Positions 1 through 43,630 of a stretch of 43,630 nucleotides of DNA are shown here, one piece after another (positions within the stretch are counted from its first letter, which is position 1; each line of letters starts with the position of its first letter). The stretch comes from a virus: positions 1 to 43,630 of the IMG/VR virus record IMGVR_UViG_3300025327_000059; one strand, given 5' to 3'. A model generated the notes under the pieces. That model saw only the letters and a list, made by a program, of their open reading frames with translations, had not been told where the DNA came from and searched no databases. Made by a program: the position numbers and the translations under genes.

Positions 1-159
1 AGATATATCGTAGTAGTCCTTTAAAATTCCATCTTTGTTCAACGAACCTTTTAAAAAAACTGTTAAAATATAGTTGTGTCCATGAAGATTTTTGCACTTT
101 CCTTCGTGCCAAGGGAGCTTGTGGGCCGCGGAAAAAGTAAATGTTTTAGAAATAATCAT
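1..159 (-). CDS. queD: QueD, N-terminal half (gene continues at the other end of the window)
   Basis: 6-carboxy-5,6,7,8-tetrahydropterin synthase converts dihydroneopterin triphosphate to carboxytetrahydropterin, the second step of 7-deazaguanine synthesis. The 53 residues from ATG at 159 carry the zinc triad (His13, His26, His28 in LHGHNY) and the catalytic Cys22 (GKCKNLHGH). The frame runs open off position 1. The missing C-terminal half, with LDH and NPTAE motifs, lies on the minus strand at 43630..43441. Together they give about 115 residues, the normal QueD length. A direct end-to-end join is out of frame by one base, so the contig ends carry one extra base or lack two. This is the first gene of the minus-strand deazaguanine operon, with a promoter just upstream. 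Confidence 0.92.
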   Translation of the reverse strand, partial: MIISKTFTFSAAHKLPWHEGKCKNLHGHNYILTVFLKGSLNKDGILKDYYDIS

Positions 160-195
160 CTCTACAATAATATAATAAGTCAAAACAAAATACAA
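160..195 (-). promoter_or_regulatory. Probable promoter of the deazaguanine operon
   Basis: On the minus strand a TTGTAT box (195..190) is followed after 17 bases by TATTAT (172..167). The ATG of queD begins 7 bases further on, so transcription would start at or next to the start codon. There is no good Shine-Dalgarno sequence. The geometry matches the leaderless-type promoters in the late region of this genome. Inferred from sequence only. Confidence 0.45.
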
Positions 196-241
196 TTACC
201 TGCTACTTGACCCTTGCCAAAAAATCCTTTATGTTAAATAA

Positions 242-305
242 TAGGGATAAAGAAAAAGCTCTTTGCTTCGCTCTTTATCCCTGCAAGGAGCTTTTTTTGT
301 GCTCC
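242..305 (+). promoter_or_regulatory. Overlapping mutually exclusive hairpins with U-run (attenuator-like)
   Basis: AGGGATAAAG at about 243-252 can pair with CTTTATCCCT at about 273-282. The loop sequence AAAAAGCTC-TTTGC can instead pair with the following GCAA-GGAGCTTTTT, forming a terminator-like stem ending in seven U. GGAGC can also pair with GCTCC at 301-305. The stems cannot all form together, except possibly as a pseudoknot. This is the arrangement of a terminator/antiterminator switch or a compact pseudoknot. No known riboswitch consensus was recognised. Confidence 0.4.
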
Positions 306-560
306 AAAAGGCGAGAGCGAACCCTCGGATAAGCCTTAAAGCCGATTGGGAGGGCGAATGCCTTAGGCGATTGACGGGCATAGCCTTAGAAACAGAACCA
401 GCAACTCACGCTACCAAGTCGGTTCTCTTTGATTTGAAAGAGAAGATTCAAAGTTAATAGGGAAGCTATAGCGATCTGAGAAACAACAGAAGAAATCGCT
501 AGAAAAACCGAGCTCAAAATACGGAGCTAGGGCTCCTCCTAGGCTCTTTCTGGGCATAGT
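306..560 (+). ncRNA. Gene-free, hairpin-rich segment; candidate structured RNA
   Basis: This stretch looks more GC-rich than its neighbours and holds no convincing gene. Perfect or near-perfect stems are visible: ATGCC/GGCAT around 359-380, TTCTCTTT (423-430) with AAAGAGAA (437-444), TAGCGAT (469-475) with ATCGCTA (495-501), and GAGCTAGG (524-531) with CCTAGGCTC (538-546, one bulge). A 64-codon frame starting on TTG at 263 runs through the hairpins and looks spurious. The strand is uncertain; plus is chosen because the upstream U-run hairpin and the downstream genes read that way. I do not recognise tmRNA, RNase P, 6S, an intron or a riboswitch. Confidence 0.35.
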
Positions 561-573
561 TAAACGTCGATAT

Positions 574-846
574 ATGGATAGCGTAAAAGACATTGTTGAT
601 ATAAATAAATTTAAAAAAAGAGAAAAAAAACGAGGCGCAACTTACCGCTGGCAAGATAGGGCTGTTGAAATTTGGACAAAGTTAGGCATTGAAGGCAAGC
701 CAAAAGCAGGTTGGTTTAAGATTTTTAGGGATTCTCCTAATTTATGCGAACAGGCATTTACAAATTTAATAGATGCTCCTGCAAAAAATGACCCTGAACA
801 TTATTTTTACTGGCTTGTCAACGATTTAAAGAGGATACAAAAATGA
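574..846 (+). CDS. Small early phage protein, unknown
   Basis: A 90-residue protein, not recognised. It has a basic N-terminal stretch (FKKREKKRG) followed by a Trp- and Phe-rich helical part (YRWQDRAVEIW, WFKIFRD, YFYWLVNDLK), suggesting a small nucleic-acid or protein-binding protein. It is the first gene of the plus-strand early block, directly after the structured intergenic region. Its stop overlaps the ATG of the next gene (ATGA), typical of a coupled operon. No clear Shine-Dalgarno site precedes it. Confidence 0.7.
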   Translation: MDSVKDIVDINKFKKREKKRGATYRWQDRAVEIWTKLGIEGKPKAGWFKIFRDSPNLCEQAFTNLIDAPAKNDPEHYFYWLVNDLKRIQK

Positions 847-1208
847 ACCCTGAGGGATTAGTAGCGCAACAGAGAATTTTAGAGCAGATCAAAGATTTAA
901 TAATTGAAGGGGAAGCCGCCGCCCGCGGAATGCTTGTTAGCACTTACTTTCAAGTTGGCACAATAATCATTGAAAATAATCTTTTGCCGCAATCGGTTGC
1001 GGAATACATAGGTCGAAGCGAACGAATGGTGCAGTATATGGTTAAGTTCGCTTCAAACCCTAAGATTTTAGACAAAGTTTCTAAGCAAGATAGCTGGACC
1101 GCTATTATTCGGAAGCATCTTACCACTCCCTCAGACCCCAAAGAACACGAACACGAACCCATCACAATTACAATCTGCAAAATCTGTCGGGTTGAAATCT
1201 CAAGCTAA
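843..1208 (+). CDS. Small early protein with HTH-like segment
   Basis: A 121-residue protein. The middle (about residues 45-70, SVAEYIGRSERMVQYMVKFA) has the spacing of a helix-turn-helix and resembles HTH parts of phage replication or DUF3102-type proteins, so DNA binding is plausible. A CKIC pair near the C-terminus may bind metal. It overlaps the preceding gene by four bases and ends just before an early promoter at 1217. The function is not known. Confidence 0.7.
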   Translation: MNPEGLVAQQRILEQIKDLIIEGEAAARGMLVSTYFQVGTIIIENNLLPQSVAEYIGRSERMVQYMVKFASNPKILDKVSKQDSWTAIIRKHLTTPSDPKEHEHEPITITICKICRVEISS

Positions 1209-1216
1209 CTTGTTGG

Positions 1217-1246
1217 TTGACATCTTATAAGTAATTATAATACAAT
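1217..1246 (+). promoter_or_regulatory. Early promoter, copy 1
   Basis: TTGACA (1217-1222), an 18-base spacer and TACAAT (1241-1246), 23 bases before the ATG at 1270. The whole stretch down to the ATG closely resembles the promoter at 3953, including AATTAAG.ATAAATAATATG just upstream of both genes. Confidence 0.7.
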
Positions 1247-1269
1247 ATAGGTAATTAAGGATAAATAAT

Positions 1270-1461
1270 ATGAATATAAATAAAAGAAATCAGTATGGAG
1301 TTAAAGATTCAAGCAATTGTTATTTGAATATAAATAGTAAAAGGTATGAGCAATGGAGTGATTTTAAATTAAAAGAAATTTGCGAGAAGGAAAATCCGAA
1401 CGATCAATTTATTGCAAGAAAACAAAAAGAAGGTTTTTTAAGAATATACATAGAGGTTTAA
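1270..1461 (+). CDS. Small early protein, unknown
   Basis: A 63-residue, Lys/Asn-rich hydrophilic protein with no recognised domain. It is the first gene behind the TTGACA/TACAAT promoter at 1217. Only a weak AAGGA ribosome site precedes it. The next gene starts one base after its stop, so they are likely co-transcribed. Confidence 0.65.
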   Translation: MNINKRNQYGVKDSSNCYLNINSKRYEQWSDFKLKEICEKENPNDQFIARKQKEGFLRIYIEV

Positions 1462-1462
1462 C

Positions 1463-1666
1463 ATGACACCAAAGCAAGCAATGGACCAAGCATTATTTTT
1501 AAGATACCTAGCTGGTACAAGCCAAATGGATTACGAAGAAGCTAAGGCAAAAGCAGAGCCCTTGTTAGCCGAAGTAAACGAAGCATCTAAAGCAATTGCT
1601 AAAAAATACAACCGATCTCCGCAGAAAATGACCTTTGCGACCTTGCCAATGAGGAGCCCTAAATGA
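1463..1666 (+). CDS. Small early helical protein, unknown
   Basis: A 67-residue protein rich in Ala, Glu and Lys and predicted to be helical (EEAKAKAEPLLAEVNEASKA). No domain is recognised. It starts one base after the preceding stop and overlaps the next small gene by ATGA. Confidence 0.6.
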   Translation: MTPKQAMDQALFLRYLAGTSQMDYEEAKAKAEPLLAEVNEASKAIAKKYNRSPQKMTFATLPMRSPK

Positions 1667-1821
1667 AAGCTGTCTATTATAGGAGATTTAAAAGGTTAGT
1701 TTACTTCAACTTCGCAAAACAATGGATAGGCATAAATTGCCCTAGCCAAAGATCAGCAAAAAAATTACTGGCATTAGTTGAAAGCAGGACAGGATTGAAT
1801 CAGGAATTAAGGATAGTATGA
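1663..1821 (+). CDS. Short basic protein, unknown
   Basis: A 52-residue basic protein (YYRRFKRLVYFNF at the N-terminus) set between two genes with ATGA overlaps at both ends (starts at 1663 over the 1666 stop; stops at 1821 over the 1818 start). The four-base overlaps and intact frame support a real gene. The function is unknown; its high basic content would suit nucleic-acid binding. Confidence 0.6.
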   Translation: MKAVYYRRFKRLVYFNFAKQWIGINCPSQRSAKKLLALVESRTGLNQELRIV

Positions 1822-2201
1822 CTTTCACCAAAAAACAAAAACAAGCATACCTTCAGGGATTAAGAAATCGCTGGAGAGAATCTAAAGCCCTCGCAGAAGC
1901 GGATGAAACCGCCAAAGCCCTTTGGAATGAAACAGGCGGCAAAGTATCTTATCTAAGCTTCTATTTTGTCCTGCAGGATATGAGGCGGTTAGGTTTAGAC
2001 GGGCTTCCATACATTGATTGTAAGACTTTTGGCAAGTGGAGAGAGGCAGGTTTTGTAGTTAAAAAGGGCGAACACTCAAAAATTGACGGCATTGTTTGGA
2101 TTGGCGCGGAACCTAAAGACGAGGAAGACGAGGAAGACCGATATTTGTTCCCAAAGGTTTATCATCTTTTCCATGAGACTCAAGTGGAGGCTATTAAATG
2201 A
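1818..2201 (+). CDS. ArdC N-terminal-like antirestriction / ssDNA-binding domain protein
   Basis: A 127-residue protein whose C-terminal two thirds match the pattern of the ArdC N-terminal domain: a KTFGKWREAGFVVKKGEHS core (about residues 68-87), an acidic loop (EDEEDEEDR) and a closing YHLFHETQV segment. In ArdC this domain binds single-stranded DNA and is normally followed by a zinc metalloprotease domain, which is absent here. ArdC proteins protect incoming DNA from restriction, which fits a phage that also seems to modify its guanines. A separate SprT-like zincin lies at 38207. Assigned from motif resemblance. Confidence 0.7.
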   Translation: MTFTKKQKQAYLQGLRNRWRESKALAEADETAKALWNETGGKVSYLSFYFVLQDMRRLGLDGLPYIDCKTFGKWREAGFVVKKGEHSKIDGIVWIGAEPKDEEDEEDRYLFPKVYHLFHETQVEAIK

Positions 2202-2437
2202 AGTGGTATTTTTCTTTTGGGAGTGGTCAGGTGCACAACGGTAAATATCATGTGATAGAAGGAACTTTTGAAGAAGCACGAAAAAAAATGTTTGAGCGTT
2301 TTGGTGCTAAATGGTCAATGCAATACTCAGAAAAACAATGGAATAATCCCAGCGTAGATAGTATGGGATACCAAGGTATAGACCCCAAGAGTAAGCCAAC
2401 CCTAGCTGATGTTTGGGGCTGGACGGAGATTAAATGA
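2198..2437 (+). CDS. Small early protein, unknown
   Basis: A 79-residue aromatic-rich protein (KWYFSFGSGQ at the start, EARKKMFERFGAKWSMQY in the middle). The layout resembles small phage proteins of unknown function whose N-terminal beta part is followed by EEAR..M...FG.KW. It overlaps both neighbours by ATGA. No function can be stated. Confidence 0.65.
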   Translation: MKWYFSFGSGQVHNGKYHVIEGTFEEARKKMFERFGAKWSMQYSEKQWNNPSVDSMGYQGIDPKSKPTLADVWGWTEIK

Positions 2438-2637
2438 GATATTTACATACGATCAGTAAAAAAGACGTAGGTAAAAGATTTATCAATGTTCAAAAAGAAT
2501 GTCCAACTTGCGGTCATATTGAAAAACTTAGAATTGATATGCAAGATGTTCTAGGAAAAGTTTTACCGCAGGATCAAAACAGAAAAATTTATCAAAGCGC
2601 CAGAAAAATCATCTATGTAGAGGTGGCAAAAAGATGA
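2434..2637 (+). CDS. Small protein with single CxxC knuckle
   Basis: A 67-residue protein with one CPTCGH knuckle at about residues 23-28 that could form half of a zinc site. The rest is basic and mixed alpha/beta. It overlaps both neighbours by four bases. Unknown early phage protein. Confidence 0.65.
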   Translation: MRYLHTISKKDVGKRFINVQKECPTCGHIEKLRIDMQDVLGKVLPQDQNRKIYQSARKIIYVEVAKR

Positions 2638-2930
2638 AACAATACGCCTACACGATTTATAAACACAATGGGGAGATTAAAAGATACCCTCCTTGCAAAA
2701 AGAAAACCTTTAAAGATTTTTACAGAATGTTAGATTGCCACACAATTGAAATAATCCCCCGCGACTATTACAAAAACAAAGGTTACGGGCGTTGCACAAT
2801 GTACGGGGACGAGGAAGCTCGATTTAACGAGAATAATAAGCGCAACCCTTACTTTGAAAGCATAGTTGCAGAAGACGGAGCAGTTTGGGACGTTGTAGGA
2901 GATATTATTAAAGAGGAGGTGTTTAAGTGA
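2634..2930 (+). CDS. DUF3846-like early protein
   Basis: A 98-residue protein. The order IEIIPRDYY, then GDEEARFNENNKRNPYF, then WDVVGDII matches the layout of DUF3846-type phage and plasmid proteins, which have a short beta part, a DEEG-like turn, Asn-rich contacts and a closing VVGD segment. The role of that family is unknown. ATGA overlap with the gene before; the GTG of the immunity gene overlaps its stop. A strong AGAGGAGG site at 2913-2920 near its end serves the next gene. Confidence 0.6.
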   Translation: MKQYAYTIYKHNGEIKRYPPCKKKTFKDFYRMLDCHTIEIIPRDYYKNKGYGRCTMYGDEEARFNENNKRNPYFESIVAEDGAVWDVVGDIIKEEVFK

Positions 2931-3106
2931 CAGCCGAAGGTGTAATTATCGCCTTAATGCTTTTAGGTGTTTACTTCTTCCCGACAATTTGGGCGGCAAA
3001 TAAACGCAAAAAAAACAAAGATGCAATTTTTGTCTTAAATTTATTCCTAGGTTGGACTGTAATAGGCTGGGTGTTTGCCTTAGTTTGGGCGGCAATGAAA
3101 GACTAA
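2927..3106 (+). CDS. Superinfection immunity-family membrane protein
   Basis: A 59-residue protein starting on GTG at 2927, seven bases after AGGAGGT. Two membrane segments are visible: IIALMLLGVYFFPTIWAA (about 6-23) and LNLFLGWTVIGWVFALVWAA (about 37-56). The NlfLGWTviGWvfALvWA signature is that of the superinfection-immunity family, which includes T4 Imm. In T4, Imm sits in the host inner membrane and blocks DNA entry from later phages. Expected role here: exclusion of related phages during early infection. Confidence 0.85.
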   Translation: MTAEGVIIALMLLGVYFFPTIWAANKRKKNKDAIFVLNLFLGWTVIGWVFALVWAAMKD

Positions 3107-3107
3107 C

Positions 3108-3302
3108 ATGGAACTTACAGACGAAGAACGAGAAGCAATAGATCAAGAGGTAGCGACTATCCTTGTAAAAATTAAGGAAAGTGGCTGGACGGAAACAATG
3201 AAAATTATAACTGCTTTTCAAGCAGGTGTTGAATTTTGGAAGAAAAGAATAGACGAACCTATGCAACAACTACCCAATCTACGTAAACCTAAGCAAAAAT
3301 GA
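3108..3302 (+). CDS. Small acidic early protein, unknown
   Basis: A 64-residue helical protein with an acidic N-terminal half (MELTDEEREAIDQEV) and a basic tail. No domain is recognised. It begins two bases after the immunity gene and overlaps the DUF4326 gene by ATGA. Confidence 0.6.
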   Translation: MELTDEEREAIDQEVATILVKIKESGWTETMKIITAFQAGVEFWKKRIDEPMQQLPNLRKPKQK

Positions 3303-3640
3303 AACCTAAACGAATACAACGCAAAAGAACAAAAGGCTGGAAGATGCTAGCAAATACAGTTTACGTAGGAAGACCGACAATTTACAGTAATCCTTTTGTG
3401 ATTGGTAAGCCTGATTTAACGCTTGGATTAGTAGTAGTTAAAGATAGACAAGAAGCGGTCCGAGAATTTAAAAATATGCTAAATCCTAAAAGGGCTTACG
3501 TGCAGGTTCATGGTTTTAACTACAAAGAATACAAAAAGATTATACGTTCTGAATTAAAAGGCAAAAATTTAGCTTGCTTTTGCCCGCTAGACCAACCTTG
3601 CCACGCAGACATTTTATTGAAAATAGCAAATGATCGATAA
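3299..3640 (+). CDS. DUF4326 family protein
   Basis: A 113-residue protein with the full DUF4326 pattern: RIQRKRTKGWKM near the start, VYVGRPTIYSNPF (about 22-34), and a C-terminal ELKGKNLACFCPLDQPCHAD block with three Cys and one His that probably bind a metal. DUF4326 is common in phages and has no settled function. It overlaps the preceding gene by four bases and the next by eleven. Confidence 0.8.
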   Translation: MKPKRIQRKRTKGWKMLANTVYVGRPTIYSNPFVIGKPDLTLGLVVVKDRQEAVREFKNMLNPKRAYVQVHGFNYKEYKKIIRSELKGKNLACFCPLDQPCHADILLKIANDR

Positions 3641-3956
3641 ATTTAAAAAGTTTGTTACGGAACACAACGGGATTACTTTCACTAAGTACCAAGGCGTAGA
3701 GAAGCGCAGAGGCGAAACTGCTACGCAAGAAGCCAAGTATCACCTTGAAGGTGTGCCCTCAGTTACTAAAGCAATAGGACAATATAAGTATGGAGACGAG
3801 GTTATCATTCAAATTTTTAATGAGGCTGGCTCAACCATTAAAAGAGAACGGGTTAACAGCAATTACGACAGGATACAAATTTTCTTTAAGCTAGACGTTT
3901 TTGAAGAGATTTGTAAGGCATTCTTATTAGACCTAGATGACCCTTTTGGTGCTTGA
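3630..3956 (+). CDS. Small early protein, unknown
   Basis: A 108-residue mixed alpha/beta protein, not recognised. It overlaps the DUF4326 gene by eleven bases and is followed by the second early promoter, whose TTGACA begins inside its last codons (3953). Last gene of this early sub-cluster. Confidence 0.6.
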   Translation: MIDKFKKFVTEHNGITFTKYQGVEKRRGETATQEAKYHLEGVPSVTKAIGQYKYGDEVIIQIFNEAGSTIKRERVNSNYDRIQIFFKLDVFEEICKAFLLDLDDPFGA

Positions 3957-3982
3957 CAACATTATAGGTAAGTATTTATAAT
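3953..3982 (+). promoter_or_regulatory. Early promoter, copy 2
   Basis: TTGACA (3953-3958), an 18-base spacer and TATAAT (3977-3982), 24 bases before the ATG at 4007. From the -35 to the ATG it is a close relative of the element at 1217. Consensus boxes and an AT-rich start suggest a strong early promoter. Confidence 0.8.
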
Positions 3983-4006
3983 TATAGTTAATTAAGATTA
4001 AATAAT

Positions 4007-4159
4007 ATGGATTACGACCAAGAGATAGAAAAAATGTATCACCCAGAGAATTTTGAAAAGGAGGCTCCTTTTGAGGCAAGTACGGCTTCACAGCCAAAAG
4101 ATGCCGAGGATTCTCCTTTTGATTTAGACATTGAAAGGCTTTTTGGGTTTGATAAATGA
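4007..4159 (+). CDS. Short acidic protein, unknown
   Basis: A 50-residue acidic protein (ATG at 4007, TGA overlapping the next ATG). First gene behind the promoter at 3953. It has two similar acidic segments with a shared APFE/SPFDLD pattern. No family is recognised; it could be a small inhibitor or DNA mimic because of its charge, but that is inference. Confidence 0.6.
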   Translation: MDYDQEIEKMYHPENFEKEAPFEASTASQPKDAEDSPFDLDIERLFGFDK

Positions 4160-4383
4160 TTGACCTAGATATTTATTCCGACAATCCATTGGCAAATAAA
4201 ATAGTAGAAGATCAAGACTTGAAGTTAGATATTGCTCACAACATGACTACGTTTGGTGGTAGTTTTGTTCAGGCATTGAGCAAGTGCATAATAACCGCAG
4301 ACCGCGATAATCTCCGCAAATTAGTTTTAGCTTTCCCAAATTACATTAGAGACTACCAGCCGAAGAAATGGAGTAAAAAATGA
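4156..4383 (+). CDS. Small early protein, unknown
   Basis: A 75-residue protein, helical in its C-terminal half (GSFVQALSKCIITADRDNLR). It resembles short phage proteins found next to recombination genes, but no family was recognised. ATGA overlaps on both sides. Confidence 0.6.
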   Translation: MIDLDIYSDNPLANKIVEDQDLKLDIAHNMTTFGGSFVQALSKCIITADRDNLRKLVLAFPNYIRDYQPKKWSKK

Positions 4384-4625
4384 GCATCTGGGATAACGAG
4401 CCTTGGAAGTTTGGCAAGATAAAAAAAGTGCAAACCGACAAAGGCATTGAATATGTCGTTAATTCTTTTACCCGCAAGGGAGCGACTTATGTTGTCCAGC
4501 AAACGCCAATGGGACAATTGTATTGCAACTGCCCTGCTTATCAGTACCAACATCAAGAAACCTGCAAGCACGTTGAGAGAGTTATGAAATTTATAAAAGT
4601 AGAAAAAGAGGTACAAAATGCCTAA
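4380..4625 (+). CDS. SWIM zinc-finger protein
   Basis: An 81-residue protein with a C-x-C-x(n)-C-x-H arrangement (YCNCPAY then ETCKHV, about residues 50-65), the zinc-binding SWIM signature, after a beta-rich N-terminus (EYVVNSFTRKGATYVVQQ). SWIM modules bind DNA or proteins. It lies directly before a PD-(D/E)XK nuclease and a probable ssDNA-binding protein, so a role in recombination or replication is likely. Confidence 0.8.
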   Translation: MSIWDNEPWKFGKIKKVQTDKGIEYVVNSFTRKGATYVVQQTPMGQLYCNCPAYQYQHQETCKHVERVMKFIKVEKEVQNA

Positions 4626-5661
4626 GAAAACTCCGCAGACTAACTCGAAAGGGAAAGGAGCAGGAGTATCGGACAGCGTTACCCCTGCTTCGCCCCCTAA
4701 GATGAAAGATAAAAAAGAATTCCTTAAATTTATTCGCTCCAATGGCAAAGTTTACAAATTAAAAATTGGGGAAGTAATTAGATTTGATACTGACATCTCT
4801 CATTTTTACTGGATAAACGGAGTGTTTGCACCAAGCGTTACGGGAATTTTAGACGCAACAATGCCAGTACCTTTTGGCTTAAAGATGTTTTGGCAGACAA
4901 ATACAAAGCAAGAAGCCGACCAGATATTTGAAGACGCAGGGCTTTTGGGGACAAAAATGCACGATGCTTTTGAAAAACTTTTACATGGGCTTCAATTAAA
5001 TGTATTAAAAGACTACCCGACAGAACGGGAAAAGAAAATCTTAATGGCTTTTGAGGATTGGTTTAAGACTTATACCCCGTCAAACTTTCAGCCAGAGCAG
5101 ATCGTGGCAAGCAAAAAATTTAAGTATGCTGGCACGTTAGACCTAGTTGGCAAAATAGACGGCAAGGTTTGGTTGATTGATTTTAAGACTTCAAGCGGGG
5201 TTCGCCTTTCCCATAAATTACAGGTTCTAGCTTATAAACAAGCCTACGAGGAGAGCTACGGAATAAAGATAGATAAAGTAGCAATCTTAAGGCTAGGGAC
5301 GCTTCACAAGGGCAATGGCAAAGCCAAAGAAGGCAAGCTCAAAGACACAGGTGCGGGTTGGGAGATTCAGACCGCAGACGAAATGAACGTAATAGTTGAT
5401 GGTAAAAAGAAAACTGTGAAGCTAACAATAAAAGACTTCATGCGCTTCTACCAGACTTATTTGATGCTTAATGGCGGTAAAGTGCCAGAGCCAGCAGAGA
5501 TCGCAGTCTATCCTGAGACAATGCAAATACTTGAGCCAGTAGAAAAAGAAGTAAAAAAAGGCGACACAATTAAAGCAGACGATGAATTAACAGTTGATGC
5601 AATAGAAACTAAAAAAGGAAAGGTAGAGATTAAACTAAAAGCGAAAGGAGGCAAAAAATGA
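4618..5661 (+). CDS. PD-(D/E)XK family nuclease (phage exonuclease type)
   Basis: A 347-residue protein. Residues about 50-110 hold the SVTGILDATMP...LKMFWQ segment typical of Cas4/RecB-like phage nucleases. The catalytic core is AGTLDLVGKIDG followed by VWLIDFKTSSG (about 175-200), giving the D...(D)xK residues, then the QVLAYKQAY helix. Such enzymes resect DNA ends for recombination. The Lys-rich ends may bind DNA. It overlaps the SWIM gene by eight bases and the next gene by four. Confidence 0.85.
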   Translation: MPKKTPQTNSKGKGAGVSDSVTPASPPKMKDKKEFLKFIRSNGKVYKLKIGEVIRFDTDISHFYWINGVFAPSVTGILDATMPVPFGLKMFWQTNTKQEADQIFEDAGLLGTKMHDAFEKLLHGLQLNVLKDYPTEREKKILMAFEDWFKTYTPSNFQPEQIVASKKFKYAGTLDLVGKIDGKVWLIDFKTSSGVRLSHKLQVLAYKQAYEESYGIKIDKVAILRLGTLHKGNGKAKEGKLKDTGAGWEIQTADEMNVIVDGKKKTVKLTIKDFMRFYQTYLMLNGGKVPEPAEIAVYPETMQILEPVEKEVKKGDTIKADDELTVDAIETKKGKVEIKLKAKGGKK

Positions 5662-6191
5662 AAAAGGTAACACCAGAAAAGTACATCAAGCCTAGCAAGT
5701 TTATTCATTTTAAAGTAGGAGAAAACCGCATTAAAATCATGAGTATGATTTATCTTTACCAAAAATACGGGCTAAGAGCCGCAGGGCGTTATATCTCCCA
5801 AATAGTTAGGGAGGGCGAGCCAGTCAACGATATATTTTTGAGGAAAGACCGAAGCGGAAAGACAGTTGAACCAAAGCAACAATGGGGCTTTGTGGTTTGG
5901 AGCGATGAATTACAAGAGTTCCGAGTGCTTGAATGCGGTCCAATGCTAGGAGATCAATTAGCAAAATTGCTTGGGCAGATCGGTCATGATTATATTAAAG
6001 TCGATATTCTTGTTAACCGAGTTGGGCTAACTATGCACGATACAAAATACACAGTTAAAGTAGCGCCTGAAAATAAAGACTTACCAAAAAGGGTAGGAGA
6101 CTCGCTTAAATTAGAGTATGAATTTTACAAAGCCTATTTTGAGAAGGGAGGGGAGAATGCAAACCCAGTTCCTAGACAAGCAACTGATTGA
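5658..6191 (+). CDS. Probable phage single-stranded DNA-binding / recombination protein
   Basis: A 177-residue beta-rich protein starting KKVTPEKYIKPSKFIHFKVGENRIKI. The KFIHFKVGENRIKIM opening and the later QQWGFVVWSDELQEFRVLEC block resemble uncharacterised phage proteins encoded beside exonucleases and taken to be OB-fold ssDNA-binding proteins. It is placed directly after the PD-(D/E)XK nuclease with an ATGA overlap. Unlike T4 gp32 it has no strongly acidic tail. Function is assigned from context and motif resemblance. Confidence 0.55.
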   Translation: MKKVTPEKYIKPSKFIHFKVGENRIKIMSMIYLYQKYGLRAAGRYISQIVREGEPVNDIFLRKDRSGKTVEPKQQWGFVVWSDELQEFRVLECGPMLGDQLAKLLGQIGHDYIKVDILVNRVGLTMHDTKYTVKVAPENKDLPKRVGDSLKLEYEFYKAYFEKGGENANPVPRQATD

Positions 6192-6330
6192 TCTCAAAAT
6201 GAGTTACGGGGATAGAATGCTCGTAATTTCAAATAAAAGTGGACATATCGTTTTACCTCGAGTTAAACTATATTCTGTGCTAGTGTTTATTATTAGAATC
6301 TTAAAGCGTGTTACAATTAAACAAAAATGA
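6157..6330 (+). CDS. Short protein, unknown
   Basis: A 57-residue protein. The start at 6157 follows a strong GGGAGGGGAG site and is preferred over an upstream in-frame ATG at 6118. The N-terminal half is hydrophilic; the C-terminal half has a hydrophobic stretch (LYSVLVFIIRIL) then basic residues, perhaps a membrane anchor. It overlaps the SSB-like gene by 35 bases and the HNH gene by 23. Confidence 0.5.
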   Translation: MQTQFLDKQLIDLKMSYGDRMLVISNKSGHIVLPRVKLYSVLVFIIRILKRVTIKQK

Positions 6331-6679
6331 TGACAAAGCAGACAGACTCTTTAGACAATATATCCTCAGACGAGACCATTTCAAATGTGTCATCTGTGGC
6401 TCCCGCTATCTCCCGACTGTTGCTCACCTTATTCGGAGGGGCTATGACCAAACGAGATGGGAACCGAAAAATGCCGTTGTACTTTGTTGGCTCCCGCATC
6501 ATCAATTCTATACGGACCACCCTAAACTTTGGGACGCTTGGTGCGTTGAGCGAGTTGGAGAAGTTAAATGGGCAAGACTTAAATTACAAAGTCAAAACCG
6601 AGAAGTCAGAAAAATCGACTATCCCCAACTCTTTAAAAGATTGGAGGGACTCTTAAATGGACAACTTACTCAGGCGTGA
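6308..6679 (+). CDS. HNH endonuclease-like protein (NinG type)
   Basis: A 123-residue protein beginning on GTG at 6308. It carries a CVICGS knuckle, then VAHLIRRG, TRWEPKNAVVLC and HHQFYTDHP, the His-Asn-His layout of HNH nucleases. The RRDHFKCVICG opening and AHLIRRG resemble recombination nucleases of the NinG type. A role in recombination or junction processing is likely given the neighbouring nuclease and ssDNA-binding genes. No good ribosome site is seen before the GTG, so translation may be coupled to the gene before. Confidence 0.75.
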   Translation: MLQLNKNDDKADRLFRQYILRRDHFKCVICGSRYLPTVAHLIRRGYDQTRWEPKNAVVLCWLPHHQFYTDHPKLWDAWCVERVGEVKWARLKLQSQNREVRKIDYPQLFKRLEGLLNGQLTQA

Positions 6680-6845
6680 AGAACTAGCAGATATTTTAAA
6701 GGTTACTACGCAGACTGTCCGCAATTATGAAAAAGACGGAATGCCTGTAATCCACATCGGCAAAGATCGTTTTCCCCGCTACGAGTTAACTAAGGTGATG
6801 GAGTGGATTCACAATAATGAAAAGAAGCGATTTAAGAATGACTGA
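6657..6845 (+). CDS. MerR/excisionase-type HTH protein
   Basis: A 62-residue protein with a winged HTH of the MerR/Xis kind: LLRREELADILKVTTQTVRNYEKDG, then PVIHIGKDRFPRYELTKVMEWI. Small proteins like this act as excisionases, terminase DNA-recognition subunits or regulators. No integrase is present, so excision is unlikely; regulation of early genes is more probable. It overlaps the HNH gene by 23 bases. Confidence 0.8.
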   Translation: MDNLLRREELADILKVTTQTVRNYEKDGMPVIHIGKDRFPRYELTKVMEWIHNNEKKRFKND

Positions 6846-7038
6846 ACCCCGAACTTACAAACACCCTAGACTTGGAACTCTCACAGGGGAAGTATCAATG
6901 GACGATGGCAAATGGTGCGATTTCACTTTTAGCGAGGAACAAGCAATTGGTGACGGTGCAGGTGGAGTTAAATTAGTTGAAGCAGGAGAAATAATAACTT
7001 TAAAAAGTAGTTCATTAAAAGAATATGAAATTAAATAA
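6838..7038 (+). CDS. Small protein, unknown
   Basis: A 66-residue protein from ATG 6838 (an in-frame ATG at 6817 would add seven residues but lies deeper in the HTH gene). It is beta-rich, with PRLGTLTGEVSMDDGKW and a Gly-rich turn. No family is recognised. It overlaps the sigma-like gene by 14 bases. Confidence 0.55.
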   Translation: MTEPRTYKHPRLGTLTGEVSMDDGKWCDFTFSEEQAIGDGAGGVKLVEAGEIITLKSSSLKEYEIK

Positions 7039-7294
7039 AAGCTGGACTACAAAATTTTTTTGGGAATTGGTTCAGCAGACAACTTTAACTGATAGAGAAA
7101 AATTGGTTATATCCAAACGACTGTTTGGTTTTACTTTAAAAGAGATTGGAGAACAATTAAAACCATTGAACCCAGAGAACCCTGCCAAAAACATAGATGG
7201 GCATTTAGACCAAGAGAGGGTGAGACAAATTGAGGCTAAGGCAGTTAGAAGACTACATTATAAATTGGAGGTGAAAAAAATAAATGCAAATTGA
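7025..7294 (+). CDS. Sigma-70 region 4-like transcription factor
   Basis: An 89-residue protein containing LTDREKLVISKRLFGFTLKEIGEQL and QERVRQIEAKAVRRL, the two halves of a sigma-70 region 4 helix-turn-helix, which contacts the -35 box. The two helices are separated by about 20 residues (PLNPENPAKNIDGHLD), longer than the usual turn. There is no region 2, so it cannot act as a full sigma factor. It may redirect host RNA polymerase to late promoters or interfere with host transcription. Confidence 0.75.
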   Translation: MKLNKSWTTKFFWELVQQTTLTDREKLVISKRLFGFTLKEIGEQLKPLNPENPAKNIDGHLDQERVRQIEAKAVRRLHYKLEVKKINAN

Positions 7295-7472
7295 AAAGAT
7301 TGCAACAGCAAGCGCATCAACTGTTCAGATGTCAGGAGTAGATAAAATTTTTAGGACAACTGGAATGGTTTTTTATGGAGTGCTTATAGTATTAGGGGCA
7401 ATCTTCTTGCTCTGGCTCATAATAAAACTTTTGCGGTTTTTGAGGAGCCATAGGATCGTAGCAAAAAGCTAA
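7284..7472 (+). CDS. Single-pass membrane protein (possible holin or spanin-like)
   Basis: A 62-residue protein with one strong membrane segment (MVFYGVLIVLGAIFLLWLIIKLL, about 28-50) and a basic cytoplasmic tail. A GGAGGT site at 7267 lies before the ATG. It sits immediately before the RlpA-like wall protein with abutting genes, so it may help that protein act at the envelope. Its identity as a holin is not shown. Confidence 0.65.
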   Translation: MQIEKIATASASTVQMSGVDKIFRTTGMVFYGVLIVLGAIFLLWLIIKLLRFLRSHRIVAKS

Positions 7473-8006
7473 ATGGATTTTTTGCTTGGACTATACATGG
7501 CTCTAGTGAGCCAGACAGTTGAGGTAAAAACCACGACTGTTACAACTATAAAATATGAAGAAGCAGTACCTAACAAGAATGGGGGGCAAGAGAGTATTCT
7601 ACCGCGAGAATTATCCGCGCAAAGGAATGACAGTAGCGGAGGTATACGATTTTACTCCTATGATAAGAGTAGCCAAACTTGGACTGGAGCTATTAGTCAT
7701 TACTCTCAGGCTGGTTGCCTTGGCTGTAGTCCTCATTACGATCAAGACGGCAACCTTTATTATGTTACTTCTTCGGGGGAAGTATTTGACGAAAACAAGT
7801 TTGCTCTGGCTTTTAATCGGCTTCCAAACGGCAGTCGCGTTCGTGTCACTAATTTGGATAACGGAAAAAGTGCTGAGGCTGTTGTTAACGATAAAGGTGG
7901 CTTTGAGTCTGCCCCTTACAACAGGATTGCTGATTTGACTGTTGGGCTTGGGAATCATTTAGGGACAAAGACAGATCAAAGCAGAGTTAAAATTGAGAAG
8001 CTATGA
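7473..8006 (+). CDS. RlpA-like double-psi beta-barrel protein
   Basis: A 177-residue protein with a hydrophobic N-terminus (MDFLLGLYMALVSQ). The C-terminal domain (about 75-177) reads like RlpA: ISHYSQAGCLGC, then FALAFNRLPNGSRVRVTNLDNGKSAEAVVND and RIADLTVGL. The RlpA/3D fold includes septal lytic transglycosylases and expansin-like proteins. The expected place of action is the cell wall or the tail. The catalytic Asp of this fold may be the one in VVNDKG. Unusually it is in the early region, far from the amidase at 36362. Confidence 0.75.
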   Translation: MDFLLGLYMALVSQTVEVKTTTVTTIKYEEAVPNKNGGQESILPRELSAQRNDSSGGIRFYSYDKSSQTWTGAISHYSQAGCLGCSPHYDQDGNLYYVTSSGEVFDENKFALAFNRLPNGSRVRVTNLDNGKSAEAVVNDKGGFESAPYNRIADLTVGLGNHLGTKTDQSRVKIEKL

Positions 8007-8530
8007 GCAATAAAGGTTTGTTTACTTATACGACAGAAATAGAGCCTCAAAAAACAATTGCGGAAATTCAAGAGGTTTTAGTCAGCCATGGCGCAAAATC
8101 AGTAATGACAAATTATACAGACGATGGCAGAATAGAGTCTTTATCTTTTATGATCGAGGTTGACGGGCAACCAAGAGGCATAAGGCTTCCTTGCGATCCT
8201 GTTCCCGTTTTAAAGGTTTTAGAAGGACAGGCAAGAGAGGGTAAAATTCCACGAAAATTTATAGGAGATGAACACCAAGCCTTGCGAGTTTCATGGCGAA
8301 TAGTACGTTACTGGGTTATGGCTCAAATGGCAATTCTAGAAACTCAAATGGTCAAAATGGAACAGATATTTTTGCCTTATATGGTAATGAGGGACGGCAA
8401 GACTCTATTTGAAAATATGGTTAAAACTGGTTTTAAATTACTTGGCGGGAAGATAGAAACAACAATCCAAAATCAGGCGCAAGAAGGAGAGGTCATGGAA
8501 TTGAAAGAGGTAGAAGATGACACTAAGTAA
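8003..8530 (+). CDS. Conserved phage protein of unknown function
   Basis: A 175-residue protein. The N-terminal half (TIAEIQEVLVSHGAKSVMTNYTDDGRIESLSFMIEVDG...IRLPCD) and the later VSWRIVRYWVMAQMAILETQM and QIFLPYMVM segments match a widespread uncharacterised phage/bacterial protein type. No enzyme motif is visible; the acidic tail is specific. ATGA overlaps on both sides. Confidence 0.7.
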   Translation: MSNKGLFTYTTEIEPQKTIAEIQEVLVSHGAKSVMTNYTDDGRIESLSFMIEVDGQPRGIRLPCDPVPVLKVLEGQAREGKIPRKFIGDEHQALRVSWRIVRYWVMAQMAILETQMVKMEQIFLPYMVMRDGKTLFENMVKTGFKLLGGKIETTIQNQAQEGEVMELKEVEDDTK

Positions 8531-8648
8531 ATGTTGCAAGGCGCCAGTTGAAGTTAGAGGGGGCGATGAGGGGACTAATCACTACCAATGCACAAAATGT
8601 GGTTGGGCTTGTGATGTTGGCGAATTTCAAGGGAAGGAGGAAGAATGA
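8517..8648 (+). CDS. Short zinc-ribbon protein
   Basis: A 43-residue protein with SKCCKAPVEV at the start and YQCTKCGWAC later, giving a CC...CxxC zinc ribbon. It overlaps the gene before by fourteen bases and the RRM gene by four. Its last codons contain the AAGGAGGAAG ribosome site of the RRM gene. Small zinc ribbons like this often bind nucleic acids. Confidence 0.65.
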   Translation: MTLSKCCKAPVEVRGGDEGTNHYQCTKCGWACDVGEFQGKEEE

Positions 8649-8893
8649 AATTATTTATAGGAAATCTGCCGTATGACATTGATGACAATGGGCTCGGAGC
8701 GATCTTCCAAAAGTTTGGAAATGTGATTAGCGCAGTAGTTGTCATGGATAGGAATACGAATAGGTCAAAAGGTTTCGGCTTTGTGGAACTTGAATCAGGT
8801 GGAGAGCAAGCAATAAAGGAAACAAATGAAACTCAAGTAGCTGGGAGAAAAATATACGTTTCGGAAGCGAGGCCAAAAAATGATCGAACCTAG
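8645..8893 (+). CDS. RNA-recognition motif (RRM) protein
   Basis: An 82-residue single RRM: RNP2 is KLFIGNLP (2-9) and RNP1 is RSKGFGFVEL (about 41-50), with the aromatic residues for RNA stacking present. It closely resembles bacterial one-domain RRM proteins, which bind single-stranded RNA. This is unusual cargo for a phage and suggests control of phage or host mRNA. It has a strong GGAAGGAGG site just upstream. Probably acquired from a bacterial host. Confidence 0.92.
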   Translation: MKLFIGNLPYDIDDNGLGAIFQKFGNVISAVVVMDRNTNRSKGFGFVELESGGEQAIKETNETQVAGRKIYVSEARPKNDRT

Positions 8894-9116
8894 ATTTGAA
8901 AAAAGACTCGGGTGGCCTGACACGCCTAAAAGATTACAGCAAAAAGAATGCTTTACCTATATTAGTGAAAAAGGGGTTGAGATAAACTATCACGATTTTA
9001 ACGATCGAACAGGGAAGTGCTTGAGATGTCCTTTGACAATTTCCAAAAAGATACTTGCTCAAGTAATTAAGAAAAAATTAGCAAGGGAGGCGATAAAAAA
9101 TGCTAGATCAAATTAA
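8880..9116 (+). CDS. Small basic protein with CxxC
   Basis: A 78-residue basic protein with KCLRCPLTI in the middle and a Lys-rich helical tail (AQVIKKKLAREAIKNARSN). Not recognised. It overlaps the RRM gene by fourteen bases and the next by seventeen. Its charge fits RNA or DNA binding. Confidence 0.6.
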   Translation: MIEPRFEKRLGWPDTPKRLQQKECFTYISEKGVEINYHDFNDRTGKCLRCPLTISKKILAQVIKKKLAREAIKNARSN

Positions 9117-9273
9117 CCTCGTCATTTCTCTAGGGACATTATTGCTGGTATTTGTGCTTTCAAGACGCTTTGAGAGCGTGTTTAAGGGGCTCGGTAAAAA
9201 GGAATTGGACTATATTTTACGCGGGCTACAGCAAAGATTAACGAAAGCGAGGAAACGGGAAAGGAGTAAATAA
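9100..9273 (+). CDS. Small membrane-anchored protein
   Basis: A 57-residue protein from ATG 9100, just behind GGGAGG. It has an N-terminal membrane segment (LVISLGTLLLVFVLSRRF) and a basic, helical cytoplasmic tail ending KARKRERSK. No family is recognised. Confidence 0.6.
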   Translation: MLDQINLVISLGTLLLVFVLSRRFESVFKGLGKKELDYILRGLQQRLTKARKRERSK

Positions 9274-9488
9274 CGAGATATAAAGCTGGCTGTACGGGGA
9301 AGATTCCGTATGGTACGGAAAAAGAAGCAAGAAATGTAATTAGGCGCTGGAAAGGCGGCAAGAAAAATTATCGGGTTTACCATTGTAAGCACGAAAATCA
9401 TTGGCACGTTAGTAGCGAAAGTAAGCACGTTCATAAGTTAATTAAAAAAGGACTCATGATTAAAAGAAAATTTTTTGAAGGGAGGTGA
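9270..9488 (+). CDS. Small protein apparently starting on ATA
   Basis: An open frame of 73 codons runs from directly after an in-frame TAA (9267-9269) to TGA at 9486-9488. It reads TRYKAGCTGKIPYGTEKEA, then VIRRWKGGKKNYRVYHCKH and ENHWHVSS, a pattern like small phage proteins with paired Cys and closing WH. There is no ATG, GTG or TTG before that core. The first codon is ATA, four bases behind AGGAG and overlapping the previous stop (AAATAA), so ATA or a nearby ATT is the probable start. A sequence error remains possible. Confidence 0.6.
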   Translation: MTRYKAGCTGKIPYGTEKEARNVIRRWKGGKKNYRVYHCKHENHWHVSSESKHVHKLIKKGLMIKRKFFEGR

Positions 9489-9491
9489 AAA

Positions 9492-10112
9492 ATGAAAGGC
9501 AATATATTAGTTAGTTTTTTAATAGGACTTTTTATAGTAGTAGGCGGTTTAGCTTTTGCAAAATCGGCACAGGCTTGGGGATTTAATATATGTGATATAT
9601 TCCCAAACTTGCCACAATGCCAAGAGCCAAGCCCATCACCTAGTCCCTCCCCTAGCCCCTCATCATCTCCGAGCCCAGAGCCAAGTCCCGAACCAAGCCC
9701 TGAGCCCTCTCTAACCCCTGAACCTCAAAGGGACGAAGCAAAGAGCGAGCCACAAGCTCCTCAATGCCCGAACGGCAATACTACGCAAGTGCCAGCGTGG
9801 GCTCATGTAAATAGAAGCGGAGAGCAAGCCATTGTTAACGCTTTTATTACAGAGGGTGATAATGTCCAAATTTATTGGAGCGTAGTAGGGCAACCGCATT
9901 GGCAACACTCAAGCGCAGGAACTAATCCTGACGGAGTCAAGCCAAACGCAGATAAATGGATCGACTATACGATTCACGAGCTTGATCCAAACTTGGGTTA
10001 TGACTTTGGAATCCAACAGCGCAACGGCTGTGGTGGTGGAGAAACCATAACCGCAGTAATTGTCGATGGTCCAGAAACTCAGGTTTTTGGAGTAACTTAT
10101 TACGAAAGGTAA
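9492..10112 (+). CDS. Secreted protein with Pro-Ser-Glu linker
   Basis: A 206-residue protein behind a consensus GGGAGGTG site. It has a signal peptide (about 1-28, ending SAQA-W), a short Cys pair, a low-complexity linker of PSPSP and PEPSPEPS units (about 45-75), then a beta-rich domain (about 95-206) with YWSVVGQPHWQHSS and LDPNLGYDFGIQQRNGC, resembling fibronectin III-like folds. Likely exported and displayed on the infected cell. Such linkers are typical of surface proteins of several bacterial groups. The function is unknown. Confidence 0.7.
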   Translation: MKGNILVSFLIGLFIVVGGLAFAKSAQAWGFNICDIFPNLPQCQEPSPSPSPSPSPSSSPSPEPSPEPSPEPSLTPEPQRDEAKSEPQAPQCPNGNTTQVPAWAHVNRSGEQAIVNAFITEGDNVQIYWSVVGQPHWQHSSAGTNPDGVKPNADKWIDYTIHELDPNLGYDFGIQQRNGCGGGETITAVIVDGPETQVFGVTYYER

Positions 10113-10114
10113 GT

Positions 10115-10178
10115 CTTAGCTTTCGCGCAGAAGCTAGGAACTAGGGGGAGGAGAGACAGCAAACTGATCTTCTCCCCC
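10115..10178 (+). other. Two hairpins before the glycosyltransferase gene
   Basis: CTTAGCTT (10115-10122) pairs with AAGCTAGG (10131-10138), and GGGGGAGGAGA (10144-10154) pairs with TCTTCTCCCCC (10168-10178). The second is very stable but has no U-run after it, so it is a leader or processing structure rather than a clear terminator. Confidence 0.5.
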
Positions 10179-10191
10179 GTCCAAAAAAACT

Positions 10192-12192
10192 ATGATAAAG
10201 TACGAGCAACTCGCAGTTGAGTATTTAGAAAAACAGGAAAAGGTATACAAGCGATCAATCGGGCCGCTTCAACGCTTTTTGGTTCGAAATTTCGCTCAAC
10301 AGCTAGAAAAAACTCTCCCTGATGATCCTAACAAAGGGATTAGAAGTAAGCTAGGCCACATCAGAGGGAAGATTGCAAAAGTAGCATTTATTACAGAGGA
10401 CGTAGGACATCTCACAGGGGGCAGATATTACGCTTGGTTTATCGCTACTGCCCTTGTTGAATTAGGTTTTGACGTTACTGTTTACACTAACAAAGTTCCT
10501 GTTTTTCAAGATAACTTTAAACTTTATCAACAGCCAAAGATTGAAGTGGTTGTAAAAAACGCAAAAGAGCTTGAGACTTTTGATATTAAAGCCGATATTT
10601 ACATCGGTTCTCCAATTTCAGGAGATATTGCGGCGGCTCGATTGGCAGAAAAATACAACAAGCCTAGCTTTGCGATTATCTTTGACCCCTTTCCAATGAT
10701 GGAAAAGTATATCGGGCGAAGAACTTACGCTGGTTGGGGCGAGATTGTACCTCTTTTAAAAAAGACCGACATAAATATAATCACCTTGTGCAAATCAACC
10801 TCTGAGTATATTTACAATTGGCTCAATAAACGCAGAGATCAAGTGTTTGAAATTTATCCTTGTATAAATTCACGCGAAAAAGATCAAACAGAACAACAAC
10901 TACAGGAAGATTACGTTGTTTTTATCTCCCGTCTAGTCGGGCATAAAAGATTCCCACACGTCTTAGAGGCTTGCAGGGAGGCTGGTATTAAATTAAAGGT
11001 TATCGCAAGCATAGACGGATTAAAAACTGAGAAGATGATCGAGGAAGCAGGAATGACAGAGCAAGTTGAATTTTATCGAGGGATATCTGACAAAGAAAAA
11101 TTTGAGCTTATTGCAGGAAGTAAAGCAGTTATAAATGGGGCAATTTTTGAAGGCTTTGGGCTTTGGGCGGCAGAAGGCTTGGCTTGCGGAGTGCCTATTG
11201 TCTGTTACGAATATCCCACGTTTCGTGAGATAGAACAGATTGCACAAGCCAGTAATATGTATTTTGCAGAATGGGACAATCCAAAAGACCTTACCCTAAA
11301 ACTCAAGCAAGCGTTAAAAGAAAATAATAGAAACAATGGGACAAGAGCTTTTGATTTTGAGATACTTTCAGAGAGAGTAAAAAATGTTTTCTCTTTTGAA
11401 CCCCGCATTGGCATCATAACTATCGCCTTAAATGAAGAAAAATTTATCGGGGCTTCTTTGAGAGCAATTATCAAACACCCGAATGTTAAAAAGGTAGCGG
11501 TAGTCGAAGGAGCTGTTAATCTTTTTAATCATAGTGCAACGCCGCAAGGATTAAGTCTAGACAATACTGCTCAAGAAGTTTTAAAGGTAATTGAAGAAGA
11601 ACCCAATGGCAACAAAATTATTTACGATAGGTATGGGTGGGCTACTGATAAATCAGAACTTCGAAACCGAGCCTTAAATCTTATTAGTAAAAACCTCGAT
11701 TATATTCTAGTTGTTGATGCAGATGAGGTTTGGAAAAAAGAAGATTTAGACAAGCTCGTAGAGGGAATGAGAGAACACCCAGAGATTGGCGTTTTGCTTT
11801 TTAATCATCACCACTTTTGGAAGCGAAAAGATTTAGTAGCAATTGGCTCAAATTGGAACATTCACCTATTCCGTTGTTTTAAATTCCAAGATCCAACTCT
11901 CCATTGGGATAGACACGAAATGCCAGTCGTTGATTTTCAGGGTAGATACATAAATAAAACAGACGGCTTTTTAGTCTTAAGTGATGTTTATGTTTATCAT
12001 TACGGCTATCTTAAAAGCGACAAAGAAGTGCAAAATAAAATCGAGTACTATCGAAAAAGAGATCGGCATTTACAAGTTAAGGATACTTTTACTAATTGGA
12101 AAAAAGGCGATCCTACTTCAACAACTCATGGGGGAGGGGAGGCAATACCTTTTGAGGGAACTCACCCGTCAGAAATGGAAGGAATTATATGA
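10192..12192 (+). CDS. Two-domain glycosyltransferase (GT4-like plus GT2-like)
   Basis: A 666-residue protein. Residues about 60-400 form a GT-B enzyme: GHLTGGRYYAWFIATAL near the donor cleft, VVFISRLVGHKRFPHVLEA, and the GAIFEGFGLWAAEGLACGVP signature of GT4. Residues about 403-620 form a GT-A enzyme starting RIGIITIALNEEKFI, with the metal-binding DADEVW at about 508-513. Fusions like this add two sugars in turn. No membrane segment is seen, so it acts in the cytoplasm. It heads a glycan block with three methyltransferases. Targets could be host surface glycan, phage proteins or modified DNA; the sequence does not decide. Confidence 0.88.
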   Translation: MIKYEQLAVEYLEKQEKVYKRSIGPLQRFLVRNFAQQLEKTLPDDPNKGIRSKLGHIRGKIAKVAFITEDVGHLTGGRYYAWFIATALVELGFDVTVYTNKVPVFQDNFKLYQQPKIEVVVKNAKELETFDIKADIYIGSPISGDIAAARLAEKYNKPSFAIIFDPFPMMEKYIGRRTYAGWGEIVPLLKKTDINIITLCKSTSEYIYNWLNKRRDQVFEIYPCINSREKDQTEQQLQEDYVVFISRLVGHKRFPHVLEACREAGIKLKVIASIDGLKTEKMIEEAGMTEQVEFYRGISDKEKFELIAGSKAVINGAIFEGFGLWAAEGLACGVPIVCYEYPTFREIEQIAQASNMYFAEWDNPKDLTLKLKQALKENNRNNGTRAFDFEILSERVKNVFSFEPRIGIITIALNEEKFIGASLRAIIKHPNVKKVAVVEGAVNLFNHSATPQGLSLDNTAQEVLKVIEEEPNGNKIIYDRYGWATDKSELRNRALNLISKNLDYILVVDADEVWKKEDLDKLVEGMREHPEIGVLLFNHHHFWKRKDLVAIGSNWNIHLFRCFKFQDPTLHWDRHEMPVVDFQGRYINKTDGFLVLSDVYVYHYGYLKSDKEVQNKIEYYRKRDRHLQVKDTFTNWKKGDPTSTTHGGGEAIPFEGTHPSEMEGII

Positions 12193-12707
12193 AGACTAAA
12201 CTTAATATAGGAAGTGGGGCGAGACCAATGAATAAAATTGACAACGAATGGCTTGATTTAGACGTACGCAAAGAGATCAAGTTAGAAAATGCCGTTTATA
12301 CTCCTGATTTTGTGAACGAAGCAGATATGATTCCCGTTGAAGATAATACCTTTGAGGAAGTTTTAGCCCATAGCGTCCTTGAGCATATTAGCAAATGGGA
12401 CTATCCACGCTTCCTGAAAGAGTGGTACCGCATTTTACAAGTCGGAGGCAGGATAAGAATTAGCGTACCTGATATGTATTTAGTCGCCAAAGATTTAATT
12501 CGAGCAGTACAAAGTAAAAATCAACAGGCAATAAAAGGCACAATTAACCTTATTTATGGAGAACAAAATTACTCAGAGAATGTTCATCGCTGGGGCTGGA
12601 CTGAGGAAAGCCTGTCAGAAGCGTTAAAAGGAGTTGGCTTTCATAATATAAAGCGGTTGAAGGGCTCACGTTATAACTCGGAACTTTTTATCGAGGCGGT
12701 TAAATGA
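12189..12707 (+). CDS. SAM-dependent methyltransferase (type 11)
   Basis: A 172-residue protein with a class I fold: LNIGSGARP (motif I), WLDLDV, AHSVLEHISKWD and LKEWYRILQVGGRIRISVPD. Small enzymes of this type occur in polysaccharide clusters. It overlaps the glycosyltransferase gene by four bases, so the substrate is probably a sugar made by that enzyme. A tRNA or protein target is not excluded. Confidence 0.85.
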   Translation: MKTKLNIGSGARPMNKIDNEWLDLDVRKEIKLENAVYTPDFVNEADMIPVEDNTFEEVLAHSVLEHISKWDYPRFLKEWYRILQVGGRIRISVPDMYLVAKDLIRAVQSKNQQAIKGTINLIYGEQNYSENVHRWGWTEESLSEALKGVGFHNIKRLKGSRYNSELFIEAVK

Positions 12708-12793
12708 ACAGAAAAGAAAGACGCAAAAGAGTTAAAAAATTCAATCACAAGCCACATCGGGGTTTTACTAAAAGCAATAAACCAAAAAGATGA
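12704..12793 (+). CDS. Very short basic peptide
   Basis: A 29-residue peptide, more than a third Lys/Arg (MNRKERRKRVKKFNHKPHRG). It overlaps the genes on both sides by ATGA. The coupling supports translation, but its size makes it uncertain. It could bind nucleic acid or simply couple translation. Confidence 0.45.
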   Translation: MNRKERRKRVKKFNHKPHRGFTKSNKPKR

Positions 12794-13368
12794 AATACTA
12801 CTCTCAATTTGGTGAAGACAAATGGCTTATGGAAAATATAATCTTGCCGCCAAAAGGCATTTTTGTTGATGTAGGGGCAGGTGATCCTCAAGCTCTAAGC
12901 AATTCTAAGTTGTTTGAAGATTTAGGCTGGGAGGTTTATTGCATAGAGGGAGATGAGAGGCGAATTAAGACTCTAAAAGCCCAAAGGAAAAACGTGATTC
13001 AAGCTGTTATTTCCGACAAAGAAAAGAAAGCTCTATTTAATTTAGATCCTGCCCCTGATTTAAGTAGTCTCACAAACAGAAAAACAAGCAGGACAGTTGA
13101 AATAAAGACCCGCAGACTCGATAAATTATTTTTGGATATAGGAATTTGGGAGATAGATATTTTAAGCGTGGACGTAGAAGGTTACGAGATACAGGCTTTA
13201 AAGTCTTTGGGAATGTATAAGCCTGAAATTATAATTGTTGAATTTTTAACCTATAAAAAAGACCCAATTGACCGAGAGATTAAGGAATACCTAAGTGACT
13301 ATAATCAAGTCCACAAGACACTTTCAAATTTAATCTTTGTTTTACAGAGAGGAAAATATGTACACTAA
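12790..13368 (+). CDS. FkbM family methyltransferase
   Basis: A 192-residue FkbM-type class I methyltransferase: YSQFGEDKWLMEN at the start, GIFVDVGAGDPQALSNSK (motif I), YCIEGDERRIKTL, and the later LSVDVEGYEIQALKS signature. FkbM enzymes O-methylate sugars or polyketides. It sits in the glycan block behind the glycosyltransferase. It overlaps the next gene by eleven bases. Confidence 0.88.
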   Translation: MKYYSQFGEDKWLMENIILPPKGIFVDVGAGDPQALSNSKLFEDLGWEVYCIEGDERRIKTLKAQRKNVIQAVISDKEKKALFNLDPAPDLSSLTNRKTSRTVEIKTRRLDKLFLDIGIWEIDILSVDVEGYEIQALKSLGMYKPEIIIVEFLTYKKDPIDREIKEYLSDYNQVHKTLSNLIFVLQRGKYVH

Positions 13369-13930
13369 AGACTTTTTTGGAGCAAATGGTACAAATTGGA
13401 TAATCTGGCTAGGAGAGCTTGCTCAAAAGCCTAATCTAAATTTCTTAGAGATTGGTTGCTTTGAGGGAAAGGCGACAGTCTGGCTCTTAGGGCATATTTT
13501 AACCGAGCCTACTTCCCGCATTACCGTAATCGATACATTTAAAGGAAGCCGCGAGCATAAGATTCAAAAGCTAGATGTTTCGACAATGTATCAAAACTTT
13601 TTAAAAAACACAGCAGAATTTAAAGATAAAATTACAATCCACGTAGGCTCCTCCCAAAAGATTCTAAGGACATTTTTAGTCGGGCAGTTTGATTTTATAT
13701 ACATAGACGGCTCGCACCAAGCACCAGATGTACTTGAAGACACTTTGCTTGCTTGGAGATTGTTAAAAAAGGGCGGCATTTTAATTTGGGACGATTATGA
13801 TTGGGGTGAACAATACCAAGAGAGAGAAAAACCAAAAGTTGCTATTGATGCATTCCTTTATATTTTTGAAGGTAAATACAAAATAATCTCCTCGCACAGA
13901 CAAATTTGCGTTACTAAATTAGAGTTATAA
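13358..13930 (+). CDS. Class I SAM methyltransferase (Methyltransf_24-like)
   Basis: A 190-residue protein. ATG 13358 is chosen over a frame extending to 13337 because AGAGAGG lies just upstream. Motifs: NFLEIGCFEGKATVWLL (motif I), ITVIDTFKGS, FDFIYIDGSHQAPDVLED and LLKKGGILIWDDYDW. This type is often found with glycosyltransferases. It is the third methyltransferase in the block, and the last gene before a short gene and a terminator. Confidence 0.85.
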   Translation: MYTKDFFGANGTNWIIWLGELAQKPNLNFLEIGCFEGKATVWLLGHILTEPTSRITVIDTFKGSREHKIQKLDVSTMYQNFLKNTAEFKDKITIHVGSSQKILRTFLVGQFDFIYIDGSHQAPDVLEDTLLAWRLLKKGGILIWDDYDWGEQYQEREKPKVAIDAFLYIFEGKYKIISSHRQICVTKLEL

Positions 13931-13961
13931 TAAAAGGGAGAGAAGAGGAGGGGGTGAGACT

Positions 13962-14120
13962 ATGACTCAACTGACAAAAAAAGAAGTAAAAAAAAGAATG
14001 GTATTTACCCGAAAGACCCATCTAGGGGACAGATGGAAAATAGTGCAGGGCAGTAAAATCTTTGTTTTCCATGGACCAGAGAGCAAGGCAGTAGACTTTT
14101 TTTACAAGAGATTAAAATAA
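13962..14120 (+). CDS. Short basic protein, unknown
   Basis: A 52-residue basic protein from ATG 13962 behind AGAGGAGGGGG. No family is recognised. It closes the early transcription block, ending just before a TTGACA promoter. Confidence 0.6.
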   Translation: MTQLTKKEVKKRMVFTRKTHLGDRWKIVQGSKIFVFHGPESKAVDFFYKRLK

Positions 14121-14125
14121 GAGGG

Positions 14126-14154
14126 TTGACAACTCTTTCCACTTTTGCTAGATT
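14126..14154 (+). promoter_or_regulatory. Promoter of a possible short terminated transcript
   Basis: TTGACA (14126-14131), a 17-base spacer and TAGATT (14149-14154). A transcript from here would start near 14161 and meet the terminator at 14188-14217, so it would be only about 57 bases long unless read through. Confidence 0.5.
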
Positions 14155-14217
14155 ACTCTTTGCTTATCGCAAGATTAGCAACAAACTAGAGCTTCTCGCA
14201 AGAGTCGCTCTTTTTTG
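14145..14217 (+). terminator. Hairpin pair with Rho-independent terminator before the late genes
   Basis: TTGCTA (14145-14150) pairs with TAGCAA (14176-14181), with an inner CTTTGC/GCAAG stem. It is followed by AGAGC-TT-CTC-GCAA-GAG-TC-GCTCT and a U-run (14188-14217). The second hairpin is a clear intrinsic terminator closing early transcription. Confidence 0.75.
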
Positions 14218-14234
14218 TTTGGTTGACAGTAGGT

Positions 14235-14240
14235 TATAAT
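14235..14240 (+). promoter_or_regulatory. Late promoter -10 box before terminase genes
   Basis: TATAAT at 14235-14240, with a poor TTTTTG -35 about 17 bases upstream and a TTGACA only 6 bases upstream, too close to be its -35. An ATG follows after four bases (14245), so the message would have almost no leader. Confidence 0.55.
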
Positions 14241-14244
14241 AGAT

Positions 14245-14280
14245 ATGAGCAAAATTAGACACCTAAAAAAGAATGGCTAA
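14245..14280 (+). CDS. Possible 11-residue leader peptide
   Basis: ATG at 14245 opens a 12-codon frame (MSKIRHLKKNG) whose stop overlaps the ATG of the small terminase gene (14273). It lies right behind the TATAAT box and could couple translation of the terminase gene, which has no good ribosome site. It is short enough to be chance. Confidence 0.3.
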   Translation: MSKIRHLKKNG

Positions 14281-14779
14281 CTTAGAAGATACTTACAAAC
14301 CAGAATACTGCCTAAAGCTCATTGAGCATATGGAGCAGGGCTTCTCTTATGAAACCTTTGGGGCAATTATCAATGTTTCACGTGCTACGCTTTACAATTG
14401 GGAAAAGACTCACGAGGATTGGAAAGAAGCAAAAGAAGAAGCATTTTTAAAGTGCCAGATGTTTTGGGAGCGTTTGGGAAGATATGCCGCTCTAGGAATT
14501 AGCGTAACAATAGGAAGCGGAGAAAATGCTCAAGTTATAAATGGGAAAGACATTAACACTATTGCTTGGATTTTTAACATGAAGAATCGATTTAATTGGA
14601 GAGATAAACACGACTTTACTAGTGACGATGAAAAGTTAGAAGTAATTCCTATACAATACATTAAGCCACAGGAGCCAAAAGTAATTGAAGCTCCTAAAGG
14701 AACAGATGCCACTAATCCAGTTCAAACCAACCCTCAAGCAGGATCAAGCGTGGAGCCTCCTACAGGACAAGGTAACTGA
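14273..14779 (+). CDS. Terminase small subunit
   Basis: A 168-residue protein. An N-terminal HTH (YCLKLIEHMEQGFSYETFGAIINVSRATLYNWEKTH, about 10-45) of the kind that recognises packaging sites is followed by a helical oligomerisation region (WERLGRYAALGI...INTIAWIFNMKNRFNWRDK) and a Pro/Thr-rich tail. Its position directly before the large subunit settles the call. The tail overlaps the large subunit gene in another frame by 74 bases. Confidence 0.85.
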   Translation: MANLEDTYKPEYCLKLIEHMEQGFSYETFGAIINVSRATLYNWEKTHEDWKEAKEEAFLKCQMFWERLGRYAALGISVTIGSGENAQVINGKDINTIAWIFNMKNRFNWRDKHDFTSDDEKLEVIPIQYIKPQEPKVIEAPKGTDATNPVQTNPQAGSSVEPPTGQGN

Positions 14780-16076
14780 GGAATTGCTAATTGGGGGCGG
14801 GGCAGGAGGCGGTAAAACGCTTTTTGGCTCTGCTTGGGTAACAATGATGGCAAATTCTTTGCCGCGTACCCGTTGGTTTATCGGCAGGAATGAGCTTAAA
14901 AGACTAAAACAATCCACACTTCTTACTTTCCTAGAACAATTAAGAGATTGGGATTTTGTGCAAAATAGGGATTTTCACTATAATCGGCAAGAAGGCGTTA
15001 TCACGTTTTTAAAAAGACAAAGCGAAATCTATCTCCTCGATGTTTCTTATATGCCGTCTGACCCAAATTACGATAGATTCGGTTCTACAGAATATACAGG
15101 CGGGTTTATTGACGAGGTAGAAGAGATAACAAGCAAGGCAAGGGAAGTCCTAAAAACCCGTATCAGATATAAATTAGAAGAACATGATCTTATCCCTAAA
15201 CTCCTGCTCAGTTGTATTCCGTCAAAGAATTGGGTCTATGTCGATTTTTACAAGCCTTGGAGAGATGGCAACCTCCCTAAAGATCGGGCGTTTGTTCGAA
15301 TCCTAGTTACTGATAATCCTCACGCTTCGCCGCAATACATTGCGTCTCTTAAAAAGATTAGGGATAGAGTCCTGCGGGAAAGATTGCTTGAAGGGAATTG
15401 GGAGTATGAAGACAGCGACCTCTCACTATTCCACTTCGACCAAATTAACGATTTATTTACCAATGTCCCAGTCGATTCAGACCAGTTTTATCTTACTTGC
15501 GATGTGGCAAGGTTTGGAGCCGACAAGACAGTAATTATGATCTGGAAAGGCTTCATGGTAATTAACATTAAGGTAATTTTAAAGAGCGATTTAACTGCAG
15601 TTGAGCGGGCAATTATGCAATTAGCCGAACAATACAAAATTAGAATCTCGCACGTGCTGGTTGATGAAGACGGAGTTGGGGGCGGGGTAGTAGACCATTT
15701 AAAGTGCAAGGGCTTTGTAGGTGGGGCTTCTGCGCTTGAGAGGCACGATCAAACTGTCAAAGAAACCGAGTTTAAAGTCAATTATCAGAATATGCGGGCT
15801 CAATGCTACTATACCTTGTCAGAATATGTTAATGATGCGAAGATTGGAATTAGAACAGAAGATTTAACTTATAGGGATTTAATCATTGAGGAGCTAGAGC
15901 AGATCAGGACGAAAGATAGCGAGAAGGAACAAAGGTTAAAGATAATCCCGAAAGAAGAAATTAAACTTAACCTTGGCAGATCGCCTGATTTTGCTGATGC
16001 TCTTATGATGCGAATGTATTTCGAGGTGCATAGCAAAGGTGCTACAATAAGATTTAGCGACATAGGCTTTATATGA
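14706..16076 (+). CDS. Terminase large subunit (ATPase and nuclease)
   Basis: A 456-residue packaging motor from ATG 14706 (a TTG at 14685 is a weaker choice). Walker A is GGGAGGGKT (30-38); Walker B with catalytic Glu is GGFIDEVEE (about 135-143). The RNase H-like nuclease has CDVARFGADKTV, LVDEDGVGGGVVD and SPDFADALMMRMYF, giving the acidic residues. ATP-driven DNA translocation and concatemer cutting. The start lies inside the small subunit gene. Its stop overlaps the portal gene by four bases. Confidence 0.95.
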   Translation: MPLIQFKPTLKQDQAWSLLQDKVTEELLIGGGAGGGKTLFGSAWVTMMANSLPRTRWFIGRNELKRLKQSTLLTFLEQLRDWDFVQNRDFHYNRQEGVITFLKRQSEIYLLDVSYMPSDPNYDRFGSTEYTGGFIDEVEEITSKAREVLKTRIRYKLEEHDLIPKLLLSCIPSKNWVYVDFYKPWRDGNLPKDRAFVRILVTDNPHASPQYIASLKKIRDRVLRERLLEGNWEYEDSDLSLFHFDQINDLFTNVPVDSDQFYLTCDVARFGADKTVIMIWKGFMVINIKVILKSDLTAVERAIMQLAEQYKIRISHVLVDEDGVGGGVVDHLKCKGFVGGASALERHDQTVKETEFKVNYQNMRAQCYYTLSEYVNDAKIGIRTEDLTYRDLIIEELEQIRTKDSEKEQRLKIIPKEEIKLNLGRSPDFADALMMRMYFEVHSKGATIRFSDIGFI

Positions 16077-18271
16077 ACATCTTTCAACGAGCTATAAAAA
16101 GCGTTTTAGGTGCACCATCTTCAATGTTTTCTTTGCCATGGGCAACTTCATCTTCCCAACTTAGTAGAACGCAATTGATTGGGGAATACAAAAGATATCT
16201 TTACACAATTGTTAGTGCAATCGCTGAGGATTTTGCAAAGATAGATTTTAGTGTCGAGAGGGCAACGCTTGATAGTAAAGTACCTATTAAAAACCACGCA
16301 TTCGCCACCTTAATTAAAAAGCCAAACGAAGATCAGTCGCAATTTCAGTTTCTTGAACTTCATCAGACCTATATGGAATTAGCAGGGGAGTCGTTTTGGT
16401 ACATGCCACCTACTGCTCTAACCCGCAAACCTACTGAACTTTATTTAATAAAACCCGACAGGATTGATGTTGTTGTTCCAGACTCAAAAGATAATCCTTT
16501 TGGAATAGTCGGCGGTTATGTTTATACAAATGGCAAGGGCGAGAAAATTCCTTTTGACAAAGACGAGATACTTCATTTCAAAATGCCTAATCCTGTTAAT
16601 CCCTACAGAGGAATGGGGACAGTAGAAGCCGCAACTATTTATATCCAGACTGAGGCGTATGCTTCTGAATGGACAAAACAATCGCTTTACAATTCAGGCA
16701 GACCTTCTGGAATCATAAATATAAAAGGAACGATGGATAAAGATGATTTCGAGCAGTTAAAAAAGAAATTCCGACAAGAATATCAAGGGTCTGCTAATGC
16801 TGGCAAAACAATGATGATTCCAAATGCGGAAGGTGTCGAGTTTACAAAAATTGGAATGGAGATGGGCGAAACTGCACTTACTGAATTAAAGAATATGACC
16901 CGCGATGATTTGATGATTATGTTTAGGGTCAGTAAGACTATTCTTGGAATTACAGACGACGTTAACCGAGCAAATGCAAAAGAAGCGAGAGCGGTTTGGT
17001 TGCAAAATGTCATTCAGCCAAAGATGGATCGTTTGATAGATCACCTAAACGCCTTTTTAATGGACAGATGGGGAGGCACAGACGTTTTATCTTATAAAGA
17101 CCCGTCTCCTGAAATTGTCGAAGACAAACTAGCTGAATGGGAAAAGGGTCACAACAAATGGTTGACTGCAAATGAGATTAGGGAAGAACGAAACAGCGTA
17201 CTTGGATCAAGCGAACTAGAGCCTAAAGAGGGCGGGGACGAACTCTATGCTCCTGCCCTTTTAGTTCCGCTTGCCGATCTAAATACACCAGACGAGCCAG
17301 AGCCAGACAAAGGACCGCCAAAAAAAGAACCGCCTCCTGAGCCTCCCCCTGAACCGCCAAAAGAAGGATTAAAGAAAAAAGCTCTCCCAAGAGAAGAAGC
17401 TGGAGAGATATTTAGGCAAGGGGTATTTAAGAAACAATCGCTCTGGGAAAAACGCTATCATAAATTACTAAGGAAGTTATTTGGCGAGCAAGAAAAAGAG
17501 ATACTAGGTCGAAAAGGAATTACTGCCAAGGCATACGAAGATTGGTTGTTTGATACAAAAAATGCACTTAAAAGGTTTAGTGCTATTCTCGTTCCTTTGT
17601 CTTACGAGATGATGAAAGATCAAGGTGAGAGTGCCTTAGACTTTGCGGGAGACAGCGAGACAGAGTTTGAAATAAACGAACGGGTTAAAAGATATGTCGA
17701 TGGTCGGGTCGCTCATTTTGCAGAAGGTACTAATGCTGAAACGATTAAGTTACTTCAAGGTTCTATAGGGGAGGGGATTCAAGCTGGCGAGAGCATTCAG
17801 AAATTAAAGAATCGAGTCAAAGAGATTTACGCAGAAGCAAAAGGGGCAAGGGCTGAGAGGATAGCAAGGACGGAAACTATAGCCGCAAGCAACGAAGCCG
17901 CTTTAGAGGCTTACAGACAAAGCCCAGAGGTAGCCGCTCAAGAATGGTTTGCGGAGCCAGACGCTTGCGAGTTTTGTGCGGAATTTGGCGGGAAGATAAT
18001 CGGGCTTGAAAGTTCTTTTGCTAATGTAGGTGAACCAGTCGAGGGAGCAGAAGGAGGAATCTTTGAGGTTGATTATGAAGATGTCGAACACCCTCCGCTT
18101 CACCCGAATTGTCGTTGTGTTATCTTGCCCGTTTCAAGTTATGACTTCACAAAAGCTAGGGCGTTAGTGCTTAAAGCGGAGTATGATAGAAGTAAGAACA
18201 AGAAGTCTAAAAAAGCAAAAAAACTCTTGTCTGACATAAACATATTAAAGAAGCATCAAGTAATCAGATGA
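16073..18271 (+). CDS. Portal protein fused to MuF-like minor head protein
   Basis: A 732-residue protein. Residues about 1-395 are an HK97-type portal (SSQLSRTQLIGEYKRYLYTIVSAIAEDFAKI, then PNPVNPYRGMG and ITDDVNRANAKEARAVWLQ). A Pro-Glu-rich linker follows (about 404-432). The C-terminal part (about 450-710) is a MuF/SPP1 gp7-type domain with ARTETIAASNEAALEAY, two CEFC cysteines, and HPPLHPNCRCVILPV. Portal and MuF are normally separate neighbouring genes; here they form one chain, so twelve MuF domains would go with each portal. The portal forms the DNA channel; MuF domains line the inner head and can be ejected. Confidence 0.92.
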   Translation: MNIFQRAIKSVLGAPSSMFSLPWATSSSQLSRTQLIGEYKRYLYTIVSAIAEDFAKIDFSVERATLDSKVPIKNHAFATLIKKPNEDQSQFQFLELHQTYMELAGESFWYMPPTALTRKPTELYLIKPDRIDVVVPDSKDNPFGIVGGYVYTNGKGEKIPFDKDEILHFKMPNPVNPYRGMGTVEAATIYIQTEAYASEWTKQSLYNSGRPSGIINIKGTMDKDDFEQLKKKFRQEYQGSANAGKTMMIPNAEGVEFTKIGMEMGETALTELKNMTRDDLMIMFRVSKTILGITDDVNRANAKEARAVWLQNVIQPKMDRLIDHLNAFLMDRWGGTDVLSYKDPSPEIVEDKLAEWEKGHNKWLTANEIREERNSVLGSSELEPKEGGDELYAPALLVPLADLNTPDEPEPDKGPPKKEPPPEPPPEPPKEGLKKKALPREEAGEIFRQGVFKKQSLWEKRYHKLLRKLFGEQEKEILGRKGITAKAYEDWLFDTKNALKRFSAILVPLSYEMMKDQGESALDFAGDSETEFEINERVKRYVDGRVAHFAEGTNAETIKLLQGSIGEGIQAGESIQKLKNRVKEIYAEAKGARAERIARTETIAASNEAALEAYRQSPEVAAQEWFAEPDACEFCAEFGGKIIGLESSFANVGEPVEGAEGGIFEVDYEDVEHPPLHPNCRCVILPVSSYDFTKARALVLKAEYDRSKNKKSKKAKKLLSDINILKKHQVIR

Positions 18272-18432
18272 AAGAAATACGTTGTCCAGATTGCGGGAGA
18301 CTTTTATTAAAAGCAAAAATGGTTGTCGGTCAGATAAAATGTAAATGCCGAGACAGTAAAGGCAATCAAAGAATTGTGCCGCTTAAAATTATTTCGCAGG
18401 AAGAAATTTTTAAAGCAAATAAAACAATATGA
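18268..18432 (+). CDS. Com-like zinc-ribbon protein
   Basis: A 54-residue protein: IRCPDCGRLLLKA followed by QIKCKCRDSKG gives a four-Cys zinc ribbon as in the Mu Com family. Com of phage Mu is an RNA-binding translational activator. Here it sits between portal-MuF and a structural gene, with four-base overlaps on both sides, so regulation of translation in the late operon is possible. Confidence 0.7.
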   Translation: MKEIRCPDCGRLLLKAKMVVGQIKCKCRDSKGNQRIVPLKIISQEEIFKANKTI

Positions 18433-18779
18433 GTGAAGTATTTGAAATAATCCGAAGGGACGATACAGATTTAGAATTGACGTTTACTGACGTAGATGGC
18501 AACGCCATTGATTTAACTGGTTGTACGGTCTTTTTTACGGCTAAGAGGCGGGTAAAAGATGTTGATGATGATGCTGTTATTAGCACAGAGCTAGATGAAT
18601 TTGAGGAACCTGAAACGGGAATTTGCGTTTTACCTTTTACAAATGAGGAAACAGATATACCTGCTGGCAATTACTATTACGATGTCCAATTATTAGACTC
18701 AGAAGGCAAGATTGCTTCTTCAGTTAAGGGCTTACTTAGAGTTTTAAGTGATGTTACAATAAGGACGGAGTTTAGTTAA
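18429..18779 (+). CDS. BppU N-terminal-like baseplate/structural domain
   Basis: A 116-residue beta-sandwich protein: FEIIRRDDTDLELTFTDVDGNAIDLTGCTVFFTAKRR, then GNYYYDVQLLDSEGK and a closing VLSDVTIR. This matches the N-terminal domain of BppU-type baseplate proteins and the many single-domain phage structural proteins like it. Probably part of the virion, but its place (head decoration or baseplate) is unknown. Confidence 0.7.
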   Translation: MSEVFEIIRRDDTDLELTFTDVDGNAIDLTGCTVFFTAKRRVKDVDDDAVISTELDEFEEPETGICVLPFTNEETDIPAGNYYYDVQLLDSEGKIASSVKGLLRVLSDVTIRTEFS

Positions 18780-18783
18780 GGAC

Positions 18784-18813
18784 TTGCAATTGATTAAGAA
18801 ACAGTTCTATAAT
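18784..18813 (+). promoter_or_regulatory. Late promoter with ATG nine bases after the -10
   Basis: TTGCAA (18784-18789), an 18-base spacer and TATAAT (18808-18813). ATG 18823 follows nine bases later with no ribosome site, so the mRNA would be leaderless or nearly so. Confidence 0.65.
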
Positions 18814-18822
18814 TTTAATTAG

Positions 18823-19392
18823 ATGGCTACATACATCTGGACTTTACAAGGCGTGACGCCAACAGTAATAGACGCTACTGATATTATTCAGTTCGCTGGC
18901 GCAGGAGGTTTTGATACAGCTATCACAGTTGGCTCTTATAACGACACTACTCACGTTGAATCTTCAGTAGGAGCAGACGATTCCTCAGGCAATACACCAA
19001 ATAACACAAAATGGATTTCTGACGCTGGCGGCACAGGTGGCGACTCTCAGGCAGACTGGGGCGACGGGACAGAAGACATTGACGCTATCTTAGACGCAGA
19101 ATGCCCCTTAAAAATTAACTTTGCTCATTCTCCTGCTGTTGCGGTTTCAAGCCATATAATTTATGCTTACGACGGGACTACTCCTGCAACTGGACCGACA
19201 GAGGTTGATTTCCAGATTGCCGAACAGGCAGACACTAATTGGACAGAAGCAGAAGGAAGCGGAGCGGCTTTAGGAGTAACAGACAGCGGTTCAGCCACTT
19301 CTCACGACTTTTATTTCTTAATCAGCGCATCACCAACGACAGTTGGAGAGAAAACAGCATTTAAGATCAGAGACGAATTAACCTATACATAA
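18823..19392 (+). CDS. Probable virion protein, unknown
   Basis: A 189-residue acidic, Thr/Gly/Ala-rich beta protein. No family is recognised. The composition (SVGADDSSGNTPNN, GGTGGDSQADWGDG) is that of phage surface or decoration proteins. It is first behind its own promoter, which suggests a high copy number. Confidence 0.65.
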   Translation: MATYIWTLQGVTPTVIDATDIIQFAGAGGFDTAITVGSYNDTTHVESSVGADDSSGNTPNNTKWISDAGGTGGDSQADWGDGTEDIDAILDAECPLKINFAHSPAVAVSSHIIYAYDGTTPATGPTEVDFQIAEQADTNWTEAEGSGAALGVTDSGSATSHDFYFLISASPTTVGEKTAFKIRDELTYT

Positions 19393-19393
19393 C

Positions 19394-19732
19394 ATGGCTT
19401 TAAAAAGTAGAACAAAATATACAGCAGTTGAAATTCTAAAAGCCTCAGGAATTGCTAAGGCAGAAGAACAGATCGGCAAACTCCGCGTAAGAATCGCAGG
19501 GCTTGCAGGAATTAACACTCCCGACCACCTTATTAAAATTCCAGAAGGAGTTACGGAGATTGACGTTTTAGTAGGGGAAGAATTAGTTAAGGTTCCTGTT
19601 GAACTAGATGATGCAGAAGGTACAATCAGCGAGGGCGCGAAAGTAGCCCTTGATAAAAAAGGTGCTGAATCTGTAGCATTAAAAGAAGCTAAATCAAAGA
19701 AAAAGACAGAAGTCGCAGATACACCTCAGTAG
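19394..19732 (+). CDS. Small late protein, unknown
   Basis: A 112-residue protein with a mixed alpha/beta body and a Lys-rich tail (SVALKEAKSKKKTEVADTPQ). No family is recognised. It begins one base after the preceding stop without a ribosome site, so it is probably translated by coupling. Confidence 0.6.
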   Translation: MALKSRTKYTAVEILKASGIAKAEEQIGKLRVRIAGLAGINTPDHLIKIPEGVTEIDVLVGEELVKVPVELDDAEGTISEGAKVALDKKGAESVALKEAKSKKKTEVADTPQ

Positions 19733-19766
19733 GCTCTAACGAGACTATATCTTAGAGGAGGCTCAA

Positions 19767-20222
19767 ATGGAGACTCAAATACAAATACAAAAACACTCGG
19801 TAAATTGGCAAGCTTCACTTTCTAACGGAGAGACTTTTTATGAGGGCAAGCCACCTTTTGAAGAATTAGAGAACCAGCCCTCCCCTTGGCAAAGGCTTAT
19901 TGCCTACACAGCAGAAAAGAAACTAACTATAACCTCGCTTTCCCTTTATACGCCAGACGGGCGTACATTTAATCTTCCCTCGCTTGGCAAGAATCCTAAC
20001 TTTGCTCCTTTTAGAGATAGTGAAAAACCTATCGACTTTCACGTGGAGCGGAAAATGGGAAGCGAAATATCAGGGTTAAGAGAAGGCAATAAGTTAAGTA
20101 TTAAAAAAGTTGAAATGTCTGACTGGTTTACAGTCGCTATTGCTATCTATCCCACTTATAAACTCCAATTGTGGGTTGATAATCAAAATCCTAAAAACTG
20201 TTGGGTTTTGGTTATTAACTAA
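19767..20222 (+). CDS. Late protein, unknown
   Basis: A 151-residue protein with a good AGAGGAGG site upstream. Beta-rich, with LTITSLSLYTPDGRTFNLPS and YKLQLWVDNQNPKNCWVLVIN. Not recognised. It directly abuts the first repeat protein, so it may be part of the same surface structure. Confidence 0.6.
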   Translation: METQIQIQKHSVNWQASLSNGETFYEGKPPFEELENQPSPWQRLIAYTAEKKLTITSLSLYTPDGRTFNLPSLGKNPNFAPFRDSEKPIDFHVERKMGSEISGLREGNKLSIKKVEMSDWFTVAIAIYPTYKLQLWVDNQNPKNCWVLVIN

Positions 20223-21917
20223 ATGGCACGTATATTTTCATCGGGCTTTGAACTTCAATCGGTAACCGCTGGTGTTGAATGGGATTCAGGAACAGCAGTC
20301 GGGACAATTGACACTTCTGTTAAAAGAAGCGGCGCGGCTTCTTTGCTTTTTAATCTTACTAGCGCAGGGAATGGTCGTGTCGCACACAAAGTTGTTAGTG
20401 CTGTTACGGGAAACAAATTACTTGCAAGATTTGCCGTAAGAATTGCAACTGCTCCTGCCGCTAATACCGATATTGCCTCTTGGTTTGACAATGATACTGA
20501 TTGGTCTGCTTTCATCAGACTTAATACAGACAGGACTTTATCTTTAGTCAATTACAACGGAACTGTAATTGGTACTTCTTCGGCTTTAGAATTAGACGCT
20601 TGGTACATAGTTGAATTTGCTCACCAAAACGGAGCAACTGATCTTCTTGAAGCCAGACTTGCTCCCGATGACGGAACAACACCTTCAGTTTTTGCCACTA
20701 CTTCAACTAATCCGGGCATCAATGTTGATACTTTTATAATAGGTATTTCTTGGATTGCGGCAAATACCACAGGCAAACTTTACTTTGACGATGTAGCAGT
20801 CAACGACACTTCTGGAGCGGCTCAAACGAGTTATCCAAGCGTTGGTTCAATTGTCCATATGCAACCTGACTCGGCAGGGGATTTTAACGAAACGTCAGGT
20901 GACTATACGAGCGTTGATGAGGTAACTCCCGATAATGCGACTACAATTGCGGTTTTTGATGTTAATAACGATAGGCTTGATGTAAATTGTGAAACTTCTG
21001 CCAATGCAGGAATTGGGGCCGCCGATACTATTACTTTGGTTCAAGTTGGTTATCGGGCGGCAGGAGTAAATGCTAATGCTAGGTCGGGGAAGTTAAGAAT
21101 AAAATCTCAGGCAAGCGGAACGATGCTTGAGAGTGCGACTACAGCAGTTTCATCGTCAGCCTATCAAACCAACGCCCCCACGCCATTCGTTTATAAATTA
21201 ACCTCTTATACCGACCCACAAGCAGGTGGGGCTTGGACACCTACTCTTTTGAACTCAATGCAAATTGGTTTTCAGGCAATTGATGCCGCTCCTGACATAA
21301 ATCTTTCTACTTTATGGGCATTGGTTGAGTATGTACCAACACTATCAGTAGAGACTAATTCCGAAAGAAACGCTAAGATAACTGGAAAAACAACTGCAAA
21401 TTCAGAGCGTTCGTCAAAATTAACTGGAAAAGCTACCTCAAATGCTGAACGGGCGGCTAAACTCACAGGGGTAGCCACGACAAGCTCTGAAAGAGCAGGG
21501 AGGCTAACTGGTTCAGTTGGTGTTGAAGTTAATTCAGAGCGTTCCTCAAAAACTATTGGTACAGCAACCTCAAACGCAGAAAGAGCCGCAAGGCTTACAG
21601 GGGTCGAGGGTTCTAATTCCGAACGAAGCGCAAAAATTCTTGGAACAGCCACTACAGAATCTGAACGCCCTGCAAAAATTACTGGTTCGCAAACCACAAA
21701 CAGCGAAAGGGCAGGAAAATTAACTGGTAAGACGACTGCTAATTCTGAACGCCTAGCGAAGATTACAGGGGAACTAACCTCAAGTTCCGAGAGAAGCCCT
21801 AAGATTTATGGCGGTTACGAGTTTTCAGTTAACGACCATTTTGACGATACGGCTAACAAAGACGCAGGAGCAACAACAGCAAAATGGGAAGGAGACGGGG
21901 AGATAACCCTGCAATAA
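20223..21917 (+). CDS. Surface protein with eleven 14-residue SER-x-x-K-x-x-G repeats
   Basis: A 564-residue protein. Residues about 1-205 look like a lectin/LamG-type beta sandwich (FSSGFELQSVTAG, AWYIVEFAHQNGATDLLEARL, KLYFDDVAVNDTSGA). Residues about 205-375 form a second beta domain. Then eleven copies of a unit like NSERSAKITGKxTA follow, one spaced by GVEV. Likely a tail or head fibre that binds host surface. Codons for the same residues vary between copies. The next gene carries the same repeat. Confidence 0.7.
   Translation: MARIFSSGFELQSVTAGVEWDSGTAVGTIDTSVKRSGAASLLFNLTSAGNGRVAHKVVSAVTGNKLLARFAVRIATAPAANTDIASWFDNDTDWSAFIRLNTDRTLSLVNYNGTVIGTSSALELDAWYIVEFAHQNGATDLLEARLAPDDGTTPSVFATTSTNPGINVDTFIIGISWIAANTTGKLYFDDVAVNDTSGAAQTSYPSVGSIVHMQPDSAGDFNETSGDYTSVDEVTPDNATTIAVFDVNNDRLDVNCETSANAGIGAADTITLVQVGYRAAGVNANARSGKLRIKSQASGTMLESATTAVSSSAYQTNAPTPFVYKLTSYTDPQAGGAWTPTLLNSMQIGFQAIDAAPDINLSTLWALVEYVPTLSVETNSERNAKITGKTTANSERSSKLTGKATSNAERAAKLTGVATTSSERAGRLTGSVGVEVNSERSSKTIGTATSNAERAARLTGVEGSNSERSAKILGTATTESERPAKITGSQTTNSERAGKLTGKTTANSERLAKITGELTSSSERSPKIYGGYEFSVNDHFDDTANKDAGATTAKWEGDGEITLQ
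21351..21812 (+). repeat. Eleven tandem 42-base coding repeats
   Basis: Eleven in-frame units of 14 codons (consensus N/S-SER-x-A-K-I/L-T-G-x-x-T) separated in one place by a four-residue insertion. DNA identity between units is well below protein identity because synonymous codons are shuffled. Confidence 0.9.
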
Positions 21918-21918
21918 A

Positions 21919-24576
21919 ATGGCAGTAACAGATTGGAAGTTTCCTACAAGTACATTTTCTAATTCAGGCGTAGTTAACCCAGACAATGCTTGGGCTTCAG
22001 ACGATGCTCACGCAAACCTTGATACAGTAACCGATCAGGTGATTTATGGCAATTTCGGAGACTTTGGACTCCCTGCAGGGGCAGTTATTCAGGGAATTGA
22101 AGTTGAAGTTGAAGGAAAAATTACAGGAGAAGGAATCAACCACTCTGCTGATGTCTATGTGAGAATCGGCGGCGTTCTTTATTCAGGAACAAACGGAACA
22201 TGGGATCCAGATACAACTACAGACGATGTCCAAACTCTAGGAGGGGCAACTAACCTTTGGGGTGCTAGTAGTGCCGCTGTCTCTGATTTCGCAGACGGTA
22301 CTTTTAGGGTTCGTTTCACAATGACCGCCCTAAGCGTAACCTCGCTGGATTTAGACGCCTTTAAAGTAAGAGTTTACTATACCGAACCAGTAGATACTAA
22401 CTCCGAACGCCCTGCCAAAATAACTGGCAAGTCAACTTTAAACTCACAACGAAGCGCAAGAATGACAGGAGGATACTCGCAACAGGTTGCGGTTTCAATT
22501 GCTCTTGCAACTCCTGATGGTCCAATTACTGATGCTATTCTTTGGGCAAGAGAAGACAAACCCTCTGATACAGACATCACTTATTACTTATCAGCAGACG
22601 GAGGCAGTAATTGGGAAGAAGTTACGCTTGATACTCCTCATGCCTTTGTAGATCAAGGGCAAGACCTCCGTTGGAAAGCAGTTTTAGACCCTAGCTCAGA
22701 TAAATTAGAAAAGCCCACAGTTAAAGACATTATCATTTCCTATGCAGTTGGTGCTATTCCTGCTAATTCCGAAAGAGCGGCAAAAATAACTGGAACTCAG
22801 ACAACCTCAAGTGAAAGAGCCTCTAAAATCACAGGACAAGAAACTTCAAATGCCGAAAGGAGTGCAAGGTTAACTGGAACTGCCCAAGCTAACAGCGAGC
22901 GCAACGCCAAAATAACAGGTACAGATACAGCGAGCTCAGAGAGAGCCGCTAAAATTACTGGAAAACAAACAGCTTCTAGCGAGAGATCAGCAAAAATAAT
23001 TGGTACTGATACTTCCTCCTCAGAACGAAGTGCCAAAATAACAGGCAAGTTAACAACTAACAGCGAACGGAATGCAAAAATAACAGGGAAAGAAACCGCC
23101 TCAAGTGAGAGATTAGCAAAATTAACAGGACAAGCTCAGGCAAATTCAGAGAGGAGTGCGAGGCTAACAGGCACAGCAACCGCAAATTCTGAAAGACAAG
23201 CCAAAATTACAGGGCAGGAAAGCACGTCTAACGAGCGAAATGCTAAGTTAACGGGTAAAGACTCAGCTAATTCTGAAAGGTCTGCAACTCTTACAGGGCA
23301 AATCATAGATGAGCGTTCCGCGAAATTAACAGGGCAAGCTCTCACATCTTCTGAAAGGGACGCAAAACTAACAGGTAAAAATACGGCTTCAAGCGAGCGA
23401 GATACTAAAGTTACAGGAACTTTAGGGGCTAATTCGGAAAGAGCCGCGAAAATAGTAGGGCAAGCCCTCACAAACAATGAACGATCTGCAAAGATAGTCG
23501 GCACAGACACTTCTAGCTCTGAACGTTCGGCTAAAATTACAGGTCAACAAACAGCAGACAGCGAAAGAGCGGGTAAGATTACTGGAAAGGCAACCGCACA
23601 AGACGAAAGAAATGCAAAAGTTGTCGGTAAATTAACAACTGATTCCGAGAGGTCTGCGAAATTAACTGGAAAAGATCAAGCCTCTGATGAAAGAGCCGCA
23701 ACACTTGAGGGCTTTATACCTACCTTATCTGAAAGGTCAGCAAAAATAGATGGAATAACAACTGCTTCATCTGAGAGAGCCGCGACCTTAAACGGGACAA
23801 CCCATGTAATTTCCCAGCGTAGTGCGAAAATAGTCGGGCAGGAATTAACAGATGACGAACGGGCCGCTAAATTAACTGGTACAGCTTTAACAAGCAACGA
23901 GAGAAACGTAAAAATAGTAGGAAAGCAAACTGATTCCTCTGAAAGAAACGCAAAACTCACAGGAAAAGACTCTGCAACTTCCGAGAGGAATGCCAAAATT
24001 ACAGGGCAAGACTCCGCAACCTCTGAGAGAAACGCAAAAGTAACAGGGCAACAATTAACCGCAGACGAACGAAGTGCAAAGATAATTGGGAAACAATCTG
24101 CCAGCAACGAAAGAGATGCGAAATTAACTGGAACTTTAACAGATCAAGCCGAAAGGTCAGCAAGGATTGTTGGTAAAGATACTGCCGCAAGTGAGCGGGA
24201 CGTTAAGATCACAGGGTCAGCGGAAGCAAACAGCGAAAGAGAAGCAACTCTGCAAGGGCAAGCCTTAACATCTAGCGAGAGAAGCGCAAAGGTTACTGGA
24301 TATTTAACAACTCAAAGCGAGAGAGACGTAAAGATAACAGGTAAATTTTCTGCAAATAGCGAAAGAGGTGGAAGGCTTAAAGGTATCAGAACCAAAAGAA
24401 AAAGTATTTATGTTTCTCCGCGAAACTTAAAGGGGTCGGTATCTGTTGCCGCAATAAAGACAAATGTTTCAATGAGGTTTATTAGGAAATTTGAAAATGT
24501 AACAATTAGAAATTTGTCAGCCCGCTATATTGCTTTTAGGAATAAAGGAATCACAGTTGTTGCAAATAAGTTGTAG
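21919..24576 (+). CDS. Large surface protein with about forty 14-residue repeats
   Basis: An 885-residue protein. The N-terminal domain (about 1-155) is beta-rich (TDWKFPTSTFSNSGVVNP, SADVYVRIGGVLY). Two repeat units follow at about 157-180, then a second domain (190-275) with TYYLSADGGSNWEEVTL, then 39 consecutive units (about 282-820) of SSERSAKITGKxTA type. The tail is basic (IRTKRKSIYVSPRNLKG). The repeat array could form an extended stalk. Probably a receptor-binding or fibre protein, but no known fibre family is recognised. It starts one base after the previous stop without a ribosome site. Confidence 0.7.
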   Translation: MAVTDWKFPTSTFSNSGVVNPDNAWASDDAHANLDTVTDQVIYGNFGDFGLPAGAVIQGIEVEVEGKITGEGINHSADVYVRIGGVLYSGTNGTWDPDTTTDDVQTLGGATNLWGASSAAVSDFADGTFRVRFTMTALSVTSLDLDAFKVRVYYTEPVDTNSERPAKITGKSTLNSQRSARMTGGYSQQVAVSIALATPDGPITDAILWAREDKPSDTDITYYLSADGGSNWEEVTLDTPHAFVDQGQDLRWKAVLDPSSDKLEKPTVKDIIISYAVGAIPANSERAAKITGTQTTSSERASKITGQETSNAERSARLTGTAQANSERNAKITGTDTASSERAAKITGKQTASSERSAKIIGTDTSSSERSAKITGKLTTNSERNAKITGKETASSERLAKLTGQAQANSERSARLTGTATANSERQAKITGQESTSNERNAKLTGKDSANSERSATLTGQIIDERSAKLTGQALTSSERDAKLTGKNTASSERDTKVTGTLGANSERAAKIVGQALTNNERSAKIVGTDTSSSERSAKITGQQTADSERAGKITGKATAQDERNAKVVGKLTTDSERSAKLTGKDQASDERAATLEGFIPTLSERSAKIDGITTASSERAATLNGTTHVISQRSAKIVGQELTDDERAAKLTGTALTSNERNVKIVGKQTDSSERNAKLTGKDSATSERNAKITGQDSATSERNAKVTGQQLTADERSAKIIGKQSASNERDAKLTGTLTDQAERSARIVGKDTAASERDVKITGSAEANSEREATLQGQALTSSERSAKVTGYLTTQSERDVKITGKFSANSERGGRLKGIRTKRKSIYVSPRNLKGSVSVAAIKTNVSMRFIRKFENVTIRNLSARYIAFRNKGITVVANKL
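22762..24382 (+). repeat. Thirty-nine tandem 42-base coding repeats
   Basis: Thirty-nine in-frame units, nearly all exactly 14 codons, each with (S/D/A)ER, a Lys or Arg at unit position 8 and Gly at position 11. One unit is shortened (GQIIDERSAKL). Serine is written with TCN and AGY codons and arginine with CGN and AGR in irregular alternation. Confidence 0.92.
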
Positions 24577-24587
24577 AGTGTTATAAT
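24560..24587 (+). promoter_or_regulatory. Promoter before the protease-capsid gene
   Basis: TTGCAA (24560-24565), a 16-base spacer and the extended -10 TGTTATAAT (TATAAT at 24582-24587). It lies over the end of the repeat gene. The leader to the ATG at 24677 is about 83 bases and holds a terminator-like hairpin. Confidence 0.65.
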
Positions 24588-24613
24588 TATTTTAATAGTA
24601 CAAGAGGCCATTG

Positions 24614-24666
24614 AGCCCTTTATTACCTAGCAAGAGTCCTAGAGACCGCTAGGGGTAAGGGCTTTT
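24614..24666 (+). terminator. Terminator-like hairpin in the capsid leader
   Basis: AGCCCTT...ACCTAGC (24614-24631) pairs with GCTAGGGGTAAGGGCT (24648-24663), then TTTT. It either ends upstream transcription or acts as an attenuator, since it lies between the capsid promoter and the capsid ATG. Confidence 0.6.
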
Positions 24667-24676
24667 GTCGCGTTAA

Positions 24677-26476
24677 ATGGACAAAAAACTAATTAGAAAA
24701 AATTTCATAGTACAGATTAAAGACCTTGGTGAAGGAATTATTGAGGCGGTTGTCGCTAGCGATTCAGTAGACCGCCATGGCGAAGTAATTGATATTAAGG
24801 GTTTAGATATCAAGAGATTTAAAGAGAATCCTGTTATTCCTTGGGCGCATAACTACGACGAACCTCCTATCGCAAAAGCAATTTCAATCAGGAAAACACA
24901 AGACGGCAAACTTATTTCCAAGATGGAGTTTGCTATTAACATTTCTAAATTCGCAAGACAGATTTACGATCTTTACAAAGGAAAGTTTTTAAGGGCTTTT
25001 AGCATTGGTTTTATTCCTCTTGAGATGGACGGGAACATTTATACAAAATCTGAACTGATCGAGTATTCAGCAGTTCCAATCCCTGCTAATCCAGATGCTC
25101 TAGCAATGGCAATGAAAATGGGAATTGATTTAGAAAAAGTCAAGGAAGGGGGTGACAATAAAATGGATGACGACAAAGACCAAAAAGACCAAGACGGCGA
25201 AGACGAAGACGACGCTGATGACGACGCTGATAAAGGCGAAGACAAAAGCGAAGGAGACGGAAACGCCGCAGGTGACCCAGACGCGGGCGAAGGTGATGGT
25301 GACGACGATGCTGGCGATGACGCTGATGACAAAAAAGGCGATGAAGCTAAAGATCAGGGTCAAGTGCTTGCTTCTATTAAAGCTGTTAAAAAACAGATGT
25401 CAGAAATGGGTAAAACCTTGAAAGCGATGGATAAACCTATCAAAAAGTTTATCTCTCAAAGTAAAGGTGGAGTCATAATGGCAGGAGGAGAGCCAATTTC
25501 TAAAGAAGAGAAATTGAAGCTATGGCTTAAAGCTATGGTTACAAAAGACTTCTCCGAATATAAGGAAGTGATCGCTAAGGACGCAATGGATACGAGTACA
25601 GGAGTAGGTGAAGCTACTCTACCTCCAACTGAATTTATCGCAGAGATAAGAAGGTTAGAGGAACAGTACGGAGTTGCTCGTAGATTCGCTGATGTCCGAT
25701 CAACAGATCGTACTTCCATCACAGGCATAAAAGGCAACGCTGATGTTTCGATTTACGAGACAGCAGAAGCAGGAGTAAAGACAGGGACGAAAGTCACTTA
25801 TTTGCCTTTTGAGCTCACTTTCAAAAAGTTTGCCGCAATCGCTCCTGTAACCGATGAGTTGCTAGAGGATTCTGCAGTAGCCATATGGGCTGATCTTACT
25901 TCAAGATTTGCCAGAGCTTACGCCAAAAAGGAAGACGAACTCGTCTTTACTGTAGCCGCAACGGGTATCATAAACCTTGGCGGGGTTGCACCAATCGCCA
26001 TAATTGGTGATTCTATCGAAGATATCACATTCGATGAGGTAAACAGAGCAATCTATTCCGTTCCAACTCCTTCGATGCAGAACGGACGTTTTTACTTCCA
26101 CAGGACAATTCTCGGCGTATTGCAGAGAATTAAGGACACTCAGGAGAGGTACATACTTACTCCAGGGCCAGATGGTCCAGTAAGCGGTACACTTTGGGGC
26201 GTTCCTTACGAACTAACGGAGGTACTAACAAGCCTCGACAATGATGCCGCTGGTACACCTTTCATAGTGTTTGGTGATCTTAAGAATACAATCTTGGGAG
26301 ACCGAACAAGGATGACAGCAAAGATATTTGATACTGGTTCAGTTGTTGATGCTGACGAGGAAGATTTAAACCTTCTAACTCAGGACGCTCAAGCTATGCG
26401 TGTAGTTAAGCGTTTCAACGCATTAACAGTTTTTGAAGAAGCTTACGCTGTTATATCGACAGGAGGTGCCAGTTAA
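24677..26476 (+). CDS. Prohead protease - acidic linker - major capsid protein fusion
   Basis: A 599-residue protein. Residues 1-150 are an HK97/U35 prohead protease: SVDRHGEVID, the catalytic His58 in WAHNYDEPP and Ser109 in AFSIGFIPLE. Residues about 158-228 are almost only Asp, Glu, Lys, Gly and Ala. A helical delta-like region follows (229-265). Residues about 280-599 are an HK97-fold capsid protein (LPPTEFIAEIRRLEEQYGVARRFADV, FKKFAAIAPVTDELLEDSA). The usual three functions (protease, scaffold, coat) are in one chain. Two in-frame internal ATGs (25163, 25478) have SD-like sequences upstream and could give scaffold-coat and coat alone. Confidence 0.93.
   Translation: MDKKLIRKNFIVQIKDLGEGIIEAVVASDSVDRHGEVIDIKGLDIKRFKENPVIPWAHNYDEPPIAKAISIRKTQDGKLISKMEFAINISKFARQIYDLYKGKFLRAFSIGFIPLEMDGNIYTKSELIEYSAVPIPANPDALAMAMKMGIDLEKVKEGGDNKMDDDKDQKDQDGEDEDDADDDADKGEDKSEGDGNAAGDPDAGEGDGDDDAGDDADDKKGDEAKDQGQVLASIKAVKKQMSEMGKTLKAMDKPIKKFISQSKGGVIMAGGEPISKEEKLKLWLKAMVTKDFSEYKEVIAKDAMDTSTGVGEATLPPTEFIAEIRRLEEQYGVARRFADVRSTDRTSITGIKGNADVSIYETAEAGVKTGTKVTYLPFELTFKKFAAIAPVTDELLEDSAVAIWADLTSRFARAYAKKEDELVFTVAATGIINLGGVAPIAIIGDSIEDITFDEVNRAIYSVPTPSMQNGRFYFHRTILGVLQRIKDTQERYILTPGPDGPVSGTLWGVPYELTEVLTSLDNDAAGTPFIVFGDLKNTILGDRTRMTAKIFDTGSVVDADEEDLNLLTQDAQAMRVVKRFNALTVFEEAYAVISTGGAS
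25147..25165 (+). promoter_or_regulatory. Possible internal start 1 (acidic linker plus coat)
   Basis: GGAAGGGGGTG is followed by in-frame ATG 25163 (MDDDKD...), at codon 163 of the fusion. This would give a protein of about 437 residues lacking the protease. Confidence 0.4.
25464..25480 (+). promoter_or_regulatory. Possible internal start 2 (coat protein alone)
   Basis: AAAGGTGGAG is followed five bases later by in-frame ATG 25478 (MAGGEPIS...), at codon 268. The product would be about 332 residues, the normal size of an HK97-type coat protein after loss of its delta domain. Confidence 0.45.
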
Positions 26477-26490
26477 TGGTAGCTCAACAT

Positions 26491-26535
26491 AAAAAAGCCT
26501 TACTTTAACCTTGGCGGGAACAGGTAAGGCTTTTT
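26491..26535 (+). terminator. Rho-independent terminator after the capsid gene
   Basis: AAAAAAGCCTTAC (26491-26503) pairs with GTAAGGCTTTTT (26524-26535). It works on paper in both directions and ends the capsid transcript. Confidence 0.85.
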
Positions 26536-26550
26536 GTATGGTAAAATGTG

Positions 26551-26602
26551 TATAATGAACTTACTAAGGTATTTGCATCGGGCAATTTTAAATAGACCTG
26601 CC
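26551..26602 (+). promoter_or_regulatory. Promoter -10 and leader hairpin before the connector genes
   Basis: TGTGTATAAT (TATAAT at 26551-26556) without a clear -35, then a leader with GGGCA (26580-26584) able to pair with TGCCC (26599-26603). ATG 26617 follows. Confidence 0.5.
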
Positions 26603-26616
26603 CAATCAAAAGAAGA

Positions 26617-27225
26617 ATGGCAAAATACACAGAGCAAGCGAAAGTTGAAGCCTATCTCCAAAGAGCCCTCACAGAGCAAGAGAGCGCAATCCTCGACGAC
26701 ATAATCTCAGTAGTTTCAAGAATAATATCTAAGTATTGCAATAGAATTTGGCGTGGCTTAGATGAGGAATTAGACGAATATACAGATGAAAACGAGCAAA
26801 GGATATTTGACGGCAACGGACAACGTGAGCTTCACTTAGACGAATTTACTTCAATTGAATTACTTGAATTTTTAGACGGCTATGGTGATCTTCTTGAAAC
26901 GATTGATGCTACTGACTACGTTACTTATCCGCTTAATACAAGCTACAAGAACTCAATTTTACTTAGATTTAGACGTTTCCCGTCTAGTGTCGCTAGAGTT
27001 AGGGTTACGGCTAATTTCGGCTCAGGAGAAGCCCCAGACGAGGTTGTAGCGACTGCTAGTGCCTTAGTAGGCGAATATATCACTAGAGCCTCTCAGACGG
27101 GCGATTATGCCAAGGAATCTATTGAAGGCTACGCTTATGAGCTTAAACAAAATACAGGCGAAGAAGGCTCTAAAGCTCAAACGATCTTGAAAGACTTAGA
27201 CAGTTTTCGAAAACTATTGCTTTAA
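26617..27225 (+). CDS. Head-tail connector (HK97 gp6 / SPP1 gp15 type)
   Basis: A 202-residue protein. ALTEQESAILDDIISVVSRIISKYCNRIW at the start is the helical core of the adaptor family that binds under the portal. The middle is beta-rich, and the end is helical (TASALVGEYITRASQTGDYAKESIEGYAYEL). Position after the capsid gene agrees. Confidence 0.85.
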   Translation: MAKYTEQAKVEAYLQRALTEQESAILDDIISVVSRIISKYCNRIWRGLDEELDEYTDENEQRIFDGNGQRELHLDEFTSIELLEFLDGYGDLLETIDATDYVTYPLNTSYKNSILLRFRRFPSSVARVRVTANFGSGEAPDEVVATASALVGEYITRASQTGDYAKESIEGYAYELKQNTGEEGSKAQTILKDLDSFRKLLL

Positions 27226-27226
27226 C

Positions 27227-27568
27227 ATGGGACTAATTACTCACATATTGACTCAGACTTGCTCTATTGTTGACACTACCCAAGATATCTACGGGGATCA
27301 AAAAAAAAATAGTGCAACGGAATACCCCTGCCGCTTCCGCGAAATAAAAGGACTCACAGCTTTTGGCATTAACAGAGAAGATTTAGATGCTGATGCTATG
27401 GTTTGGTTTGAGCCAGATGTTCCAGTTAGTGAAGGTACAATCATAAAGTTTGGAGATGACTATTATCGAGTGATCGGGATTGTTACAGCCAGACGACTTG
27501 CGGGGTCAACTGTTTACTTTATTAAATGTTCTCTTGAAGCACACAAGGAGGTTCCAGATGGGAGTTAG
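27227..27568 (+). CDS. Head completion / stopper protein
   Basis: A 113-residue small beta-barrel protein: QTCSIVDTTQDIYGDQKK at the start and VSEGTIIKFGDDYYRVIGI later, a pattern shared by head-tail joining stoppers (SPP1 gp16 / HK97 gp7 type). It starts one base after the connector gene. Confidence 0.7.
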   Translation: MGLITHILTQTCSIVDTTQDIYGDQKKNSATEYPCRFREIKGLTAFGINREDLDADAMVWFEPDVPVSEGTIIKFGDDYYRVIGIVTARRLAGSTVYFIKCSLEAHKEVPDGS

Positions 27569-27917
27569 AATTGTAAATAAGATAAATGAATTTGTCGTTA
27601 AAAACGCCTTTGCCGCAGATCGGGCTCTAGGGCATATGGCAATAGACATTGAAAGGATCGCTAAATTAAAAGCACCTTTTTTGACAGGCGCTCTAAGATC
27701 GTCAGGACGCGGGACAAAAGTTGCGCCATTAAAACACAAAGTAGAATTTAATATCGAGTATGCCTCATATCAGGAGTTTGGTGGGGACGGCAAACGGGTA
27801 GTCAGGCGTTATTCAAAACCAGGCACAGGCAAACTTTATCTAACTAACGCTGGCAAGGAAATAACTAGGAAAGCGGTTGATTATTTTAAACGGGAGGTTG
27901 CAAACATAAGAGTATGA
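27558..27917 (+). CDS. HK97 gp10-like tail/neck protein
   Basis: A 119-residue protein from ATG 27558, behind AAGGAGG. Typical gp10-family core: AIDIERIAKLKAPFLTGALRSS, EFNIEYASYQEFGG, and a closing helix. In other siphoviruses this protein lies between stopper and tail terminator and helps head-tail joining. It overlaps both neighbours. Confidence 0.8.
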   Translation: MGVRIVNKINEFVVKNAFAADRALGHMAIDIERIAKLKAPFLTGALRSSGRGTKVAPLKHKVEFNIEYASYQEFGGDGKRVVRRYSKPGTGKLYLTNAGKEITRKAVDYFKREVANIRV

Positions 27918-28312
27918 TCCTTGAAGATTTAGCAGTCTATTTAGAAGAGGAAACTGAATTAGACTTAATTGCTACTGGTAATTTGTTTATAGGCGAATTG
28001 CCCGTAAAAAAAGTCAATTGTGTTTCTATGGTCTATGTTCCGTCTGAGCCTCCTAATTCCGCGTTAGATGTTTTTTACCAACAGATTGATTTCTGGTCAA
28101 GATATCAAAATGCAGATGATTCCTATAATATGCTCAAAGATATTCAGACTGAACTGCACCAAAAAGTAAGTTGGGATTTAGACAACTGGCACATTTACCT
28201 TGCTCACTCTGTTTCAGGAATTGAAGACTTTGGCAGAGACAATGAAAGAAACAAACTACACAAGCTCACAATGCGTTTTATCTTTAGACCGATTGCGGGC
28301 GATTTCTCTTAG
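27914..28312 (+). CDS. Tail terminator-like protein
   Basis: A 132-residue protein: an N-terminal helix (ILEDLAVYLEEETEL), then LFIGELPVKKVNCVSMVYVPSEPPN, and DVFYQQIDFWSRYQNADDSYNMLKDIQTELH. This matches minor capsid/tail terminator proteins (ring at the tail top). It ends just before the strong tail-tube promoter. Confidence 0.75.
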   Translation: MILEDLAVYLEEETELDLIATGNLFIGELPVKKVNCVSMVYVPSEPPNSALDVFYQQIDFWSRYQNADDSYNMLKDIQTELHQKVSWDLDNWHIYLAHSVSGIEDFGRDNERNKLHKLTMRFIFRPIAGDFS

Positions 28313-28343
28313 TTGACAAAAGAATTTTTGTTTGTGCTATAAT
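28313..28343 (+). promoter_or_regulatory. Strong promoter of the tail tube gene
   Basis: TTGACA (28313-28318), a 19-base spacer and an extended -10 TGCTATAAT (TATAAT 28338-28343). ATG 28354 is ten bases on, without a ribosome site, so a leaderless or very short-leader mRNA is expected. Confidence 0.75.
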
Positions 28344-28353
28344 TTATTTAGAT

Positions 28354-28827
28354 ATGTCAGTAACAGATTTCCACATAGGCGCTGGCGACATTTCGATTAA
28401 CGGCGAAGACATTGGTCACACTACTCCTAACGGAGTTGTAATCACTTACGAACCTAACGTACATCAACACCAGAGCGGTCAATGGGGGACGACCCCAGTT
28501 AAGGCTTCTATAATTGGAATCAACGTATCCCTCGAAATAGAAATAGCAGAATCCACTTTAGACAATCTTGAAAGAGTATTGCCTGGAATTACCAGAGCAG
28601 GAGGCAGAATCCAAATAGGCGGGGAAGCTGGCAGAGAAGTTGTCGGCAAGAGCCTAGTCCTTACTCCTTTTGACGGAACGGAAGCATGGTCATTTTACAA
28701 AGTCGTTCCGACAAGCGCAGTAGAAGTAGCCTACCAAGTTGAAAACGAGAGGGTTTACAAAGTAACTCTCACAGCTTTGGTAGACGAAACAGCCCCAGAA
28801 GCAGAAAATATCGGCTACGTCTCCTAA
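28354..28827 (+). CDS. Major tail (tube) protein
   Basis: A 157-residue beta protein: VTDFHIGAGDISINGEDIGHTTPNGVVITYEPNVHQHQSGQWGTTPVKASI, then INVSLEIEIAESTLDNLERVLPG and KVTLTALVDET. This resembles tube proteins of siphoviruses, which stack as hexamer rings. Its own strong promoter and its place before the chaperone support the call. Confidence 0.85.
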   Translation: MSVTDFHIGAGDISINGEDIGHTTPNGVVITYEPNVHQHQSGQWGTTPVKASIIGINVSLEIEIAESTLDNLERVLPGITRAGGRIQIGGEAGREVVGKSLVLTPFDGTEAWSFYKVVPTSAVEVAYQVENERVYKVTLTALVDETAPEAENIGYVS

Positions 28828-28836
28828 GCCACTTAG

Positions 28837-28845
28837 TGTTATAAT
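28837..28845 (+). promoter_or_regulatory. Extended -10 promoter, leaderless type
   Basis: TGTTATAAT (TATAAT 28840-28845), no -35 visible. ATG 28852 begins after six bases, exactly where transcription would start. Confidence 0.6.
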
Positions 28846-28851
28846 CGCATT

Positions 28852-29459
28852 ATGAGTGATGATATCCTTGATTTAGATATATTAGTTCCCCCTTCAAAAA
28901 CGATTAAAGTAGGAGAGAAAACCTTTACAGTTAAACCCGCAACAATTCGCCAGTTAGCTGAAATTGCCAAACTTGAAAGAGAGCTTAATAATAATAAAAC
29001 AGACGAAACAGCCGCAGTAGAATACTATAATCTTTTAGAGGTGATGATTCCTGGCATCAAAGAAGTAGAATTAACGCCTTTGCAGTTATTTAACATTTTG
29101 CAGTTTGTGAGGGACATGGGGATTCCAGAAAATATACCAGAAGTTGAAAAGCAATTCTCGCCTAAAAAAAAAGTAGCCTTGCCGAATCAATTGCCTACTT
29201 CCTCCATTTCTACCCAGGATACACCATTGAAATAATCTTAGACGAATACGTTGAGAGATTTTATCGCTTTCTAGAATACGCCTTGCAAATTGACAAAGAA
29301 GATCAGGTGCAAAGAATTATCGCTTCTTCTTATCCTCACGTCTCTAAAAAAGACCAAAATTCAATAATGAGAGCTTATACTAACTTAAAGGAAGTCGATA
29401 GTGATAGAATTAAATTAGATAGAGTAAGAGCAAAACGCATTCTTATGGGAGGTAAATAA
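28852..29459 (+). CDS. Tail assembly chaperone, with -1 frameshifted long form
   Basis: The zero frame (28852..29235, 127 residues) is a gpG-type chaperone: SKTIKVGEKTFTVKPATIRQLAEIAKLE, LFNILQFVRDMG. At 29164-29172 there are nine A (CCT AAA AAA AAA GTA). A -1 slip there opens a frame of 95 more codons to TAA 29457-29459 (SSLAESIAYFLHFYPGYTIE..., then YVERFYRFLEYA), giving about 202 residues. This is the G/G-T arrangement of lambda-like tails; both forms guide tape measure folding and tail assembly. The extension ends on the ATG of the tape measure gene. Confidence 0.9.
29164..29173 (+). other. -1 ribosomal frameshift slippery site
   Basis: Nine A followed by G, read as AAA AAA AAA G, lets both tRNAs re-pair after a one-base slip. 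The -1 frame downstream is open for 95 codons while the zero frame stops at 29235. Confidence 0.85.
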
Positions 29460-31627
29460 TGGCTGAAGGTACAAAAGTAGGTTCAATTTATTACGAAGTC
29501 GGCGCTGACGACAAAAAATTTAAGTCAACTGCGAATAGCATAACTTCACAATTAAAGTCGCTTGCTGGCGTTGCAGGATTAACTCTTGGAGCCGCAGGAC
29601 TTGTCGGTTTCCTTAAACAATCAATAACTGCATTCAACGAAGCTCAAAGAGTAATCGCCCAAACAAATGCCGTTATTCAATCCACAGGAGGAGTGGCGGG
29701 CTATACTACTGAGCAAATTCAGAAAATGGCCGCGGAAATTCAAAAGACAACTACAGTTTCAGATGAAGCCGCCCAGCAAGGAATGAATATGCTTTTAACC
29801 TTTACAAAAGTAGGCCATGAAATTTTCCCACAAGCAACTCAGGCAATTATTGATATGGCAACTGCTATGGGAGGAGGATTAACGCCAACAGGCGAGGAAT
29901 TAGCAAATACTGCTATTCGAATCGGGAAATCTTTACAAGATCCTATTCTCGGAGTAACCGCCCTTAGGCGTGTAGGTGTTAACTTTAACGAAACTCAACA
30001 AGACATGATTAGAAATTTAGTAGAGACTGGGCGATCAATGGACGCTCAAAAGTATATTCTTGCCGAATTGTCTAGAGAGTTTGGAGGAAGCGCCGCCGCT
30101 CAAGCTGAAACCTTTGAAGGCAAAATGATCCAACTCAAGAACAGATTTAATGATCTCCAAGAGAGTATGGGAGGAGCAATGATCCCTGCCCTCTTAGCCC
30201 TTTCAGATGCCTTTAGTTTCGCAGGAGGCAGTATGAACGGACTCTTAATACCTATACAAGTCATAGCAACTGCTTTGATTGGATTAGCCTATATTGCAGG
30301 GACAGTTGCCAGAGTCCTTGCTACTGTATTTAGTGCCGCTTGGAAAGGCATACAAGGGGATTTCCAGGGAGCAAGTCAGGCAATTAAAAACGGAATAAAG
30401 AGTCAAGCAGAGTACGCAGTAAAAACTCAAGAGCGTTTAACTTCGGTCTGGAAGACAGAAACAAATAAGCAGACAAAAATTGCTGTTGGAGGAATGAAAC
30501 AACAGGAAGATGCTAGTGGCAAAAAGTCAGCTAAAGTAAAAAAAGACCTTGAGGAAGAAACAGACAAATATGAAACCGAATTAGCAAAGCGAAATAAAAA
30601 CTTCAAAGAATCTCTAGCTGATTTAATTTGGGCTCATCAGGACAGGATAAAAGATTTCGAAAAACAAATAGGCGAGGAGAGCGACAACTTCACAGAGAAG
30701 ATGGAAGATCGTCAAAAAGACTTTGAAGAAAAAATGCAGGATATGAAAGATGAGCACCAATCTAAAGTTGACGAAATTAACGCACAAATTGATGAGGAAG
30801 TAGCAAAAGGAGTATTTGGCAGTCAAAAGAAAATTGCAACTTTAAGGGCTGAACTTGCAACTGAATTAGCAGAATACGAAAAAAAGAGGGCTAGAGAAGA
30901 AGCAGACAAACTTGAAGCCGACGCTAAAGATCAAGCAGATCACGAAAAACGCCTTGCTGATTTAACTACCCGAATGGGAGAAGAAAAAGCGATCCTTGAT
31001 GCTCACCAAGCAGAAGTTGCCGCGGTTAAAGATTTAGCAAGAGAAGATGATATCGCAAGGCTTGTTCGCCAACACAATGAAGAAAATGCAGAAGCAGATA
31101 AACAGCATCAAAAAAGAATGGTCGATATTGTCGCTCAAAATGATGCCGCAGGAGCCGCAGGAGGAGCCGCCTTTAATAATGCCATTCAACCTTACTTAGA
31201 TGAGCTAGAAAAAAAGGCAGAAGATGCCGCGGTCAACGCCTCAGAATCTATGGAATTTGAAATGGGAGAAGGAGGCAAAAAGAGTGGAGAAAATTTGATT
31301 AAGAAATTTGTCAATGCCATAGTAAATAAAGCAAAAGAGGCTCTTAGATGGACTCAAGGCAAAGCAAAGGAATTATTTACTGCAATATCAGAAGCCGCAA
31401 GCCTACCTCATTTCGCAAGTGGAGTTAAAAACTTTAGGGGCGGTTCCGCTTGGGTTGGTGAAAGAGGACCAGAAATTGTTAGATTGCCAAAAGGTTCAGA
31501 GGTAATTCCAAATGACCAAATAGCAGGGCAGAATATCACTATTTACATTGATAAAGTAGGAAGTGAGCAAGATGTTCAATCAATTGGAAGGGAGCTAGGC
31601 TATCGGGCTGGCATAAGTCCAAAATGA
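29459..31627 (+). CDS. Tape measure protein
   Basis: A 722-residue protein that sets tail length. Residues about 1-235 are a TMP core (VGSIYYEVGADDKKFKS, MATAMGGGLTPTGEELANTAIRIGKSL, GVNFNETQQDMI). A hydrophobic stretch follows (NGLLIPIQVIATALIGLAYIAGTVARVL, about 259-285), then long charged coiled coils (about 340-570). The C-terminal SAWVGERGPEIVRLPKGSEVIPN is typical of tape measure ends. Its ATG overlaps the frameshift product stop. Confidence 0.95.
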   Translation: MAEGTKVGSIYYEVGADDKKFKSTANSITSQLKSLAGVAGLTLGAAGLVGFLKQSITAFNEAQRVIAQTNAVIQSTGGVAGYTTEQIQKMAAEIQKTTTVSDEAAQQGMNMLLTFTKVGHEIFPQATQAIIDMATAMGGGLTPTGEELANTAIRIGKSLQDPILGVTALRRVGVNFNETQQDMIRNLVETGRSMDAQKYILAELSREFGGSAAAQAETFEGKMIQLKNRFNDLQESMGGAMIPALLALSDAFSFAGGSMNGLLIPIQVIATALIGLAYIAGTVARVLATVFSAAWKGIQGDFQGASQAIKNGIKSQAEYAVKTQERLTSVWKTETNKQTKIAVGGMKQQEDASGKKSAKVKKDLEEETDKYETELAKRNKNFKESLADLIWAHQDRIKDFEKQIGEESDNFTEKMEDRQKDFEEKMQDMKDEHQSKVDEINAQIDEEVAKGVFGSQKKIATLRAELATELAEYEKKRAREEADKLEADAKDQADHEKRLADLTTRMGEEKAILDAHQAEVAAVKDLAREDDIARLVRQHNEENAEADKQHQKRMVDIVAQNDAAGAAGGAAFNNAIQPYLDELEKKAEDAAVNASESMEFEMGEGGKKSGENLIKKFVNAIVNKAKEALRWTQGKAKELFTAISEAASLPHFASGVKNFRGGSAWVGERGPEIVRLPKGSEVIPNDQIAGQNITIYIDKVGSEQDVQSIGRELGYRAGISPK

Positions 31628-32472
31628 AAAATATAACTATAGTCGAACAAGCAGACGGCAATCAGTTTACCTTTTATAATAACAGGCTAGGTTCTATTTT
31701 GAGGAATTTTGAGGGCTTTGAGTACCCAATGGTTAGGTCTTCAATTGAAGATGTCGCTGGGGATTATGGGGCAGTTTACGTCAATTCTAAATACGGCACA
31801 AGGAGAGTCGGTATAAATGGCGATCTTGTTTCAAGTAGCATTTTTAGCGACAGACGTTTGCTTTTAAAAGCTCTTAGGCAAACAGGAGAGATAAAATTAG
31901 TTAAATTCCAAACTTATGATAATTTACTTCTACAATTTGAAGCAGAAGTTACTAAGGTGCTTAATCCTTATACGCATGAAATTCACTCGTTTTTAATTGA
32001 ACTGACAGCGCCAGATTACCGATTTTATTCACAGACTCAAACATCTAGTTTAATTGACAGAACAAACCTAGCAGGAGGTACAAGTATCCCTGCAATTATT
32101 CCGATGTCTTTTCCTCTTTCAACTAATCCTGAAACGACAATAAATAACGTGGTTACAAATCAAGGCTCGGAAGTTACCGACCCTGAATTTGTCATAGATG
32201 GTCCAGGACAAGACTTTTTGATCCGCAACGTTACAACGGATAAAGAATTTACTCTTGCAACGATACTCACAGCAGACGATCAAGTGATTGTTGATGTTAA
32301 AAATAGAACTGCAATTTTAAATGGCACTACAAACGTATATTCTGATTTAACTGGCGATCTCTGGTCGCTTGTTCCAGGCGATAACGAGATGAGATTCTTT
32401 ATAGGAAGCGGTTTTGTTGAGTCCCAGACAAGCCTTATTGTCAGATTTAGAGACGCTTATGGAGGAATTTAA
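31624..32472 (+). CDS. Distal tail protein (Dit / Sipho_tail family)
   Basis: A 282-residue protein. The N-terminal half has NYNRLG-like and VNSKYGTRRVGINGDL, SSSIFSDRRLLLKALR segments and HSFLIELTAPDYRFYSQ, as in the siphovirus Dit family that forms the hub at the tail tip. The C-terminal half (about 155-282) is a beta-sandwich galectin-like domain ending SLIVRFRDAYGGI. It follows the tape measure gene with a four-base overlap. Confidence 0.9.
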   Translation: MKNITIVEQADGNQFTFYNNRLGSILRNFEGFEYPMVRSSIEDVAGDYGAVYVNSKYGTRRVGINGDLVSSSIFSDRRLLLKALRQTGEIKLVKFQTYDNLLLQFEAEVTKVLNPYTHEIHSFLIELTAPDYRFYSQTQTSSLIDRTNLAGGTSIPAIIPMSFPLSTNPETTINNVVTNQGSEVTDPEFVIDGPGQDFLIRNVTTDKEFTLATILTADDQVIVDVKNRTAILNGTTNVYSDLTGDLWSLVPGDNEMRFFIGSGFVESQTSLIVRFRDAYGGI

Positions 32473-33518
32473 TGCCAGATAGCCTTTACAAAATTTTAGT
32501 AAAAGACGGAAGTGGCAATACGCTTGGCGAATTTAATAATTTTAGGGATTTAAACTTTAGCAAAAGGTTAAATAATTATGGTCAATGCTCTTTTCAGGTA
32601 CCAATTACTGACTCAAAAGTTTCTTCTTTAATTGGTCTTAGGATTTATACAATTGAAATTTGGAGATCAGGAATACTGACTTGGGCAGGGGAACAAGCTA
32701 ACAGAGAGGGAAGTCTCGACGATAAGGGCAATAATTGGGCGACAATATACTGTTTTGATTGGTTTGAGCAGTTAAATAGCCGATACTCAGCTAATCTTCA
32801 AGAGTACCCTGATCTTGACGCAGGGGCTATTGCTTGGGATTTAATCGACACCACCCAACTAGATGATGACGGGGATTTAGGAATCACGCAAGGAACAATT
32901 GAAGTTACTACAAACCGAATAATCCAGTACCACAATGAAAATGTCGCAAAGGCAATAACTGATCTTGCCAATTTAGTAAATGGTTTTGATTTCGAAATTA
33001 ACAATTCAAAAGTTTTTAATGTTGAGGAATTTATAGGTGTAGATCGAACTGCAAGCGTAGTTTTGGAGTACGGCGTTAACGTTACCAGCGTAAGAATTAC
33101 AGATGATTTTTCGAGTCCTGTTAACCGCGCAATCGCTTTAGGTCCAGAAGTAGATGAAGTTAATATCAGAATAGACCGCAATGATGTTACCTTGCAAGGA
33201 ACTTACAAATTAAGAGAGGGAATTGTTTCAGACTTTAGTGCAACAGATGTTGTTACTCTCCAAGATAAAGGAGATGCGCTTATTCGAAAATTTGGCAATC
33301 CTTTAGTTAAATTAAGCCTCGGAATTGTGAGAGGTAAAACTCCTACTATCGCCGACTTTGCCATAGGTGATTTAATAAGGGTGAAAATAAAAAGCGGGAT
33401 TTACAACATTGATGAGAGCTATAGAATTTACGAATGGCAGTTGCGGTACGATAACGACAATACAGAAACAATTGATTTAGTTTTGGGTAATTTTAATAAC
33501 CCAGAGAGTTTTAGTTAA
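32472..33518 (+). CDS. Tail hub protein (Gp37-like / Tal N-terminal type)
   Basis: A 348-residue protein: YKILVKDGSGNTLGEFNNFRDLNFSKRLNNYGQCSFQVP at the start, IEIWRSGILTWAGEQANREGSL, and later FDFEIN, VVLEYGVNVTSVRITDDFSS. This fits the siphovirus ReqiPepy6 Gp37-like family, a tail-tip hub that docks receptor-binding proteins. It overlaps Dit by one base. Confidence 0.85.
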   Translation: MPDSLYKILVKDGSGNTLGEFNNFRDLNFSKRLNNYGQCSFQVPITDSKVSSLIGLRIYTIEIWRSGILTWAGEQANREGSLDDKGNNWATIYCFDWFEQLNSRYSANLQEYPDLDAGAIAWDLIDTTQLDDDGDLGITQGTIEVTTNRIIQYHNENVAKAITDLANLVNGFDFEINNSKVFNVEEFIGVDRTASVVLEYGVNVTSVRITDDFSSPVNRAIALGPEVDEVNIRIDRNDVTLQGTYKLREGIVSDFSATDVVTLQDKGDALIRKFGNPLVKLSLGIVRGKTPTIADFAIGDLIRVKIKSGIYNIDESYRIYEWQLRYDNDNTETIDLVLGNFNNPESFS

Positions 33519-33641
33519 ATGGAAGATTTAAACGCAGTCAGCAGGGACGACATACTAAAAACAATCAGGGAGATTCTTAAAAGGCTTGAAGCTCTTGAAG
33601 CGGAAGTAATGCGGATTAGAAAAATAGTCGAAACTGTATAA
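33519..33641 (+). CDS. Short coiled-coil protein
   Basis: A 40-residue protein made of one amphipathic helix (ILKTIREILKRLEALEAEVMRIRKIV) with heptad spacing. One base lies between it and the hub gene. Likely a small tail-tip or assembly coiled coil. Confidence 0.6.
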   Translation: MEDLNAVSRDDILKTIREILKRLEALEAEVMRIRKIVETV

Positions 33642-33645
33642 ATGC

Positions 33646-33654
33646 TGTTATAAT
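33646..33654 (+). promoter_or_regulatory. Extended -10 promoter, leaderless type
   Basis: TGTTATAAT with TATAAT at 33649-33654 and ATG 33661 six bases later. No clear -35. The same geometry as at 28837. Confidence 0.6.
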
Positions 33655-33660
33655 TAAAAT

Positions 33661-34524
33661 ATGGCTGTCAATGTAAGAATCAGAAATGGCCTAGAGCCAG
33701 ACGAATATAGCGATGGGGGAGCTACAGAAGGCGACGTCAGAGGCGATCAGACTGATTTAATTGATACTATCGGGGTTGTAGACGTTGCAGGAGGTCATCT
33801 TGAAGTTGTCCAAGATTCACCTGCTTCAATGAACGTAATAGTCGGCGAAGGTGTCGGCTATATTCCAAACGATTCTTTTGATGAGTTTGATTCTGATTCT
33901 ATTAAATTTTGGGAAGCAGTAGTCAGCGGAACAGAAGGAAGCCGAACTCTTGCGATCTCAGCAAACTCCTCAGGTTCAACTAGAATTGATTTAATTTGTC
34001 TATATTTAGACTCGGGTGCGACTCCAGACAATACCGCCTCAAATATCGCAGAGCTTGTTGTTGTAGAAGGAACTCCAGGAGCAGGAGCCCCAAGCCTCCC
34101 TGCCTATCATCTTGAACTTGCTCAAGTAACAGTTGTAAATGGCGCAACAGAGATTGAAACTGCAGATATTACAGATTCAAGGCAACAATGTACGATAAAA
34201 GCTCCCTTTTTAGCTGTAACAGTTAACAGAGGTTTCCCTTGGTATATTCCTGGAACCTTAGCAACTGGCGACGAGCAAGGCATGAAATATATCGTGCCTC
34301 AAAATATGACCGCTGTTAAACTTTGGATGCACACAGAGTCAGGGTCATGTACTTTTAGGATTCAAAGAGATACGACTGACATTGTGACAAGCATTACAGC
34401 AGATACAAATATGGACTCAGATGTTATCAGCGTTGCTCTTACCGCAGGAGAGGTTTTGACTTTAGACATACAGACAATAGGCTCAGGCGTTGGCTTACAG
34501 GTTGAATTAGAATGCGAACAGTAA
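33661..34524 (+). CDS. Tail tip / receptor-binding structural protein
   Basis: A 287-residue beta-rich protein. VRGDQTDLIDTIGVVDVAGGHLEV, RIDLICLYLDSGA, LELAQVTVVNGATEIETADITDSRQ form the N-terminal attachment part seen in many phage baseplate/fibre proteins. Residues about 190-287 form a separate beta sandwich (GTFRIQRDT-like strands). Placed after the tail hub, it likely contacts the host. Confidence 0.75.
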   Translation: MAVNVRIRNGLEPDEYSDGGATEGDVRGDQTDLIDTIGVVDVAGGHLEVVQDSPASMNVIVGEGVGYIPNDSFDEFDSDSIKFWEAVVSGTEGSRTLAISANSSGSTRIDLICLYLDSGATPDNTASNIAELVVVEGTPGAGAPSLPAYHLELAQVTVVNGATEIETADITDSRQQCTIKAPFLAVTVNRGFPWYIPGTLATGDEQGMKYIVPQNMTAVKLWMHTESGSCTFRIQRDTTDIVTSITADTNMDSDVISVALTAGEVLTLDIQTIGSGVGLQVELECEQ

Positions 34525-34525
34525 A

Positions 34526-35473
34526 ATGGAAGAACAAAGTCTCTACGACGATTTCTTTAAGAAGTTTCAAAAAGAACTTCTAGCAATAGCAAACAGCGAT
34601 TATGGCCGCGCTTTATTTCGAATCCCCGAAAAAGAAAAAGTCGTTAAACTTTCCCCTAACTCTTACCACATAGAATTAGACAAAGGAATTTACCGAGCAG
34701 TTATTAGGTGTTACGAACTTTACGCTAGATTGATAACAACGGGCATTGGTGTTAAAGGACTCAAGCCGATTCCTTCTGCTATGCGCTTTATTGGGCGCAA
34801 AAGTGATATTGCCTTCCCTGAATTTTATGTACCTTTAATGAGCCAAGATTCGTGGTTTAGCGGGGCAGGAGACGGCTCTATGTATTACAACCCAGGTGCC
34901 GCAGGGGACTGTACTATTTGGAATACTGCTATGGATTTTACTGGTTCAGCTGGGTGGGTAGATTATACTTCTAATAATACTTTCGCTATGATAACTCAAA
35001 ATGGTGGTGGGTCGTGTATTTGCGCTAGAGGATTTTGGCCTTTTAATACTGCTTCTTTAGATCAAGCCATAGGTTTAGACAGCGGGAATTTTAAACTTTG
35101 GGGGTATGCAAATTATCAAGATACAGACGGCAAAGCAGTTTGTGTAGTTGAAGGGCAACAAGTTAGTCCTTCTAGTTTAGCTGGTAGCGATTATTCTAAA
35201 TTAGTAAGGAATGTTTTACTAAGTGAGACCCAAATTTTATTACATCTATCAAATGTTGCCTACAATGATTGGCCTTTAAATGCCGCAGGATTAGATAATA
35301 TAAATAAAATTGGCTGGACAAAATTTGCAACAATAGGGAATGTAGATTACGGCGACAGTTGTACAACTGGTCCCGTTTGCGGACACAGCGTTCGAACTTC
35401 TGAATACACAGGAACTTCAAGCGATCCGATTTTAATTCTAAACTATAATAACTATCAAGGAGGAATGAACTAA
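34526..35473 (+). CDS. Probable tail fibre/receptor-binding protein, unknown family
   Basis: A 315-residue protein. The N-terminal ~90 residues are helical; the rest is Gly/Asn/Trp/Tyr/Cys-rich (SGAGDGSMYYNPGAAGDCTIWNTAMDF), repeating beta with several Cys, such as in extracellular fibre or lectin domains. It is not recognised. Its last base is the first base of the next ATG. Confidence 0.6.
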   Translation: MEEQSLYDDFFKKFQKELLAIANSDYGRALFRIPEKEKVVKLSPNSYHIELDKGIYRAVIRCYELYARLITTGIGVKGLKPIPSAMRFIGRKSDIAFPEFYVPLMSQDSWFSGAGDGSMYYNPGAAGDCTIWNTAMDFTGSAGWVDYTSNNTFAMITQNGGGSCICARGFWPFNTASLDQAIGLDSGNFKLWGYANYQDTDGKAVCVVEGQQVSPSSLAGSDYSKLVRNVLLSETQILLHLSNVAYNDWPLNAAGLDNINKIGWTKFATIGNVDYGDSCTTGPVCGHSVRTSEYTGTSSDPILILNYNNYQGGMN

Positions 35474-35622
35474 TGGAAAACTTTTTTAACGCGGTTTCAA
35501 ACTTTGGTTTCCCGATTGTTGTTGCGGCTTATCTCTTATTTCGCTTTGAAAACAAGATCGACCAGAATACTAAAAAGTTAGACGAGCTAATTGGCATACT
35601 AAAAGACAGAAGACGAAGATGA
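35473..35622 (+). CDS. YvrJ/BhlA-like small membrane protein
   Basis: A 49-residue protein: NFGFPIVVAAYLLFRFENKIDQNTKKLDELIGIL. One membrane segment followed by a short coiled coil, the YvrJ/holin-BhlA pattern found in phage lysis regions. Candidate holin or holin partner. Confidence 0.75.
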   Translation: MENFFNAVSNFGFPIVVAAYLLFRFENKIDQNTKKLDELIGILKDRRRR

Positions 35623-35960
35623 ATACAATTTTTGATGTTTTTTTATACATCGAACAAGCTCCTTATTTTTGGGGCAGTATGGGATTTATAGTAGCGATTG
35701 CGATGTTAGTTGGAACCTTAATCTTTGAAGGTGATTATAGACAAATTTATAAATTCATTCTGAGCTTAGGAGCTTATACTATAACAATTTTAGTTGTTAA
35801 TTTCATGAGAGCAAGTAAAGCTATAGCCATAGACGCTACTGCTTCACAAAAAGCGATGGCTTATGCCGCAAGTGGAACAATACTAATTGTTTCCTTTTTT
35901 TGGATTATAGGATTATTTTTAGGCTTAACGATTCACAAAATTAGAATAAAAAGACTATGA
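35619..35960 (+). CDS. Three-pass membrane protein
   Basis: A 113-residue protein with hydrophobic segments at about 18-36 (GSMGFIVAIAMLVGTLIF), 46-62 and 84-105. Candidate holin or membrane helper of lysis. Not assigned to a family. ATGA overlaps with both neighbours. Confidence 0.65.
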   Translation: MNTIFDVFLYIEQAPYFWGSMGFIVAIAMLVGTLIFEGDYRQIYKFILSLGAYTITILVVNFMRASKAIAIDATASQKAMAYAASGTILIVSFFWIIGLFLGLTIHKIRIKRL

Positions 35961-36082
35961 GCGAAGCAACGATACTCTTTGTTTTGATTATTATTTGGGA
36001 CTTATTTAGGGATTTTATATTGATAAACTACAGCCACAAAATTAAAAAGGTTGTTAAAAAATTTAAGAATGGAAAGGGATAG
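35957..36082 (+). CDS. Short single-pass membrane protein
   Basis: A 41-residue protein with one membrane segment (ATILFVLIIIWDLFRDFILI) and a Lys-rich end. It sits in the lysis region and overlaps both neighbours. Unknown. Confidence 0.55.
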   Translation: MSEATILFVLIIIWDLFRDFILINYSHKIKKVVKKFKNGKG

Positions 36083-36314
36083 ATGGTGGGAAATTGAACA
36101 GCAGATGGACGGTAAGACGGCTGTTAAGTTTCAAATGCCCCAGCCTGACGGAAGATGGGTGACTCTAGTCCCAGATGAATTTGGAGTATATCACCATTTT
36201 TTTGAAAACTTTGCAAGAGAAATAAATCCAGATAAAAGATTAACACCTGACCAAATGGCTGATAGAACAATGCAAAAACGGGGACAAGGCAAGAAACCGC
36301 CTAAGTATGATTAA
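36069..36314 (+). CDS. Small protein, unknown
   Basis: An 81-residue protein from ATG 36069 (a TTG at 36051 is possible but weaker). It contains DRWWEIEQQM, then PDGRWVTLVPDEFGVYHHF and a basic tail. Not recognised. It is in the lysis region, ending before the amidase promoter. Confidence 0.55.
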   Translation: MERDRWWEIEQQMDGKTAVKFQMPQPDGRWVTLVPDEFGVYHHFFENFAREINPDKRLTPDQMADRTMQKRGQGKKPPKYD

Positions 36315-36320
36315 ATTAAC

Positions 36321-36349
36321 TTGACAAAATGAGCTCAAAGGAGCATAAA
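36321..36349 (+). promoter_or_regulatory. Probable promoter of the amidase gene
   Basis: TTGACA (36321-36326), a 17-base spacer and CATAAA (36344-36349), twelve bases before ATG 36362. Confidence 0.5.
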
Positions 36350-36361
36350 TAAACCGAGAGA

Positions 36362-37144
36362 ATGTCTAATATCCCGCTAAACATTCCGCAATTAGGAAAC
36401 CGCTTTGTTGATGATAGACAGAGAGTTGCAGGAGATTCTTATAACTGGTCTTGGAACCGCCCCCTCACACAAGTACAAAAATTAGTAATTCACCACACAG
36501 TAACTAAACCAAAGGCTAGTTGGCAAGAAGAAGTTGATGAGGTCGCTTCGATTCACCTAAACACTAAAAAATGGGGAGGAGTCGGCTATCACTTCTTAAT
36601 TACATCACAAGGCATAGTCGCTTATGTTGGAGACATTGGAACGGCAAGAGCAAATGTCAAAAACCATAATGAAAAAGTAATTGGTATTTGTATGGTTGGA
36701 GATTTTACAAAGCACTTGCCTACAGATATTCAGATTAACTCAACCCACGATCTATGCGATTTTTTTCTTAATAATTATCCAAACCTAAACAACGTCACAG
36801 ATTGGGACGATGTTATCGGACACAAAGATGCTGTTGCTGTTTTTGGAAATACAACTGCTACACAATGTCCTGCTTCCTCTTGGCCTAATGATATGAAAGA
36901 CAGAATTAGGCACAATATAGTTTATAGTCCTCAACCCACTCCATCTCCTCCAGCCCCTCAGCTAACACCAGAGCCAACTCCTGAACCTACGCCGATTCCA
37001 ACGCCTCAACCTATACCGCCACCTAATAGCAACGCATCAATTAAATTAAAGGCTGTTATAGCCTTAGCAAATTCCAGATGGACTTGGATTGGTACTAAGG
37101 GTTGGAAGAATAGACTGGCAGAATTGAGGCAGATTTTAAGTTGA
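36362..37144 (+). CDS. Endolysin: N-acetylmuramoyl-L-alanine amidase
   Basis: A 260-residue Amidase_2/PGRP-type enzyme: KLVIHHTVTKP (zinc His, about 41-46), GVGYHFLITSQGIVAYVGD, GICMVGDF, then VIGHKDAV and TQCPASSWP (zinc His and Cys, about 158-177). It cuts between MurNAc and L-Ala in peptidoglycan at lysis. A Pro-Thr-Glu linker (about 193-222) leads to a short C-terminal part (KLKAVIALANSRWTWIGTKGWKNRLAEL). No signal peptide, so it needs a holin. Confidence 0.93.
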   Translation: MSNIPLNIPQLGNRFVDDRQRVAGDSYNWSWNRPLTQVQKLVIHHTVTKPKASWQEEVDEVASIHLNTKKWGGVGYHFLITSQGIVAYVGDIGTARANVKNHNEKVIGICMVGDFTKHLPTDIQINSTHDLCDFFLNNYPNLNNVTDWDDVIGHKDAVAVFGNTTATQCPASSWPNDMKDRIRHNIVYSPQPTPSPPAPQLTPEPTPEPTPIPTPQPIPPPNSNASIKLKAVIALANSRWTWIGTKGWKNRLAELRQILS

Positions 37145-37470
37145 CAGACGGAGAATTAGAAGCGCATTTAAAAGTTATAACTGATCTGCTTGCAGACATT
37201 AAAAAAGTTCAAGACAGACATGAAACTAACACAGACAAAGAAATCGGCGATCTACATGATTTTACACTTAAAGTTGCAGAGCTTAGTGCAAAAGTTGATA
37301 CGATCCATTCAGGTCAAAAAAGGGTAGCGGAAAGAACCGCAGATGCAGTCGAAGATGCAATTGAGCCAGTAACAAAACAGACAAAAAAATTAGAGGCAAC
37401 TATAAAAACAAAAAGGTCAATAGCTTTCAAAGCACCTAAACGTTTTCTCTTTTGGAAAAGGGGTGAATAA
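37141..37470 (+). CDS. Coiled-coil protein of the lysis region
   Basis: A 109-residue protein starting on TTG 37141, overlapping the amidase stop. It is nearly all helix with heptad spacing (LKVITDLLADIKKVQDRHE, FTLKVAELSAKVDTIHS) and has a basic C-terminal end with FLFWKRGE. A TTG start so close to the amidase suggests coupled translation. Function unknown; possibly a spanin-like or holin partner. Confidence 0.65.
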   Translation: MTDGELEAHLKVITDLLADIKKVQDRHETNTDKEIGDLHDFTLKVAELSAKVDTIHSGQKRVAERTADAVEDAIEPVTKQTKKLEATIKTKRSIAFKAPKRFLFWKRGE

Positions 37471-37473
37471 AAA

Positions 37474-37779
37474 ATGGATCCAACACAATTAACAGAACTT
37501 TTAAATATCACAGGGGACGTTAACCTTGCTGTTGCTGGTGTAGGAGCTTTAGTTATCTACGGATTAGTTTCAGAGATCAGAAAACCCTTCCCAGATGCGA
37601 TAAAAAAATACTCTTTTTTCCTTAATTTGATTATAGGTATCATTTTTGGATATTTTAATCTGTTTGGTATAGGCGGGCTGGAAGCTGGAATCATGGCTTC
37701 CCTTGCCTCAACAGGAGCAAATGCGTATCTAAATAAAGCAAAGAGCTCTAATTCTCCACAACTGCCTGTAGGAGATTAG
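37474..37779 (+). CDS. Holin candidate (two membrane segments)
   Basis: A 101-residue protein with two clear membrane segments (VNLAVAGVGALVIYGLVSEI and FFLNLIIGIIFGYFNLFGIGGLEAGIMASLAS), a short basic loop and a polar tail. Placed behind amidase and a coiled-coil gene, followed by a terminator: a classical holin position. Confidence 0.75.
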   Translation: MDPTQLTELLNITGDVNLAVAGVGALVIYGLVSEIRKPFPDAIKKYSFFLNLIIGIIFGYFNLFGIGGLEAGIMASLASTGANAYLNKAKSSNSPQLPVGD

Positions 37780-37790
37780 GGGACACCTCA

Positions 37791-37842
37791 AAAAAAAGGG
37801 TCTTCACCTTTCGAGTTATCTGCGGAGGCGAAGCCCTTTTTC
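37791..37842 (+). terminator. Terminator of the late operon
   Basis: AAAAAAGGG-t-CTTC (37792-37804) pairs with GAAG-CCCTTTTT (37830-37841). It ends transcription of the structural and lysis genes. Confidence 0.75.
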
Positions 37843-38076
37843 TTTACTTTACCAAGTCATCGAAAACAGAGCAAGTTAGCTTGGAGCTTTTTAACTTTTT
37901 GTGCGTCGCCCCAAAAAACGCACTTGACAAAATTCTGAGCAATAATTTCGCTTGAGCTTTTTAAAATCTTCAATTTAAAATTTCACAAAAAACAGCCCAT
38001 ACTATAATTAAGTGTAGGGATTATCCTATTAGGAAGCCCTAAGTAGCACATTAAAAATATGAAAGGAGGTGAAACA
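37843..38076 (+). promoter_or_regulatory. Non-coding stretch with promoter and leader hairpins
   Basis: No gene is seen. A hairpin GTGCGT/ACGCAC lies at about 37901-37922, a TTGACA at 37924-37929 without a good -10, a TATAAT at 38003-38008 (best -35 TTTCAC, 16 bases upstream), and then a leader hairpin TAGGG (38015-38019)/CCCTA (38037-38041) with an inner TCCT/AGGA. A full AAAGGAGGT ribosome site (38062-38070) follows. Confidence 0.5.
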
Positions 38077-38244
38077 ATGGTAGCTGTTTGCGATAGTTGT
38101 TTCCGATTCGGAGCAACTAAACCCTATAGAGCTTTTAATCTTTGCAAACTAAGATGTTTCCGAAAGAGAAAAAGTTTTTGGCGGGGTAAGCAGTATCAAA
38201 AGAGACATGACTCAACCAGAATGGGCAACAGAGCTTATCTCTGA
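38077..38244 (+). CDS. Small Cys-rich basic protein
   Basis: A 55-residue protein from ATG 38077, seven bases behind a perfect AAAGGAGGTG site (preferred over in-frame ATG 38059). CDSC and CKLRC knuckles could hold zinc; the rest is very basic. It overlaps the zincin gene by 38 bases. Unknown. Confidence 0.6.
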   Translation: MVAVCDSCFRFGATKPYRAFNLCKLRCFRKRKSFWRGKQYQKRHDSTRMGNRAYL

Positions 38245-38557
38245 AGCGTGTGCCTTAAGGGGTAGACGAGTACCAAAAGTTAAATGGTACCAGAGAACTT
38301 GCCAACACACGTCAGGGAGATGTTTTAGAAGGCCTAAAAGAGGATACAGAATCCATATCAGTCTAGGGACAGATAAGATTGGAGGTAAACAAGTTTTGTG
38401 TCATGAGTTAGCACATTACTTTGGGAGACCTAAATGGCATCACAACAAAAAGTTCTGGCTGATACTAAAAGAATTGCTTGAGTACTTTGACATAGCAACC
38501 GAGGAGTACAAAGCAAGAGAGGTTTTGTATATGCACAATGCGGCAAACTACCTCTAA
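38207..38557 (+). CDS. SprT-like zinc metalloprotease
   Basis: A 116-residue protein with HELAHYFG (HExxH, about 66-73) and a later histidine pair in KWHHNKKF that can complete the zinc site, as in SprT/SprT-like proteins. The family includes proteases that clear DNA-protein crosslinks. It stands alone as a domain. Its pairing with an ArdC-N-like protein at 1818 recalls the two halves of ArdC, but the genes are far apart. Confidence 0.8.
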   Translation: MTQPEWATELISEACALRGRRVPKVKWYQRTCQHTSGRCFRRPKRGYRIHISLGTDKIGGKQVLCHELAHYFGRPKWHHNKKFWLILKELLEYFDIATEEYKAREVLYMHNAANYL

Positions 38558-38565
38558 AGATAACT

Positions 38566-38593
38566 GCCCCGACTAACACTCGGGGCTTTTATT
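38566..38593 (+). terminator. Terminator between converging genes
   Basis: GCCCCGA (38566-38572) pairs with TCGGGGC (38580-38586), then TTTTATTT. A good intrinsic terminator on the plus strand; on the minus strand the following sequence is not U-rich. Confidence 0.85.
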
Positions 38594-39197
38594 TGCCCGC
38601 AAGATAATCTCCCGCAATAAGTTCAAGGGCTCGCCCCTCGCTCATTGTTTCGTCTCCTTCTTGGGCTTTGCTGATTGCTTGTTTAATTATTTCGTATTGC
38701 TCGGCTGTTACTTTTATTACAGTCATTCCATCTTCAAGGTTGCCCGCATTGTCTTTTACGTCTTCCCAATTAAAATTAGCCATCTCAACGTAATTTTTAA
38801 TCATCTCATCTTTGTAGGGCAGGGCTAGGTCTTTGAAGTCATTGACCATTTTTTTAATCAAATGGGCTAGTTTTATTTCGTTAAAAGGAACCTGTTGCTC
38901 GAAGTCAATTGTAGTTTCCATTGCTTCCTGATCAGAAATTTCACCTAGGTTATAAACGATGATATTTTTCCAGTCTAATTCTTTACAGGCAGTCCAGCGT
39001 TGTTCCCCGTCCACGATTTCATACCTGTCGCCTTTTGTGCGCACTACTACAGGCAGTTTAAGACCTTTTTTGGTTATGATACCCTTGATCGTTTCAAACT
39101 GCTCTGTGTTTTTATCTTTTGGGTTCCAGCTATTAGGGTCTAAAAGATTGATGTCAACTATTGATATAAATTTAGGATCGAATTTTAATTGTTCCAT
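38589..39197 (-). CDS. ParB-like nuclease-domain protein
   Basis: A 202-residue protein. Residues about 15-100 are a ParB/Srx-like domain with NSWNPKDKN, LKLPVVVRTKGDRYEIVDGEQRW (VDGEQRW at 62-68) and AMETTIDFEQQVPF. The C-terminal part is helical. Such domains bind or cut DNA, or hydrolyse nucleotides. Last gene of the deazaguanine operon, four bases after the zinc-ribbon gene. ParB-like proteins are frequent neighbours of phage DNA-modification genes; the role may be in choosing or handling modified DNA, which is inference. Confidence 0.8.
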   Translation of the reverse strand: MEQLKFDPKFISIVDINLLDPNSWNPKDKNTEQFETIKGIITKKGLKLPVVVRTKGDRYEIVDGEQRWTACKELDWKNIIVYNLGEISDQEAMETTIDFEQQVPFNEIKLAHLIKKMVNDFKDLALPYKDEMIKNYVEMANFNWEDVKDNAGNLEDGMTVIKVTAEQYEIIKQAISKAQEGDETMSEGRALELIAGDYLAGK

Positions 39198-39200
39198 AGG

Positions 39201-39356
39201 TTAGTTTTTGCCATGTTTGTGATTCATATTTTTGCCGCAAAGACATTTTTTTAACAATTTCAATTTACCACACTTTTTGCAAAGCCTTGCTGTTACAATC
39301 CAATCAATGCGCCTACTGAGTTTCCATTTATGACCAAAAATCCAAAAGCAGATCAT
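39201..39356 (-). CDS. Short zinc-ribbon protein beside dpdA
   Basis: A 51-residue protein from ATG 39356, overlapping the dpdA stop (ATGA). It has CKKCGK and CLCGKN knuckles, then HKH, and a GHKWKLSRR opening, as in small prophage zinc ribbons. Its tight coupling to dpdA hints at a functional link, but this is inference. Confidence 0.65.
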   Translation of the reverse strand: MICFWIFGHKWKLSRRIDWIVTARLCKKCGKLKLLKKCLCGKNMNHKHGKN

Positions 39357-40240
39357 GTTTTGTAAACAACTCCTCTAGCTTCCCACACTTGAGTAAAATA
39401 TCTTTCCATCTCTTTGTAGGCTTCAACTGCTATTTCCATTCGCTTAACCCTGCCTACTGCTAAATTTTTGTCATGGACTTGAGCTAAATCTTTTACTTTT
39501 TTACTGAGCGAATACAAATTGTTATTCTCGTTGTTCAGTTTTATTGTACCAAGTCGCTTGCCGTCAAATGCGAGAGTAGTTGCGTATTGCATTCCTGCTT
39601 TCCAACTTGTCGCGTCCGTTGAGTAAAAAGGATACTTCATTAACGCTTCACGTTTGCAAAAAGCGAACCCATGAACTTTTATGCCCTGCTCGTAGGCAGG
39701 TTTAATAAGGCTGTTGTAAGGCAAGCGGGGTCGCTTAGGCCTGTCGCCCTCAAGAGCAACATATTTACTTTGGGAGTCTTTTAACATTTCCAAATAATCC
39801 TCAAAGGTTTGGACTTCTGGGTGATAAACAGTAATGCACTTTTGATATAAGCCAGCCTGTTTTAATTCTTCCCGCCACTCCATCACTTTATCTTGCCCTG
39901 CAATTTCGCCTATATCAAGTTCAACAAAATAATCAAATAGGTTATTCCATTTTTTGAGCCAAGCCAAAAAATTCTCCCAGTAAACTTGCGGGGCTTCTTC
40001 TGTAATTGTCTTTTTGACGTGAACAGATACAGACAAGCCTTGTCCTTGAAGCTCGGAAAAGAAGCTGTGAGCGCCGCTGTCAACAATGATCTCTTTTATA
40101 TGGGGCCTGCCAGCCATTAAAGTATAGGGCTCTCTTTTTTTGCGCAGATAGTAATAGGAGTAAAAAGCCCGCTCGATCACATCTGTTTTAACTACCTCAA
40201 GTGTTTCGCTTGATTCCATTCCTGCTAGGAAGATTTTCAT
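39353..40240 (-). CDS. dpdA: DpdA: DNA guanine transglycosylase
   Basis: A 295-residue TIM-barrel enzyme related to tRNA-guanine transglycosylase. VDSGAHSFF holds the first catalytic Asp54; FVELDIG holds Asp109; HGFAFCKREALMKYPFYSTD is followed by ATSW, the phage DpdA signature around Asp209. DpdA swaps guanine in DNA for a 7-deazaguanine base. It is shorter than bacterial TGT and lacks its CxCxxC zinc site. Four-base overlaps on both sides within the deazaguanine operon. The subfamily (DpdA2, DpdA3 or other) cannot be settled by eye. Confidence 0.88.
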   Translation of the reverse strand: MKIFLAGMESSETLEVVKTDVIERAFYSYYYLRKKREPYTLMAGRPHIKEIIVDSGAHSFFSELQGQGLSVSVHVKKTITEEAPQVYWENFLAWLKKWNNLFDYFVELDIGEIAGQDKVMEWREELKQAGLYQKCITVYHPEVQTFEDYLEMLKDSQSKYVALEGDRPKRPRLPYNSLIKPAYEQGIKVHGFAFCKREALMKYPFYSTDATSWKAGMQYATTLAFDGKRLGTIKLNNENNNLYSLSKKVKDLAQVHDKNLAVGRVKRMEIAVEAYKEMERYFTQVWEARGVVYKT

Positions 40241-41223
40241 AGAAACCTCTCAAGTATATCAATCGCCTTGCTAAGGTTGTCGTTGTGTTTAACTGTTAAA
40301 GCGTGGACGTAATTTGTATTATTCCGCATAAAGTATCTCACTTTTTCTACTGCATCTGGGAAAACATTGTAGCGGTACATACTAGGAAAGAACTCTCGGT
40401 AAGATAAATCATTCGGCACTACTGGGATACAACCTAGCGTGACTGCTTCAATGACTCCAAAACCAAAATTCTCTTGAAGCGCCGCGGAAAATACAACTTT
40501 ACTTCTGGCAAGCAATTTATAGTAATCTTTTTTAGATAACTTTTGTTCCATTGTTTTAATATACTGGTACTCAGGCAATTTTTCTTTTAACTTGTCAAAG
40601 AGCCAAGGTTGTTTTTCATCATCAAGTCTGCCTGTAAAAACGACAATATCTTCTTTCCTTTTTTTGCCTTTAAATGCGAAACTCCGCACATAATTGTAAT
40701 CAAAAGGCATTCCAGTAACGTGAATCCTGTTAAAGTATTTAGGCACTTTTTTCTCTATTAGTTCAGACTTTGCAAAGGTACTACCAACAAAAACAAAATC
40801 TAACATCTTAAACCAACCAATCTCAATATCCCTAACCCACCCTTCTAATTCCCGCACAAAATCTGTTTCTGTGAAGCTCCCAGCGTGGCAATAACCGCCT
40901 ACCTTTACGCTTAAATTATTAAAGAGCGCCATGTATTTTATTGCTTCAATACCTGGGAACCAAATATCAGAGAAGAAAAAAACGTCTCCGTTGTGAACTA
41001 CCTTTTGTTGAAAAAGCTGTGCAATAGTAGCCAATTGGCTAAATTTAAAGTGAGAAGTGCTATTAGCGTCCAGAAACGCCCCTGTTTCTATCTCTTGGGT
41101 TAAAGGGACTCCTTTGATTCTTTCGTGAGGCAAAGACCTTTTTTTGAGTTCTGTATCAATTAAGCGGTCCATATCTACTGTGTACCGCTTATCTAAATGC
41201 TCAAGGGGAACGTAAAAAATCAT
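40237..41223 (-). CDS. GT-B glycosyltransferase within the deazaguanine operon
   Basis: A 328-residue protein. The N-terminal domain (1-165) holds VFFFSDIWFPGIEAIKYMALF and VGGYCHAGSFTETDF; the C-terminal domain opens with IVVFTGRLDDEKQPWLFDKL and carries the GT4-type donor site ALQENFGFGVIEAVTLGCIPVVP (about 248-270). No signal peptide or membrane segment, so it is cytoplasmic. It overlaps dpdA and the QueD-like gene by four bases each, so it is made with the base-modification enzymes. It could glycosylate the modified base or DNA; it could also act on glycans. Substrate not known. Confidence 0.82.
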   Translation of the reverse strand: MIFYVPLEHLDKRYTVDMDRLIDTELKKRSLPHERIKGVPLTQEIETGAFLDANSTSHFKFSQLATIAQLFQQKVVHNGDVFFFSDIWFPGIEAIKYMALFNNLSVKVGGYCHAGSFTETDFVRELEGWVRDIEIGWFKMLDFVFVGSTFAKSELIEKKVPKYFNRIHVTGMPFDYNYVRSFAFKGKKRKEDIVVFTGRLDDEKQPWLFDKLKEKLPEYQYIKTMEQKLSKKDYYKLLARSKVVFSAALQENFGFGVIEAVTLGCIPVVPNDLSYREFFPSMYRYNVFPDAVEKVRYFMRNNTNYVHALTVKHNDNLSKAIDILERFL

Positions 41224-41546
41224 TCAATCATTGCTCCGTTCTCGTTATCTTCAAAGACTGATACTTTTATTTTGCGGTCATAAGTAATCTCTAGGTTTGC
41301 TTTTAAGCATTCTGCCATCATTTCGCAACTCATTTCGCTAGTCAAATCAATTACGTTATTCCAAAGTTCACCACATTCGTCTCTAAAAAGGTGAAATTCA
41401 ATGTCCCTATTATCGTGAAATTGCTCAATCCAAACCTCCACAAAAAAAACATGCCTGTGCAGAGAAGCTAGATATTTTACTCCTTCTGGCGCATTAACGA
41501 ATTTGTGCCAACCTATTTTTTGAAACCTGACTATTGACCAGATCAT
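41220..41546 (-). CDS. QueD-like T-fold protein without the catalytic cysteine (DpdL candidate)
   Basis: A 108-residue protein of the 6-pyruvoyl-tetrahydropterin synthase fold. The zinc histidines are kept (GWHKF His14; LHRHVF His30 and His32), and SCEMMAECLK near the end corresponds to the NPTAE part of QueD. The Cys four residues before LHGH in QueD is Leu26 here, so QueD chemistry is not expected. A decarboxylase turning carboxydeazaguanine into deazaguanine, named DpdL, has been proposed in phages; I recall it as a QueD relative, and this gene is a candidate. It lies between folE and the glycosyltransferase. Confidence 0.7.
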   Translation of the reverse strand: MIWSIVRFQKIGWHKFVNAPEGVKYLASLHRHVFFVEVWIEQFHDNRDIEFHLFRDECGELWNNVIDLTSEMSCEMMAECLKANLEITYDRKIKVSVFEDNENGAMIE

Positions 41547-42415
41547 ATTAAATTAAGATATTCACTCCTTGCTTTGTCGTCTGATTTAATCCTCCCTAAC
41601 AATTTATCTGTGACTAACTCGCTCTGTTGTTTATTAACGCCTCTAGCGATCATACAAAAATGGCGGGCAGTTATTCTCACGCCTACACCTTTTGGTTTTA
41701 AGACTGAATTTAAAGTGTTGGCAATCTGCTCTGTTAATTGTTCTTGAATTTGAAGTCTGCGGGAGTATATCTCAACAAGCCTCGCTATTTTTGAAATGCC
41801 GACTACTCGCCCGTTTGGGATATACCCTACTGATACTTTGCCAAAAAAAGGGAGGATATGATGCTCGCAAAAAGAATAGAACTCAATATCTCTTAGCACA
41901 ACCATCTGGTCAAAAGTAGAATCAAAAGTAGTCTCAAGTATTTTTTCTGGTGATTGCCTGTAGCCAGCGAATAAGGTATTTGTATATGCTTGCTCGACTC
42001 TTGTCGGCGTATCGCGAAGCCCATCTCTGTTTGGGTCTTCCCCTATAAATTCTAAGATTCTGGTTATGTTATCTTTAATGCCTTCTGTTTTACTTTCCCA
42101 AGGATAAACAATCCAATTTTTTGTCTGGTCAACGTAAAAAGTAGGTCTGATTTTTGCTGTTGGCTTTAAATGTAGGACTCCAGTTTTCCAATCTTCAAAA
42201 GCCGATAGGGTTTCTCCTGAATCGCAAATATCATCAACAATCAAAGTATTTTGTTCAGGAGAATCGACGAGGGGCAAGCCCATGATATTTGACAGTTCAA
42301 GCGCAACATAGGAACCGCCCCGAGGGATACCATAAATTGATTCTGCGCCAACGGCTTGTTTGGCAAGTTCGCGACAAAGTTTTTGAAATTCATTCCACGT
42401 TAGCTTTTGCTTCAT
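41543..42415 (-). CDS. folE: Phosphoribosyltransferase - GTP cyclohydrolase I fusion
   Basis: A 290-residue protein. Residues 1-108 are a PRTase-like domain: IYGIPRGGSYVALEL, then the PRPP-binding TLIVDDICDSGET (57-69), and a closing WIVYPWE. Residues 110-290 are GTP cyclohydrolase I: EDPNRDGLRDTPTRV, the zinc ligands Cys183 and His186 in FCEHHILPF and Cys254 in ARHFCMIARG, with VGISKIARLVEIYSRRLQIQEQLT. FolE opens GTP to dihydroneopterin triphosphate, the first step of deazaguanine synthesis. The PRTase part may salvage guanine or handle a free modified base; its substrate is unknown. Confidence 0.93.
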   Translation of the reverse strand: MKQKLTWNEFQKLCRELAKQAVGAESIYGIPRGGSYVALELSNIMGLPLVDSPEQNTLIVDDICDSGETLSAFEDWKTGVLHLKPTAKIRPTFYVDQTKNWIVYPWESKTEGIKDNITRILEFIGEDPNRDGLRDTPTRVEQAYTNTLFAGYRQSPEKILETTFDSTFDQMVVLRDIEFYSFCEHHILPFFGKVSVGYIPNGRVVGISKIARLVEIYSRRLQIQEQLTEQIANTLNSVLKPKGVGVRITARHFCMIARGVNKQQSELVTDKLLGRIKSDDKARSEYLNLI

Positions 42416-42572
42416 CGGATTGGTAGGTATTTTTTTCGTCAGTTAAGACAAAATACTGGATTTGATCATTGACTGTCAGCAATTTAACTTTAGCAACTCT
42501 TATGCCTAAATTGTCATAATTTAATAAAGCATCATTTAATTGTCCGAGGGTAACAAATTTATGTAAGGTCAT
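42390..42572 (-). CDS. Small operon protein, unknown
   Basis: A 60-residue protein: LHKFVTLGQLNDALLNYDNLGIRVAKVKLLTVNDQIQYFVLTDE, a helix followed by beta strands. Not recognised. It overlaps queE by four bases and folE by 26, so it is part of the operon. No metal or catalytic motif visible. Confidence 0.6.
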   Translation of the reverse strand: MTLHKFVTLGQLNDALLNYDNLGIRVAKVKLLTVNDQIQYFVLTDEKNTYQSDEAKANVE

Positions 42573-43444
42573 ACTCTGCGCCTAGCTCCCCAAAGCTCAA
42601 CATGGAGTCTTGAGAGAAGTCTGTAGCCTTTTTGTTTAGCATATTCAGCGACATTTTGAGCATTTTTAATAACTTCTTCGCCTGTTACCCCTTGAGGCAT
42701 TAAGATTACTTGAGAGGGTTCTATCCCGCAACCTTTGATATAATCTTCCTTGATCTCGTCTAAATCGTTATTCGCCATTACAACGAACTTAAATACTGTA
42801 TCTGCCCCCCGCAACGCCTCGATAACAGGTTTTCTTATCCGCATAGCCCTTTGGTTACCTGAATTGATTAGCTTAGGTGAGCAGTTAAACTGCACACTCT
42901 TAAGAAGTTTCTCTGTAGGCATTATGGTTCCGTTTGTTTCGATCTCTATTTTGTACTCTGGGAGTAAGTCGATTAAATCGTCTATGCGGTCTTTTTGAAG
43001 TAAAGGCTCGCCCCCTGTTATAACTAGCCTCTTTTGGATTGAGTCGTCTTCACAAGCCCACGCCTTTTTTACATTTTCTGCGGTTTGCTCAACTGTCCAG
43101 TCGCTTGATTCTGTCCAAAACTCTTTTGATTTAGGATTCCAAGTGTACCAAGAATCACACCAAACACAAGCAAGGTTGCAGATTTGAAGCCTTAAAAAGA
43201 CAGTCGGCCTTCCCATTGTCGGGCCTTCCCCTTGCAAAGTATAAAAGACTCCGTCGCCTGAGATTTTAAAACAGCCCTCTTTTATTTTTAATTTATCTGG
43301 ATTTTTTAATTCGGCGGGTACTTCATCGTCAGCAACATCAAAGGCACGTTTAAGTTCAGGGTCAAAATTCTCCATCATGCCCTCGCCTAAAAAGTCGATC
43401 ACTTCTTTTTTGCTAACTCTGCGTGGGTCTATTTCTTCGTTCAT
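42569..43444 (-). CDS. queE: QueE: 7-carboxy-7-deazaguanine synthase
   Basis: A 291-residue radical SAM enzyme. Cys89, Cys93 and Cys96 (QICNLACVWCD) bind the 4Fe-4S cluster; GEGPTMGRPTVFLRLQ precedes them and VITGGEPLLQ follows (142-150). It makes the 7-deazaguanine ring from carboxytetrahydropterin. The N-terminal ~55 residues (acidic, helical) are an extension not common in bacterial QueE. The ATG overlaps the queD stop (ATGA). Confidence 0.95.
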   Translation of the reverse strand: MNEEIDPRRVSKKEVIDFLGEGMMENFDPELKRAFDVADDEVPAELKNPDKLKIKEGCFKISGDGVFYTLQGEGPTMGRPTVFLRLQICNLACVWCDSWYTWNPKSKEFWTESSDWTVEQTAENVKKAWACEDDSIQKRLVITGGEPLLQKDRIDDLIDLLPEYKIEIETNGTIMPTEKLLKSVQFNCSPKLINSGNQRAMRIRKPVIEALRGADTVFKFVVMANNDLDEIKEDYIKGCGIEPSQVILMPQGVTGEEVIKNAQNVAEYAKQKGYRLLSRLHVELWGARRRV

Positions 43445-43630
43445 AAATCATCTATGGAAACTTCTGCGGTTGTATTTTCAGTTTCTTGGAGGATTATTTT
43501 ATAGTAACGGGGATCCACTTTTGACAAAAACGCAAGGGTTTCTAATGCAAGAATTTCGGCTGTTGGATTTTCAAAATTATCATTAAGGTATTTATGGTCT
43601 AAAGTCCTAATAATAAGTGTATTTACATCT
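43441..43630 (-). CDS. queD: QueD, C-terminal half (gene begins at positions 159-1)
   Basis: The minus strand from 43629 reads about 62 codons to TGA 43441: TLIIRTLDHKYLND carries the catalytic Asp-His, and NPTAEILALETLAFL the conserved Glu of QueD. It ends VSIDDL and overlaps queE by four bases. It fits the N-terminal half at 159..1 with correct spacing between motifs if one base at the junction is removed. See the entry at position 1. Confidence 0.9.
   Translation of the reverse strand, partial: DVNTLIIRTLDHKYLNDNFENPTAEILALETLAFLSKVDPRYYKIILQETENTTAEVSIDDL

Follow-up and report, generated by a model that had tools for sequence, protein, structure and literature searches.

The window analysed here, a 43,630-base stretch of viral DNA taken as a whole, carries a siphovirus-like structural module with small and large terminase, portal, protease-major capsid protein (MCP) fusion, head-tail connector, tape measure, Dit and Tal-like genes. 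Two genes bearing copies of the same short protein repeat are encoded between portal and MCP, that is, within the structural module. The features of this region are as follows.

16073-18271 (+): portal with a fused Mu-F-like domain (context gene)
18823-19392 (+): c189, 189 aa, with 49-76% identity between phages and a C-terminal part that is beta-rich in the model
19394-19732 (+): c112, 112 aa, found only in a subset of cassettes
19767-20222 (+): c151, 151 aa, located one to three genes before the repeat gene in each contig that is long enough
20223-21917 (+): second repeat gene, 564 aa, N-terminal part resembling Streptomyces phage Hiyaa gp13 and phrog_14065
21357-21824 (+): eleven units in the second repeat gene, the last one degenerate
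21919-24576 (+): repeat (REP) gene, 885 aa, encoding in order an N-terminal beta-type domain, two units, an inserted domain, the 39-unit array and a basic C-terminal tail
22399-22470 (+): two further units of this repeat, ahead of the array in the same ORF
22471-22764 (+): inserted domain (DGGSNWEEV type), also C-terminal in predicted phage structural proteins of L004-L006
22765-24396 (+): array of 39 head-to-tail units, 38 of 14 aa and one of 12 aa, consensus NSERSAKITGKxTA
24677-26476 (+): prohead protease and major capsid protein fused in one ORF (PF05065; phrog_10)

The count of 39 units in this ORF agrees with the initial annotation, except that a single unit (23269-23304) has 12 residues, all others being spaced at 14. 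The array was also present where it had been placed (22762-24382), with ends that were 3-14 bases off, while the two units nearer the N-terminus and the eleven in the gene immediately upstream had been missed. In the REP protein the two-unit motif was counted 37 times, compared with 0 times in 2000 shuffles, and a degenerate DNA pattern of the repeat matches 15 times in the window, with 0 matches expected. Since Tandem Repeats Finder recovers just 2.8 copies at the DNA level, the array is a protein repeat and not a DNA repeat. The consensus from ten repeat genes, taken from the window and eight contigs with a motif that demanded G10, is N-S-E-R-S-A-K-[ILV]-T-G-[KQ]-[DA]-[TS]-[AT] (R4 93%, A6 85%, K7 91%). 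Within the window array Gly10 is invariant, and position 8 alone is regularly hydrophobic.

The N-terminal 380 aa of Streptomyces phage Hiyaa gp13 are 37% identical to the sister repeat protein, encoded by the second repeat gene, whose N-terminal half matches Streptomyces phage proteins annotated as minor tail protein. Hiyaa gp13, which carries this annotation, is encoded between MCP and head-tail adaptor. The likeness is confined to the N-terminal part, as the C-terminal half of Hiyaa gp13 consists of another repetitive sequence without the 14-residue units.

Several other features of the window were recorded. The protease-MCP fusion ORF includes a long acidic low-complexity linker. Directly before the cassette described below, positions 18429-18779 encode a BppU_N-like protein (under the Pfam cut-off; phrog_1084), which was not found together with the cassette in any of the seven further contigs that were compared. 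A 666-aa protein encoded at 10192-12192 has glycosyltransferase PHROG matches. On the minus strand, positions 38589-43444 hold ParB-like, queuine tRNA-ribosyltransferase-like, glycosyltransferase-like, GTP cyclohydrolase and QueE-like genes, which resemble a set for 7-deazaguanine (preQ0-type) DNA modification; comparable genes occur in a phage contig binned with Patescibacteria (G025). The window contains no tRNA genes, so its tRNAs give no clue to the host.

A gene cassette in phages with unrelated heads

The repeat gene is the last gene of a cassette in which c189, c112 (in a subset), c151 and an optional large appendage gene precede it. This cassette is present in about 30 IMG/VR contigs and in two phage contigs from Patescibacteria bins. 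Scanning with c189 recovered 30 viral loci and scanning with c151 recovered 23, some of them on shared contigs. A match to the repeat profile was found one to three genes downstream of c151 in 19 of the 19 contigs holding c151 plus at least three downstream genes, most of which had been found through the c189 and c151 scans and not through the repeat; in one of these (L060) the repeat gene is just 128 aa long. The c151 gene of L093/L094 (IMGVR 3300027743_000358) is split over both ends of a 51.6-kb contig, which is probably a complete circle for that reason.

The strict two-unit pattern matched nine further viral contigs. We did not see the array in unrelated intracellular proteins, an occurrence that according to the initial annotation would speak against its proposal: among 11.3 million genome contigs, the pattern matched a single one, which is a phage contig assigned to a Candidatus Kerfeldbacteria bin. 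In a search of the Patescibacteria phylum, two of 380 genomes held the repeat, and c151 was found in exactly these two; c189 was found in one of them and in one further genome. In the second Patescibacteria-binned genome, the contig concerned (G025 C12) is a 40-kb phage contig that keeps the cassette order. The link to Patescibacteria hosts is tentative, because these are binned phage contigs. In a tblastn search, none of 50,697 cultured-phage records held a relative of the 885-aa repeat protein, of c189 or of c151; Pfam gave no match for the repeat, c189, c112 or c151 of the window, and PDB profile searches with c151 and c189 gave nothing under E 0.3.

Compared with G005, G008 and G009, c189 of the window is 66-76% and c151 51-63% identical, whereas the terminase, portal and MCP of the window have no blastp match there at 1e-3. 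The MCPs neighbouring the cassette belong to seven PHROG families (10, 283, 267, 9953, 1357, 371 and 1005). The cassette usually follows the MCP, in most contigs also preceding the head-tail connectors; it precedes the MCP in the window and in L062, and in L092 and L066 it lies in the tail module, behind the tape-measure gene and, in L092, behind Dit as well. Given the seven MCP families and the varying position, the cassette is, as judged from sequence, an autonomous unit passed among phages with unrelated heads.

The repeat proteins of related contigs contain domains of types found in virion proteins. That of L050 has a MAM domain (1.9e-12), that of L014 a Laminin_G_3 domain (LamG, lectin-like; 8e-9), and an internal domain of L067, outside the repeats, matches tail protein phrog_5795 (E 2.7e-18) and tail fibre phrog_8469 (E 3e-6). 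The REP protein of the window matches PHROG tail families weakly, for example phrog_24159 at E 0.0013.

Further observations concern the sequences around and behind the repeats. His-rich HxH stretches are seen in the L067 sequence. In the podovirus-like L067, L069, L074 and L076, the C-terminal ~125 aa behind the 14-residue array carry another short repeat, for example YNTKYTDRGTTY. Five to six genes separate MCP from cassette in L050, L054 and L057, and those of L050 include glycosyltransferase and methyltransferase domains; in G025 the gene preceding c189 looks glycosyltransferase-like by sequence. The G025 repeat protein (L032), from a Patescibacteria-associated phage, and the archaeal tailed Methanosarcina virus MetMV (L098:6001-7401) have in common an N-terminal DW..(K/Q)G.PF module with different repeats behind it. 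MetMV was rejected as a relative of the repeat, the match being limited to 44 aa at the N-terminus of the G025 protein. A glycosyltransferase of E. coli plasmid pKTa005_1 (L099), which has many ERDGEITGLNQAIA units, was likewise rejected as unrelated, its 14-residue motif being a different one and probably a two-heptad coiled coil.

Codon saturation and array length

Serine and arginine codons vary among the units, as had been pointed out initially: serine at position 2 is encoded by TCN 15 times and AGY 12 times, and arginine at position 4 by AGR 26 times and CGN 12 times. The mean pairwise pS among units is 0.785, compared with 0.808+-0.015 in random back-translation with the codon usage of the phage, and DNA identity between units is 0.531, compared with 0.518 for random back-translation. 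Synonymous sites are thus saturated and the codons look like random draws. No extra similarity of adjacent over distant units was found in the window array. Saturation, the lack of such an excess, and colinear units in relatives that are 76% identical support the view that these are old repeats kept by selection on the protein.

The accompanying suggestion that DNA divergence lowers recombination between copies did not find support. In favour of codon scrambling being itself selected because it blocks recombination between units, lag-1 synonymous codon identity is slightly low (0.314, compared with 0.371 in synonymous shuffles, P 0.024), with a similar trend in the L064 array. This is, however, the sole deviating lag of four; exact direct repeats reach at most 17 nt, which equals the shuffle mean (17.0), and repeated k-mer counts likewise match the shuffles. 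Most of the 23 arrays tested for codon identity of neighbours are near the null, and those of L074, L052, L014 and L072 retain some residual similarity, L074 deviating in the opposite direction (z +4.1). Scrambled codons are the expected product of saturation, so active avoidance of recombination is not supported, and we regard selection on the scrambling itself as very improbable.

Some arrays bear residue signatures of their own, with position 7 being E in L058 and L032 and V in L052 and L070, and position 4 being I in L061. Codon homogenisation was not found in the signature-bearing arrays of L058, L061, L032 and L070. Either old amplification of one founder unit or the stacking of like residues would explain the signatures. 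In terms of length, the repeat proteins of L067 and L069, the one close pair (76% identical), align without gain or loss of any unit; L074 and L076 (56% identical) have first arrays of equal span, and L067 and L074 differ by ~7 units. Array length seems to change rarely and in blocks. Selection on the protein would hold this length while the DNA copies diverged to synonymous saturation.

A predicted virion fibre and its alternatives

In order to model the repeat, we ran AlphaFold2 on ten units as a monomer, with an alignment of 34 rows that has no gaps. The model has one 7-residue strand per unit (positions 6-12) at low confidence (pLDDT 63, pTM 0.50). Foldseek searches with the repeat and c189 models, the latter reliable from residue 60 onward only, gave no match with E below 0.001 (best for the repeat, E 2.3). 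VIA realignment of Foldseek's top chains returned beta-solenoids (LpxA, ice-binding protein, Awp1) at Z 7-9.5, a range the tool calls common. The solenoid or stalk put forward in the initial annotation is supported in part, by the strand per unit and the beta-solenoid look-alikes, and is weakened by the pLDDT of 63 and by look-alikes that lack significance. Our best guess from the model is a stacked beta rod, in which 39 units would span ~19 nm at 0.48 nm per coil. Sequence searches of Pfam, NCBIfam and PDB found no relative of the repeat, toxin A repeats (E 0.4) being rejected as chance. The statement that the unit belongs to no known fibre family holds for these three libraries, with PHROGs adding weak matches for the window protein only.

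We consider it likely that the repeat protein is a portable virion fibre with a beta-structured rod as its shaft. This reading rests on the linkage of c151 and the repeat, exchange among phages, virion-type domains, position in the structural module, the Hiyaa-type N-terminus of the sister protein, the strand predicted in each unit and the beta-solenoid look-alikes; presence in the virion, rod shape, a receptor role and the roles of c189 and c151 are what we infer from it. Each 14-residue unit would contribute a short beta strand, a turn at Gly10 and a loop, with units stacked as a rod that forms the shaft of the appendage. Domains of lectin-like, MAM or tail-collar-like type, placed within the rod or at its ends, would carry out the binding, and c189 and c151 would probably serve docking or assembly of the fibre. 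The fibre gene would then be the last of a transferable cassette moving between phages with unrelated heads. The Ser/Thr-rich shaft may, speculatively, be glycosylated. A broader proposal, which we hold tentatively, is that c189, c112, c151 and the repeat shaft make up a self-contained transferable cassette that functions on virions with capsids of seven families, in siphovirus- and podovirus-like phages, both Patescibacteria-associated and other uncultured ones; its shaft would be a new beta-rod fold, with signatures (K7 to E/V, R4 to I) set by stacking and not by DNA homogenisation.

The array could instead be a low-complexity disordered linker with no fold and no binding role. Its composition (13% hydrophobic residues, ILVMFWY; 26% Ser+Thr) and the low pLDDT are consistent with this, but the strict 14-residue register, the retention of Gly10 and Arg4 through saturation, the alternation of small and hydrophobic residues at positions 6 and 8, the fact that 34 segments from many phages align without gaps, and the preservation of all units in register in the 76%-identical relatives make a linker improbable. 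Assuming a fibre, its place on the virion has to be considered. It may be attached to the head, c189 docking to the capsid and the repeat gene making the filament, as proposed for 7-7-1 or phi29. Most contigs have the cassette after the MCP and before the head-tail connectors; capsid fibres exist in phage 7-7-1, whose authors suggest anchoring by Ig-type domains of gp122 (PMC12796354), and several known decoration proteins bind carbohydrates (PMC7602432). We regard this arrangement as a serious possibility that falls short of probable, as the L092 and L066 cassettes follow the tape-measure gene and a single docking protein would have to suit seven sequence-unrelated MCP families. Attachment to the neck or tail, as a main receptor-binding or side fibre, agrees with the tail-module position in those two contigs, with the tail-fibre PHROG domains of the L067-type protein and with the weak tail-fibre PHROG matches of the window protein. 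It seems rather unlikely in view of the head region holding most cassettes, and of the window having Dit/Tal-type tail-tip genes of its own with more structural genes behind them. Since the cassette is part of the tail module in L092 and L066, gene position leaves docking to head or tail unfixed, and we slightly favour the head.

Comparison with known systems

The predicted fibre resembles phage head fibres in being encoded mostly beside capsid genes. The gp8.5 protein of phi29, the capsid fibres of 7-7-1 and Hoc of T4 are filaments or accessory proteins of the virion surface that are believed to help in attachment (PMC7602432, PMC12796354). No sequence relation to these was found, and the phi29 fibre is alpha-helical, whereas here there are predicted beta repeats and conserved cassette partners. 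The adenovirus-type triple beta-spiral forms a trimeric fibre shaft from ~15-residue beta repeats with a turn residue, its register having several hydrophobic positions around a Gly/Pro turn. The repeat of the window differs from it in having 14 residues, invariant Arg4 and Gly10, and only position 8 regularly hydrophobic; among solved structures in the PDB there was no sequence match to it.

Phage fibres with repeat shafts are an already known kind. As far as the searched libraries and open papers go, this repeat, its cassette and its exchange among unrelated heads are undescribed: open papers, with most subscription journals outside the scope of the search, held nothing on the repeat or on Patescibacteria phage fibres with it. 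If the fibre reading is true, it defines a portable attachment module common to unrelated uncultured phages, names four families of unknown genes and assigns them likely roles, adds a new beta-repeat shaft, and offers a handle on cell contact by Patescibacteria-associated phages, few of which are characterised.

Among bacterial stalks, Periscope proteins are similar in that a tandem-repeat stalk would project binding domains. Their repeats, near-identical at the DNA level, change quickly in number (PMC8201768). In the window array, by contrast, DNA identity between units is 0.53 with synonymous sites saturated, and unit number is constant in L067 and L069, the one close pair. A long array that has kept its register through synonymous saturation is the opposite of the stalk proteins of variable length known so far.

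Follow-up and report, generated by a model that had tools for sequence, protein, structure and literature searches.

We identified a glycosyltransferase gene (GT) within a phage operon for 7-deazaguanine synthesis and DNA insertion, and propose that it encodes a retaining-type GT4 enzyme of a pathway by which phage DNA acquires a 7-deazaguanine bearing a sugar. We give this reading a probability of roughly 0.64, on evidence that consists of gene content, gene coupling, conservation, active-site motifs, fold and the absence of QueC. In the proposed pathway, FolE, QueD and QueE would make 7-carboxy-7-deazaguanine, and a small QueD-fold protein (c1), replacing QueC, would process the C7 carboxylate, perhaps by decarboxylation. 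DpdA would place the 7-deazaguanine into DNA, and the GT would move a hexose from a nucleotide sugar onto it, either in DNA or just before insertion. The donor would probably be UDP-glucose or UDP-galactose in phages with galE and a sugar nucleotide of the GDP-mannose type in phages with a mannose-phosphate isomerase, and would come from host pools in the phage analyzed here.

Operon layout and the glycosyltransferase

The stretch of DNA analyzed (the window) spans an entire IMG/VR virus record, which is linear and 43,630 bases long, and no near-identical DNA was found among phage records. The minus strand carries a tightly coupled operon close to the end of the window, listed here in the order of transcription and followed by a ParB-like gene.

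43441..43629, minus strand: QueD (6-carboxytetrahydropterin synthase), partial, leaving the contig end (PF01242, E 7.7e-5, 23.1 bits against a cut-off of 22.4)
42569..43444, minus strand: QueE, 7-carboxy-7-deazaguanine synthase, a radical SAM protein (phrog_2076, E 1.2e-57; TIGR03963/TIGR03365, E ~1e-23)
42390..42572, minus strand: 60-aa open reading frame coupled to QueE (weak match to phrog_17851)
41543..42415, minus strand: phosphoribosyltransferase (PRT) domain fused to GTP cyclohydrolase I (FolE) (PF01227, E 1.4e-71; PF00156, E 1.7e-6)
41220..41546, minus strand: QueD-fold protein c1, 108 aa (phrog_17812, E 2.3e-18)
40237..41223, minus strand: GT4-type (GT-B) glycosyltransferase, 328 aa (Glycos_transf_1, E 4.6e-6)
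39353..40240, minus strand: DpdA-type DNA-guanine transglycosylase (phrog_887, E 3.1e-27; motifs D54SGA and STD209ATSW)
38589..39197, minus strand: ParB-like protein, downstream of dpdA (PF02195, E 2.5e-12)

Exactly as an earlier note on this DNA had claimed, the GT reading frame overlaps its QueD-like neighbor (c1) and dpdA by four bases each, with ATGA at both junctions; ATGA is also found at the operon junctions 41543, 42569 and 43441, five in all. DpdA enzymes swap guanine in DNA for 7-deazaguanine, and the identity of dpdA given in that note is confirmed by the phrog_887 match and by membership of the TGT-type sequence family with both Asp motifs (D54SGA and S-x-D209) present. Unlike in the window, PRT and FolE are separate genes in many related loci. 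PRT genes occur in 47 of 88 related loci, standing alone near FolE outside the window, and it may be speculated that the PRT recycles the guanine freed by DpdA. A ParB-like gene close to dpdA is also seen in two or more other groups of related loci.

The description of the GT as a GT-B glycosyltransferase also holds. Its sequence narrowly passes the Pfam cut-off for Glycos_transf_1 (26.7 bits vs. 26.4), and PDB searches by sequence alone gave merely weak glycosyltransferase matches. The AlphaFold2 model (pLDDT 86.8, pTM 0.87) shows a GT-B fold with PglA, BshA and MshA as top PDB folds (E ~1e-9 to 1e-8). BshA and PglA matched the model at E ~1e-9 with TM 0.62-0.68, and the tetrahydrobiopterin glucosyltransferase structures 5ze7 and 5zer matched it more weakly (E ~4e-7, TM 0.53). 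Residues noted in the GT are H113, R199, K204 and the two glutamates of an EX7E motif (E251 and E259), the active site typical of GT4. The EX7E motif is kept in all 37 viral homologues, and R199, K204, E251 and E259 are invariant in the alignment, R199 and K204 corresponding to the R/K phosphate-binding pair of GT4. Judged by these residues, the GT looks like a catalytically intact GT4 enzyme.

Two other regions of the window were noted. A second GT4-type protein, apparently fused to a GT2-like domain, is encoded at 10192-12192 and followed by methyltransferase-like genes (12189-13930), the whole (10192-13930) being a separate glycan locus of the phage. The region 20223-24576 encodes two large proteins, probably of the tail or fibre, in which a degenerate SERxAKITGK repeat occurs dozens of times.

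Linkage across phages and sugar-supply genes

A profile search of IMG/VR with the GT yielded 502 or more relatives, and the best 80 were kept. Among 88 GT loci examined, c1 was present in 86, DpdA in 82, FolE in 71 and QueE in 70. c1 lies within 2.5 kb of the GT in 86 of the 88 loci, the remaining two of which start at the GT and are cut by the contig edge, and within 500 nt in 75 of the 86. Dereplication at 80% GT identity left 41 loci, with c1 in 40, DpdA in 39, FolE in 34 and QueE in 33, and in this set the association of the GT with c1 and DpdA is far beyond chance. The first five annotated GenBank neighborhoods of GT relatives (Acidovorax phage ACP17, Pseudomonas phage Paride of the PA5oct group, Sinorhizobium phage Phosso, Xanthomonas phage X1 and Synechococcus phage BUCT-ZZ01) all contain 7-deazaguanine clusters. 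The family is essentially confined to viruses: plasmids gave zero matches, and 84,980 species genomes of bacteria and archaea yielded the GT on one contig, where its neighbors (c1-GT-QueD-QueE-FolE) are accompanied by phage-like genes. These counts, together with the recurrent nucleotide-sugar genes described below, strongly support the earlier proposal that the GT is locked into a 7-deazaguanine DNA-modification operon. To judge from gene content, many phages that build a modified guanine probably attach sugars to that base.

A search seeded by c1 alone, blind to the GT, led to 79 loci; 47 of them have the GT, and no such GT was present in the available DNA of the other 32. c1 without the GT was also found in GenBank phages, e.g. 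Rhizobium phage RHph_I1_18 and Cellulophaga phage phiST. Since c1 occurs without it, the GT appears to be an add-on, an optional step downstream of c1 and not part of the core. One GT family pairs with four DpdA sequence groups, which indicates that the GT tracks the product and not a single transglycosylase lineage.

Genes for sugar supply repeatedly adjoin the GT. A galE-type gene was identified near it in 23 loci, in 22 of them between an overlap of 70 nt and a distance of 10 nt. Two representatives scored 304.8 and 314.8 bits with TIGR01179 (curated cut-off 262.3), and the Paride copy is truncated and gives a weak match. Twelve loci have a cupin of the mannose-phosphate isomerase type (PF01050, with 1.1e-38 for one representative), which in all 12 ends at the start of the GT, at most 9 nt away, and in one locus (L011) a nucleotidyltransferase of the CTP_transf_like family follows the GT. 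On the GT tree, labels change at least three times for galE and at least twice for the isomerase, and the sugar-supply genes have thus been gained or lost beside the GT more than once. In the window, a galE-type, isomerase or other sugar-supply gene adjoining the GT is absent. The adjoining galE and isomerase genes are the strongest sequence evidence that the GT uses a nucleotide-activated sugar, the transfer itself being predicted.

More distant relatives of the GT, at 25% identity, are found in Xanthomonas phages PhiXhv-12, PhiXhv-15 and PhiXhv-16 and in Erwinia phage Ep032. In PhiXhv-12 the distant GT adjoins a deacetylase of the PIG-L type and a Gat-QueC, which matches PF06508 at 2.3e-49 and also has a glutamine amidotransferase domain; this genome also encodes FolE, QueD and QueE, the last of which reads with one stop codon. 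The statement that the GT never occurs without c1 was dropped for the superfamily as a whole: it is true of near relatives, and the PhiXhv-12 relative has Gat-QueC instead. In the PhiXhv-12 locus (L099), Gat-QueC, the deacetylase, the distant GT and a GFO_IDH_MocA oxidoreductase form one run (5729-9812) with a GNAT gene upstream, a possible case, by analogy, of BshA/BshB-like decoration of an archaeosine-type base. Because this archaeosine-type cluster has a BshA-like GT beside a deacetylase of the BshB/MshB type, GTs linked to deazaguanines seem to extend beyond the c1 group.

The QueD-fold protein c1 and the absence of QueC

The earlier note called c1 QueD-like, which is right with regard to fold and does not extend to family or active site. 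The structure model of c1 (pLDDT 95.3) matches Escherichia coli QueD in Foldseek (E 1.4e-5, TM 0.81), but c1 has no Pfam PTPS match, and in the alignment with QueD the catalytic Cys is replaced by Leu and the Asp-His loop is missing. c1 keeps the zinc-binding His triad H14/H30/H32 (invariant), E99, H44/R47/E50 and S73-C74-E75, and E99 is likely the ring-binding Glu. An ordinary QueD function for c1 is ruled out by the separate QueD genes, which in the window means the true QueD at 43441-43629, together with the missing catalytic Cys and Asp-His loop.

None of 40 GT-bearing records contained QueC over the cut-off, in a search for which the preQ0 phage CAjan served as positive control (1.7e-76). 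Five complete GT-bearing phages, all without QueC, encode FolE, QueD and QueE. These three enzymes produce 7-carboxy-7-deazaguanine, and because they are present and QueC is absent, the pathway appears to end at this compound. From the sequences, we infer that c1 may take the place of QueC, binding the 7-deazaguanine ring and altering its C7 carboxylate; perhaps it decarboxylates 7-carboxy-7-deazaguanine. A phage protein named DpdL has reportedly been proposed as a 7-carboxy-7-deazaguanine decarboxylase leading to 2'-deoxy-7-deazaguanine, in a study not known to include a glycosyltransferase, and c1 may be DpdL.

Since these phages lack QueC, it is chemically puzzling which group would accept the sugar. 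Removal of the carboxylate by c1 would leave C7 with no obvious oxygen or nitrogen for attachment, and a C-glycoside or another site on the base would be needed; if c1 does not decarboxylate, an acyl-linked sugar would be possible. A specific version of the pathway, in which c1 decarboxylates 7-carboxy-7-deazaguanine and the GT joins the hexose carbon to carbon at the bare nucleophilic C7 to give a C-glycosylated 7-deazaguanine in DNA, we consider rather unlikely. If true, jumbo phages and many phages from the environment would have a DNA base whose sugar cannot be hydrolysed off.

Several further genes were observed in c1 clusters. In most c1 loci without the GT, a TGT-like gene of 280-317 aa directly follows c1 (L139, 751-1626, and equivalents). 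It has a motif like IMDNSAFEF, no Pfam match and weak PHROG matches, and, assigned by motif only, probably represents a DpdA group that has yet to be described. In about 23 of the 32 c1 loci without the GT, a phrog_1574 protein weakly similar to Anp1 lies nearby; we suspect a common myovirus gene and do not claim it as an alternative GT. A GDP-mannose 4,6-dehydratase is encoded in two c1 clusters without a GT4 gene (L110, 2643-3629, PF16363 at 3.9e-122; L112, 2610-3596) and is followed in both by a phrog_1574-type protein weakly like the mannosyltransferase Anp1. Deoxynucleoside monophosphate kinase genes were found shortly downstream of c1 in Aeromonas phage Ahp1 and Vibrio phage D479, which have no GT (L031, 10298-10867; L032, 10543-11088). 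In addition, two small proteins are conserved in the clusters: c12 (L002, 11154-11663; 21 loci), located between FolE and QueE and without a clear Pfam match, and c21 (L002, 5467-5943; 17 loci), located after DpdA of the c10 group.

Alternative acceptors and known systems

What counts against a sugar-bearing base in DNA is that GT4 enzymes also glycosylate small molecules, as do BshA, MshA and the tetrahydrobiopterin glucosyltransferase; a pterin or a free base might thus be the acceptor. According to the main rival explanation, the GT is a pterin glucosyltransferase whose substrate comes from FolE and the proteins of the PTPS fold and is glycosylated as a diverted or stored intermediate, so that the sugar never enters DNA. 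Consistent with this are the GT4 fold, the matches to 5ze7 and 5zer and the closeness of a PTPS-fold gene, which is coupled to the GT in the window and lies no more than 500 nt from it in 75 of 86 loci. However, the BshA and PglA folds are closer, the constant partners QueE and DpdA are left unexplained, and a biopterin-pathway reductase was not seen in the cluster. In addition, c1 occurs without the GT in 32 of 79 loci and thus does not exist to feed it, and we regard a pterin acceptor as improbable. We hold a similarly low opinion of a different order of steps leading to the same class of product, in which the GT acts first, on the free base or nucleotide, and DpdA inserts the finished glycosylated base. 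Eukaryotic TGT inserts queuine, and the GT4 relatives BshA and MshA use small acceptors, but each of four DpdA sequence groups would have to accept a bulky base. The net charge of the GT, usually negative (median -12.5), might also seem to favor this order; as a test of DNA binding it proved uninformative, since the charge is likewise negative for T4 AGT (-5) and for the DpdA_c10 group (-17).

Phages carry many glycosyltransferases for host surface, virion protein or lipid, and with the gene at 10192-12192 and its methyltransferase-like neighbors the window has another one; on this view the GT would be a passenger that is in the operon by chance. Against this stand its linkage to c1 (40 of 41 dereplicated loci) and DpdA (39 of 41) across very different phages, the lack of a surface-glycan cluster around it and the confinement of the family to viruses, which make a passenger very unlikely. 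The constant proximity to c1 and DpdA would also be expected if the protein were an inactive GT-like subunit that serves the modification complex structurally or as a regulator, but this is hard to reconcile with an EX7E motif kept in 37 of 37 homologues, invariant R199 and K204, and galE and isomerase genes that repeatedly adjoin the GT, and we give it hardly any weight. The preferred reading is a GT4 enzyme that would add a hexose to a 7-deazaguanine either before or after this base has entered phage DNA.

Phages are known to exchange bases for 7-deazaguanines and to glucosylate hydroxymethylated pyrimidines, and in the open literature we found no report that joins deazaguanine exchange with glycosylation. 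The earlier note knew of no glycosylated 7-deazaguanine described in DNA, which agrees with our full-text search across 5.39 million open papers, and novelty is provisional to the extent of that coverage. If the preferred reading is true, sugar-coated purines would occur in many environmental phages and in the cultured Pseudomonas jumbo phages PA5oct and Paride, ACP17 and Xanthomonas phage X1. This would matter for how phages resist restriction enzymes and CRISPR nucleases, for bias in sequencing and for the reason why these phages drop QueC, and the cultured carriers make the question open to mass spectrometry now.

The DpdA system described by Hutinet et al. (2019; PMC6884629) likewise comprises FolE, QueD, QueE and DpdA on the phage genome, with post-replicative base exchange inferred. 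The present loci differ from it in being without QueC and in having an extra QueD-fold protein and a glycosyltransferase, a word absent from that paper; QueA, QueG and QueH were not found in phages (PMC6884629). The deazaguanine system of PA5oct was noted, without a GT, by Iyer et al. (2021; PMC7824862). Phage 7-deazaguanine pathways of the preQ0/G+ type have QueC, in contrast to the 40 GT-bearing records.

Comparison with the T4 alpha- and beta-glucosyltransferases and with the queuosine mannosyltransferase had been suggested, and neither fits as a relative, the nearest folds being BshA, PglA and MshA. The T4 enzymes are also phage GT-B enzymes that glucosylate a modified DNA base, which is 5-hydroxymethylcytosine and differs from the present case. 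The GT had no Pfam or PHROG match to their families at E up to 0.1, and they are not among its 50 best PDB fold matches. BshA, MshA and PglA, although the nearest solved folds, share 10-14% identity with the GT, and their acceptors are malate, inositol phosphate or a lipid-linked sugar. The cyanobacterial UDP-glucose:tetrahydrobiopterin alpha-glucosyltransferase is a GT4 enzyme whose acceptor, a bicyclic ring derived from GTP, is chemically related to the proposed substrate and receives the sugar at the pterin side-chain hydroxyl; the enzyme is not linked to DpdA, whereas the context of the present GT is QueE and DpdA. With the queuosine mannosyltransferase (QTMAN) family the GT shared no NCBIfam match and no Pfam match, the Pfam hits being just general glycosyltransferase families plus RXYLT1/exostosin below the cut-off. 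The animal tRNA-queuosine mannosyl- and galactosyltransferases likewise place a sugar on a 7-deazaguanine in nucleic acid, but attach it to the cyclopentenediol of queuosine, which phages do not make.
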